From positions 1-37,356 of IMG/VR virus record IMGVR_UViG_3300005264_000091: 37,356 nt of DNA; one strand, 5' to 3'. This stretch comes from a virus. Under the pieces are notes generated by a model. That model was not told the DNA's origin. It ran no database searches and saw only the letters and a list, made by a program, of their open reading frames with translations. The stretch's first letter is position 1. Each line of letters opens with the position of its first letter. Shown here piece after piece: positions 1 to 37,356 of the stretch. A program made the translations under genes and the position numbers.

Positions 1-278
1 CTGCTCCACACTTCGTACTTCTTGAACGGCAAATAACCCAGCGATTGAGCCATTCGAACTTGCGAGCGCAACAGGTCTAGCTCAGCGTCCAAATCTTGGA
101 GTGTCGTCTTTTTGTAATAACGGCGGTTACACACAACAATCAATCGCAATAGCCGCCATAAACTCTGGCGAATCTCTTGCGATAAAACGTGGCGTTCCGA
201 CTTTGGAAACTGGCGCAACGCCACGTAGCCATAAGCAATCATATCTTCAGCCTTCTGCTTAACAGCTAAATCGCTCAC
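1..278 (-). CDS. avd: Avd, DGR accessory variability determinant (3' part outside the window)
   Basis: The reading frame runs off the left edge, giving 92 codons. The start is taken as GTG at 278; a TTG two codons upstream is possible, and a stop lies just before it. The protein begins M-S-D-L-A-V-K-Q and contains LRQFPKSERHVLSQEIR, RLLRLIVV, a basic RRYYKK stretch and LLRSQVRMAQSLGYLPFKKYE. This is the pattern of the Avd four-helix-bundle family (related to 23S rRNA-intervening-sequence proteins), which binds the DGR reverse transcriptase and template RNA during mutagenic homing. It lies 43 bp downstream of the variable protein gene on the same strand, the usual target-avd-TR-RT order. Template repeat and reverse transcriptase would be to the left of base 1 and cannot be seen. 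Confidence 0.88.
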   Translation of the reverse strand, partial: MSDLAVKQKAEDMIAYGYVALRQFPKSERHVLSQEIRQSLWRLLRLIVVCNRRYYKKTTLQDLDAELDLLRSQVRMAQSLGYLPFKKYEVWS

Positions 279-289
279 AGACAAAACCC

Positions 290-303
290 CGCGCTATCGC
301 GCG
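290..303 (-). promoter_or_regulatory. DGR hairpin/cruciform with GATA tetraloop downstream of VR
   Basis: On the minus strand CGCGC-GATA-GCGCG forms a 5-bp perfect stem (six with a T-G wobble) and a GATA loop. It lies 19 bp after the stop codon of the variable protein. Many DGRs have a short hairpin or cruciform with a GRNA-type tetraloop just 3' of the variable repeat that stimulates homing; GATA fits GRNA. The same bases also form a 12-bp palindrome (295-306), so two folds compete. The functional role is inferred from position and loop. Confidence 0.6.
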
Positions 304-321
304 ATAAACAGATTTCAGCCA

Positions 322-440
322 TCAGAGCACAAAAGCGGGGCGAAAGCCGAGACTGCTGTACGAGCTCGAGCGCCCGTAACCCAGGTCGAGCACGAACACT
401 CCAGCACTCGTGCCAGTGTTCCACCGACCGCCACGGATCG
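322..440 (-). repeat. DGR variable repeat (VR)
   Basis: The last 37 codons of the target gene form the expected VR. Codons of residues that vary in DGR lectin folds are clustered (R327, N329-T330, T332-S333, D339, G341-G343, S345-S348), while framework codons (GGA GTG TTC, CTC, GGC TTT CGC CCC) are conserved types. An adenine-rich template repeat differing from this one only at A positions should exist outside the window. The exact 5' boundary cannot be set without the template; 440 is an estimate. Confidence 0.75.
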
Positions 441-1404
441 GCAACCGCTCGCCGATATTGCGCGCATAGATATAATCGCCGCCAAGGCCTGTGCCAGCGG
501 GGGCTAGGCCGAGTTGCAACAACCGCTCCGGCACAGTGATGCCGGTGTCGGCAGACACGGTCTCAAAAACACTAGCAGCGTATGTAGTGCCGTCGGATTG
601 GTTATCAACGACAGTGTCAATTTGTACGCTGCCCGCTCCTGTCGACCCAGTGGCATCATATTTCAGTGATCCAGCGGTACCCGGATCGACAAGCGAGCCA
701 TCGGCAGCGGCAATTGCACGCCATAGCGCGCTAGCAGCAGACTGATCTTTAGTGCTATCGGCAGCGTTATTGTTTTCCAGTACCTGTATTTCGCCGTCAT
801 TAATGCGCAGTCCACCGTTCCACTCGTAAACGTTGCCGTTAAGATCAGAGATACCGTCAGGGGTATGATCGTGGCTCCATGTTGCCGGACCACTGCCAGT
901 GGCGGTACGCGCGGTGCCGCTAGTACCAAGGACAACACCATCCTGCGTTAATCTACCGACTTCATGCTTTTGGCCAACATCGCGGCCGTAGTTGTTATTG
1001 CCACGCGGCATGGTACCGTTTTTCCAACACCAAAGCGCAATGGCCGCCCACTCAGCGTTTGTCATCAGGTGCCAACCTGCGCCCTTATCTTTGCATCGAG
1101 CAAGAGCGGTGTCAAAATCAACGTAGGTTGCCGGATCGTGCCCCGGTAACGATAACGCGCGATCGTCGTGCACGGTCGCCTGATACTTACCGATGAAGAT
1201 CGATTTTTTTTCGACCCCATTAACAATAAACGCTGGATGCACTCCAGAACCCAATGCTGGGTCGATATCCTCCAGGTTAAATTTAGGGATCTCGACCATT
1301 ATGCTCGGGTAGCCTTTATCGTCATACATAACGGTATTTTTGCCACCGCTGGCGGCTTCAACGCTTTGGCGCAACATATCGGGGGTTGAGATGATTAAAC
1401 TCAT
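322..1404 (-). CDS. DGR-diversified tail-tip protein (FGE-sulfatase/C-type lectin fold)
   Basis: This is a 360-aa protein starting at ATG 1404, chosen because AAGGAG lies 7 nt upstream; an earlier in-frame start at 1443 has no such site. The middle has formylglycine-generating-enzyme-like motifs (MTNAEWAAIALWCWKNG, SDLNGNVYEW). The last 37 residues start RGGRWNTGTSAGVFVLDLGY and end SSLGFRPAFVL, the signature of DGR variable proteins with the ligand-binding C-type lectin fold. It is the last gene of the tail operon, 2 bp after a small tail gene and just before avd, so it most probably forms the receptor-binding tip of the fibre. FGE-type annotation here describes the fold, not enzyme activity. 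Confidence 0.92.
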   Translation of the reverse strand: MSLIISTPDMLRQSVEAASGGKNTVMYDDKGYPSIMVEIPKFNLEDIDPALGSGVHPAFIVNGVEKKSIFIGKYQATVHDDRALSLPGHDPATYVDFDTALARCKDKGAGWHLMTNAEWAAIALWCWKNGTMPRGNNNYGRDVGQKHEVGRLTQDGVVLGTSGTARTATGSGPATWSHDHTPDGISDLNGNVYEWNGGLRINDGEIQVLENNNAADSTKDQSAASALWRAIAAADGSLVDPGTAGSLKYDATGSTGAGSVQIDTVVDNQSDGTTYAASVFETVSADTGITVPERLLQLGLAPAGTGLGGDYIYARNIGERLPIRGGRWNTGTSAGVFVLDLGYGRSSSYSSLGFRPAFVL

Positions 1405-1406
1405 AA

Positions 1407-1748
1407 TTACTCTCCTTGAGTTGGGTTGTTTTTTACTGGCCACAAAAATAGCTGCACAGCAGCGACATTGAGCGGCAAAGCTTGGCGCAACATGGCCGGC
1501 TGGTCGTCAAGTCCAAGCTTTCCGCTGTCGACAAAATGATATTGACGCGGTGGGATCACCACGCTGGCTACATAACTACCAGATAGCCCTTCGGCAACTA
1601 CTCCATCGCGATCTGCAGTCAAATCTACTGTGGCGATAACGTCAGTTTGGCACTCAGCGAGGTCAACAATATGCCCAGCAACCGTCAATACTAAACCTTC
1701 TAGGCTGTAACTGGCCACTGGGCCTGATGCAACGTGTTTAATGATCAT
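1407..1748 (-). CDS. small tail protein upstream of DGR target, unknown function
   Basis: This 113-aa protein starts at ATG 1748 after TTAGGAG. I do not recognise a named family. It is predicted to be mostly beta-strand (GLVLTVAGHIVDL, SYVASVVIPPRQYHFVD) and ends in a QLFLWPV segment followed by a short polar tail. Its stop is 2 bp before the DGR target start, so the two are probably translationally coupled. Small conserved genes in this position in DGR-carrying phages may help attach or fold the variable protein; that role is an inference from position. Confidence 0.75.
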   Translation of the reverse strand: MIIKHVASGPVASYSLEGLVLTVAGHIVDLAECQTDVIATVDLTADRDGVVAEGLSGSYVASVVIPPRQYHFVDSGKLGLDDQPAMLRQALPLNVAAVQLFLWPVKNNPTQGE

Positions 1749-1758
1749 GTTTGGTCTC

Positions 1759-2907
1759 CTAATCTCTATTTATTGCTGCTACGGTGTAGCGGACAAGCAC
1801 GTTGTCTGCTGTTCCGCTAAAGCCAACCTTAAAGCCATTATCCTGTTTATCGTATGGGTACAGATCACCCACGGCCGCACGATTAGTCGCTGACTCAACC
1901 GTCAGCAGAACATCGTAGTTTTGTCCGGTAGGCAAAGGATATGTCAGCGGCACGTAGGCATTCGGTAATGCGGCAACAAGCCACGACTGCGGGTCGTTAA
2001 TTAGTCGATTATCTATGAGGCCTACAGCACTGATGTCGTTGCCAGTATTGCCAGCGGGGATGGTTACGGTATAAAGCAATATGGCAGCAAGCGGCACAGT
2101 GTCACCGAGTAACACGCCATATTCACCAACGCCAAGATCAACCAAGTAGGCATAGCGGGTCAGATCTTCATCGCCAAAATTCTCTGGCACCGCTATTTCC
2201 AGATCGTCATCGACCAACTTTGCATAGCCGCCGTCGATACGAGCAATGCTCTCACCGGTGCCAACAGTGCCAGTTTCAGATAGATGCAGATAACGCACAT
2301 CGGCTCTTGTGAGCACGAAACCCTTAATCACGTGCTTGTTTTTGATATGGATCGTGCCCTGCGCGAATATGCGCTGGCGAACCTCATCAATTGATTTTTG
2401 ATTCTGTGATGCCCGCGCTAACGCTTCTTGCATGCCAATAGCTAGCGGGTTGGTCTGCTCACCGACGTATTCGCGGGTCGCCAACACCAACGATGGATCA
2501 ACTGACAGTGTTACTGCTGCGGCACTGCCAATCTCAAGGTAGAGGCGCAGAAACAGATCTTTGGCGCTGCCAGACTCAAGCACTGGCTTGTAAGTTTCGG
2601 GAAACCTGGCAACGGCGAACAGGTCACCATCGGCATCGAATAGGCCCACCTCGCGGATATACCACCCACCAACCTCCGGCGGCACAACGCCCTCAGCGAT
2701 CACGCGGCCAGGGTTGGCGGCATCGGCCTGTACGGTACTTAAGCTGGCGCGCCACTTTTCGCCAACCAGCGATGTTTGGCCCACACTGGGCGTGTAGTCG
2801 CCATCGCCCACGGCAATGCTGGCCAGATTAATAGAATCCTCGCTGGCCGTTGCTGCGGCCAGCTTGGCTTGGCCGATGGTGGTTATCAGTGTGTAATATT
2901 TATTCAT
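1759..2907 (-). CDS. tail fibre (tail-collar fibre, DUF3751-type N-terminus)
   Basis: This is a 382-aa protein with ATG at 2907 and AGGGAGGC upstream. Residues 1-150 match the phage tail-collar fibre N-terminal family (P2 gpH-like): YYTLITTIGQAKLAAAT, GVVPPEVGGWYIREVGLFD and a DLFLRLYLEI strand. The remainder is less conserved and rich in beta-strand, with a short helical linker near residues 155-180. It follows the tail protein I gene, where the fibre gene sits in P2/Mu-type baseplate operons. It is short for a fibre, which fits with a separate tip protein (the DGR target) completing the adsorption apparatus. Confidence 0.85.
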   Translation of the reverse strand: MNKYYTLITTIGQAKLAAATASEDSINLASIAVGDGDYTPSVGQTSLVGEKWRASLSTVQADAANPGRVIAEGVVPPEVGGWYIREVGLFDADGDLFAVARFPETYKPVLESGSAKDLFLRLYLEIGSAAAVTLSVDPSLVLATREYVGEQTNPLAIGMQEALARASQNQKSIDEVRQRIFAQGTIHIKNKHVIKGFVLTRADVRYLHLSETGTVGTGESIARIDGGYAKLVDDDLEIAVPENFGDEDLTRYAYLVDLGVGEYGVLLGDTVPLAAILLYTVTIPAGNTGNDISAVGLIDNRLINDPQSWLVAALPNAYVPLTYPLPTGQNYDVLLTVESATNRAAVGDLYPYDKQDNGFKVGFSGTADNVLVRYTVAAINRD

Positions 2908-2919
2908 TTTTTTGCCTCC

Positions 2920-3675
2920 CTACTGTTGTGGATAAACATCAACGGTTTCGCGCTGCAACAGCACCGCTGCAATAAACAGAGCGGCAACACCGTTAAGCTC
3001 AGTGATGGCATCAGGTGACCATGATGCTGGATAGATAGATACAATATCGGTGTGCTGGATTGCCCCGCCGAAATATAACGTGCCGGTGGTTGATAGTTCA
3101 GTGATGGCCCACGGCTGCACGCTAACGTGTTCGGATGACTGGATTGTGGCGGCAAGATAAACAGGTGATGCTTGCTCACACTTAATCTTTATACCTGCCA
3201 ACCTTGAACGAGCAGGCTTATTTTCGTTAATCGCCCACTCGGCTTGCTTAAAGCCCATGGTTAGATCGCCACCCAGCACATCCAGCTCAACTCGAAACTC
3301 CGCCCAACGGTCTGGATCTTCATCGCGTAGCGATACTACCGTGGCCGATTCGAAACCAAAATAGCGGGTCAGTGCCAGCTCTATCGAGCTGCTACGCCCG
3401 CCTCTAGCCCACCACAAATACGCTGATCGCAAGCGGCCAAGGTAATGTTCTTCGATCTCCATTGAGGCACGGGTGATCCCACGGCTACGCGCAAAATGCT
3501 CTAAGGACTCGTCATCGCACAATGCGGGCAAAAACTGATCCCTCAGCCACAGAACATGCTCGCGGGCGCTATCTAGAGCCAAAGCGATACCTTCAGTCAA
3601 CACAGCCAGCGGTCCAAGGCTGGCTGAAGGCAACCAGCGCAGCGTTTTCTTAAAGTATTCGCCAAATAGACCCAT
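2920..3675 (-). CDS. baseplate wedge/tail protein I (Mu gp48 position)
   Basis: This is a 251-aa protein starting ATG 3675 with GAGGCG upstream. The first 170 residues resemble P2 gpI/Mu gp48-type tail proteins: LRDQFLPALCDDESLEHFARSRGI followed by RLRSAYLWWARGG and a YFGFESATVV segment. It directly follows the baseplate J gene (1 bp apart) and precedes the fibre. In such phages this protein links baseplate wedges to fibres. The C-terminal third has two similar short segments (SVQPWAITELSTTGTLYFGG and SIYPASWSPDAITELNGVA), which look like a small internal repeat. Confidence 0.82.
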   Translation of the reverse strand: MGLFGEYFKKTLRWLPSASLGPLAVLTEGIALALDSAREHVLWLRDQFLPALCDDESLEHFARSRGITRASMEIEEHYLGRLRSAYLWWARGGRSSSIELALTRYFGFESATVVSLRDEDPDRWAEFRVELDVLGGDLTMGFKQAEWAINENKPARSRLAGIKIKCEQASPVYLAATIQSSEHVSVQPWAITELSTTGTLYFGGAIQHTDIVSIYPASWSPDAITELNGVAALFIAAVLLQRETVDVYPQQ

Positions 3676-4854
3676 CTACGCCTCACTTGCCCATGTGCTG
3701 GTTAGGGTTACAGCCTGCAATACCGCCAGACCATCACCTGCAACTTCAACATCGACGGCTGGGCTGGTGATATTGACCTTTTTCACGCCGTCCACTGCCA
3801 ACACTGCCCAGCGCAACAGATCGAGCGGCAAATCCTGACCAATCTTCAGCGGCGGCACATCACTGACATTTTCCACCTGCTCAAACATTGCCCGAACCCG
3901 CGCTTCAGCTTGTGCTTCAATGTCGACCGGAGCACCATGGGTCAGTACTAGCTCGGCAACGATAGTGACATTGATTGGAGTGGGAGACTTAACAAGCACA
4001 TCATCATTGATCGGCTGTTTCTCATCACCGTTTCCAGTGCCTTTAATTACGGTGTCGACCTCGTCAATCAACGCCTGAGTTGGCATCCCAGCTGCACCCT
4101 TGAGCACAACATCCACCGTGCCTTGTCCTCGTGGGTGCTGATCAAGTATCGTTGCGGCCACCACACCAGTCACACTGCGTGCCCAAGCTTCGTACGCATG
4201 CTTGGTTGCGCCATTCAGCCCCGTCCACGCTAGCGTGTAACGCTCGAACAACGGGGGATCTAACTCGGCATTGGTTCCTTCACTACTTAACCAATCCGCA
4301 CGGTTTTCAACCGTATCAATGCCGTCAATGGTGGTAACAATCTCGCAAATTTGGCCCGTGGTAACATTGCCGCCTTGGCCATACTCTTCAGCAATCACCT
4401 CAACTGCAATCTCCGTTTCACCATCAATCAGCACGACATCGGCAACGGTAACAAAGCGGTAAACTTGCCCCATGCCATCAGGTAGGGTTCTAACAATACG
4501 GCCAGCTTGAAGCGGCACATTGCCAACAGGATCAACACGCATCAAGTAGATTAGACCCTTCGCCTTCGTAGCCACCTTGCGGTACACATCCACCTGTTTG
4601 CAGTGCAAATCTAACCACGGCCCTGTGGCCGAATCAGCAAACGCTTGCTTAAGTACCACCGCCAAAAATTGATACAGTTGATAGAGACCCCACGCCCATA
4701 TCTCGATCAGGCCACGCACGATCCCTTTATTTAAGTTGAGGCGGTTCGGTAGCCACCCTTTAGCGGCGTACTCCTCTTGTTTGTCATTGATCCGATCAAA
4801 TAGACTTTGACGAATTTCATCGAGACTACGGTTAACCAATTCGCGGATTAACAT
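3676..4854 (-). CDS. baseplate J-like protein (Mu gp47)
   Basis: This 392-aa protein has the baseplate J/gp47 pattern: an N-terminal helical part (NLNKGIVRGLIEIWAWGLYQLY), KGLIYLMRVDPVGNVPLQAG, the conserved GGNVTTGQI and TVENRADWLSSEGTNAELDPPLFERYTLAW region and a C-terminal domain with QALIDEVDTVI. It forms the baseplate wedge. Its start (ATG 4854) overlaps the end of the gp46 gene by 23 bp and its stop touches the tail protein I gene, consistent with coupled translation. Confidence 0.9.
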   Translation of the reverse strand: MLIRELVNRSLDEIRQSLFDRINDKQEEYAAKGWLPNRLNLNKGIVRGLIEIWAWGLYQLYQFLAVVLKQAFADSATGPWLDLHCKQVDVYRKVATKAKGLIYLMRVDPVGNVPLQAGRIVRTLPDGMGQVYRFVTVADVVLIDGETEIAVEVIAEEYGQGGNVTTGQICEIVTTIDGIDTVENRADWLSSEGTNAELDPPLFERYTLAWTGLNGATKHAYEAWARSVTGVVAATILDQHPRGQGTVDVVLKGAAGMPTQALIDEVDTVIKGTGNGDEKQPINDDVLVKSPTPINVTIVAELVLTHGAPVDIEAQAEARVRAMFEQVENVSDVPPLKIGQDLPLDLLRWAVLAVDGVKKVNITSPAVDVEVAGDGLAVLQAVTLTSTWASEA

Positions 4855-5266
4855 CTTTGATCACCATCTCCTGTTTGACGCTGTCCATTTCGATCACCAA
4901 GTTAAACGGATGATCTTCATCAATAAACTGCCACTCGCAGCGAGCAGTTATTCCAACTTCGTTCCAACTGATAATTTTGCAAGCTGAAGTTCCTGGTACA
5001 ACGCGTGGATCAAGCTGCACACGTCGCTCCACTTCAGTCTCAAAACCCATGCGGTTGGCAGACGTGTTCTCCTCTTTAATCCACTGATAAATCAGCGCGC
5101 CAAACTCAATGTCATAAAACAGTTCACCCAATGGTTGGCGTAGACGTAACTGAATATCTTGCACACCTGTCTCAACGCCTTCGGTCAGTATAAGTTCACC
5201 GTTGGCGGCCACCATCGCTTGACCCGCCGTATCGAGCTTTATGTCCTGTCCGTAAATGTCAGTCAT
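4832..5266 (-). CDS. baseplate protein gp46 (gp25/GPW-like)
   Basis: This is a 144-aa protein of the Mu gp46/GPW-gp25 class. Features are LRQPLGELFYDIEFGALIYQWI, RRVQLDPRVVPG and a C-terminal VIEMDSVKQEMVI strand. ATG 5266 is preferred over the upstream GTG 5272 because AAGGG lies 5 nt before it. It is an inner baseplate wedge component and sits between spike gp45 and gp47 as in Mu. Confidence 0.85.
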   Translation of the reverse strand: MTDIYGQDIKLDTAGQAMVAANGELILTEGVETGVQDIQLRLRQPLGELFYDIEFGALIYQWIKEENTSANRMGFETEVERRVQLDPRVVPGTSACKIISWNEVGITARCEWQFIDEDHPFNLVIEMDSVKQEMVIKDVNPRIG

Positions 5267-5274
5267 ATCCACCC

Positions 5275-6021
5275 TTAATGATTGTGGTTGCTGGTATTGC
5301 CGCCCTCATCAATGATTGATCCTGAGGCGCGAATATTGCCCTCCACATCAAAGTCACCAATCAACTTAAAACTACCCGTTTGTTCGGTATTCGCTGTCTT
5401 GGTTTCGGTTGCCGTACCACCACCAGCGGCCGAGGTGGAAACATTGCCTAACAGGTTAATTTGCGGTGCCTGAATCGTGGCACTTGTTGCAGCTTTAATA
5501 GCGGCTGAACCACCAACATTAATATTCCAATCTGCACCGACTGTTTCTGTTTTATTGCCGCCGATCTCATTGATGCGATCGCTTGGTGTTTTATGGACAA
5601 TGTTTCCTTCAGCAGTGATCTTGATATAAACACCGGGCTTCTGCTGAATGATAAAACCACCCAATTCACACACAGGTGCTTTGTTGCTTTGCCAGCGGAA
5701 ATTCGAAAGACGCGGATAATCTGGATCACCATCGTAGTAGGTGATATCGCACAGCGTACCAACCTCGGGCGGACACACCACTCCGCGCTCTGGCCCTCCC
5801 CATAAAATGGGGATCTCTACTTTAGGGATGACCGGTTCATTGTTGTCGACACTGTCATCGTTACGCAGGGGCTGCACATCGGCGTAGTAACGACCATCAC
5901 TTGCATAGCTCTTCACCACCAGCCCCTTGCGCGGCATCCGATAGTAAGCACGCAAGTTCGGCATCACCAATTCAACGACCCGCTTGAGCAAATTCTTTAA
6001 ATCTGAATTAGACCCAGCCAT
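5275..6021 (-). CDS. baseplate central spike gp45
   Basis: This 248-aa protein corresponds to Mu gp45, the membrane-piercing spike. ATG 6021 is chosen because GGAG lies 6 nt upstream and the gene then overlaps the hub gene by 14 bp. It has an OB-fold-like N-terminal half (GLVVKSYASDGRYYADVQPL, GTLCDITYYDGD) and a C-terminal beta-helix-like part (INVGGSAAIKAATSATIQAP, INLLGNVSTSA). The protein ends SNHNH: the terminal H-x-H matches the iron-binding tip of Mu/P2 spikes. Confidence 0.88.
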   Translation of the reverse strand: MAGSNSDLKNLLKRVVELVMPNLRAYYRMPRKGLVVKSYASDGRYYADVQPLRNDDSVDNNEPVIPKVEIPILWGGPERGVVCPPEVGTLCDITYYDGDPDYPRLSNFRWQSNKAPVCELGGFIIQQKPGVYIKITAEGNIVHKTPSDRINEIGGNKTETVGADWNINVGGSAAIKAATSATIQAPQINLLGNVSTSAAGGGTATETKTANTEQTGSFKLIGDFDVEGNIRASGSIIDEGGNTSNHNH

Positions 6022-6811
6022 TTTCAACTCCGTAATCGATGAGTGTTCGCACTTTGGTTGGTTCAATTGCTTGCTCAACCCGCAACGCTCGATGTTTAGC
6101 CTCTATACCTCGCTTAACATCCTTGATGCCAAACTGCTGGCTATGCCGCAAACTAGGCTGCAACAAAGAGATAATTCGACTTCGGCCAAAGGGATCAAAA
6201 TTAGGCTCGTGGGTTAATAATCCAGCTCCTGTAGCAATAACAGGTACTGGTCCTGGTTCATCAAAATCACCCCAATTCACCCCCGCACTACCAAGCCACA
6301 GCGCCCAATGGCTCATGTCGAGATCAAATGCTTTTTGACAACTAGCGGCAATCTGGCGTACCAACTGCCACACCGTTATATTGCTGGCCACGACCTTTGG
6401 TAGCACCCTGCCTGTTTGACTAATGCGACCAAGCGGCAAGCCTGTTTGACGTATGGCGTATGCCACAATGGCCTCTGGTGTTTCGTTCTCCCACACCTGA
6501 GTGAGGAGGGTGGTGGTCAGAGGTAAAGCCTTGTCGACAGCGCGAATCTCAATTTGATCGCGGGTTGTTCCTTGGCAAATCCGTTGCACCGTACCGTTCC
6601 AAATTGCTGGCTGTTGGTTGCGATAGCCGAGCTGGATCTGCACGACGTCGTCACGCTTGAAGTTGCGGAATAACTCAGCAGTGGCATCGGGCAAGGTCAA
6701 CGTTGCCACCTGGAGCGGCCGATGCCGTTCCGATACAATCACACAGCGCGGACAGCGTAGAATATGTGATCTACCAATCGTTATATGGGTGCGTATTCCT
6801 GAAATTTGCAT
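6008..6811 (-). CDS. baseplate hub protein gp44 (gpP-like)
   Basis: This is a 267-aa protein in the Mu gp44 (P) position. It contains LTLPDATAELFRNFKRDDVVQIQLGY and IWNGTVQRI, typical of hub proteins related to P2 gpD/T4 gp27, and VWQLVRQIAASCQKAFDLD in the second half. ATG 6811 overlaps the stop of the preceding gene (TAATG). At 267 aa it is shorter than Mu gp44, which is over 370 aa, so part of the hub may be supplied by the preceding gene. Confidence 0.75.
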   Translation of the reverse strand: MQISGIRTHITIGRSHILRCPRCVIVSERHRPLQVATLTLPDATAELFRNFKRDDVVQIQLGYRNQQPAIWNGTVQRICQGTTRDQIEIRAVDKALPLTTTLLTQVWENETPEAIVAYAIRQTGLPLGRISQTGRVLPKVVASNITVWQLVRQIAASCQKAFDLDMSHWALWLGSAGVNWGDFDEPGPVPVIATGAGLLTHEPNFDPFGRSRIISLLQPSLRHSQQFGIKDVKRGIEAKHRALRVEQAIEPTKVRTLIDYGVENGWV

Positions 6812-7371
6812 TACGACAGCCCCTCGTTTAAGCCTTTAGTAAATGGGTTACTATCATCAGCCAATGTTGCTTCAGGTTCAGGATCGACCGCTGTTACTTG
6901 AGGTGCTGTGCCAACTGCTTGATCACTGGCAACAACCTGTCCCTCCTGCCTGACGATCACGGGCACATGCTCGTCAAAAGCCAACGTGACTTGGACCACA
7001 TCGTTTTGATCATCTTCAGAGCTGTCCAAACCTGAAAACACTACTTGGTCAATTCCACGCGCCCGTAAATGTCGGCCGGTCACGGTATAAACTTTGGGGT
7101 TGGCTCCGTTATCAGCCCCTTTAAACACCTGATTAATACTAGTCAGCTTGTCATAACAGTCCGACTGCTCATCACAGAGCAGATCGAGAGTCAGCACAAT
7201 ATCGGCATCCGTCCAGCCCATGGGGGTCTTCACGGTGCCACTCATGCCATCGGCTTCAGCTTCATCAAAGCGCACCGCACCACGAATGGTTTGCGATACT
7301 AAATTGCCCGGCAATAAAGAATCACCCAACCGCACCTCGCCATCTGCAAACGTCAAATAGCCATCAACCAT
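6811..7371 (-). CDS. tail/baseplate protein in gp43 position, unknown family
   Basis: This is a 186-aa protein. ATG 7371 is chosen over a TTG at 7386 because GGAG is 7 nt upstream and it overlaps the tape measure stop. It starts MVDGYLTFADGEVRLGDSLL, contains VFKGADNGANPKVYTVTGRHLRARGI and DVVQVTLAFDEH, and ends in a Pro/Asp/Glu-rich tail. Its place between tape measure and hub is that of Mu gp43 (DNA circularization-type protein), but it is much shorter and I see no clear sequence match. A role in joining the tube to the hub is inferred from position. Confidence 0.7.
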   Translation of the reverse strand: MVDGYLTFADGEVRLGDSLLPGNLVSQTIRGAVRFDEAEADGMSGTVKTPMGWTDADIVLTLDLLCDEQSDCYDKLTSINQVFKGADNGANPKVYTVTGRHLRARGIDQVVFSGLDSSEDDQNDVVQVTLAFDEHVPVIVRQEGQVVASDQAVGTAPQVTAVDPEPEATLADDSNPFTKGLNEGLS

Positions 7372-10021
7372 CGTAAGACTCCACAAAAGCTTGCAACTGC
7401 TTAACTAAATCGTCAGCATTGGCAACAGCAGGCAGGGTGATATTGCCGATGTGGATGTGTACATTCTTCCCCGCGCTGCGAGCAGTCAGGCCCTTGGTTT
7501 GCGTCTGTTCCGCAGATTTTAATTGTTCAGGCTGTTTCGGTGGTGCTGGTTGTTGTAATGTCGGTGTATCGAGAGGGGCAGCTTGCCATTGTGCCTGAGC
7601 CAATAGGTTGGGTAACTCCGGTGCAACAAGAGGCTGTGCTTGCCATGCCGCACTAGCTGAGATATCAGGCAATACAGGTGAGGTTGGTGTAGCAGCCATC
7701 CATTCAGCTTGTGCCTGCAGATCAGCAACTTGCGGAGTAACCAGCGGCTGTGCCTGCCATGCCGCACTAGCTGCAATATCTGGCAATACAGGTGAGGTTG
7801 GCGTAGCAGCCATCCATTCGGCCTGTGCTTGCACATCAGCAACGGGTGGTGTTTCAATAGCTAACGCAGGTGACGCAGTGGCCAGCGTTATCCCAGCCAA
7901 AGAGGCGGCAACTGTTTTATGTAGGTTAGGCGCAGCGGATTGAATACCGACACCCATGGTCTCCATGATCCGTGCGCCAGAAAGGGTTAAGCTCGAAAGC
8001 GGGCCCTCTTTGGCATCGCTAAACGGTAGTAGATTGCGTACCAGATCAAAGCCACTACGGATCAGATCGGCAGGAGCACTTAACATCGACTTGATACCGT
8101 TAACCAGAGAGCCCAGAATCTTGCGACCAGCGTCAAACAGATTGATGCTAGAGAGAAAATTTTGAACCGCTGAAAACCCTTGAATCAGCCAACCGACAGG
8201 AGTTAGGTTCATAAAAGCCCAAGTGATGGCACCCACTACGGCATCCGCTTTCGAAGCGATCCAATCGACCACGAAACCGAAAACCTCACCAGCACCCCAC
8301 CAAATGGCCTGAATAAATAACCACGGATCGGCAATGGCGGTGATAAAACCTTTCCCCGCCTTAATCATAAAGCCAAGACCCCAGCCGATGGCATACATCA
8401 CCGCATCTACGGCAACGGTAACAAACTCAATATTACGGTAGAGCCAGACAAATCCTGCGACTAAGGCGGCAATGCCAGCAACCACGGCAATAATGGGCCA
8501 CGTCGCTGCTATTGTTGCTGCGGCAAACCCCCACGTAGCCGTAGCGGCAGAAATGATTGAAGGGATCAACGCCGAAGCCGTAGTGCGCACCCAACCCCAC
8601 ATGGCTGGGATAGCACCACGATTAATCTGTCCTGCCCACGCCCTGAATCCGCCTGCAGCAGCAATTGAAGCAGTTAAGGCTTGATATTGGCCGGCAATGA
8701 AACCCCAAGTAGCTGTGCCTGTGCTGATCAAAGCGGTTTTGAGCGGTAATAGGGATGCCGTGACAAACGGCATAGCAGCACTGACAGCCCAAACGGTCGC
8801 CGTCCAAGCGGTAAAGCCAATCACCGTTACAGCAATTATTCCCGACAGAACAATCAACGCTTTACCCAGTGGGTTATTAGCCAAAGCAACAAACCAACCG
8901 AAAACGACCGAAACGCCTTGAATTAACGGGGTTAAGATGGGTAGAAAATTCTTACCAATACTGATTTTTAAAGCTTCCCAGCCGCTACCCATGATGGTTA
9001 AGGCACCGTTGTAGTTGTCGAGCTGGCGAGCGGCAACCTCGGCCGCTGCACCGGTGGATGCATCAAGAACTGAAGAATATTGCCGCACCACATCAACTCC
9101 TGTCGCCATCAGCGCGGTAACACTGCCAACAGCTTCAGCCCCGAAAATAGATTGCAAGGCAGCGGCTTTATCTGCACTGCCCAGTTCTGCGGTAGCACCT
9201 TCAATCTGCTGCAAAATATCAAAGATTGGCAGCATGTTTCCGGCTGCATCCTTGGTGACAATACCCATATTGCCCAACATTTTTGATGCCGCACCGACTG
9301 GAGCTTGTAAGCGCTGGAACATGATCTTGATGCTTGTTCCGGCAACCGCCGCATTAATACCCTGATCACCAAGCTTGCCAGCCATGGCAGCGACATCGGC
9401 CAGCGATGCCCCTGCGGCTGCAGCAACTGGCGCGGCATTAGCCATGGTTGCCGATAATCCCGCAAGGGTCGTGTTGGATGAGGTAAAGGCGGCCGTCAAA
9501 ATGTCAGCAACCTGTCCAGTTTGATCCGCTTCTAAACGAAAAGCACTGAGGATATTGGAGGCGACATCGGCAGTCATACCAAGATCTTCCTGAGCGGCAG
9601 ATGCTAGACTGAGGATGCCCGGCAAGGCGGCAATATTCTCCTGAACATCGTAACCCGCCATGGCCAATGACTTTTCGGCACTGGCCACCTCCGAAGCACT
9701 CCAAGCGGTGCTGGCCCCCAGATCGAGAGCCGACCTCTCCAGTAAGGCCATATCAGCGACACTGGCCCGTGACACCGCCCCAACACCAGAAATAGAGGCC
9801 TGAAAATCAGCCGCTGTGCTGATTGCCGGGCTTAGCCCTGCCACCAGCAACCCAGCCCCAATCGCCAGAGGAGCCATCATCTTAGTCAGCTTACCCATGC
9901 GACTGCCTAGGGACTCAACCTTAGTGTCGGTAGAATCAAGACCACGGCCGATATTGCGTAGCGGGCCAGTAATATTGTCCACTAAACCCATCACTGCTTG
10001 TACTGAAAAAAGTCCGTCCAT
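7364..10021 (-). CDS. tail tape measure protein
   Basis: This 885-aa protein sets tail length. The N-terminal 370 residues match the TP901-type tape measure core: FQASISGVGAVSRASVADM, LGASTAWSASEVASAEKSLA, a GLSATMANAAPVAAAAGASL block and LQSIFGAEAVGSVTALM. Several hydrophobic stretches follow (about 390-430 and 500-530), then a Pro/Ala-rich tail with a 38-residue tandem repeat. ATG 10021 follows GGAGGATAAAGGGGTA. It lies directly after the frameshifted chaperone gene, as in most long-tailed phages. Confidence 0.93.
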   Translation of the reverse strand: MDGLFSVQAVMGLVDNITGPLRNIGRGLDSTDTKVESLGSRMGKLTKMMAPLAIGAGLLVAGLSPAISTAADFQASISGVGAVSRASVADMALLERSALDLGASTAWSASEVASAEKSLAMAGYDVQENIAALPGILSLASAAQEDLGMTADVASNILSAFRLEADQTGQVADILTAAFTSSNTTLAGLSATMANAAPVAAAAGASLADVAAMAGKLGDQGINAAVAGTSIKIMFQRLQAPVGAASKMLGNMGIVTKDAAGNMLPIFDILQQIEGATAELGSADKAAALQSIFGAEAVGSVTALMATGVDVVRQYSSVLDASTGAAAEVAARQLDNYNGALTIMGSGWEALKISIGKNFLPILTPLIQGVSVVFGWFVALANNPLGKALIVLSGIIAVTVIGFTAWTATVWAVSAAMPFVTASLLPLKTALISTGTATWGFIAGQYQALTASIAAAGGFRAWAGQINRGAIPAMWGWVRTTASALIPSIISAATATWGFAAATIAATWPIIAVVAGIAALVAGFVWLYRNIEFVTVAVDAVMYAIGWGLGFMIKAGKGFITAIADPWLFIQAIWWGAGEVFGFVVDWIASKADAVVGAITWAFMNLTPVGWLIQGFSAVQNFLSSINLFDAGRKILGSLVNGIKSMLSAPADLIRSGFDLVRNLLPFSDAKEGPLSSLTLSGARIMETMGVGIQSAAPNLHKTVAASLAGITLATASPALAIETPPVADVQAQAEWMAATPTSPVLPDIAASAAWQAQPLVTPQVADLQAQAEWMAATPTSPVLPDISASAAWQAQPLVAPELPNLLAQAQWQAAPLDTPTLQQPAPPKQPEQLKSAEQTQTKGLTARSAGKNVHIHIGNITLPAVANADDLVKQLQAFVESYDG
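7632..7860 (-). repeat. 114-bp in-frame tandem repeat in tape measure gene
   Basis: Two near-identical copies, spaced 114 bp, encode a 38-residue unit with the segments QAQAEWMAATPTSPVLPDI, ASAAWQAQPL and VTPQVADL. A third partial, diverged copy follows (LLAQAQWQAAPLDTPTL). Differences between the copies are mostly silent, which points to recent duplication or gene conversion. Copy number changes in this region would change tape measure length in 38-residue steps. Confidence 0.85.
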
Positions 10022-10042
10022 TACCCCTTTATCCTCCCTCCA

Positions 10043-10530
10043 TCAATTCTTTGAAACCTCAGCCAAGTCCTTCATCACTCGTGTCTCAATCCAATCCGCT
10101 GAGGCAACCTGACTAGCAAACTCTTCAAGATCCTCTGCAGGTGTTTCATGGCACCAGAAACGGATCAGGGCAGCGTATTGCTTAATGCCGTTGCTAGCCT
10201 GATCCGCCTTGGCTTGCTTAATTAGTTTCCCAGTTCACCAAATCCCATACGGGTGAGAATGCCGTTACCAAAGGTGTTCGGCAGTCCTGGGTATTTTTTC
10301 AGGTTGTCTTCCAGCTGTTGTTTCTCAGCAGGATCCACCAGTTCGGTCAACAGGTTTTTAAATGCCCGCCCTGGCGACTTGCGCAAATCGGCCACAGTGC
10401 GATCAATGCGGGATGAGGTTGGCTTTTTAAAGTGATGAATCACTTGAACCTCTTCATCGCCATCAAACGGCACAAAACTGTGAGAAAATTCCTTATAAGC
10501 TGTTACTGGTTTTTCTTGGTTTTCAGCCAT
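10043..10530 (-). CDS. tail assembly chaperone, -1 frameshift product (gp41-type, G-T analogue)
   Basis: The short frame is followed by an open frame in -1 that ends at TGA 10043-10045 and has no sensible start of its own. Switching at GGGAAAC (10231-10225) joins 102 residues to 60 more (LIKQAKADQASNGIKQYAAL, then IRFWCHETPAEDLEEFASQV and a tail to VSKN), giving 162 aa. The arrangement is that of lambda G/G-T and of the equivalent Mu-type genes, where the long form coats the tape measure during tail assembly. The frameshift is predicted, not observed. Confidence 0.8.
10222..10530 (-). CDS. tail assembly chaperone, short form
   Basis: This 102-aa protein (MAENQEKPVTAYKEFSHSF to GFGELGN) lies between the tail tube and the tape measure genes. 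ATG 10530 follows AAAGGAG. It is helical and charged, with a LVDPAEKQQLEDNLKKYPGL segment. Gene position and size match tail assembly chaperones that accompany tape measure proteins. The stop codon TAA directly follows the slippery sequence used for the longer product. Confidence 0.82.
   Translation of the reverse strand: MAENQEKPVTAYKEFSHSFVPFDGDEEVQVIHHFKKPTSSRIDRTVADLRKSPGRAFKNLLTELVDPAEKQQLEDNLKKYPGLPNTFGNGILTRMGFGELGN
10225..10231 (-). promoter_or_regulatory. -1 programmed frameshift site GGGAAAC
   Basis: The minus strand reads CT-G-GGA-AAC-TAA in the zero frame. G-GGA-AAC is a canonical X-XXY-YYZ slippery heptamer and sits immediately before the zero-frame stop. The -1 frame stays open for 60 more codons. 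Lambda uses the related GGGAAAG at its G/T junction. Confidence 0.8.
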
Positions 10531-10566
10531 TTTTAAGGCTCCTTTAAAGGGGTGTTAAATATCTAC

Positions 10567-10591
10567 CGTAGGGGCACAGCGTGCTGTGCCC
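10567..10591. repeat. 25-bp palindromic intergenic repeat, copy 1
   Basis: CGTAG followed by GGGCACAG-CGTG-CTGTGCCC forms an 8-bp stem with a 4-nt loop. The identical 25 bp recur at 15835-15859. It lies between the tube gene stop and the chaperone start. It looks like one half of a REP-type element; it could form an mRNA stem-loop that sets the ratio of flanking products. Confidence 0.8.
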
Positions 10592-10603
10592 TCATGGCCT
10601 GTG

Positions 10604-11032
10604 TTAATAAGCATCTTCGCCGTTCCACTTGATCGGCGAAAGGATCGTAAAATCGACCTTAATCACACCAGTGTTGTCATCTTCCTGCTTGGCACTGGTA
10701 TCGACCTTGGTAATCTTGCAGTCAGGCAGGGTATCAGTGATGGTTTCCTGATCTTCGTTGGCATAAGCGCAAACGATCGGGAATGGCTTTGCCTTGAGCA
10801 CTGAACCACCAACGGCCTTGCGTAAACGCTCAAACTCATCGCGATCCATCGTTGCACTGCCGCTGGCCTTGTAGTTCTTGCGACCATAACCGCGTGCCTT
10901 TGCTCCTTTGCCGTAGCGAGCCTCGATCCCACGTTCATCGTTGTAGCTGATATCGGTCAGACCGACAGTGACACCGCTCGGTGTCTGAATATCGACTGAT
11001 TCCCAGTCGTAAAAGTTCCCGTTGATTGCCAT
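10604..11032 (-). CDS. tail tube protein
   Basis: This is a 142-aa protein directly downstream of the sheath gene (ATG 11032), the constant position of the tube gene in contractile-tailed phages. It begins MAINGNFYDWESVDIQTPSG and contains RGIEARYGKGAKARGYGRKN, DRDEFERLRKAV and a C-terminal beta-rich DNTGVIKVDFTILSPIKWNG. Size and pattern fit the Mu gpM/P2 FII-type tube class. It is not closely similar to Mu gpM by eye. Confidence 0.82.
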   Translation of the reverse strand: MAINGNFYDWESVDIQTPSGVTVGLTDISYNDERGIEARYGKGAKARGYGRKNYKASGSATMDRDEFERLRKAVGGSVLKAKPFPIVCAYANEDQETITDTLPDCKITKVDTSAKQEDDNTGVIKVDFTILSPIKWNGEDAY

Positions 11033-11048
11033 TTACTTATCCTCTCTG

Positions 11049-12731
11049 TTAGCCTTGCAGTCGTGGATCAAAACCACTGCCAGCATAGATGTAACGAGCG
11101 AACAGCTTGATCTTGCGGATAATCGGAATGCCGATCAGATCCAGCTCTACAGCCACGCCGTTATTAACGATATCTTGCCCATTTGGGATATTAGCCAACC
11201 CTGCGGCCAGCTCGCAAGGCACGGCAGCCACCATGGTATTCAGTGCAGTCTCAATGTTGGCTTTAAGGTAGTTCAGCCCAGCGGCTCCACCTTCAGCAAC
11301 AGGATCACCAGCCTCGTCATACATCGACTTCAACGCCGCAATACGAGCCTTACGCACCGCCTTAAACACCGTGCGTAACACCGTCAAATACTGATAATCA
11401 CTGGTCACATCGGCCAAGGTCTTTTCATCACCCCAATAGGCAGAACTCAACCCTGCATAATGCTTTGCCGTCACGTAGCCATTGCTCTCTAGCTGTGATT
11501 GGTGACCTTCGGTGTACAGATCGGGCAAGCTACCCTGTGAAATTCCACCATCACGCACCCGACCAGGAGCGCGCATTACCGGAATTGACAACAGTCGCCC
11601 AGAAAACAATCCTGCCCAGTTGCGTACTAGGCGCTTTCCGGTGCTGTCTGACACTTCGCCATGGGCGGTAACGCACGACACAAAGCGATGTGCAAAGCCC
11701 TGCTTATCAGCAATCAGTGCCGCCGCCCAATCGTCTAAAGTTTCGTTGGCGTAGGGCAGGCGACTTTCACAAATGAAGAATGTTGGCCGATGCAGGTTCC
11801 ACAACACATCTGCCTTTGCACCCATCGCCGCCCAATCGGCAGAATCGCTGGCACCCACCACATAAACAAACTCAACGTCGTAGAGTGACAATGGCTGTTC
11901 TATAGTAGTAAGCACCGCGCTGATCGACGGCACGGGAGCCAACACATTAAAGGTGTAGCTATCGCCCAACACCATCTCTTGATCAGGCACAGTGATCGTA
12001 ACCCCCGTACTGCCAACAGCAATCAAGCCATCGACTGGAATTGTGCGGATCGGGCCAAAGTTGTCACCGTCAACACTTATTTGATATGTGCCAACATTGT
12101 GGCCACCACCAGCGGTGATACGTAGCGCAACTTCTGCCGCCGCCAGTGGTGTGCCCGCTGTGCTGATGTCAGGGCCAGTACCAATTTTGACCACTGGGCC
12201 GATCTCATTACGGATTAACAACGCATATTCATCAGCGGCTACCAGAGAGCCTTCAGCAAGCGTTAGGGTGATACCTGTGCTACCAAGAGTAATTTGTCCG
12301 TTCACTGGCACGACTATGGCTTCAGCAAAATTAGCACCGCCATTTTCGCTCAGCTCATACTTGGCCGTCCCTGCAGCACCATCAGAGGCAATGCGTACAA
12401 TCACATCGGCCGATTCGGCCACCACACCACTTGAGGTTGCTAGTGGCCCTGTGCCAGTTTGGGTTACAGCACTGACATACGCGCCAGCCAACCCTGCTAC
12501 GGGTACGGCAATAGCAATAGGAGCCTGACCGCCAGCGGCAAACAGATCGCGCAAGCGGTCAACAAGTGGGCCAACGCCAAGCAGCGCTTCTAAGTCACTC
12601 GACTTGCCGAGCAGGTAGCCTTTACCTACTGTGCCGACACTACAGACACCCGTGACGATACATGCACCCTCAACTCCGCCTGGAGCGAGGCCGCTGGTAC
12701 CGTCGATCAAAAATTCAAACACATCATTCAT
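11049..12731 (-). CDS. tail sheath protein
   Basis: This is a 560-aa protein with ATG 12731 and GAGGAG upstream. The N-terminus (GVEGACIVTGVCSVGTVGKG, GVGPLVDRLRDLFAAGGQAP) and C-terminal part (RFVSCVTAHGEVSDSTGKRL, YLTVLRTVFKAVRKARIAAL, GSGFDPRLQG) are sheath-like (DUF2586 type). Residues about 110-270 hold an inserted domain with two copies of a segment, GSTGITLTLAEGSLVAADEY and GSTGVTITVPDQEMVLGDSY, each about 75 residues, probably a surface domain. The sheath contracts during DNA injection. Confidence 0.9.
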   Translation of the reverse strand: MNDVFEFLIDGTSGLAPGGVEGACIVTGVCSVGTVGKGYLLGKSSDLEALLGVGPLVDRLRDLFAAGGQAPIAIAVPVAGLAGAYVSAVTQTGTGPLATSSGVVAESADVIVRIASDGAAGTAKYELSENGGANFAEAIVVPVNGQITLGSTGITLTLAEGSLVAADEYALLIRNEIGPVVKIGTGPDISTAGTPLAAAEVALRITAGGGHNVGTYQISVDGDNFGPIRTIPVDGLIAVGSTGVTITVPDQEMVLGDSYTFNVLAPVPSISAVLTTIEQPLSLYDVEFVYVVGASDSADWAAMGAKADVLWNLHRPTFFICESRLPYANETLDDWAAALIADKQGFAHRFVSCVTAHGEVSDSTGKRLVRNWAGLFSGRLLSIPVMRAPGRVRDGGISQGSLPDLYTEGHQSQLESNGYVTAKHYAGLSSAYWGDEKTLADVTSDYQYLTVLRTVFKAVRKARIAALKSMYDEAGDPVAEGGAAGLNYLKANIETALNTMVAAVPCELAAGLANIPNGQDIVNNGVAVELDLIGIPIIRKIKLFARYIYAGSGFDPRLQG

Positions 12732-12774
12732 GGTCTATTCTCCTCGAGTCGATCAACATCGCTTCTCATGTGGT

Positions 12775-12978
12775 TTAGATTTTTCCACCACCAACACGGC
12801 GACTGCGGAAACGCTGTAGTGCGTCCGCGAATTCATCTGCTGTAACTTGTTTACCTTCAGCCCAGCCTGCCGCTCGCATCATTCCTGCCAATTCCCATGG
12901 TGGGATACTTAAATCTACAGCTAAGCTTTCAACGGGCTGCAGATCTTTGGCAGACGCTTTTTTTCGTGGTTTAGCCAT
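12775..12978 (-). CDS. small tail-region protein, unknown
   Basis: This 67-aa basic protein starts ATG 12978, overlapping the previous stop (TAATG). It carries a lysine-rich N-terminus (AKPRKKASAKD) and a helical domain IPPWELAGMMRAAGW followed by VTADEFADALQRFRSRRVGG. The position, between tail terminator and sheath, is that of Mu gp38. The WELA...AAGW pattern resembles a small helix-turn-helix or docking fold, but I cannot assign a function. Confidence 0.75.
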   Translation of the reverse strand: MAKPRKKASAKDLQPVESLAVDLSIPPWELAGMMRAAGWAEGKQVTADEFADALQRFRSRRVGGGKI

Positions 12979-13505
12979 TAAGATTGCTCCTTATAGTCGA
13001 CGCCATCCTTCAGGTTGACGTCTGTTATGAGCGGGATGTCTTGATCACTGCAAAGCATCCCAATAAAGTTGATATGAAGTGCGTTGGAGCGTTTTTTAAA
13101 CACCTCCACCGCCTTACTTTCAAAGCCTCCGCGTACTGCACGGCTGGCGGAAATAGTGACCAAGTTGTTGTCGCCATCTGCTACTTTGTTCGGTAATGCC
13201 AACAAAAATGCTTTGACGAAACTCTCTAACCAAATTTTATTGTCAGCCCAAACCGTGACACGAAGTGTGAGCTTCTCGCGGTATCGTTGTTTACGCACCC
13301 GACGGTACTTTTGCGGGTCATCAGGGCTGTTGAATTTGGCAATGCGCTTACTTTTAAAGGTCAGATCTTCAGCCAGATATTCCAATTCAATGCGCGGCAG
13401 AGGATCGGTGATTGAGCTTCTAAGCGGTTTATCAATCACCTTGACTTCGTCTAGCCCAGCCATTACAGCAGTAGCTTTTATTTGAGTGACTGCAAAACTT
13501 CTCAT
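12978..13505 (-). CDS. tail terminator/completion protein (Mu gp37 position)
   Basis: This 175-aa protein starts ATG 13505, overlapping the gpG-type gene (ATGA). Segments LPRIELEYLAEDLTFKSKRI, LTLRVTVWADNKIWLESFVK and FLLALPNKVADGDNNLVTI resemble tail-terminator proteins that cap the tube and sheath and join the tail to the head. Assignment rests on gene order (after the morphogenesis protein, before the sheath) and on the alpha/beta pattern; sequence identity to Mu gp37 is not obvious. Confidence 0.7.
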   Translation of the reverse strand: MRSFAVTQIKATAVMAGLDEVKVIDKPLRSSITDPLPRIELEYLAEDLTFKSKRIAKFNSPDDPQKYRRVRKQRYREKLTLRVTVWADNKIWLESFVKAFLLALPNKVADGDNNLVTISASRAVRGGFESKAVEVFKKRSNALHINFIGMLCSDQDIPLITDVNLKDGVDYKEQS

Positions 13506-13990
13506 TTAAGTCCAAATCTCCGGTGCATATCATTCTGGATGATATCTTTAGCCTCTTCTTTATCCTCTTCACTAATACCGATAAATTGCCGCTTTGGCAT
13601 GGTGACCTTGTCGGTAAAAACTGTTCTACCTCCAATGTTAAAGGCCAATTTACCGCCGCTTTTCGGCTTGATCACGCCACCATAGTTATGAATAGCGGCC
13701 CTAATATCATTAGTGCCAACAATCGCCATACTGTCACTGGCTTCGTAACCTATTGAGTTTTTCAATATCCCATCGTCGCTCAGAGTTTGGCCTCCCTCTT
13801 CCTGAGCACGGCGTGATTTTTTCCAATCCTCACCGTCTGGTCCTTGCTCATCTTTAAAACGTTGCCTAGAAGAACTGGCCAACATCTCGCCCAACTCTTC
13901 GCACAAAGCTTGGTTTAGTTGAACTGGACTTCCACCGCCAACCATTTTGTGCAGTTGACTCAAATCCATTTTGAAACCAGCGCCAGCCAT
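13502..13990 (-). CDS. phage virion morphogenesis protein (gpG/P2 gpS family)
   Basis: This 162-aa protein starts ATG 13990, overlapping the previous stop (TAATG) with GGAG 9 nt upstream. The family pattern is clear: SSRQRFKDEQGPDGEDWKKS, GILKNSIGYEASDSMAIVGT, AAIHNYGGVIKPKSGGKLAF and MPKRQFIGISEEDKEEAKDI. The family acts in tail completion or head-tail joining. In Mu gpG lies between F and I, early in the head block; here it lies after gp36, a rearrangement relative to Mu. Confidence 0.88.
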   Translation of the reverse strand: MAGAGFKMDLSQLHKMVGGGSPVQLNQALCEELGEMLASSSRQRFKDEQGPDGEDWKKSRRAQEEGGQTLSDDGILKNSIGYEASDSMAIVGTNDIRAAIHNYGGVIKPKSGGKLAFNIGGRTVFTDKVTMPKRQFIGISEEDKEEAKDIIQNDMHRRFGLK

Positions 13991-14427
13991 TAAAACTTGC
14001 TCCATGTATCATCATCAAAGATTCGAACGGGACTGCTGATCAGGGTGCTGTCAGCTTCAACATTCACTTCACCCAGCTCCTCAAGGCCAAGATCAATCTT
14101 GCCATCGCGAATATCGGCCAAATCTTTTAACGACTGCTTATGCATGGTTTGCAGCGGTAACCATTCGTTACTGCTACCACCCTCACTTTGCATTAACGAG
14201 GTAAGGGAACCAACTGCCCGAAATGCCGCCATCACCGTGCAGATCCGCGAAAGGGTTTCAGGGATAGACTGCAACGGCAACTGGTAGCGACTGCGCAATA
14301 CATCATCAATTTCAGCGGAAACACCATCGACATGCTTTTGTAAAATGCCCGGATTCAACTCTTCGAGTTTGTCCAGATAGGCTTGCAGCACGTAGTCAGA
14401 TAATCCGTTAACAATGCAGTAGGTCAT
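13990..14427 (-). CDS. head-tail connector gp36 (DUF1320)
   Basis: This is a 145-aa protein of the DUF1320/Mu gp36 family. It has the expected alpha-helical pattern: LDKLEELNPGILQKHVDGVS, DDVLRSRYQLPLQSIPETLS, ICTVMAAFRAVGSL and MHKQSLKDLADIRDGKIDLG. Family members are head-completion or connector proteins that follow the major head genes, as here. ATG 14427. Confidence 0.85.
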   Translation of the reverse strand: MTYCIVNGLSDYVLQAYLDKLEELNPGILQKHVDGVSAEIDDVLRSRYQLPLQSIPETLSRICTVMAAFRAVGSLTSLMQSEGGSSNEWLPLQTMHKQSLKDLADIRDGKIDLGLEELGEVNVEADSTLISSPVRIFDDDTWSKF

Positions 14428-14451
14428 GGCACCCTCAGTGGTTAGTGGTTA

Positions 14452-14757
14452 TCAGTCTTCAGCCAGTTCAGCACGGCGTTTATCAATTGCAGCTTGAACA
14501 GTAGAACGGTCTTCACCTTCAGCTAGCTGATCAAGCTCATTGGTGGAATCAGCCGCTTCAGCCAGCTTGATTGAATCCTTCGCATTGGGCCGACTTGATT
14601 TGTCGCTGGTCGAGTCAGCAGCCGTACCAACGATGGTGACGATGCCACGTTTTTCAAGACTTCTGGCTTCATCCTCATCGAGAGTGATGATTTCATCGGG
14701 TAGATAAACTTTGTCGGCCTGAACGCTTCGCCCAGGGTTAACTTTGCATTCTGTCAT
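14452..14757 (-). CDS. Mu gp35-like head-region protein
   Basis: This 101-aa acidic protein starts ATG 14757. The first half (YLPDEIITLDEDEARSLEKR) resembles Mu gp35/HI1506-type small proteins. The C-terminal half is rich in Ser, Asp and Glu (TSDKSSRPNAKDSIKLAEAA) with a final helix AAIDKRRAELAED. It lies between capsid and gp36, as gp35 does in Mu. Its biochemical role is unknown. Confidence 0.75.
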   Translation of the reverse strand: MTECKVNPGRSVQADKVYLPDEIITLDEDEARSLEKRGIVTIVGTAADSTSDKSSRPNAKDSIKLAEAADSTNELDQLAEGEDRSTVQAAIDKRRAELAED

Positions 14758-14812
14758 CGAGAAATTCCCTTAATTCAGGTGGGAGGGTTCAGCCCTCCCA
14801 CGTTGATTATGA

Positions 14813-15808
14813 TTACGCGTCGCAGACCTCAACCCAGATGACGCACTCGGCTTGAAATAGCACTGGCAGTGGCCGAGCCTCAACCTTGATCCAGCGGCCA
14901 GAAGGATCTTGCACTTCCCACGATTTAGCGAAAAACAGATCTGCCGCTTTGCCTTTACCCACGCCAGTTTTCGCCTGAAGATCGACCACTGGAGCATAAA
15001 GCTCTGCGGCAACATCAGGGCCGATACCAACAAGAGCAAAAACATTATCGGGAATCAGTTGCTGGCGAGCACCGTTCTCATCTTTGTAGCTGCCAAAATA
15101 CTCATCGATGGCGACACCAGCCAAGGATGCAATTCGACCCTCTTCAGCGATCTGTTTTCCCGCTGAATATTTGAGTTTTTCCAATGCGGCTTCATTATTG
15201 AGCAGTGCATCCATGGCCTTACTGCCACTAATGGCCACAAACTTATCGACGCCGACTCGGTCACCAATGTATTTCTTCCATGCCCGAATGTTTTTAATCG
15301 GGTCACTTGCTGGATCCGTCCATTTCGCGGTACCAGCCAACACAGGCTTTTGCTCAGCAGGGAAGTTGTAATCGACAATCACCGCACCAGATTCATCGAC
15401 CACAGTGCCAGAGAGTGTCTTGATCGCCATGAACTCACGGGTGCGGTCAACGTCGGTGCGCATGTCAAATTGCTCATCGGCAATTCGCTCCTTCATCAAC
15501 TCGGGGGCAGCGGCATCACCAAACTTGCGCATCTCTTCCAAATCGGCGGCTGAGATATGGCGCTTTTCAGCAAAACGTGGAGCCTGACAGGTTATTGTCT
15601 TACGACCTGTTTTCTCCGTGACCTGAGCGGCATCAGAAACACTAATGTTCTTCAGGATCCGCTCTGAACTGGATTTGATATCAAAAGCAAAAAGACTCGA
15701 CAGTTGCCGCTTTTTGCGAGGGAAAATAAGATCAAGAGCACGGGTCTTAACGGGGCGCATTTTATTGACTGCAGCAGTCAAAGCGCGGGATTGAAAAATG
15801 GGATCCAT
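14813..15808 (-). CDS. major capsid protein (lambda gpE family)
   Basis: This is a 331-aa protein with HK97-type features of the phage major capsid protein E family: CQAPRFAEKRHISAADLEEM, the DRTREFMAIKTLSGTVVDES segment, WKKYIGDRVGVDKFVAISGS and FAKSWEVQDPSGRWIKVEAR. Lambda gpE is 341 aa, so the length fits. Mu itself uses an unrelated-looking gpT, so the shell has been exchanged for a lambda-type one along with the decoration gene just upstream. ATG 15808 follows AAAGGAAC. Confidence 0.9.
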   Translation of the reverse strand: MDPIFQSRALTAAVNKMRPVKTRALDLIFPRKKRQLSSLFAFDIKSSSERILKNISVSDAAQVTEKTGRKTITCQAPRFAEKRHISAADLEEMRKFGDAAAPELMKERIADEQFDMRTDVDRTREFMAIKTLSGTVVDESGAVIVDYNFPAEQKPVLAGTAKWTDPASDPIKNIRAWKKYIGDRVGVDKFVAISGSKAMDALLNNEAALEKLKYSAGKQIAEEGRIASLAGVAIDEYFGSYKDENGARQQLIPDNVFALVGIGPDVAAELYAPVVDLQAKTGVGKGKAADLFFAKSWEVQDPSGRWIKVEARPLPVLFQAECVIWVEVCDA

Positions 15809-15834
15809 TAAATTGTTCCTTTCGTTATGGTTAT

Positions 15835-15859
15835 CGTAGGGGCACAGCGTGCTGTGCCC
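15835..15859. repeat. 25-bp palindromic intergenic repeat, copy 2
   Basis: This copy is identical to 10567-10591 (CGTAG plus GGGCACAG-CGTG-CTGTGCCC). It lies between the decoration protein stop and the capsid start. Both copies separate highly expressed structural genes from the next gene, so an mRNA-stabilising or attenuating hairpin is possible. Confidence 0.8.
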
Positions 15860-15865
15860 AACAAG

Positions 15866-16198
15866 TTAAATAAAGATGATGCCACGTGCCTCAAGGGCAT
15901 CTTCACCGGCCTGATCCAGACCGATCATGTTGCCCTTGACGTAGGCACCGGGGAAGCCGACAACAGCGTCAACATCGCTAGCCGCTGCCGAAGCATCTTC
16001 CATCAGGACACCGACAGGGTTTTGCGAACCATCGTTACTTGCAGCAGCGTAGGCCAGCAGCTTACGACTGGCAGTAACGCGGCCAAGGATGGTGCCAGCG
16101 ATCAAATCAATACCAGTACCGATGGTTTGCTTTTTCAGCACGGGGTCGTAGGTGTCGCTGGCGATCAGAGTTTTCTGATTGAGTGTGGTTTCTTCCAT
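15866..16198 (-). CDS. head decoration protein (lambda gpD family)
   Basis: This is a 110-aa protein, the same length as lambda gpD. It contains DLIAGTILGRVTASRKLLAY, QNPVGVLMEDASAAASDVDA and VGFPGAYVKGNMIGLDQAGE, the head decoration (HDPD) pattern. It would trimerise on the expanded capsid and stabilise it. It lies between the protease/scaffold and the capsid genes, as C/Nu3-D-E in lambda. ATG 16198 follows AAGGAGAACAATC. Confidence 0.9.
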   Translation of the reverse strand: MEETTLNQKTLIASDTYDPVLKKQTIGTGIDLIAGTILGRVTASRKLLAYAAASNDGSQNPVGVLMEDASAAASDVDAVVGFPGAYVKGNMIGLDQAGEDALEARGIIFI

Positions 16199-16238
16199 GA
16201 TGATTGTTCTCCTTTACTTGAGTTCGGTCAGGGGCTGA

Positions 16239-16691
16239 CTATTCGCTGTCGGTAGCAACATAGGCGGCAATTTCATCGGCGAGTTTTTCAGCCTCTTCAT
16301 ATTCGGTATCAGCAGCAGTCTTTTCATCTGCAGGTTTGGCCATCTCCTTGAACAAAGGGTGAGCACTGAAACCTTCAAGAAAATCACGGAAGAAAGCGGC
16401 CGGTGTCTGCTCTTTTCCTTCACTAAATTCGTACTGGCCCTCGTTTTCTTCGAGAGCGGTCATAAATTCAGCAAGGCCTTGATCCTTCCACGCGGGGAGG
16501 ATCTTGCCGTCTCTGATACCGGCCTCGATAAAGTCGGCTACGTCTTTTTTCTTAGCAGCCTGTTGTGACTCTTCAAAGCTAGCGGTAGCCGTGGTGGCTT
16601 TTTTTTCAAACTTGTCAGCTTTGTCGTTGGCCTCCTTGAGGGCCGTTTGTGCCTTTTCTAATTGCGCTTTTAGCTTGGCGAGTTCATCCAT
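16239..16691 (-). CDS. internal in-frame scaffold protein (Mu gpZ-like)
   Basis: Inside the protease gene an in-frame ATG at 16691 is preceded by a strong AAAGGAG with 6-nt spacing. It would give a 150-aa protein starting MDELAKLKAQLEKAQTALKE, containing the coiled coil and the scaffold domain without the protease. Mu I/Z and lambda C/Nu3 use the same nested design. The internal start is predicted from the ribosome site. Confidence 0.75.
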   Translation of the reverse strand: MDELAKLKAQLEKAQTALKEANDKADKFEKKATTATASFEESQQAAKKKDVADFIEAGIRDGKILPAWKDQGLAEFMTALEENEGQYEFSEGKEQTPAAFFRDFLEGFSAHPLFKEMAKPADEKTAADTEYEEAEKLADEIAAYVATDSE

Positions 16692-17114
16692 GTCTTTCTC
16701 CTTTGTGATGGGTTCTTCGTATTCGTGGCATTCTTCACCTTCGTTAAATTCAATATCTTTCAGACCTTTGATCGCTGGCGGTTGAGCACCGAGAAAGCCG
16801 ATATGGCGCAAACTGCCATCGGGGTAGAACGATGCTGAGCGCTTTTTGTACAGACCAGCTTCGATCATTTCGGAAAAATCAGGCTGTACTTGCTTGAGTT
16901 TGGCCATCAGTGATTCACCAACACACTTGAGAGCCTCAACCCACCCGAATGCTGGGCCATTGCTTTTAGGGTGACCAATCACCGCTGGGGCTTCGTGCTT
17001 GGCTGGGTTATAAGAGCTGACCGTCTTGGCTAGATCTTCCTTTGTCCAGACTCGCTTACGGCCCTTACTGTCGGTGTGTTCACCTGCTTTAAAGATTTCG
17101 ATCCATTTGTTCAT
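16239..17114 (-). CDS. prohead protease with C-terminal scaffold (Mu gpI-like)
   Basis: This 291-aa protein starts at ATG 17114 (GAGG 5 nt upstream; a TTG at 17132 lacks one). The N-terminal half is the Mu-type protease: WIEIFKAGEHTDSKGRKRVW, YNPAKHEAPAVIGHPKSNGP and LYKKRSASFYPDGSLRHIGF, where the GHP histidine and the RSAS serine are the likely catalytic pair. The C-terminal half is a charged coiled coil (LAKLKAQLEKAQTALKEAND) plus a helical scaffold domain. It processes the prohead and is removed during maturation. Confidence 0.88.
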   Translation of the reverse strand: MNKWIEIFKAGEHTDSKGRKRVWTKEDLAKTVSSYNPAKHEAPAVIGHPKSNGPAFGWVEALKCVGESLMAKLKQVQPDFSEMIEAGLYKKRSASFYPDGSLRHIGFLGAQPPAIKGLKDIEFNEGEECHEYEEPITKEKDMDELAKLKAQLEKAQTALKEANDKADKFEKKATTATASFEESQQAAKKKDVADFIEAGIRDGKILPAWKDQGLAEFMTALEENEGQYEFSEGKEQTPAAFFRDFLEGFSAHPLFKEMAKPADEKTAADTEYEEAEKLADEIAAYVATDSE

Positions 17115-17383
17115 GTCAGCCTCGACCCTCAATAGTGTTTAAACTCTGTTTAAAATTCCCCATATTTGCCGATATTCTTATTTATGTATGTTGGTCTGCT
17201 CTTGGCCTCGCTGATGGCTTACAGGCTAAATTCTTCAACCTTGACCACCTACGTCTTCAGGTGTACATTTTAAGTACGGGACGGAGGCTGGGACTAAGCG
17301 GTGCTTTTATGGCTGACAGGATGTCGATACCTGTCAGGCGACGGAGGCACACAGCACGAACCAGAAAAATCGACTACCGTCCC
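17115..17383. other. noncoding gap between protease and gpF genes
   Basis: I see no convincing gene in these 269 bp; a rightward open frame starting at 17135 has no good ribosome site and runs into the antisense of gpF. The gap has an 8-bp inverted repeat, CTGACAGG and CCTGTCAG (17313-17320 and 17330-17337, 9-nt loop), and two GACGGAGGC direct repeats flanking it. In Mu this position holds gene G, which here is found at 13502-13990. Confidence 0.6.
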
Positions 17384-18676
17384 TCACTTTTTCTTTCGCT
17401 TATGCAGCAGCACTCCTCTGCGATACCCGTTAGGCCCATCCAGCAAACTTTCACCATCGTGGCTTTTTTGACCATCCTGCACGTCATAGATGCTGATGCC
17501 GTTCCAGACACCACGCTCGATATCGAGTACACCGAATCCTGCAAGGTTCTCATCTTCGCCACGCCAAAACTTTAGGTGGCGACGGCGTAGAACCACTTTG
17601 CCGCTATCGTCTTTCATTGGTACCAGCCAGATCTCGTCTGGCTCAGAGATGGCCTGTTTAAACAACGGAATGTATTGGCCGCGATCACCTTTGGTGATTT
17701 TGACCCGACCATTTTTGCCAGTGATCATCCGTTCGGAGACAATCACCGCCTCTCCAGCGACGTTAAAAACCTTCTCGCCACCTTCAGGCAAATCAAATGC
17801 CTGACTAAATTGGTCGCGGTAGTAGTTGCTGGCTTGGCGATTACTCAACCCGTCTGTCTTGAGTTGGGCCAGTGACTTAAGCAATGTCGGTGCCTCTGGT
17901 AAGCGTTTAAGCCGTGCCACGCTCGGCAGTCGATAATCGGCAGCTCCCTTAAGCTTTGGACGCTGCGCCAAGTTTTTGCCCACCTGAAGCTGACCATCGA
18001 CAATCCCTCCCAGCACCGCCTTGCCTGGGTGGTAACGAAAACTCGGATCGGGAATAAGCACTCGTGCTGGGTACTTGACACCCGTGAGCGGATCGACTGG
18101 TTCAAAAAGCTTTTCAGTTGGATCAATGGTCTCAACCTTGAGACCTCTCGCTTTAACTTGCCGATCTGACAAACTTATGACCGAACACCGACAGCGAAAG
18201 CCGTTAGGCGGATACCAGCTGTCCCAAAAAGAGTGATCGGCAGGGAACACCTTGCCGTCAAGGTGGCGATGGTGAAGCCGAGTTCTACGATCATTGACAG
18301 CGTCATACATCCAGTAGGGACGGCGGTTGACCACTTTGGTCATTTGTTGATAACGGCCGACGTTATAGGCAGTTTGCATATTGGTGCGAAAGATGTTGTC
18401 AACTCGCCAAGCTCGATGGCCTGTCCAACCGCGCTTTTCGAAGATTGCTGCCGTTTGCTTCTTAAACTCGTCGAAGGTGACCCCTTCATCAAAAGCCTTT
18501 TGAAGGGAGTTAAATACGGTGTTCAATTCGTCGCCCTTGGCGATGCCTGAAATTGAAAAGGCAGTCAGTCGAGCTTCGTCAGAAAGTTTGGCAAACTCAC
18601 CAGGAGAAAGCTTCACCTTACTGGCCCAAAACTGCTGAGCCTCTTTCATCGGCAGTTCTTCAAGGGTTATCGCCAT
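17384..18676 (-). CDS. minor head protein gpF (SPP1 gp7-like) with C-terminal PBECR-type nuclease-like domain
   Basis: This 430-aa protein starts ATG 18676. Residues 1-190 match Mu gpF/SPP1 gp7: AWRVDNIFRTNMQTAYNVGR, YWMYDAVNDRRTRLHHRHLD and YPPNGFRCRCSVISLSDRQV, including the conserved H-R-x-L-D-G and R-C-R-C. Residues about 300-425 look like the phage Barnase-EndoU-ColicinE5-RelE-like (PBECR) group: AISEPDEIWLVPMKDDSGKV, RRRHLKFWRG and a basic C-terminus. gpF binds the portal and is packaged in the head, so such a domain could be injected with the DNA; activity is inferred. Confidence 0.85.
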   Translation of the reverse strand: MAITLEELPMKEAQQFWASKVKLSPGEFAKLSDEARLTAFSISGIAKGDELNTVFNSLQKAFDEGVTFDEFKKQTAAIFEKRGWTGHRAWRVDNIFRTNMQTAYNVGRYQQMTKVVNRRPYWMYDAVNDRRTRLHHRHLDGKVFPADHSFWDSWYPPNGFRCRCSVISLSDRQVKARGLKVETIDPTEKLFEPVDPLTGVKYPARVLIPDPSFRYHPGKAVLGGIVDGQLQVGKNLAQRPKLKGAADYRLPSVARLKRLPEAPTLLKSLAQLKTDGLSNRQASNYYRDQFSQAFDLPEGGEKVFNVAGEAVIVSERMITGKNGRVKITKGDRGQYIPLFKQAISEPDEIWLVPMKDDSGKVVLRRRHLKFWRGEDENLAGFGVLDIERGVWNGISIYDVQDGQKSHDGESLLDGPNGYRRGVLLHKRKKK

Positions 18677-18679
18677 GGC

Positions 18680-20212
18680 TTAAGCCTCCTGATCCGCAGT
18701 AGCCTGACCGAACAATCCAACATTCAGCAAGGTGCGTTCCATAACCTCTTGCAAATCATCCACGTCTAAATTTGGATATAGATCAAGTAGACGAACCGTG
18801 GCCTCTTCGTAGCTGCCAGCGTCAGTGATGGCCTGTAGTATTTTCAACTCATTGCCCTCTAACGCTTCGCCGCCTTGACTAACGACTTGATCGGCAAAAT
18901 CTTCCAAGCTTTGCTGCTCTGGAGTAAAGCTATCGCCTTCGCCAAAACAGGGACTGTCCCCAGCCTCACCGGGGGCTGTCCCTGCTTTGGCGGTGTCTGT
19001 CAATTCAAAATCACCGTCCTGAAGGTTGTAGGTACGCTGGTAATAGCTCTTAGTAAATTTGACACCACCTTCACTCAGGGTTTTGTCACGATCTGCAAAG
19101 TCCTTTTTTGGGTCATCCTCTTCGTGCCACACAAAGGTTGGCGTTGGCACTCCAGGTGCGTTGATTTGACCGTAAAGCCAAGCAATTTCCTCCATGGTGG
19201 TTTTGACCAGTTTCTGGTCACCGTGACGAAAATCTTCAAGGGTGTTCTCATGCACCTTCCCAGCGGCATAACTGCCACTGCTACCAACCTCAGCAGTCAG
19301 GGTTTGCCCCATGATCACCTTACTCATTTCAGCGTTCATGGCTGAAACTAAACCTGAGTGGATCTCGGCCTTACCACCACCTTTTGATTCCAGAATTTCA
19401 ACTGATCCGCCCTGAGGAATAACGGCCACGGCATCACGTACCATCTTACTTAGGTTGCCGAGCATCTCTTGCTGCTCAGCGGGAGTGGTCCCTTTGGCAT
19501 ACTGACCAACCAGAAATGGCATGCCGTACTTTTCTGCCAGAGTGACCCAGAATTTCATCCCACCTTTTTTAAAGATGACTGGCCAGAAACAGCGACTAAG
19601 CAAACGCAGACCGTAGGGGTTGTCATAGGTCGGAAAGTGGCGAGCAAAAACAAACTTGCCAAATGGGATCTCTTCACCATCCCATGGGTTGTTGCTACTG
19701 ATAAATCGCGGTTTATTTTCGTCGTTGAATCCAAACCAACGCGCAGGTTTAACCTCGATATCGTCGATCTGTACTCTACCGCTACCCGCCTTCCACTTCA
19801 GCTCAATAGGGGTCATACCGTAGAGCGGCGCATCGAGAATGCCAGAGATCAGATCATAGAGATTGACCCGCTCCAGATCCTCGACAAGGTCATCACGTAG
19901 TTTTACGGCTGCAGGGGAAGGTTTTTCTCCCTTGAGGCTGTAAGGTTCGAATTTGAACTCTTTTTTCAAGGTGCCAAGTTTACGGGTTTGGATAACACTG
20001 CACAGATGGCCATCGGCGGTGAGTCGTTCTAGTACTTCGACCCCATCACCCAACGCTTGCAGCACTGGATCTGGATCGGGCAGTAGTCCAACCATGCCGG
20101 TCCAGTCCCATGCCGCCTCACGGCTAGCGATGCTTTCGACCAGAGCAGCACGATCAACAGTCTCCGAAAAATTCATAAATTGATTGGGGCCGACCCAAAT
20201 ACCGTCACGCAT
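18680..20212 (-). CDS. portal protein (DUF935, Mu gp29)
   Basis: This is a 510-aa protein. ATG 20212 (MRDGIWVGPNQF) is preferred to the upstream TTG-type start at 20299, since it lies just after the terminase stop. DUF935 features: DPDPVLQALGDGVEVLERLT, VIQTRKLGTLKKEFKFEP, PARWFGFNDENKPRFIS, FARHFPTYDNPYGLRLLSRC and MSKVIMGQTLTAEVGSSGSY. It forms the dodecameric ring for DNA entry. A Gly/Pro-rich segment near the C-terminus is encoded by a strong inverted repeat (18941-18991). Confidence 0.92.
   Translation of the reverse strand: MRDGIWVGPNQFMNFSETVDRAALVESIASREAAWDWTGMVGLLPDPDPVLQALGDGVEVLERLTADGHLCSVIQTRKLGTLKKEFKFEPYSLKGEKPSPAAVKLRDDLVEDLERVNLYDLISGILDAPLYGMTPIELKWKAGSGRVQIDDIEVKPARWFGFNDENKPRFISSNNPWDGEEIPFGKFVFARHFPTYDNPYGLRLLSRCFWPVIFKKGGMKFWVTLAEKYGMPFLVGQYAKGTTPAEQQEMLGNLSKMVRDAVAVIPQGGSVEILESKGGGKAEIHSGLVSAMNAEMSKVIMGQTLTAEVGSSGSYAAGKVHENTLEDFRHGDQKLVKTTMEEIAWLYGQINAPGVPTPTFVWHEEDDPKKDFADRDKTLSEGGVKFTKSYYQRTYNLQDGDFELTDTAKAGTAPGEAGDSPCFGEGDSFTPEQQSLEDFADQVVSQGGEALEGNELKILQAITDAGSYEEATVRLLDLYPNLDVDDLQEVMERTLLNVGLFGQATADQEA
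18941..18991. repeat. REP-like inverted repeat inside the portal gene
   Basis: GCCAAAACAGGGAC and, 23 bp later, GTCCCTGCTTTGGC are inverted repeats matching at 13 of 14 positions, with further GGGAC/GTCCC and CCCC/GGGG pairs inside. It encodes TAKAGTAPGEAGDSPCFGEG, a segment of low complexity before the C-terminal helical part. It looks like a palindromic element that entered in frame. Confidence 0.7.
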
Positions 20213-20213
20213 A

Positions 20214-21596
20214 TCAATAATATCCCTGGAACATGGTTGATGTTTCTCGGTGGCCACCTGAGAGAACGGTGGTGTCAATGACCTCTTGCTGGCTGGCAAA
20301 CCACAACATGGCTAACGCGATCGCACTATCACCGTGTCGTTGCTCTTGCCCTTTTTCATTGGTCTTAGCCTTGCCGAGCTTAGGGACACCGTTAATCATT
20401 TTGATTGCGCGTAGATCACGAGCCACTTCATCGTGCTTTGGGATCTCGATCATGGCGTCTTCAAATGCTGCCTTGAACAGTGGCAAGTTCTCGCTGTACC
20501 ACTTGTCACTGAGCATCACTTGTTGCACTAAATCGTGACCAAACTCGTCGGCAGCTTCCTCTGCTAGTTGCTGGCCGTTTCCTCTGGCATCCATGGCCGC
20601 ACTGCGTAAGCGGGGCAAACGATGCAGAATGTAGAAGATGATCTGACGCTGCTGGGCAAAGGGGATGTTCTTCAGCTCCAGCAGGAAGCTGCACCTACGC
20701 ACCATGTCTTGGCCTATTTCTCCGGGGGCCAAAATACTGAGATCACCAGTTCGGGCAAAGTCTTCACCAAGGGCATGTTCACGCTGTGGATCCAGCTTGT
20801 CGAGTAGCGGTAGCAGGGTTTCTTCGCACCAGTCGTTGATCTCGGCGTGGCGCAAACGAACGGGCATCTTGCCCCACGCATCGCCCCGCTCAAGACGTAC
20901 AACTTGTGGGCCATCCACCATGCGGCTTTCAACCAGCACACCGGGAAGGTAGGCACCCGCTGAATTGCTCGGTACAACGTCGAGTTCTTCATCTGCATCG
21001 GCTCGTTGACCTTTTCGAATCTCTTGCACCAACTCGTTAAACGGGTTGGTGTTGCCATTGTGGGTGCTAATAATCCGCACCTTGCCACCCCAGATCAGGA
21101 GCGCAACCGCTGCCTTGAGAAGTTCATCGAGCTTGTCGTGGAATGCTGCCTCATCGATAACCACTACCCCTTGCTTGCCACGCAGGTTGGCGGGTCGACT
21201 GGATAGGGCCACAATGCGATGGCCACTGTCAGGAAAACGAATGGTGTACGTTTTGATATGTTTGTCGTCCTGGTCTTCTTCCCAGAGGCCTTCTTCAACC
21301 TCACTGGCGGCGTGGTTGAATACCTTGGCCCACATAGCGCAAGCTTCCACGTATTCAATGGCCATATCTTGGTTGTAGCCGATGTAATAGACGTTCATGC
21401 CACCAGCTGATTTTTCGCTGGCCGCGATCAGTACATCGTCTGCAGCTTCGGCCCAAGTCAAACCAATACGACGCGATTTTTCACCAACCTTGAGTTGGGC
21501 ATCGTCGGCGATCCATACTTGCTGGTAGGGCAGCAGTACGGCAGGCGCTTCGACTTGCGCGGTATTTTGGATGATGGGGCTGACGGTCTTAGTCAT
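20214..21596 (-). CDS. terminase large subunit (Mu gp28)
   Basis: This 460-aa protein is the packaging motor. The ATPase half has an atypical Walker A region (EKSRRIGLTWAEA, residues 39-51), Walker B GVVVIDEAAFHD (143-154) and the coupling motif IISTHNGNTNP. The nuclease half has ALGEDFARTGDLSILAPGE and MDARGNGQQLAEEAADEFG, the RNase H-like metal sites. ATG 21596 overlaps the gp27 gene by 4 bp and its stop is next to the portal start, so the packaging genes are one coupled block. Confidence 0.93.
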   Translation of the reverse strand: MTKTVSPIIQNTAQVEAPAVLLPYQQVWIADDAQLKVGEKSRRIGLTWAEAADDVLIAASEKSAGGMNVYYIGYNQDMAIEYVEACAMWAKVFNHAASEVEEGLWEEDQDDKHIKTYTIRFPDSGHRIVALSSRPANLRGKQGVVVIDEAAFHDKLDELLKAAVALLIWGGKVRIISTHNGNTNPFNELVQEIRKGQRADADEELDVVPSNSAGAYLPGVLVESRMVDGPQVVRLERGDAWGKMPVRLRHAEINDWCEETLLPLLDKLDPQREHALGEDFARTGDLSILAPGEIGQDMVRRCSFLLELKNIPFAQQRQIIFYILHRLPRLRSAAMDARGNGQQLAEEAADEFGHDLVQQVMLSDKWYSENLPLFKAAFEDAMIEIPKHDEVARDLRAIKMINGVPKLGKAKTNEKGQEQRHGDSAIALAMLWFASQQEVIDTTVLSGGHRETSTMFQGYY

Positions 21597-22174
21597 TGGG
21601 CAATTCCTAAGATTTCACTGCGTAGTTGTTGAACTGTTGTTTTAGTTAATCCACCCTTTTTGGCGATCTTGGCGGCGGTGTCAGCGGCATCGTTAAGTGC
21701 TCGCTTACGGATCTCTTCTTCTCGTTCAACATTCAGATTTGCGGCCTTCTCAAGTCGCATGGTGGTTAGTGCCAAATCTTTGATCATGTCGACAACAGCA
21801 GGTGCGGTCTCTTCGTTGATTTCGCCTTCCTGAAGGATGAGCGAGATATCAAAACTCAGGGTGCGTAGCATTTCGTTAATAAGATTGCCGACTTGCCCTT
21901 GCGGTGCGCTGCCGAACTGGCCGATCCACATCTCGGCCATCTGGCGAGATTCCCGCATTTTGCGACCAACCTTTTCCATGCGTAGGCTGTAGCGGTTGAC
22001 GGCGCTTTTTGTGACCCGTTCGGAGTGACCATCAGCCTCTAAAATCTTGTTGATTTTAGCGGTTGCCGCTAACTGGGTGACGCGTGGATCACGCAGCAAG
22101 GCTTGGAGCTGTTCGCGCATATCATCGGGCAAACGGTCGATGCTAGATTGTTGACGTTTCTTGCGCTCACTCAT
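21593..22174 (-). CDS. gp27-like protein, putative terminase small subunit (DUF3486)
   Basis: This 193-aa helical protein matches DUF3486/Mu gp27: RQQSSIDRLPDDMREQLQAL, ILEADGHSERVTKSAVNRYS and GRKMRESRQMAEMWI. The first 80 residues look like a DNA-binding helix-turn-helix (INKILEADGHSERVTKSAVN). It directly precedes and overlaps the large terminase gene, the usual small-subunit position. ATG 22174 follows AAAGG. Confidence 0.87.
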   Translation of the reverse strand: MSERKKRQQSSIDRLPDDMREQLQALLRDPRVTQLAATAKINKILEADGHSERVTKSAVNRYSLRMEKVGRKMRESRQMAEMWIGQFGSAPQGQVGNLINEMLRTLSFDISLILQEGEINEETAPAVVDMIKDLALTTMRLEKAANLNVEREEEIRKRALNDAADTAAKIAKKGGLTKTTVQQLRSEILGIAQ

Positions 22175-22177
22175 CCG

Positions 22178-22480
22178 TTAGCCTTTTGGTGCTGGGCGTT
22201 TTACGCCCGGAACGGTTGCTGATCCATTGGCTACATCTGCGCCACGACCGTTAAGCTTGGCGACCATCAGCTCGCCAACTTTCTCGACGCTGACAAGATC
22301 CTGTTCTTCAAGCCAGCTGATCAATGCCCGAACTTGATCGCGGCTGATCTGGTGGCCATACATTTTGAGGATCGACTGTAAAATGCTTTCGTTATGGCTG
22401 TAGCCTTGGTCTTCAGCTAGAGCGCGTAAGACAACGAGGCGACGATCTTCAGTGATTAATTGTTGGTAAGTTCTTCTCAT
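22178..22480 (-). CDS. gp26-like winged-helix protein
   Basis: This is a 100-aa protein. The ATG at 22480 is preferred to the one at 22483 for its 5-nt spacing from AAAGGGG. Pattern: RRLVVLRALAEDQGYSHNES, MYGHQISRDQVRALISWLEE and DLVSVEKVGELMVAKLNGRG, a winged-helix fold typical of the Mu gp26 family (ArsR-like). It sits between DUF2730 and DUF3486 as in Mu. It may help terminase DNA recognition; this is inferred. Confidence 0.82.
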   Translation of the reverse strand: MRRTYQQLITEDRRLVVLRALAEDQGYSHNESILQSILKMYGHQISRDQVRALISWLEEQDLVSVEKVGELMVAKLNGRGADVANGSATVPGVKRPAPKG

Positions 22481-22788
22481 CATTTCCCCTTTGTCATCAG
22501 GTATTCTTGAATGATATTCAAAGAATGCCCAACACCCTCCATGCGCCCGTTGATTGCGCTGACGGACTCTTGAACTAGACGGATGCGCTTATCAAAATCG
22601 CTATGCTGGGCGCACCCAGAGCGCGATTCAACTTTAGCCATGCGAGTTTCTAGGTCACGGAATTTGCCATTGGTTACTTTTGCGCGATTGACCCACCATG
22701 TGTAGATACCTAACAAAACGAGTCCTGCACTCTGGATTAAATCCATCCAAAATCGTGCAGCTGTGTAATCAAGTTCAGGGGTCAACAT
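22480..22788 (-). CDS. DUF2730 protein (Mu gp25)
   Basis: This is a 102-aa protein with one N-terminal membrane segment (FWMDLIQSAGLVLLGIYTWW) followed by a coiled coil (LETRMAKVESRSGC...DKRIRLVQESVSAINGRMEG), the DUF2730/Mu gp25 design. ATG 22788 follows GGAGGCC. Mu-like phages keep it between lysis and packaging genes; a membrane-anchored spanin-like or lysis-timing role has been suggested only by position. Confidence 0.82.
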   Translation of the reverse strand: MLTPELDYTAARFWMDLIQSAGLVLLGIYTWWVNRAKVTNGKFRDLETRMAKVESRSGCAQHSDFDKRIRLVQESVSAINGRMEGVGHSLNIIQEYLMTKGK

Positions 22789-22997
22789 GGCCTCCAGTTT
22801 TCATGTAATGTTTGGCAGTCAATGCAACGTTTGCAGCCGGGGCTGGCAATGCGCCGAGCTTGTGGAATCGGTTCTTCGCAGTCGATGCACTCAAGGCGGC
22901 TATCACCCGCTGTCAGTTGCTTACGGCGATGCGTCGCCAGCGCATCGGCTTGCAACTGCTCGTTAATGCGCTGTGCGCGGTCACCATCATCGGCCAC
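22782..22997 (-). CDS. TraR/DksA-type zinc finger protein
   Basis: This 71-aa protein begins with GTG 22997 (AAGGA upstream; no ATG in frame nearby). It has a short helix (DDGDRAQRINEQLQADALAT) and a C4 zinc finger: C-x2-C (ECIDCEEPIPQAR) and C-x2-C (GCKRCIDC). This is the phage-type short DksA/TraR family, which can bind the RNA polymerase secondary channel and alter host transcription. It overlaps the DUF2730 gene by 7 bp. Confidence 0.88.
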   Translation of the reverse strand: MADDGDRAQRINEQLQADALATHRRKQLTAGDSRLECIDCEEPIPQARRIASPGCKRCIDCQTLHENWRPC

Positions 22998-22998
22998 G

Positions 22999-23283
22999 TT
23001 ACTTATCCTTTAAGTTCTGGACAGCCACTTCGATTGCCGCATTGACCATGCTGGTTGAAACATCGGTGCCCATGGCCACGCCTTGCTGTTTCAAATCATC
23101 AATAATCAAGTCATATGCCTTATCGCGCTTTTCGTGACTTGCAGAGCCATGCATGGTTGCCGTAACGGTTACAGCCTCCATTGCAGCTTTGGCCAACACT
23201 GGCCCAGCTTTTGTCAGAAACTGTCGAGCAAACGGCTTTACGAAGCCCCACATGCTGGAAAGCATAAGTTTTAAAGCGTTCAT
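22999..23283 (-). CDS. holin-like protein (LLH type)
   Basis: This 94-aa protein starts ATG 23283 after TAGGAG. It has a moderately hydrophobic amphipathic N-terminus (LKLMLSSMWGFVKPFARQFL) and a helical C-terminal domain (EKRDKAYDLIIDDLKQQGVA, MVNAAIEVAVQNLKDK) that resembles phage holin LLH-type C-termini. It sits in the lysis block between endolysin and the packaging genes. Because the membrane segment is weak, an accessory role cannot be excluded. Confidence 0.65.
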   Translation of the reverse strand: MNALKLMLSSMWGFVKPFARQFLTKAGPVLAKAAMEAVTVTATMHGSASHEKRDKAYDLIIDDLKQQGVAMGTDVSTSMVNAAIEVAVQNLKDK

Positions 23284-23393
23284 TTTGATCTCCTAAATAG
23301 GCGTTTAAAAAAGCGAAGTAGAGCGATATCCCAGTCGATTCGATATCGCTTTTTGACGAACCAGTCGCGCTGCTTGAGCGGGTTACTGCTCAC
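23280..23393 (-). CDS. 37-aa basic protein in the lysis block
   Basis: An open frame starts at GTG 23393, inside the end of the upstream holin-like gene, and ends with TGA overlapping the ATG of the next gene. It fills the gap between the two exactly. The product is MSSNPLKQRDWFVKKRYRID followed by WDIALLRFFKRLFRRSK: an amphipathic, strongly basic C-terminal helix with aromatic residues. That is typical of peptides that lie on membranes. Both ends being coupled to neighbours (start within the upstream gene, 3-bp overlap downstream) supports translation. No family is recognised. Confidence 0.55.
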   Translation of the reverse strand: MSSNPLKQRDWFVKKRYRIDWDIALLRFFKRLFRRSK

Positions 23394-23643
23394 TATGATT
23401 GCCCTTAATAGCAGTGGTGAGTTTGTCTCCTTTGTGGCCCAGACCAATAGCGACTAGGCCTGCACTGATGGATGCAATTGCCTGCTCCAACTCCATCGGA
23501 GGTAGGTTGCTATCCGGCCACATCAAGCCGATAAGCCCAGCAATGCCGGAGAGGATGAGGCCAACACCGCCAAATATGGTCTTGTAGCCATCGAGCTTTT
23601 TTGCGACGTATTTGAGCAAGCGAACAAAGAGCCAGTTTTTCAT
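23383..23643 (-). CDS. small membrane protein, putative holin
   Basis: This 86-aa protein starts ATG 23643, overlapping the endolysin stop (ATGA). It has two hydrophobic segments: TIFGGVGLILSGIAGLIGLM (about 22-42) and AIASISAGLVAIGLG (about 55-69), with a charged N-terminus (KYVAKKLDGYK) and C-terminus. Two-membrane-segment proteins beside the endolysin gene are usually holins that time lysis. Confidence 0.75.
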   Translation of the reverse strand: MKNWLFVRLLKYVAKKLDGYKTIFGGVGLILSGIAGLIGLMWPDSNLPPMELEQAIASISAGLVAIGLGHKGDKLTTAIKGNHSEQ

Positions 23644-24200
23644 GCGTCACCCGCCAATCTGGTTAGCCAGCCAGCGATATAGAGCGGTTTTTTTTGTTTA
23701 ATGTAGTGTTGGTATGCTTCGCCTTTGAGGGCTATGAGCAGAGCTTCATGGTAGGGGCATAGGGCTACGGCTTCGATGGTGATGGGGCCAATGAGGCCAT
23801 CTACTGCGAGGGTAGTGCCTTTAAATAGCCGAGCCATTTTTTGTCGCCAACTGCTACGGCGCTGGGCGGGTATTTCACCGCCACATACTTGGTTGACAGC
23901 TCGTTGCAACATTTTGGCAGCACGGCGTGGGCTGGTATTGACTCCGAGGTCGAAAACCTTGGTTGCGATAGTTGGTACAGTGATTTTGTTAAACTTGGGA
24001 CGCACCCAGAAGTCGACACGGTAGAGGTACACAGCTTCAGCTAAACGGAGATTTTTAATATCAATTTTAGGGTAGCTGCGCTTGCTGATGCCGAAGCGTG
24101 TTTCTCCACCCGGATCTTTAGGGTCGAAAACATGGCCACCTTCATGGCGAAGTGTATAGGCGATTGCTTTGTCGAATGTTTTATCCATTGTTTTACCCAT
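23640..24200 (-). CDS. endolysin, glycoside hydrolase family 108
   Basis: This is a 186-aa protein. The GH108 signature is near the N-terminus: YTLRHEGGHVFDPKDPGGET and RFGISKRSYP, with Glu20 of HEGG as the catalytic acid. The C-terminal part has VDGLIGPITIEAV, a peptidoglycan-binding-like motif of GH108 lysozymes, and ends KKPLYIAGWLTRLAGDA. No signal peptide is seen, so export would depend on the holin. ATG 24200 has GGAG very close; ATG 24188 is an alternative start. Confidence 0.9.
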   Translation of the reverse strand: MGKTMDKTFDKAIAYTLRHEGGHVFDPKDPGGETRFGISKRSYPKIDIKNLRLAEAVYLYRVDFWVRPKFNKITVPTIATKVFDLGVNTSPRRAAKMLQRAVNQVCGGEIPAQRRSSWRQKMARLFKGTTLAVDGLIGPITIEAVALCPYHEALLIALKGEAYQHYIKQKKPLYIAGWLTRLAGDA

Positions 24201-24447
24201 GCTCCGAAATGCACAAAAGGCCGACGAATGGTCAGCGGTGCGTTAAGTTGAGAGGGAGCAAAAGCTCCCTCTCGATCAGGAGGCAATATAACGTTGGCGG
24301 CGTTGTATTGCGTATGTGGGTAATTTATTGGATTTGCGAGGTTTTTGCGTGTGGAGTTGTCAGGTTTTGGCAATCGAAGTGGGTAATTGTAAGGTTTAGT
24401 TAAGCAAAAACGTCTGCTATTGACTAGCAGACGTTTAAATTGCAAGT
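24201..24447. other. intergenic region with strong hairpin between endolysin and accessory cassette
   Basis: There is no credible gene in these 247 bp. A perfect 10-bp hairpin, GAGAGGGAGC-AAAA-GCTCCCTCTC (24250-24273), lies about 50 bp upstream of the endolysin start, without a T-run, so it may be a 5' UTR structure or an antiterminator/late-promoter element. The left part also holds the terminator of the accessory cassette (24406-24438). A middle/late promoter for the lysis operon would be expected here; I cannot pick out a convincing one. Confidence 0.6.
24406..24438 (-). terminator. rho-independent terminator of the accessory cassette
   Basis: On the minus strand an 11-bp perfect stem, AAACGTCTGCT and AGCAGACGTTT with a 7-nt loop, is followed by TTTTTGC. 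It lies 11 bp after the stop of the membrane protein gene and so isolates the accessory cassette from the lysis genes. Confidence 0.85.
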
Positions 24448-24990
24448 TTATTGTTTTGGCGCACTATTGTTTTTTTCACACCAGTGATCGAACCAACCTG
24501 CCACTCTTAGTACAGCTAATACGGCAGCAACAGCTGTGAGTAAAGAGTATACAAAACAGGTGAACCCAATAAAGGCAATGCAGCCAGTGTTTAGACTCCA
24601 TGCGCTTCCAAATAGGGCGATTGATAGTGCTACAACCTGAACGATTACAAAGTGAACGAAAGCACCATTTAAAGCCATAAAAGGTGAAATTTTCCCCTTA
24701 GTACTTCCAGAGATTAGATTCCTAAATTTTTCATCTCCGAATGCTATTAACATCGCATATCCCCCCAATGTGAACCCTAGTAGGTTGGGTAATGTCAACA
24801 AGGAAAGGGCATGCCAAGTATTTACTCTTTCTGAGGCCCAATATGGTGCACAGGCCATAGAAATTAATAAAGCGATAAATAGATATGGAGACGCTATTAG
24901 ACTTTTAAATCCCCCGTATGTAGCCCAATAAATACATAGGCTCTTTTTGAAATGTAGGAATTGTTCTTTTACGTCATCCATGTAACTCAT
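24448..24990 (-). CDS. four-segment membrane protein of accessory cassette
   Basis: This 180-aa protein starts ATG 24990, overlapping the DUF4747 stop (TGATG) with GGAG 6 nt upstream. Hydrophobic segments are LIASPYLFIALLISMACAPY, HALSLLTLPNLLGFTLGGYA, AFVHFVIVQVVALSIALFGS and CIAFIGFTCFVYSLLTAVAA, followed by a soluble RVAGWFDHWCEKNNSAPKQ tail. A cytosolic KFRNLISGSTKGK loop separates segments two and three. AT-rich composition differs from neighbouring phage genes. The pairing with a soluble partner recalls RexB, the lambda exclusion channel; this is analogy of layout, not sequence similarity. Confidence 0.8.
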   Translation of the reverse strand: MSYMDDVKEQFLHFKKSLCIYWATYGGFKSLIASPYLFIALLISMACAPYWASERVNTWHALSLLTLPNLLGFTLGGYAMLIAFGDEKFRNLISGSTKGKISPFMALNGAFVHFVIVQVVALSIALFGSAWSLNTGCIAFIGFTCFVYSLLTAVAAVLAVLRVAGWFDHWCEKNNSAPKQ

Positions 24991-25865
24991 CACTGTCTCC
25001 GGCTTGTTAACTTACTTAAAATAGAGGCTGAATGGCTGATAAGGGCATTTAATGCGGTTGTTTTATCTGGGTTGTAACTAAATTGCTCTGTCCTTGGATG
25101 TGGATCTGTTGATTCAATGACTTGTTCATCACCTGAATAACCACGTGCATCGACTCTCCCATTCGAAATAGCAACATTCATCAATGCAATTGTTTCAGCA
25201 TCAGGCACAACACCATCTTCCCTTGGAGATGCAAGTGTTTGATTAAACTTTCTGATATGTTGCTCCTCCATTCGTTCTAAGACGTCTGCCTCAAGATCAC
25301 CGATATCATCTGAATTTGGTCTTGTGAAACTTATCTGTAAGTTGGTTAATGCGGGTATTTTCAGTATGCGGTCTATGACTTCTGTTGAAGACTCAATTTC
25401 AACATCAACTTTGCCATATTTTTTCACAATTTCTTCACATGAAAACAAACGATCAAAAAACTTTTTCCCGACAGCTGGTGAAAAAAGTCTTAAATCAAAG
25501 AATAAACGGTGACCATTTGGGTAGAAAACAAATTCGTACTCTTTTAAATTTGGCTTTTTCTCACCAGCAACCTGAGGGATTGGGTTGCCTTTTTTATCAA
25601 CGATTGGCTTTCTGTTGGCTGCATCAAACCAAGGCTGTCCTTTGTGTATCTCCATGAAACGATATATTCTTCCGTAAAATCCATTGGTTGGATCTTTCTC
25701 GTCAATTTGGTTTAAAGAATATATTGTTCCAGAATCTGAGCCATGAATTTTTACTATACGATTACTATCGTTTATTTCCTGCATCAAATCTGCATATTTT
25801 TTGTGTGTGTGTGGTTGAATTTTAAAATTCAAAATTCCTACTTTAAGTTTTCTGTCTCTTGCCAT
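24990..25865 (-). CDS. DUF4747 family protein of accessory cassette
   Basis: This 291-aa protein starts ATG 25865 behind AGGAGG. It has the DUF4747 pattern: KVGILNFKIQPHTHKKYADL, DEKDPTNGFYGRIYRFMEIH, KGQPWFDA, EYEFVFYPNGHRLFFDLRLF and TNLQISFTRPNSDDIGDLEA. No catalytic motif is evident; the HRLFF strand and the RPNSDD motif are the best conserved features. Function of the family is not established. Its own promoter, coupling to a membrane protein and position between lysis and early genes of a prophage suggest a lysogenically expressed accessory function such as phage exclusion. Confidence 0.78.
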   Translation of the reverse strand: MARDRKLKVGILNFKIQPHTHKKYADLMQEINDSNRIVKIHGSDSGTIYSLNQIDEKDPTNGFYGRIYRFMEIHKGQPWFDAANRKPIVDKKGNPIPQVAGEKKPNLKEYEFVFYPNGHRLFFDLRLFSPAVGKKFFDRLFSCEEIVKKYGKVDVEIESSTEVIDRILKIPALTNLQISFTRPNSDDIGDLEADVLERMEEQHIRKFNQTLASPREDGVVPDAETIALMNVAISNGRVDARGYSGDEQVIESTDPHPRTEQFSYNPDKTTALNALISHSASILSKLTSRRQ

Positions 25866-25879
25866 CTTTACCTCCTGAA

Positions 25880-25909
25880 GTTTACAAAAGCTTAATTGTA
25901 AACCATCAA
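25880..25909 (-). promoter_or_regulatory. promoter-like site with palindromic operator for the DUF4747 cassette
   Basis: On the minus strand TTGATG (25909-25904), a 17-bp spacer and TGTAAA (25886-25881) form a plausible sigma-70 promoter 16 bp before the AGGAGG-ATG of the cassette. An 8-bp perfect inverted repeat, GTTTACAA and TTGTAAAC (25880-25887 and 25896-25903), covers spacer and -10 box, as a repressor site would. Neither element has been tested. Confidence 0.5.
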
Positions 25910-25930
25910 GGAGGGTTTTGTTAGCATTTT

Positions 25931-26245
25931 TTACCCAAACAAATCTATCTGACGCGGATCAACGGCATTCACCCGCTCCCACGTCTGGTTTCGATCTAGG
26001 TACGAAACCAGCTCGTCATACCGAACACGGCGCGACCGACTCAGCATATAGCTATCGAGGCAAGCTGGCACAATGAGTGTTTCAGTAAGTGGATCCATTT
26101 CGTATGCGGCAACTAACCGCCAAAACGTGCGATCAGAAATACCCATGATGCGCTGGACTTCACCGGGGCCGTAACTGGCCTTTGATGGGATGTTTGAAAC
26201 TTTAAGCATCCCTTTTAATTTTTGTTCTGCCAGTTTTGCGTTCAT
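25931..26245 (-). CDS. helix-turn-helix protein (excisionase/MerR-like)
   Basis: This 104-aa protein starts ATG 26245 behind AAAGGAGG. The centre, KASYGPGEVQRIMGISDRTFWRLVAAYE, is a winged-helix DNA-binding pattern as in excisionase-type proteins, followed by a SRSRRVRYDELVSYLDRNQT helix. It is the last gene of the early operon before the accessory cassette. In Mu the corresponding place holds the middle-gene activator Mor and late activator C; this protein is not recognisably Mor/C but could serve as a late-stage regulator. A hammerhead ribozyme occupies its 5' UTR. Confidence 0.75.
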   Translation of the reverse strand: MNAKLAEQKLKGMLKVSNIPSKASYGPGEVQRIMGISDRTFWRLVAAYEMDPLTETLIVPACLDSYMLSRSRRVRYDELVSYLDRNQTWERVNAVDPRQIDLFG

Positions 26246-26257
26246 TGTGCCTCCTTT

Positions 26258-26321
26258 GGCTGCTCATCAGTACTGGGCCACCACGCCCAGTAGACCGGCC
26301 CCCGTAGGGGCGCGGTTTCGC
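26258..26321 (-). ncRNA. type II hammerhead ribozyme, copy A
   Basis: Read on the minus strand: GC-GAAA, stem III CCG...CGG closing a GCCCC-TACG-GGGGC hairpin, cleavage triplet GTC (C at 26293), stem I TACTGGGC-GTGGTG-GCCCAGTA (8 bp perfect, 26292-26271), then CTGATGA (26270-26264) and GC pairing back to the GC before GAAA (stem II). All core nucleotides of the hammerhead are present in the right order. Stem II is the open helix, so it is type II. It ends in AGCC, which can pair with GGT in loop I, and lies 6 nt before the Shine-Dalgarno of the next gene. Confidence 0.88.
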
Positions 26322-26328
26322 TTTAGGT

Positions 26329-26508
26329 TCTCGAGATCACAATTTGTGATCTCGAGATTTAACTAAGTAGCGGGAAGATTACTTCCCAATTTGCGCCGAC
26401 GAAATTCGTCGGTGCAACCTTTTCAGCTTCGGCTTTCAATCGGCGGGTTTTCGAACCGGTAACAATTTGGTACCGGTTCCTTATCTTGAGGTGACAATTT
26501 GTCACCTC
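26329..26508. repeat. cluster of five palindromes with CAAATTG-like centres
   Basis: Five palindromes follow each other: 26329-26357 (14-bp arms TCTCGAGATCACAA), 26372-26387 (GGGAAG-ATTA-CTTCCC), 26392-26416 (12-bp arms, one mismatch, core CCGACGAA), 26453-26479 (arms GAACCGGTAACAA, one mismatch) and 26488-26508 (10-bp arms GAGGTGACAA). Arms differ completely, but four share an AATTT/AAATT centre. The region also holds a second copy of AAAGCCGAAGCTGAAAA, the end of the ORF6N gene. No start-led gene is seen here. Confidence 0.85.
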
Positions 26509-26526
26509 GGTCTTATCTAGTTGATT

Positions 26527-27144
26527 TTAACTAAGTTTTTCAGCTTCGGCTTTAAACCAGTTTACAATTGTGCTGGATAAGCGTCCGAGGGTTTTGCCGA
26601 TGTCTGTATCGGTGGCCCCTTGTGCTCTGGCGTTTCTCATAAAGGCCTTTTCTTCCTCGGTGAACCTCTTGCGGGTTTTCCCCTTAAGAACATCAAGTTC
26701 AAGCTCTTGGAACTCAATAAGGCGGTCTTTTTTTATAACGCAGCTATCATTCGGCAGCTCCACCATATTGACTGGTGGGGTCAGAGTTAGGGCAACACCC
26801 TGCTTGACGGCAAAATAACAACGCACCAGGCCGCGCTGAATCTTCCAGGCGTGATCATCGGTGAAGGTTTTGGTCAGTACGAGGTAGCCGGTTTCGGTCA
26901 AAAGGGTTATATCGCCAGGCGCATGCTTTGATACCGCCTCCGGGAACTGCGTACGCAATACGTCCGCAGTTGCTGTAACGCAATCTTCTCCTTCAATAAA
27001 ACGTTCACGATGCTTATTGAAAGTTCTTCGTGCAGTCCCTTCCGGCCGCTCGTGCAGTTCATCGACCATTTTGAGGGTCAGCACCGGTTGATCTTCGTAG
27101 ATCATCGGTACGATTTCTTTTCCCATAATATTGATCAGTTCCAT
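26527..27144 (-). CDS. ORF6N-domain antirepressor-like protein
   Basis: This 205-aa protein starts ATG 27144 behind AGGAGG. Residues 15-105 form an ORF6N (KilA-N-related) domain: VLTLKMVDELHERPEGTARR, TFNKHRERFIEGEDC, TETGYLVLTKTFTDDHAWKI and QRGLVRCYFAVKQG. The C-terminal part is a homeodomain-like helix-turn-helix (RFTEEEKAFMRNARAQGATD, TDIGKTLGRLSSTIVNWFKA). Such proteins serve as antirepressors in P1 (Ant) and other phages. An icd-like leader and C4-like RNA lie upstream, as in the P1 c4-icd-ant operon. Confidence 0.85.
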   Translation of the reverse strand: MELINIMGKEIVPMIYEDQPVLTLKMVDELHERPEGTARRTFNKHRERFIEGEDCVTATADVLRTQFPEAVSKHAPGDITLLTETGYLVLTKTFTDDHAWKIQRGLVRCYFAVKQGVALTLTPPVNMVELPNDSCVIKKDRLIEFQELELDVLKGKTRKRFTEEEKAFMRNARAQGATDTDIGKTLGRLSSTIVNWFKAEAEKLS

Positions 27145-27161
27145 GGTTATGCCTCCTGTGG

Positions 27162-27392
27162 TTAGGCTGTACTGAGTTTTTCACATATAACTTCGGTTGT
27201 TGCGTTAAGCAACTGGCGAGTTTCCCACATAATGAGAGCGAGGCCGATTTGGCCATGCTCGCTAAGGCGAAACTCTTCATTGACGGCGATAGGCTGCGTG
27301 AGGGCATCGTGCAAAAATGCCAATTTGTGCGATACATCATCGAGAGAATCTTGAGGGCGGCTGTCATTGATCTGCGGGTGGGGACTACACAT
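27162..27392 (-). CDS. small helical protein before the antirepressor gene
   Basis: A 76-aa protein from ATG 27392 (GGAG 8 nt upstream) reads MCSPHPQINDSRPQDSLDDV, then SHKLAFLHDALTQPIAVNEE, RLSEHGQIGLALIMWETRQL, ending in ICEKLSTA. Two helices separated by a short linker are predicted. It shares its frame with the longer icd-like reading frame that extends to 27677, so it may be either the true gene or the C-terminal part of that protein. It lies 17 bp upstream of the ORF6N gene. Confidence 0.7.
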   Translation of the reverse strand: MCSPHPQINDSRPQDSLDDVSHKLAFLHDALTQPIAVNEEFRLSEHGQIGLALIMWETRQLLNATTEVICEKLSTA

Positions 27393-27677
27393 GATATGTG
27401 CTCCCATGCTGGGAATTAACCCTTTTTGCGCTACTAAACGCAAAAAGGGCGAGATAATCAGGTTAGTAGACCGCGCATAGGAAGCGGCGAGCCCGAAGGC
27501 TCCCTGACTACCTCGCCCAAACGGAGCGAAATAGACGGACAAAAAAACCACCAAAGCAAACACAGTGGTGGTTATTATCCACCTACGCAACGAGCTACTA
27601 AACCCGTATTGCTGGATTTTGCCAGCAACGGGGCAAGCATAGCCTTGTGCGATTTTATTTGTCAAGCTGGTTTTCAT
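27162..27677 (-). CDS. Ash/Icd-like leader reading frame (171 aa)
   Basis: The frame is open from ATG 27677 through the structured leader to 27162. Its N-terminal half, with IQQYGFSSSLRRWIITTTVF, VFLSVYFAPFGRGSQGAFGL and ARSTNLIISPF, has the odd composition of Ash/Icd-type ORFs that overlap C4 antisense RNAs of P1/P4-like phages. ATG 27677 overlaps the stop of the preceding gene. Whether the full frame or only the part from 27392 is translated is uncertain; the RNA structure may be the real function of the upstream half. Confidence 0.5.
   Translation of the reverse strand: MKTSLTNKIAQGYACPVAGKIQQYGFSSSLRRWIITTTVFALVVFLSVYFAPFGRGSQGAFGLAASYARSTNLIISPFLRLVAQKGLIPSMGAHIMCSPHPQINDSRPQDSLDDVSHKLAFLHDALTQPIAVNEEFRLSEHGQIGLALIMWETRQLLNATTEVICEKLSTA
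27420..27449 (-). promoter_or_regulatory. 11-bp hairpin with TTTAGTAG loop before the icd-region gene
   Basis: On the minus strand CCCTTTTTGCG-TTTAGTAG-CGCAAAAAGGG is a perfect 11-bp hairpin. Its loop repeats the TTTAGTAG of the C4-like RNA (27602-27595) and is complementary to CTACTAA at 27469-27463. The downstream box could therefore pair either with the RNA in cis/trans or with this loop, a possible switch ahead of the ATG at 27392. Confidence 0.6.
27541..27573 (-). terminator. leader terminator in icd/ant region
   Basis: On the minus strand AACCACCA, a 12-nt loop and TGGTGGTT form an 8-bp perfect stem followed directly by TTTTT. It lies inside the Ash/Icd-like frame, so it would work as an attenuator when the leader is not translated and would give the C4-like RNA its 3' end. 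Confidence 0.75.
27541..27645 (-). ncRNA. C4-like antisense RNA in icd/ant leader (candidate)
   Basis: On the minus strand a strong hairpin forms: CCCGT-TGCTGG, loop CAAAAT, CCAGCA-AT-ACGGG. Then GGTTTAGTAGCTCG (27604-27591) and a terminator stem AACCACCA/TGGTGGTT with a T-run (27573-27541). GGTTTAGTAG can pair, with one bulged base, with CTACTAACC at 27469-27461 downstream on the same strand. Short leader RNA, complementarity to downstream icd sequence and a following antirepressor gene are the elements of the P1/P4 C4 system. Exact ends are guesses. Confidence 0.5.
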
Positions 27678-28441
27678 TTTTGTAATCCCTTAAAAAACGC
27701 TTTACCTTTAGCTCGATCATCATCAGACAACCCAGCCTCCACTTTTTTACGCTCTGGCCGTCTTGGCAATCGAGCAAACAAATCCTTTGGTTCAGGCCAC
27801 TTTTCAAAGTTGTTTAAAAGCTCTTTAAACCCCGCTTGAATACGACTTTGATCGACCTCTAAAATGGTGACCTTTTTCCCTATTAGGAAGTCTTCCCACA
27901 AGCCAGCGGTGACGATAACGGTATCCACTGCGGGTGCGCCTTGGCGACCTACGCCGATGAATGTGGCTAACCCTCGGCCAATCTCTTGCCGGAGCCAGTT
28001 ATCGCCAGCCCACTGGCCAAGCAAGTGGATGGCTTGGGCGCGTTTGCCTTTAGGAGCTTGCGGCTGATCCGTGGCAATGGCTACGGCCACAGTCGGCGTA
28101 ATTACCACTGTTTCGAGCACCCGCTTTAAGTAATTATGGTTCTTTAGTGGCCGATGATCGCCTTGTTGCTGTTTGGCTCGCATGGCCTCAACAGTTTCAT
28201 TGAGTGCGGTGGCCAAATGCTGCGGATCGGCGGGGATCGTCAGCACTTCGTTTACAAGCTTCAATGCTCGAGCGTTGGCTAAATCACGGCTTGAGGCTCG
28301 AAACAAGCCCAAGTAATGCACCAGCGGCTTAAACATTTGAGTGTTGCCAGCTAAGGCGACGAGCAGCTCGCGGCCAGCTTCATCTGCGGCGTAAGCCTCT
28401 AAGCTGTTTGAGCTGTGGCAAACGGGGCAACGGAGCTTCAT
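27674..28441 (-). CDS. zinc-ribbon phage protein of unknown function
   Basis: This 255-aa protein starts ATG 28441, overlapping the previous stop (ATGA). It begins MKLRCPVCHSSNSLEAYAAD: a C-x2-C pair, half of a zinc ribbon. The rest is helical, with LSLF-free segments such as LVHYLGLFRASSRDLANARA, LNETVEAMRAKQQQGDHRPL and WEDFLIGKKVTILEVDQSRI, ending in a basic RLPRRPERKKVEAGLSDDDR tail. It is in the early operon between GemA and the antirepressor unit. A role in DNA or replication is plausible but not shown. Confidence 0.8.
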   Translation of the reverse strand: MKLRCPVCHSSNSLEAYAADEAGRELLVALAGNTQMFKPLVHYLGLFRASSRDLANARALKLVNEVLTIPADPQHLATALNETVEAMRAKQQQGDHRPLKNHNYLKRVLETVVITPTVAVAIATDQPQAPKGKRAQAIHLLGQWAGDNWLRQEIGRGLATFIGVGRQGAPAVDTVIVTAGLWEDFLIGKKVTILEVDQSRIQAGFKELLNNFEKWPEPKDLFARLPRRPERKKVEAGLSDDDRAKGKAFFKGLQK

Positions 28442-28602
28442 TTAGAATCTCGCTTCATTGCACGATTGATCTCTTCGAGCTTAGATTCCAACCTGCTACC
28501 AGAAAGACGATCAATTAGCCCTTGCTCCCACATGAGCCTTATCAAGACATCTTTATCGTATTGTTTGCACAGTTCGTACTGAGGGAAATTCAGCAGTTTC
28601 AT
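28438..28602 (-). CDS. 54-aa early protein
   Basis: The frame starts at ATG 28602 (overlapping the previous stop, GAATGA) and ends in TGA overlapping the next ATG. The product reads MKLLNFPQYELCKQYDKDVL, IRLMWEQGLIDRLSGSRLES, then KLEEINRAMKRDSK; it is charged and helical. Coupling at both ends supports it as a gene. No function is recognised. Confidence 0.7.
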   Translation of the reverse strand: MKLLNFPQYELCKQYDKDVLIRLMWEQGLIDRLSGSRLESKLEEINRAMKRDSK

Positions 28603-28799
28603 TCAGTGCCTCGTTTGACTGTCAATTCAACTTCTAGTGGTGTCTCTTTTTGAAACATGTAGGCGAGAAAGAGTGCCATGGCAACTTCAAAGCAGTAGTG
28701 CCCTTCGAGGTTGAAATCTGCTCCTTTGAACATCACTGAATAAATTGAAAGAAACAGATAAAAGCAAAATGCAGCTATATAGTTTTTTGGTGTTTTCAT
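28599..28799 (-). CDS. small membrane protein in early operon
   Basis: This 66-aa protein starts at ATG 28799, overlapping the GemA stop (ATGA); an earlier TTG/ATG start within gemA is less likely. It has two hydrophobic segments, NYIAAFCFYLFLSIYSVMF and YCFEVAMALFLAYMF, and a short charged C-terminus (ELTVKRGTE). Small two-segment membrane proteins in early phage operons often alter host membrane functions or exclude other phages; no specific family is recognised. Confidence 0.7.
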   Translation of the reverse strand: MKTPKNYIAAFCFYLFLSIYSVMFKGADFNLEGHYCFEVAMALFLAYMFQKETPLEVELTVKRGTE

Positions 28800-29218
28800 C
28801 TCTCTATATCCCATCCCTCTTTTTTGCCCTGTTTGATAAGCGCAGTGATAATACCGCGTAGCTTCGTTGTATCTTTCAAAAAGGTGACGCTATCAACCTT
28901 GTACATCCGCTTGGCCAACGCATCGCCGTAGCTCCAAGGCTTATTGCCAACGGTGAGCAATGCTTCAATTTTTTTGATGTGTCGGGCGCGACTACCAGCT
29001 TGATCTGCATTCTTAGGCCGACGCTTTTGAGGCTTTGCCTTCCAGCCAAGGCTTTCAAAATGCTTGATGAGTTCAAGGCGCTCATGCCTGTTCAATTTTG
29101 CGCTTGAGTCGGTCTTCCCGTTACTGATCATGTCAATTGCAGCGCGGTAGGTGGAATCATCAAGTTGTAAATCTTTTTTAGCGATGTGGATTTTTGCCAA
29201 CAGTGGATCCATAGCCAT
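28796..29218 (-). CDS. gemA: GemA regulator (Mu gp16, DUF1018)
   Basis: This is a 140-aa protein with the GemA/DUF1018 pattern: LLAKIHIAKKDLQLDDSTYR, AAIDMISNGKTDSSAKLNRH, LELIKHFESLGWK and a basic linker (PQKRRPKNADQAGSRARHIK). The C-terminal half (WSYGDALAKRMYKVDSVTFL, RGIITALIKQGKKEGW) is also typical. In Mu, GemA modulates host gene expression, replication and DNA supercoiling. ATG 29218 has AGAGG 7 nt upstream. Confidence 0.9.
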   Translation of the reverse strand: MAMDPLLAKIHIAKKDLQLDDSTYRAAIDMISNGKTDSSAKLNRHERLELIKHFESLGWKAKPQKRRPKNADQAGSRARHIKKIEALLTVGNKPWSYGDALAKRMYKVDSVTFLKDTTKLRGIITALIKQGKKEGWDIER

Positions 29219-29222
29219 GGCG

Positions 29223-29423
29223 TTACCTCTTTGCTTTTATTGCGCTGACGGTTACGTCAACGATAGGGTGATGTTCAATTTCTTGGAATTGATGCAAGGG
29301 GATGATCACCTCGACACCAATGCGTAATATGGCAACTTGTTGTGCGACATCGATGTGCTTTAGCGACACCAACCCTTCGCAGTGTTGTGGCCATTCTGGT
29401 TGTTTATTCTTTTTCTTTGCCAT
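29223..29423 (-). CDS. small early protein, unknown
   Basis: This 66-aa protein starts ATG 29423 (AAAGGAAAACAGC upstream), giving MAKKKNKQPEWPQHCEGLVS, LKHIDVAQQVAILRIGVEVI and IPLHQFQEIEHHPIVDVTVS. A basic N-terminus precedes a beta-rich domain. It overlaps the preceding small gene by 20 bp and ends 5 bp before gemA, so it belongs to the early operon. No function is recognised. Confidence 0.7.
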   Translation of the reverse strand: MAKKKNKQPEWPQHCEGLVSLKHIDVAQQVAILRIGVEVIIPLHQFQEIEHHPIVDVTVSAIKAKR

Positions 29424-29565
29424 GCTGTTTTCCTTTTTCACATTGGCAGTGCTGGCCATACCAAATTTGGCCAATAGCGCACAGCGCGGTATGCCCTGCG
29501 GTGATCAATGCTTCTGTTTCAATCCGCTCGGTTGCAAACAGATCGCCGCTGTATGGTTTGTTCAT
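29404..29565 (-). CDS. 53-aa early protein with cysteine/histidine tail
   Basis: The frame starts ATG 29565 (CAGGTG upstream) and reads MNKPYSGDLFATERIETEAL, ITAGHTALCAIGQIWYGQHC, then QCEKGKQHGKEKE. The C-x-C with nearby histidines might bind a metal. It is the first gene after the terminator-like hairpin at 29579-29623 and hammerhead copy B. A longer frame upstream to 29625 would run through the hairpin and is unlikely. Confidence 0.65.
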   Translation of the reverse strand: MNKPYSGDLFATERIETEALITAGHTALCAIGQIWYGQHCQCEKGKQHGKEKE

Positions 29566-29578
29566 GGAGCACCTGTTT

Positions 29579-29623
29579 AAAAAAAAGCCCAGAGACGTGA
29601 AAGGAGGAGAAACGCCTCTGGGC
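29579..29623 (-). terminator. rho-independent terminator-like hairpin in early operon
   Basis: On the minus strand GCCCAGAG and CTCTGGGC form an 8-bp stem, extended by CGT/ACG after one mismatch, followed by a run of seven Ts. It lies between ribozyme copy B and the 53-aa gene. If active it would limit expression of gemA and later early genes, or act as an attenuator between early segments. Confidence 0.75.
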
Positions 29624-29649
29624 ATAACAACAATCTTGGTTTCAATCTT

Positions 29650-29731
29650 GGCTGCTCATCAGATCAGGATCGCCGCACCCTGATGACCGCGATCACCTTG
29701 CCAATGGCGGCAAAATGATCGCGGTTTCGCA
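29650..29731 (-). ncRNA. type II hammerhead ribozyme, copy B
   Basis: On the minus strand: TGC-GAAA, stem III CCGCGATCA...TGATCGCGG (9 bp perfect, capped by TTGCC/GGCAA), cleavage triplet GTC (C at 29685), stem I ATCAGG...CCTGAT (6 bp, 29684-29663), CTGATGA (29662-29656), then GCA pairing with TGC (stem II), then AGCC. Core bases are identical to copy A while every stem has a different sequence. Loop I has GGC, complementary to GCC after stem II. It begins directly after the stop codon at 29733. Confidence 0.9.
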
Positions 29732-29732
29732 T

Positions 29733-29954
29733 TTATGAAATCATCACGGCTTCACTAAAGGAGAGCAGTAGTGACTCGCCCATTGGATCAATACATAGTG
29801 TGCTGTCGGGTAGGTGAGAAAGTGCATCGCGTAGCTTGCCTACAGTGTCAACATCGTCTATTTCAACAGCGGGTGGTTCACGATGGTGCTGTGCGGCAAA
29901 ATATGCCTCTTTTGATGGATAGCTTTTATCCCAAACTGTTACGCCCATTGCCAT
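29733..29954 (-). CDS. small early protein, unknown
   Basis: This 73-aa protein starts ATG 29954 with AGGAGG 5 nt upstream. It reads MAMGVTVWDKSYPSKEAYFA, AQHHREPPAVEIDDVDTVGK, LRDALSHLPDSTLCIDPMGE and SLLLSFSEAVMIS. It is mixed alpha/beta, and unassigned. It is read just after the DUF3164 gene and its stop codon abuts hammerhead copy B. Confidence 0.72.
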   Translation of the reverse strand: MAMGVTVWDKSYPSKEAYFAAQHHREPPAVEIDDVDTVGKLRDALSHLPDSTLCIDPMGESLLLSFSEAVMIS

Positions 29955-29970
29955 TATTGCCTCCTGATTT

Positions 29971-30579
29971 TTAACCTAATGCAATCATTTGATAGCTGCC
30001 GTCTTCTTGCTGCTCATAAACCCGCACATAGGTCTTTGACCCTGTCACTTGCAAGCTTTCGCCTATGGCGGTCATGGCTCTTTTCCAGCGATCGTCAGCA
30101 ATTTCTAAGCGGCGCAAACTGAGAATACGCTTGGTGTCGACGCGGCCTTCCTTATCGACCTGAAAGGCATCGTTCACCAGCGCCATAATTTCAACAGCTG
30201 CTCCCTTGCTCCAACCGTGAATACATTCATCAATCAATGACTTGGCTACCTGTAGGCGTTCATCAAAAACAAGTTGGTCGTTAATGGCACGACATACCTT
30301 AAATTTTCCATCAAATGATGTGAGAGTGATGTTTCCTTTTGTACCGCCTAACTTGGCTCCAAATCGTTCAAAACTAAGTTCTGCAAAGGCTTCGATATCA
30401 CCCATCAATCCAAGTTTGAAATCATTGAGCAGGTTTGACATGCGCTTACTGTTAACAACGATCTCTCGCACAAGGCTGTCGCGGGTTCGATCAATCTCGC
30501 TAATGGTTTCGAGGGGGATAAGTCGTCCCACTCGGTCTTCCATGTAGCCTTCTGGTATTTGTTTTACTGTCGCTTCCAT
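29971..30579 (-). CDS. DUF3164 family protein
   Basis: This 202-aa protein starts ATG 30579 with AAAAGGAGA upstream. DUF3164 segments: IPEGYMEDRVGRLIPLETIS, EIDRTRDSLVREIVVNSKRM, FERFGAKLGGTKGNITLTSF and DGKFKVCRAINDQLVFDERL. The family is typical of Mu-like early operons, between transposition genes and gemA; its function is unknown. Helices at the N-terminus and a basic strand-rich centre suggest a nucleic-acid or protein-binding role. Confidence 0.87.
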   Translation of the reverse strand: MEATVKQIPEGYMEDRVGRLIPLETISEIDRTRDSLVREIVVNSKRMSNLLNDFKLGLMGDIEAFAELSFERFGAKLGGTKGNITLTSFDGKFKVCRAINDQLVFDERLQVAKSLIDECIHGWSKGAAVEIMALVNDAFQVDKEGRVDTKRILSLRRLEIADDRWKRAMTAIGESLQVTGSKTYVRVYEQQEDGSYQMIALG

Positions 30580-30607
30580 TGGGTTTTAATCTCCTTTTAA
30601 AAGTTGT

Positions 30608-30802
30608 TTAAACAGGTACTAAACGGCCAATGCCGTTAGTGATATTGATTGCGTGAGTGCGTTGCACCACTTTTACAATTCGGCTTTCGTAGTACTTTGG
30701 CAAGGCAACGTATTGATCAAAGGTGATGCCAAAAATTCGCGCCATGTTTGAGTTCACAAAGCGTTTCCCTAATAGTTCAAGGGTGTCATCGTTGATTCTC
30801 AT
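30608..30802 (-). CDS. 64-aa early protein
   Basis: ATG 30802 has GGAGG 5 nt upstream and overlaps the end of the regulator gene by 17 bp. The product reads MRINDDTLELLGKRFVNSNM, ARIFGITFDQYVALPKYYES, RIVKVVQRTHAINITNGIGR and LVPV. The first 40 residues could be a small helix-turn-helix (LGKRFVNSNMARIFGITFDQ). It belongs to the early operon; no specific function. Confidence 0.72.
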   Translation of the reverse strand: MRINDDTLELLGKRFVNSNMARIFGITFDQYVALPKYYESRIVKVVQRTHAINITNGIGRLVPV

Positions 30803-31118
30803 GCACGCCTCCGTTCTGTGAGCAAGATTTACACGCCTTATACTGCTGGACCCTCTGAGAGTTGGTGGCAGCAAAGGGGCGACGTTTTGTGTCAACACAC
30901 TTACCTAGTGGTATGGTTCCCATTATTGGACACTCAACGCTGGTACGGCCAAATACCTCTTCAACTCGCTGTAACACTGCCGATGGATCGCCAGCGTAGC
31001 TATTGCTTACGATTTGGCTGATAGTGCTGGCACTGTAGCCGAGTGCTCGTGACACAACGGCTTGACTGCTCTCGGCAATGGCCTTGCGTAATAGTTTTAG
31101 GCGGTCATCGTTACTCAT
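30786..31118 (-). CDS. XRE-type regulator with cysteine motif
   Basis: This 110-aa protein starts ATG 31118 (GGGGGC upstream); the longer frame to 31181 overlaps the neighbour and lacks a good start. Residues 1-50 are a lambda-repressor-like helix-turn-helix: LLRKAIAESSQAVVSRALGY, SASTISQIVSNSYAG. The C-terminal half has four cysteines (VECPIMG, GKCVDTK, YKACKSCSQ), a likely zinc site. It sits between two transposition-linked genes and is probably an early regulator. Confidence 0.8.
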   Translation of the reverse strand: MSNDDRLKLLRKAIAESSQAVVSRALGYSASTISQIVSNSYAGDPSAVLQRVEEVFGRTSVECPIMGTIPLGKCVDTKRRPFAATNSQRVQQYKACKSCSQNGGVHENQR

Positions 31119-31704
31119 GGGTGCCCCCTTTTGCGCTCCAGACGACCTCATTAGTGTTGGGATCGAAAATCTGTTGAACACGCTGAATTTGTGGTGGTTT
31201 TGGGCCTGTGTGTCTCATGAGGCGATAAGCTCCAGCTGCGCCACCTTTGCCGCCTGACATTTTTAAATACTTAGCTTTTGTGAGTGCTTGGCAGTATTTC
31301 TTGGCAGTGTTTTCCTTGATTTGACAATCTTCAGTGCTTGCTTTGATGGCGAGCTCTGTGGCGGTGAAGGCTTTGAGAATGCGCATGGTGCGCCACAGAT
31401 TAATATTGCCTTGCCCTTGGGTTACGTGAGTGCCGTCGGTGCGTACTCTTGGAGCATCAATGCCTACATCCTTAATCAAGGTGTAAAGTGTCAACGGCCG
31501 ACCAGGAGCTTCACGCTTGCCCACCATCTTTAAATATCCAGCATTAGTTAACCCTGTCATGTAATCCCGAACCGACTCAGGCTTTAAGCTGGTGTGGACC
31601 CTAACGTCAGTAACGGTGAATTCAGTACGCAGTGCTCGTATCACTTTCCAAACGGCATTGCGGCTATCAATACCGTTGAGCTTATCTAGTGGTTTACGTG
31701 CCAT
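31111..31704 (-). CDS. double winged-helix DNA-binding protein
   Basis: This 197-aa protein starts ATG 31704, overlapping the ATPase stop (TAATG) with GGAGG upstream. Two similar halves are seen: NAVWKVIRALRTEFTVTDVR with GLTNAGYLKMVGKREAPGRP, and LWRTMRILKAFTATELAIKA with ALTKAKYLKMSGGKGGAAGA. Each is a winged helix ending in a YLKM wing, so an internal duplication is clear. It lies directly after the transposition ATPase, so a role in replicative transposition or target control is likely. Confidence 0.82.
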   Translation of the reverse strand: MARKPLDKLNGIDSRNAVWKVIRALRTEFTVTDVRVHTSLKPESVRDYMTGLTNAGYLKMVGKREAPGRPLTLYTLIKDVGIDAPRVRTDGTHVTQGQGNINLWRTMRILKAFTATELAIKASTEDCQIKENTAKKYCQALTKAKYLKMSGGKGGAAGAYRLMRHTGPKPPQIQRVQQIFDPNTNEVVWSAKGGTHE

Positions 31705-32438
31705 TACAGCCTCCGTGCTGGCGCGCTGCCAGTGTAGAGTGGACGTGTACCCCAATCTTCAAGGGTGATTTCGTCGTAGCCCATGTTGACGGCCTCGGTG
31801 CGAATTTGCTCGATGTTGACGCAAATACGGCGAACAGATCCATCAGATGCTTTGTAGACTTTTTCGAGCAAGTTGCTCTCGATTTCAATCTCTGGGCAGT
31901 AGAGTTTTGCTAGGGATAAGCAGTCTTTAAAGTCGGCTGGCTGTGCTGGAACCCAGTCGAGTATGCGACTATGGAAACGCTCCCAGCGTTCTAGTTTTTT
32001 TGGTAGCCGTTCTTCGCCGATGAGCAGTATGGCTGCGCCTGATCCTTCGTGTAGATCGCGGATAATCTCGACCACTTTCTTTTCAGCGAGATAGTCCATT
32101 TCATCGACAATGAGTGGACGCTCAGAGCAGGCAAGTTGCTCGCAGATTTGATCGGTCATCCCGTAGATTGTGCCTGTATCTGGCAAACCCATCTCTTTGA
32201 GTATGGCCTGCAGAACAGCTTTGCGGCTCCACGTGCTTTTGCACTCTATGTAGTAGGCTCCTGTTTTATTGGCGGTGTAGGCTGCAGCGGTACTCTTGCC
32301 GAACCCTGCGGGGCCGTACATGCAAACCATGCCGGGTAAGTGGGCTGGGCGTTTCATTGCGGCCTCGAGTGCGCTGTGGCACAGTGCCACGTTTGCAAGG
32401 GCTGCGACGGTGTTGCTTGATTGGGCATTAACTGTCAT
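31704..32438 (-). CDS. transposition ATPase (MuB/TniB-like AAA+)
   Basis: This 244-aa protein starts ATG 32438 (GAGGAAACAGT upstream). Walker A is GPAGFGKST (42-50), Walker B PLIVDEMD (108-115), sensor-like ILLIGEERLPKKLERWERFH follows. It is an AAA+ ATPase of the type that pairs with DDE transposases and delivers target DNA. MuB is 312 aa and has an N-terminal helix-turn-helix domain that is missing here, so this resembles the TniB/ExeA-like short form. It follows the transposase gene by 72 bp. Confidence 0.9.
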   Translation of the reverse strand: MTVNAQSSNTVAALANVALCHSALEAAMKRPAHLPGMVCMYGPAGFGKSTAAAYTANKTGAYYIECKSTWSRKAVLQAILKEMGLPDTGTIYGMTDQICEQLACSERPLIVDEMDYLAEKKVVEIIRDLHEGSGAAILLIGEERLPKKLERWERFHSRILDWVPAQPADFKDCLSLAKLYCPEIEIESNLLEKVYKASDGSVRRICVNIEQIRTEAVNMGYDEITLEDWGTRPLYTGSAPARRL

Positions 32439-32463
32439 ACTGTTTCCTCCTGTCATACAAAGG

Positions 32464-32506
32464 CTCATTCATTGAGCCGGTTTAAGCCACGTTACAGCGT
32501 GGCTTT
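32464..32506. other. two small hairpins between transposase and ATPase genes
   Basis: GGCTCA-TTCAT-TGAGCC (32462-32478 area) and AAGCCACG-TTACAG-CGTGGCTT with adjacent Ts on the plus strand lie in the 72-bp gap. They could process or stabilise the mRNA junction. On the minus strand the second hairpin lacks a T-run, so it is not a clear terminator for the early operon. Confidence 0.45.
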
Positions 32507-32510
32507 TTCT

Positions 32511-34598
32511 TTATTGGTTGATTGCCAAATCTGCTTCCATCTCTTTAAACGATTGCCAGATCGGTGTTCGCGGGAACGCTTTGTAAAACTTTTGCAGGTG
32601 AGTATCTATCTCGTGCCCTGCATGGTGTTGTGCATCGAGATCGCACCAGAGGCGGTACTTATCGCGGTTGTTGTGTGGGATCTCAATTTGTTCGGTTGTT
32701 TCCATCTCGGCTATGAGTTTCTCACGGGCTTCAACCACATCGGGCTGTGCGGTGATCGTAATAACTCCGTTGCGTTCTTCGTGTATCTCATCAAGCTTGT
32801 TCATCGCCCGTTTCTTGCGCCCCAAAAAGCGCAGTTCTCGGGCATATTCAACGGCAGACTCCTCAAACTTATCGGATTTGTTTTTTTCAAACGTTGCTCG
32901 GCAGATCAGCCTATCTTCCATGTCGCGCACCAAAACAAAACTTCCATCTTGAGGTTCGTATTCGATAAAAACCTGCTCACCGTGGTAAGGCTCAAGCTTA
33001 GAGCTGGAATAGGTGTTGCAAAAAAGGCGCACTTCGCATCGGTTGCATTTGACCTGCTGGCGTGGTCGAAAGAGGTCTGTCAGTTCTTTTGGCTCTACGG
33101 TTTCAGGCACCCAGCCTTGTGCTAGGTGCATGTTCCAGCATTCTTGCGGGGTCATGTGGCGTCTGTTTCCCCCAGCGTCGGTGATTTTTTCCAAACCGCT
33201 ATGTGGGGTGTTGTTGTAGCGCTCAACCGCCACCGCACAGAGGTCTAGAAACTGCGGCCAACTTGGGAGTAAATTACTGCTGCCGGGGTTCTTAATCTCC
33301 TTGAGGAGCAAGCGATCTGTCTTGTGGGCAATGCTGCCATCCATGTCCTTACCCATATAGGTTGGCAGTTGCTTGGCGGCGCGAATCCATAACGATTTTT
33401 GCATTCTTTCGACCATACCTCGGGCTTGGCTATTGCCGACAATGCCAGTTTTGTAAGTGATGCCAAGTCGGGCGTAGCGACCAAAGGCAGGGTGAGCATT
33501 CACTGCGGCCTTGTTACCGCTGCCTGGGTCGGTGTAAAAGATGGCTGGAATACCGCCGCAGGGCTTATCTTCGCTGGTACTGATAGCATGACGCAGAGCA
33601 TCTGCAACGGTTTCGGCAGATTCGGCTAAGCCGACAGACCAGCCAGTGACCATACGGGTTGCGCTGTCGATTACGGCACAGCATTCTGGTTTAAATGGGC
33701 GACCATGTACTGGGTGAGCCACTTTGGCTTTAAAGCTGTGGCCATCACATTCGACAACGTCAAGCGGCAGCAAATTTGAGGTATCGCGACGACGAAAGCC
33801 TTTGAGTGCTTTGATCTCTTTAGTGCTCATGCGGCCTTTGTGCTGATCGACATTGCTCATTTTTGCCAACAGCCTGTAGCACTGTGATTGGCTAGGCATT
33901 TTGATCTCTTTGGGGATGATCAGCTTCAGCTCATCTAATGCGTCTTGTACACTGGGTTTTTGTGGCTTTTGATAGCACTTTAAAAACCATGGAGCATAAG
34001 CGGGAACTTCACGCTTTCTGGTTTGTTTTGGGGCGAGCGCTGTGTTACCTAATGCGGCAAGTTCACGCCAGCGGTAGATAGTGCGGCGCGACAGCACGTT
34101 TTTACCTTTGCCGCCCGCGCTGCGAGCATTAGCGATAGGAACCAATGCTTGTATGTGTGGCGGTAATACGTCGTTCTCAGCTTGAGTGATAACTTGATCT
34201 ATTGCTTTATTTAGGCTGTGTGCTTGCGCTACAGAATCAATTAATTTCAAAATGACATAACGGGCGTTCATGGTGCTGCGCTGCCAGCCAGCTAAACGTG
34301 CTGAGTCTGGCAGATCGGCAATCTCTGCTGGTAAATTCGTATTAGTTGCTGCCGGTAGATTGCAGCTTGGTTCAGGTACTTCAGCGATAGCGGTATTGAG
34401 TAGGGAGTCTTGTGCTTGCGTTGGTAGGCTGCTGATATGGTATTCAAACGCTTTTGTGCCAACCTTTTTTCGGCTTTGCCACTCATCGCGTTTGGCCCGA
34501 CGCTTAACGCCACTTTCAGACGCTGGGGTTTTTGGCAGCTTCAGCTCTGCTAGATCCCCAGCTGTAAACCATTCTTTAATGTCTGTTTTAACACTCAT
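32511..34598 (-). CDS. MuA-type DDE transposase
   Basis: This is a 695-aa protein starting ATG 34598. Order of domains: N-terminal winged helix (IKEWFTAGDLAELKLPKTPA), end-binding helical domains (60-200, with LSRRTIYRWRELAALG), catalytic core and C-terminal domain with CNRCEVRLFCN. The catalytic triad is probably D285 (VVECDGHS), D357 (FYTDPGSGN) and E397 (ARGMVERMQ). It joins phage ends to target DNA for integration and replicative transposition. Its 5' UTR has hammerhead copy C. Confidence 0.95.
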   Translation of the reverse strand: MSVKTDIKEWFTAGDLAELKLPKTPASESGVKRRAKRDEWQSRKKVGTKAFEYHISSLPTQAQDSLLNTAIAEVPEPSCNLPAATNTNLPAEIADLPDSARLAGWQRSTMNARYVILKLIDSVAQAHSLNKAIDQVITQAENDVLPPHIQALVPIANARSAGGKGKNVLSRRTIYRWRELAALGNTALAPKQTRKREVPAYAPWFLKCYQKPQKPSVQDALDELKLIIPKEIKMPSQSQCYRLLAKMSNVDQHKGRMSTKEIKALKGFRRRDTSNLLPLDVVECDGHSFKAKVAHPVHGRPFKPECCAVIDSATRMVTGWSVGLAESAETVADALRHAISTSEDKPCGGIPAIFYTDPGSGNKAAVNAHPAFGRYARLGITYKTGIVGNSQARGMVERMQKSLWIRAAKQLPTYMGKDMDGSIAHKTDRLLLKEIKNPGSSNLLPSWPQFLDLCAVAVERYNNTPHSGLEKITDAGGNRRHMTPQECWNMHLAQGWVPETVEPKELTDLFRPRQQVKCNRCEVRLFCNTYSSSKLEPYHGEQVFIEYEPQDGSFVLVRDMEDRLICRATFEKNKSDKFEESAVEYARELRFLGRKKRAMNKLDEIHEERNGVITITAQPDVVEAREKLIAEMETTEQIEIPHNNRDKYRLWCDLDAQHHAGHEIDTHLQKFYKAFPRTPIWQSFKEMEADLAINQ

Positions 34599-34613
34599 AT
34601 CAACATCCTATTT

Positions 34614-34682
34614 GGCTACTCATCAGGCCAAAGCCGCCATGCTTTGACGACCGCCACCAGTGTGTACTGCTGTCGGTTTCGT
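34614..34682 (-). ncRNA. type II hammerhead ribozyme, copy C
   Basis: On the minus strand: AC-GAAA, stem III CCG...CGG with an inner imperfect hairpin CAGCAGT/ACTGGTG, cleavage triplet GTC (C at 34649), stem I GTCAAAGC-ATGGCG-GCTTTGGC (8 bp, one G-T wobble, 34648-34627), CTGATGA (34626-34620), then GT pairing with the AC before GAAA (stem II), then AGCC. Stem II is GC/GC in copy A and GT/AC here, a compensatory change. Loop I has GGC, complementary to GCC. Cleavage would fall 50 nt before the transposase ATG. Confidence 0.9.
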
Positions 34683-34751
34683 TTTTAAAAACTTCCTCAC
34701 TTTGTGCTACTCTGTGAAGGCTCAGAACACATTTCACACAAAGGAGAAAAA

Positions 34752-34985
34752 CTATGAATGACGAACAAGAACTGCTCGAAAACATCTTGACCGCTGAGGA
34801 ACGATCTTCGCTCCTCCTTCTTCTACGGTAAGCCCTGGGTTGTTCGCATCAACGCGGTGGGTGTAAGCTAAAAGCGCTTCTGCCTCAGTGAGAACCCACC
34901 GCGCCTCACTGATCCTTACCCCATCAAGCAGCTTCACAATTTCATGCGCTGTCGAGTATGCTTCTTTTGCAGTCATTTCTTTCAT
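34752..34985 (-). CDS. 77-aa early protein upstream of transposase
   Basis: ATG 34985 overlaps the preceding stop (ATGA) behind GGGGGGAG. The N-terminal 50 residues (MKEMTAKEAYSTAHEIVKLL, DGVRISEARWVLTEAEALLA) are a convincing helical domain. The last 18 (KIVPQRSRCFRAVLVRHS) look less natural and are antisense to a small rightward frame, so the gene may have been shortened or altered at its 3' end. No function is recognised. Confidence 0.65.
   Translation of the reverse strand: MKEMTAKEAYSTAHEIVKLLDGVRISEARWVLTEAEALLAYTHRVDANNPGLTVEEGGAKIVPQRSRCFRAVLVRHS
34754..34831 (+). CDS. 25-aa rightward peptide antisense to early gene (tentative)
   Basis: AAAGGAG with 7-nt spacing precedes ATG 34754, and the frame reads MNDEQELLENILTAEERSSL then LLLLR to TAA 34831. 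The ribosome site is one of the best in the area and the peptide is a charged amphipathic helix. An inverted repeat TGTGAA/TTCACA (about 34711-34738) precedes it. It overlaps the end of the 77-aa gene on the other strand. It could be a true small gene or the decayed start of a former rightward gene. Confidence 0.35.
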   Translation: MNDEQELLENILTAEERSSLLLLLR

Positions 34986-35458
34986 AACTCTCCCCCCTCA
35001 ATTACTGCCAATAGCGCCTTGCGCTTACGCTTTTGTGCTCGTGCCGCGCTCTCGGCTTCATCGTATTGTTGTATCTCCGCTCGCAGTGCATCAGGTGCTT
35101 GCAGGGCATAAATTCCAGCAGCATCGGCAAGTACACGTATAGGTGCTGTAGATCCGGTGGCATGACAAAGTGCCGGCAAAAATTCGGCAGGTAAGCGATG
35201 AGGGTGACTGTCAGCAACCCAGCTATTGATCATATGAATGCTGATCTCGGCTCCTGTGAGTAAGCTCAGTTCATCCGCGATGGTTTCACGACTCTTAGGA
35301 GCTTGCTTGATCGCCTGCTTTACCGCCGCTAACAACTTCACCGACACACACATTGTTCCTGGTGCATGTTCAATGCGCTCGCAGCGCTGCTGAGTCAGTA
35401 AATCGAACAAGCTCATTTGCTTGTCATTGATAACAGTTTTTTGTTTTCTATTTGTCAT
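34982..35458 (-). CDS. early DNA-binding-type protein
   Basis: This 158-aa protein starts ATG 35458. It has MSLFDLLTQQRCERIEHAPG, AVKQAIKQAPKSRETIADEL and LTGAEISIHMINSWVADSHP, a helix-turn-helix-like region, then LPAEFLPALCHATGSTAPIR and a basic tail RAQKRKRKALLAVIEGGEL. Proteins of this make-up occur between ner and transposase in Mu-like phages; the exact role is unknown. It overlaps the next gene by 4 bp. Confidence 0.78.
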   Translation of the reverse strand: MTNRKQKTVINDKQMSLFDLLTQQRCERIEHAPGTMCVSVKLLAAVKQAIKQAPKSRETIADELSLLTGAEISIHMINSWVADSHPHRLPAEFLPALCHATGSTAPIRVLADAAGIYALQAPDALRAEIQQYDEAESAARAQKRKRKALLAVIEGGEL

Positions 35459-35494
35459 TGCCTCACCCTAACTACCTTGGTAGTATTGCCAACA

Positions 35495-35692
35495 TCAGGC
35501 CGCGTACTGTTTAAATAATTTTTCTACTGGCACACCGAGCTTGCTTGCAATCGCGTTAGCAATTCGACGGCTTGACCAACGTCCGTGGATCACGCCATTT
35601 ACAGTGACAGGGCTAACCCTTAAAGCTATTGCGATTTCGATTTGAGACACGTCTTTTTCAACCATTAAGGCGCGTATTTTTCGTGGGGTCAT
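35495..35692 (-). CDS. Ner/Cro-like early regulator
   Basis: This 65-aa protein starts at ATG 35692, with GGAG 6 nt upstream; ATG 35704 has none. It is a single helix-turn-helix domain: MTPRKIRALMVEKDVSQIEI, AIALRVSPVTVNGVIHGRWS and a C-terminal ASKLGVPVEKLFKQY. Position, as first leftward gene opposite the repressor, is that of ner, which shuts down repressor and early promoters in Mu. Confidence 0.88.
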   Translation of the reverse strand: MTPRKIRALMVEKDVSQIEIAIALRVSPVTVNGVIHGRWSSRRIANAIASKLGVPVEKLFKQYAA

Positions 35693-35706
35693 TGGAGTCT
35701 CCATCT

Positions 35707-36063
35707 ATGATTGATGTTGTGCATTCTATCTCTGATATCATTAATTCAATCTTGGCAATTCTCGCGAGTATTATTGCTATTGCTCCTGTGGTAAAAAGGC
35801 GCTGGGATAAAGCCAAATCAAAAAAGATAGAAACAACCCCAAACGTCACTGCAAGCTGTCCAATTGGCAACAGTAAAGAATCAAGGTACGGCAGTTTTTT
35901 CATGTCTGACATGGGAGCTATTCTCCTTTTGTTTTCATTGGCTAACTTATTATTTATGCCTTTTTTCACAGCCAATAATGCAGACTTAACTCTAGGCAAT
36001 TTATGCAGCGTTGCCGTTGCATCTTGCGGAGTAATTGTTGGCTATATGGCGGTTAACAAATAA
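35707..36063 (+). CDS. small membrane protein divergent from ner
   Basis: This 118-aa protein starts ATG 35707 behind GGAG. Hydrophobic segments: ISDIINSILAILASIIAIAP, MGAILLLFSLANLLFMPFF and LCSVAVASCGVIVGYMAVNK, with a basic cytosolic loop (VVKRRWDKAKSKKIETTP). It is on the repressor strand, between repressor and ner, with only 14 bp between its ATG and that of ner. Its promoter must lie inside ner. Lysogenic expression and membrane location suggest a superinfection or immunity-linked role; this is inference. Confidence 0.72.
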   Translation: MIDVVHSISDIINSILAILASIIAIAPVVKRRWDKAKSKKIETTPNVTASCPIGNSKESRYGSFFMSDMGAILLLFSLANLLFMPFFTANNADLTLGNLCSVAVASCGVIVGYMAVNK

Positions 36064-36301
36064 GCCCACAACAGGGGTGTTTATACTGGCTCATAGGGCC
36101 TCCTTTTTTTACTTTTAAAGCCTAACTTCTTTTGTTTTGTGGGGTCAGAATTGCACATAATTATACGCATGTCAATATAAAGTTACGCGGTCAGTTTCTC
36201 TTTTTGCGCACGTTGTGCGAATAATCATAAACTGCCTATATTATCAACAGCTTACGTACAATCTGACCTTTTTGTGCTTGGTCAGATTCGAGGTCAGATT
36301 C
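36064..36301. promoter_or_regulatory. repressor/early control region with GGTCAGA boxes
   Basis: No gene is seen in these 238 bp. A GGTCAGATT-type box occurs five times: 36143-36151, 36189-36197, 36260-36268 (inverted), 36280-36288 and 36292-36300, probably operators for the repressor or Ner. A leftward promoter-like TTGACA and TATAAT pair lies near 36152-36176, and TTGCAC...AATATA on the plus strand near 36151-36178 may serve the repressor. An inverted repeat CGCAC-GTT-GTGCG is at 36206-36218. Which sequences act as promoters is uncertain. Confidence 0.6.
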
Positions 36302-36766
36302 ATGGACAGACAAACTGACGCATTTCCTTACAGAGTGAAGTCACTATTAAACGGACAGAGTGTTCGCAATTTTGCGCAGCAATGTGGGGTCTCTGAAGGC
36401 GCGTTAAGGAGATACCTGTCTGGTAGTAGCGAACCTGGCTTGTCGGCCATGAAAGGCATGGCAAGGGCAGCTAGCGTCAATATTGAATGGTTGGCCACTG
36501 GGGAAGGGCCAAAGCGTAAGAACGAGGGCAATAGCTACAACGTGAGTAATAGCAGTGGCGTTATTCAGTTTGATACGATTAATGGCGGTGTGAGCACAGG
36601 CAACGTTTCGGCTGGATCAGCCCAGGCAACCCCAAAGGATGACGGCATTGCAGTTGATGATGATTTTCTGGAGTTTATCGAACTGTTTCGCCAGTACGGA
36701 AACCCAGCAGTACTAAAGTCATTTAAGGATAAGCTATTAAAATTAAAAGAGATAAGCGAGGGGTAG
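36302..36766 (+). CDS. CI-type phage repressor
   Basis: This is a 154-aa protein starting ATG 36302 (GAGG 8 nt upstream; an earlier start at 36215 would read through the operator boxes). Residues 1-70 are a phage CI helix-turn-helix: FPYRVKSLLNGQSVRNFAQQ, CGVSEGALRRYLSGSSEPGL and NIEWLATGEGPKRKN. A linker with VSNSSGVIQFDTINGGVS follows, then an acidic helical tail (DDDFLEFIELFRQYGNPAVL). No LexA-like peptidase motif is present, so induction would not be by RecA-driven cleavage. Confidence 0.88.
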   Translation: MDRQTDAFPYRVKSLLNGQSVRNFAQQCGVSEGALRRYLSGSSEPGLSAMKGMARAASVNIEWLATGEGPKRKNEGNSYNVSNSSGVIQFDTINGGVSTGNVSAGSAQATPKDDGIAVDDDFLEFIELFRQYGNPAVLKSFKDKLLKLKEISEG

Positions 36767-36767
36767 T

Positions 36768-37160
36768 GTGAAGAAAAACATTTCTAGCAGTGTGGGAGTT
36801 ATTCAGGCGGACACAATACACAATAGTGTCATTTTGCAAATTATTGACGGCGTTAATGACCCGGCAGATGTTGAGCCATCGATCTGCAAGGTGGCTGAGC
36901 ACCTGGATAAACTTACAAAAAAAAGAGGGTTGCTGGATGGGCGAATATTGTTAGCGGTGCTAGCCACCGCTGGCATTGCTGCGGCGCAGTATGTGCCGTT
37001 TTGGCCTGCGCTCTCACTATATATGGTCTCGGCTCTTTTCATAGCCATTGGCTACCACCTGACAACTGTTATCAGATGCTTGGACATTGAAACCGATGCA
37101 ACAAAAACTTTCCTGACTGAACTATATAAAATTCGCCTGCGGCAAAAACTGAATCAATAA
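36768..37160 (+). CDS. membrane protein co-transcribed with the repressor
   Basis: This 130-aa protein starts GTG 36768, one base after the repressor stop. Its N-terminus (NISSSVGVIQADTIHNSV) closely resembles the repressor linker (NVSNSSGVIQFDTINGGV). A cytosolic helical part (ICKVAEHLDKLTKKRGLLDG) precedes two hydrophobic segments, LLAVLATAGIAAAQYVPFWP and LSLYMVSALFIAIGYHL. Tight coupling to the repressor means it is expressed in the lysogen. A role in superinfection control or in tethering the repressor is possible. Confidence 0.75.
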   Translation: MKKNISSSVGVIQADTIHNSVILQIIDGVNDPADVEPSICKVAEHLDKLTKKRGLLDGRILLAVLATAGIAAAQYVPFWPALSLYMVSALFIAIGYHLTTVIRCLDIETDATKTFLTELYKIRLRQKLNQ

Positions 37161-37356
37161 CAAAAATAACCCGTCACCGACTGGTGCCAAACCAACCGCA
37201 AAAACAGCAAAAATAGCCCCAAAATCATTTACGCTTGGTTTGGCACCGTTTTAAATTCGTTTTAAACGTAACCCACCGAACTCACGAAACTTTCCCAGCC
37301 AAAATCATCTAATCCCATCTGTTCCCGGTGGTGCCATACCAATCAGTGCTTCACAC
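37161..37356. promoter_or_regulatory. phage end region with three transposase-type binding sites
   Basis: Three copies of TGGTGCCAAACCAA-type sites occur: 37182-37195 (plus), 37235-37248 (inverted, first base C) and 37329-37342 (plus, T for A in the middle). Multiple end sites in mixed orientation are what MuA-type transposases bind at attL. The window stops at TCACAC; a CA at 37354-37355 (or 37352-37353) would be the phage terminus, reading inward TGTGAAGCACTGATTGG. No gene is seen here. Confidence 0.75.

Follow-up and report, generated by a model that had tools for sequence, protein, structure and literature searches.

The window, the whole stretch of 37,356 nucleotides analysed here, is a Mu-like phage genome or prophage that fills one whole contig. 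The first part of the minus strand carries, in order, a CII-like regulator, a 77-aa ORF, a predicted hammerhead ribozyme (HHR1), MuA, MuB, small genes, DUF3164 and ORF 29733-29954. These are followed by a second hammerhead (HHR2), a terminator, GemA, small genes, a C4 RNA, the ORF6N antirepressor and a third hammerhead (HHR3), beyond which lie a small protein with a weak helix-turn-helix match and then others including the Mu-type portal and Mu F. HHR1 adjoins the early regulator operon on one side and the MuA transposase ORF on the other: 67 nt separate its start from the 77-aa ORF, and 11 nt, including AGGA, lie between the end of its tail and the transposase start codon. The HHR3 tail continues into AAAGGAGG and the start codon of ORF 25931-26245. 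This ORF was considered as Mor and rejected, showing no similarity to the B3 Mor-like protein.

A scan for a separate transposase promoter found no sigma-70-like promoter on the minus strand of 34500-36300, which gives weak support to one transcript across the sites. A hairpin upstream of HHR1 (~34750-34692, then UUUUU) was discarded as a terminator because it was no better than shuffles (z -1.0). The C4 antisense RNA stands before the antirepressor, as in P1/P7-type immunity. It is a separate element of the RF01695 family, and HHR3 comes after the C4-antirepressor module. Hammerheads repeatedly adjoin an antirepressor region with a C4 antisense RNA nearby (window 26254-27518; L158, L414; genome locus L006/L019), and in L414 isrK also lies near this region.

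Table 1. Features of the window and hairpins of related loci
Feature	Position	Strand	Basis
CII-like regulator, upstream of HHR1	34982..35458	-	phrog_2345 5e-26
77-aa ORF	34752..34985	-	open reading frame
HHR1, type II hammerhead (predicted ribozyme)	34610..34684	-	RF02276 46.4 bits and descriptor hit
Predicted cleavage site, between C17 (34649) and N1.1 (34648)	34648..34649	-	core geometry
HHR1 stem I, 8 bp, 6-nt loop	34627..34648	-	fold; 96-100% pairing with covariation in 190 relatives
HHR1 GCCA tail, pseudoknot strand to UGGC 34639-34636 of loop I	34613..34616	-	descriptor, covariation in relatives
AGGA, putative Shine-Dalgarno of transposase gene	34606..34609	-	sequence
MuA-like transposase, 695 aa	32511..34598	-	phrog_310 4.3e-150; PF09299, PF02316
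MuB-like transposition ATPase	31704..32468	-	phrog_296 2e-66
DUF3164 protein, comparison anchor gene	29971..30579	-	PF11363 8.9e-79
HHR2, type II hammerhead, 17-bp stem III; directly after stop codon of ORF 29733-29954	29646..29732	-	RF02276 55.0 bits
Intrinsic terminator after HHR2, loop UUCUCCUCCUUUC (anti-Shine-Dalgarno), then U-run	29579..29625	-	hairpin; ~20 relatives
GemA (Mu gp16 family)	28796..29218	-	PF06252 8e-18
C4 antisense RNA, ahead of antirepressor gene	27447..27518	-	RF01695 53.1 bits
Antirepressor gene	26527..27144	-	phrog_4608
HHR3, type II hammerhead, between antirepressor region and ORF 25931-26245	26254..26323	-	RF02276 70.4 bits
Second GGAGGGGG-loop hairpin, L005	1622..1663		coding-strand coordinates
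Second GGAGGGGG-loop hairpin, L010	2422..2460		coding-strand coordinates
Second GGAGGGGG-loop hairpin, L014	1876..1912		coding-strand coordinates
Second GGAGGGGG-loop hairpin, L017	1895..1933		coding-strand coordinates
Second GGAGGGGG-loop hairpin, L409	8995..9039		

Identity and conservation of HHR1

The original prediction placed a type II hammerhead in the transposase leader at 34614-34682. An Rfam cmscan of the window matched RF02276 (Hammerhead_II) there over the full model, at 46.4 bits, above the gathering cut-off of 37 bits, and its bounds agreed with the predicted ones to within 4 nt. The E-value was 1.4e-6 over all 4227 Rfam families and 2.1e-8 when RF02276 alone was searched over the whole genome, where three places and no others were matched. 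The all-Rfam scan returned three Hammerhead_II elements and one C4 antisense RNA above cut-offs, all on the minus strand, so that the three elements expected in one early region were all recovered on the strand of HHR1. No RF02276 match was found in 14 control genomes, and the ribozyme descriptor gave 0 hits on 60 first-order Markov copies of the window.

All core elements were located by the descriptor and the fold in the order GAAA, stem III, GUC, stem I, CUGAUGA, with stems I and III closed and stem II open, which is the type II arrangement. C11.1 lies at 34681, GAAA at 34680-34677, stem III at 34677-34650, CUGAUGA at 34626-34620 and G10.1-U10.2 at 34619-34618. GUC precedes the cut, which the core geometry puts after C 34649, exactly where it had been predicted. 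The invariant core CUGANGA / GAAA / UH at the cut is present as CUGAUGA, GAAA and GUC, and the core-adjacent pairs are G-C (1.1-2.1), G-C (10.1-11.1) and A-U (15.1-16.1). Loop I and the tail can form a 4-bp pseudoknot (UGGC/GCCA). Stem II has 2 bp, A-U/C-G, while nearly all relatives have G-C/C-G; the change is compensated, and HHR1 alone among 190 collected examples has A-U at the second pair. These features indicate that HHR1 is, as judged from its sequence, a complete type II hammerhead and a predicted ribozyme.

Pairing was examined in 190 hammerhead-like sequences collected by a fixed 22-nt stem I segment, pairing in stem I or II not being required. Stem I pairs were formed in 96-100% of them, with G-C, C-G, A-U, U-A and wobble pairs at most positions, and the contact of loop I with the tail was paired in 99% and covaried (G-C 177, C-G 8). 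Median stem energies in the relatives were -14.0 kcal/mol for stem I and -13.4 kcal/mol for stem III, compared with roughly -5 for shuffles. The RF02276 consensus line appears to place the stem II pairs one base off: in that register 1-5% of sequences were paired, against 99% after the shift, and the offset partly explains the lower Rfam score of HHR1. Certain features of HHR1 count against the best explanation: it is the lowest-scoring of the window's three, its stem III has 1x1 mismatches, and for the 75-nt RNA on its own a competing fold of -22.9 kcal/mol was predicted in which stem I is open. When more flank was included, stems I and III were present in the minimum-energy fold. A chance match without ribozyme function is statistically refuted by the E-values, the zero shuffled hits, the covariation and the recurrence, and nothing was found in its favor, leaving it a negligible probability.

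The long stem III of many hammerheads that follow DUF3164 keeps a GATCATTTTGCCG-like arm (window 29692-29728; L007, L090, L111, L162, L178), which is conserved beyond pairing need and is possibly a protein-binding palindrome.

Gene junctions and probable division of the early transcript

The positions of hammerheads relative to genes were compared among related loci with a home-made descriptor and gene caller, related phages being counted as separate cases. Coding-strand descriptor hits were present in 32 of 80 viral contigs retrieved through the DUF3164 protein only (about 31, as L232 looks false), and coding-strand hammerheads in 28 of 51 contigs fetched by MuA; the antisense count was 0 in both sets. 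Among 277 genomes of the bacterial class, a hammerhead was found in 16 of the 26 with a MuA relative versus 14 of the 251 without (p 1e-11, indicative only, the genomes being related). A stop codon of an ORF of at least 60 codons lay within 10 nt upstream in 72% of 210 distinct hammerheads (4.5% of random positions), and a start codon with a Shine-Dalgarno 12-33 nt downstream in 61% (5.8%). Both were present in 47%, versus 0.43% of random positions in the same loci; many of the 210 were fetched by a hammerhead pattern, so these figures apply to hammerheads and not to phages in general. The stop codon and the ribozyme often share a base, the last of the one being the first of the other.

The window's three hammerheads share one strand and sit at borders between genes of a single phage operon, as in an operon-dividing cluster. 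An extreme case is L065 (IMGVR_UViG_3300017605_000570), where ten type II hammerheads occupy successive junctions of small ORFs within ~3 kb (3918-6748). Several hammerheads each were also seen in L042, L049, L141 and L142. No other ribozyme class was found at the same sites in nine hammerhead-free DUF3164 loci and ten MuA or named-phage loci.

From the sequence, covarying structure, position, strand bias and junction geometry, we infer cleavage, product stability and a regulatory effect. The best reading, to which we give a probability of about 0.77, is that the hammerheads divide the early transcript into segments, each translated and degraded on its own, with HHR1 cutting in the MuA leader. 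HHR1 RNA would fold during early transcription and cut itself after C34649. The upstream product, with the regulator and the 77-aa ORF, would end with the stem III hairpin and a 2',3'-cyclic phosphate, and the transposase mRNA would start with the stem I hairpin and a 5'-OH a few bases ahead of its Shine-Dalgarno. HHR3 would likewise divide the antirepressor region from ORF 25931-26245, and HHR2 would cut past ORF 29733-29954 and lead into the terminator. Types I and III hammerheads leave one product end open after cutting, whereas the type II geometry closes both, by stem III upstream and stem I downstream. Hairpin ends and 5'-OH slow RNA decay in bacteria. Given the closed hairpin ends, stable in relatives, and this general effect on decay, division of the transcript is the simplest reading.

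An unlikely alternative is that HHR1 does cleave, its purpose being control of translation through the stem I-tail pseudoknot beside the Shine-Dalgarno, and that division is a by-product. The GCCA strand of the pseudoknot is separated from AGGA by 3 nt, and in most relatives a Shine-Dalgarno comes directly after AGCC, as such control would suggest; however, spacing and Shine-Dalgarno strength vary, a group including phage DMS3 has no Shine-Dalgarno after the tail, and no well-marked gene start directly follows HHR2.

How widely the transposase leader is occupied bears on another alternative. Among the loci examined, a hammerhead lies directly before MuA in five phages (the window, L163, L159, L160, which is the same contig as L058, and L193), whose MuA is 59% identical to that of the window in L163 and 22-24% in L159, L160 and L193. 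None was found there in closer MuA relatives, for example L407-L409 and L414, nor in DMS3, B3 or phage HS6, nor in 29 other MuA-matching loci of the same bacterial class. The commoner site lies 3-7 kb further on, after DUF3164, where HHR2 sits. The transposase-leader site is therefore rare, a point that the original prediction had missed, and with so few relatives occupying it, cleavage there is not generally needed. This rarity, together with the lowest score of the three, would fit a reading in which HHR1 is a mobile ribozyme cassette, inserted occasionally or already decaying, that does not at present affect the transposase. Its intact core, the compensated A-U pair of stem II and the keeping of the same site in phages with such distant MuA proteins argue against that, and we consider it slightly less probable even than translational control. 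That the ribozymes cut and religate to give circular or spliced RNAs from the early transcript is very improbable: at least two hammerheads do flank gene blocks, a layout considered for this in PMC3088659, but such products were sought in that study and none was found, and nothing in the window points to ligation.

Transcript division by phage hammerheads is not new. Perreault et al. (2011) suggested processing of long phage transcripts to mRNAs the length of an operon or a gene (PMC3088659); in the same work type II hammerheads were shown to cleave, and clustered phage hammerheads cleaved in vitro and, for one cluster, in vivo. PMC10085705 and PMC4604425, citing Roth 2014 and Weinberg 2015, describe an association of hammerhead, twister and pistol ribozymes with Mu-like phage genes. 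The type, place, cut site and number of the elements in the original prediction thus stood, with a junction geometry that fits division, whereas its view of operon division as little described did not. HHR1 shares with Hammerhead_II RF02276 (PMC3088659) the topology, core, 8-bp stem I, 2-bp stem II, pseudoknot and occurrence in phage-operon clusters, differing in its A-U for the usual G-C second stem II pair. The prophage clusters of A. tumefaciens ardA, A. caulinodans and C. scindens (PMC3088659) likewise have several hammerheads flanking prophage genes with proposed processing; their genes differ, and they have been tested for cleavage, while those of the window are known from sequence. The phage group is that of the published Mu-like association, and what the window adds to it is separated operon positions, before MuA, after DUF3164 and after the antirepressor. 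Neither the transposase-leader position nor the terminator joined to HHR2 was found described in open-licence PMC texts.

The reason for hammerheads in bacteria and phages has been an open question since 2011. The divider idea gains concrete form from the junction geometry, the restriction to the sense strand and the closed hairpin that each type II product carries at its cut end. Moreover, the laboratory phage DMS3 of P. aeruginosa PA14 carries a type II hammerhead (NC_008717.1 8950-9021, locus L447, 66.2 bits), so the question is testable there; the ribozyme is flanked by DMS3-16 and by an ORF that starts at 9022. This ORF is in frame with the annotated DMS3-17 (start 9136), and no Shine-Dalgarno precedes 9022; DMS3-17 may be annotated too short.

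The terminator that follows HHR2

What comes after HHR2 is a conserved terminator whose loop carries an anti-Shine-Dalgarno sequence, rather than a well-marked gene start; this too was absent from the original prediction. After a gap of ~20 nt comes an 11-bp GC-rich hairpin with a U-run, whose loop contains CCUCC (CUCCUCCUUU), the sequence used by 16S rRNA to find start sites. The hammerhead-terminator pair occurs in ~20 related Mu-like phages, in which the stem sequences differ widely and the CCUCC loop is invariant. In loci not selected for the CCTCC motif, the loop was present in 13 of 14 strong terminators within 120 nt after a recognised hammerhead versus 8 of 533 elsewhere, and at least 3 of these 8 likewise come after hammerheads overlooked by the quick finder. 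A scan for the tail plus CCTCCT was too loose, with mostly chance-like matches, and was excluded from the counts. The pair was found in 10 of 13 hammerhead-positive genomes of the same bacterial order and was absent from the loci examined elsewhere in the class. Each stem pair of the terminator, counted from the stem base, was kept in 16-17 of 17, a partly circular count as the hairpins were selected for pairing. RNAalifold gave no structure on the terminator alignment, MAFFT having put stems of different length out of register.

It is possible, although we hold this tentatively, that HHR2 and its relatives make a small RNA of ~106 nt, with its 5′ end set by cleavage (29684) and its 3′ end by the terminator (~29579), whose CCUCC loop could pair with phage or host Shine-Dalgarno sequences and so switch translation. 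The terminator usually lies 10-30 nt ahead of the Shine-Dalgarno of the next gene, and the window's loop matches AAAGGAGG before ORF 25931-26245 over 8 nt. The targets could be the Shine-Dalgarno of the next gene, other early genes, or sites in trans. Pairing with the next gene alone is not favored, because the next start in the window has just AGGUG. If the pair does produce such an anti-Shine-Dalgarno RNA, it would represent a kind of ribozyme-processed regulatory RNA not found described in open-licence PMC texts, an absence that is itself weak evidence.

A second hairpin, its GGAGGGGG coding-strand loop complementary to the CCUCC loop, was observed before GemA in several loci (Table 1). It is terminator-like when read on the other strand, and is a candidate for either a partner of the CCUCC loop or an opposite-strand terminator.
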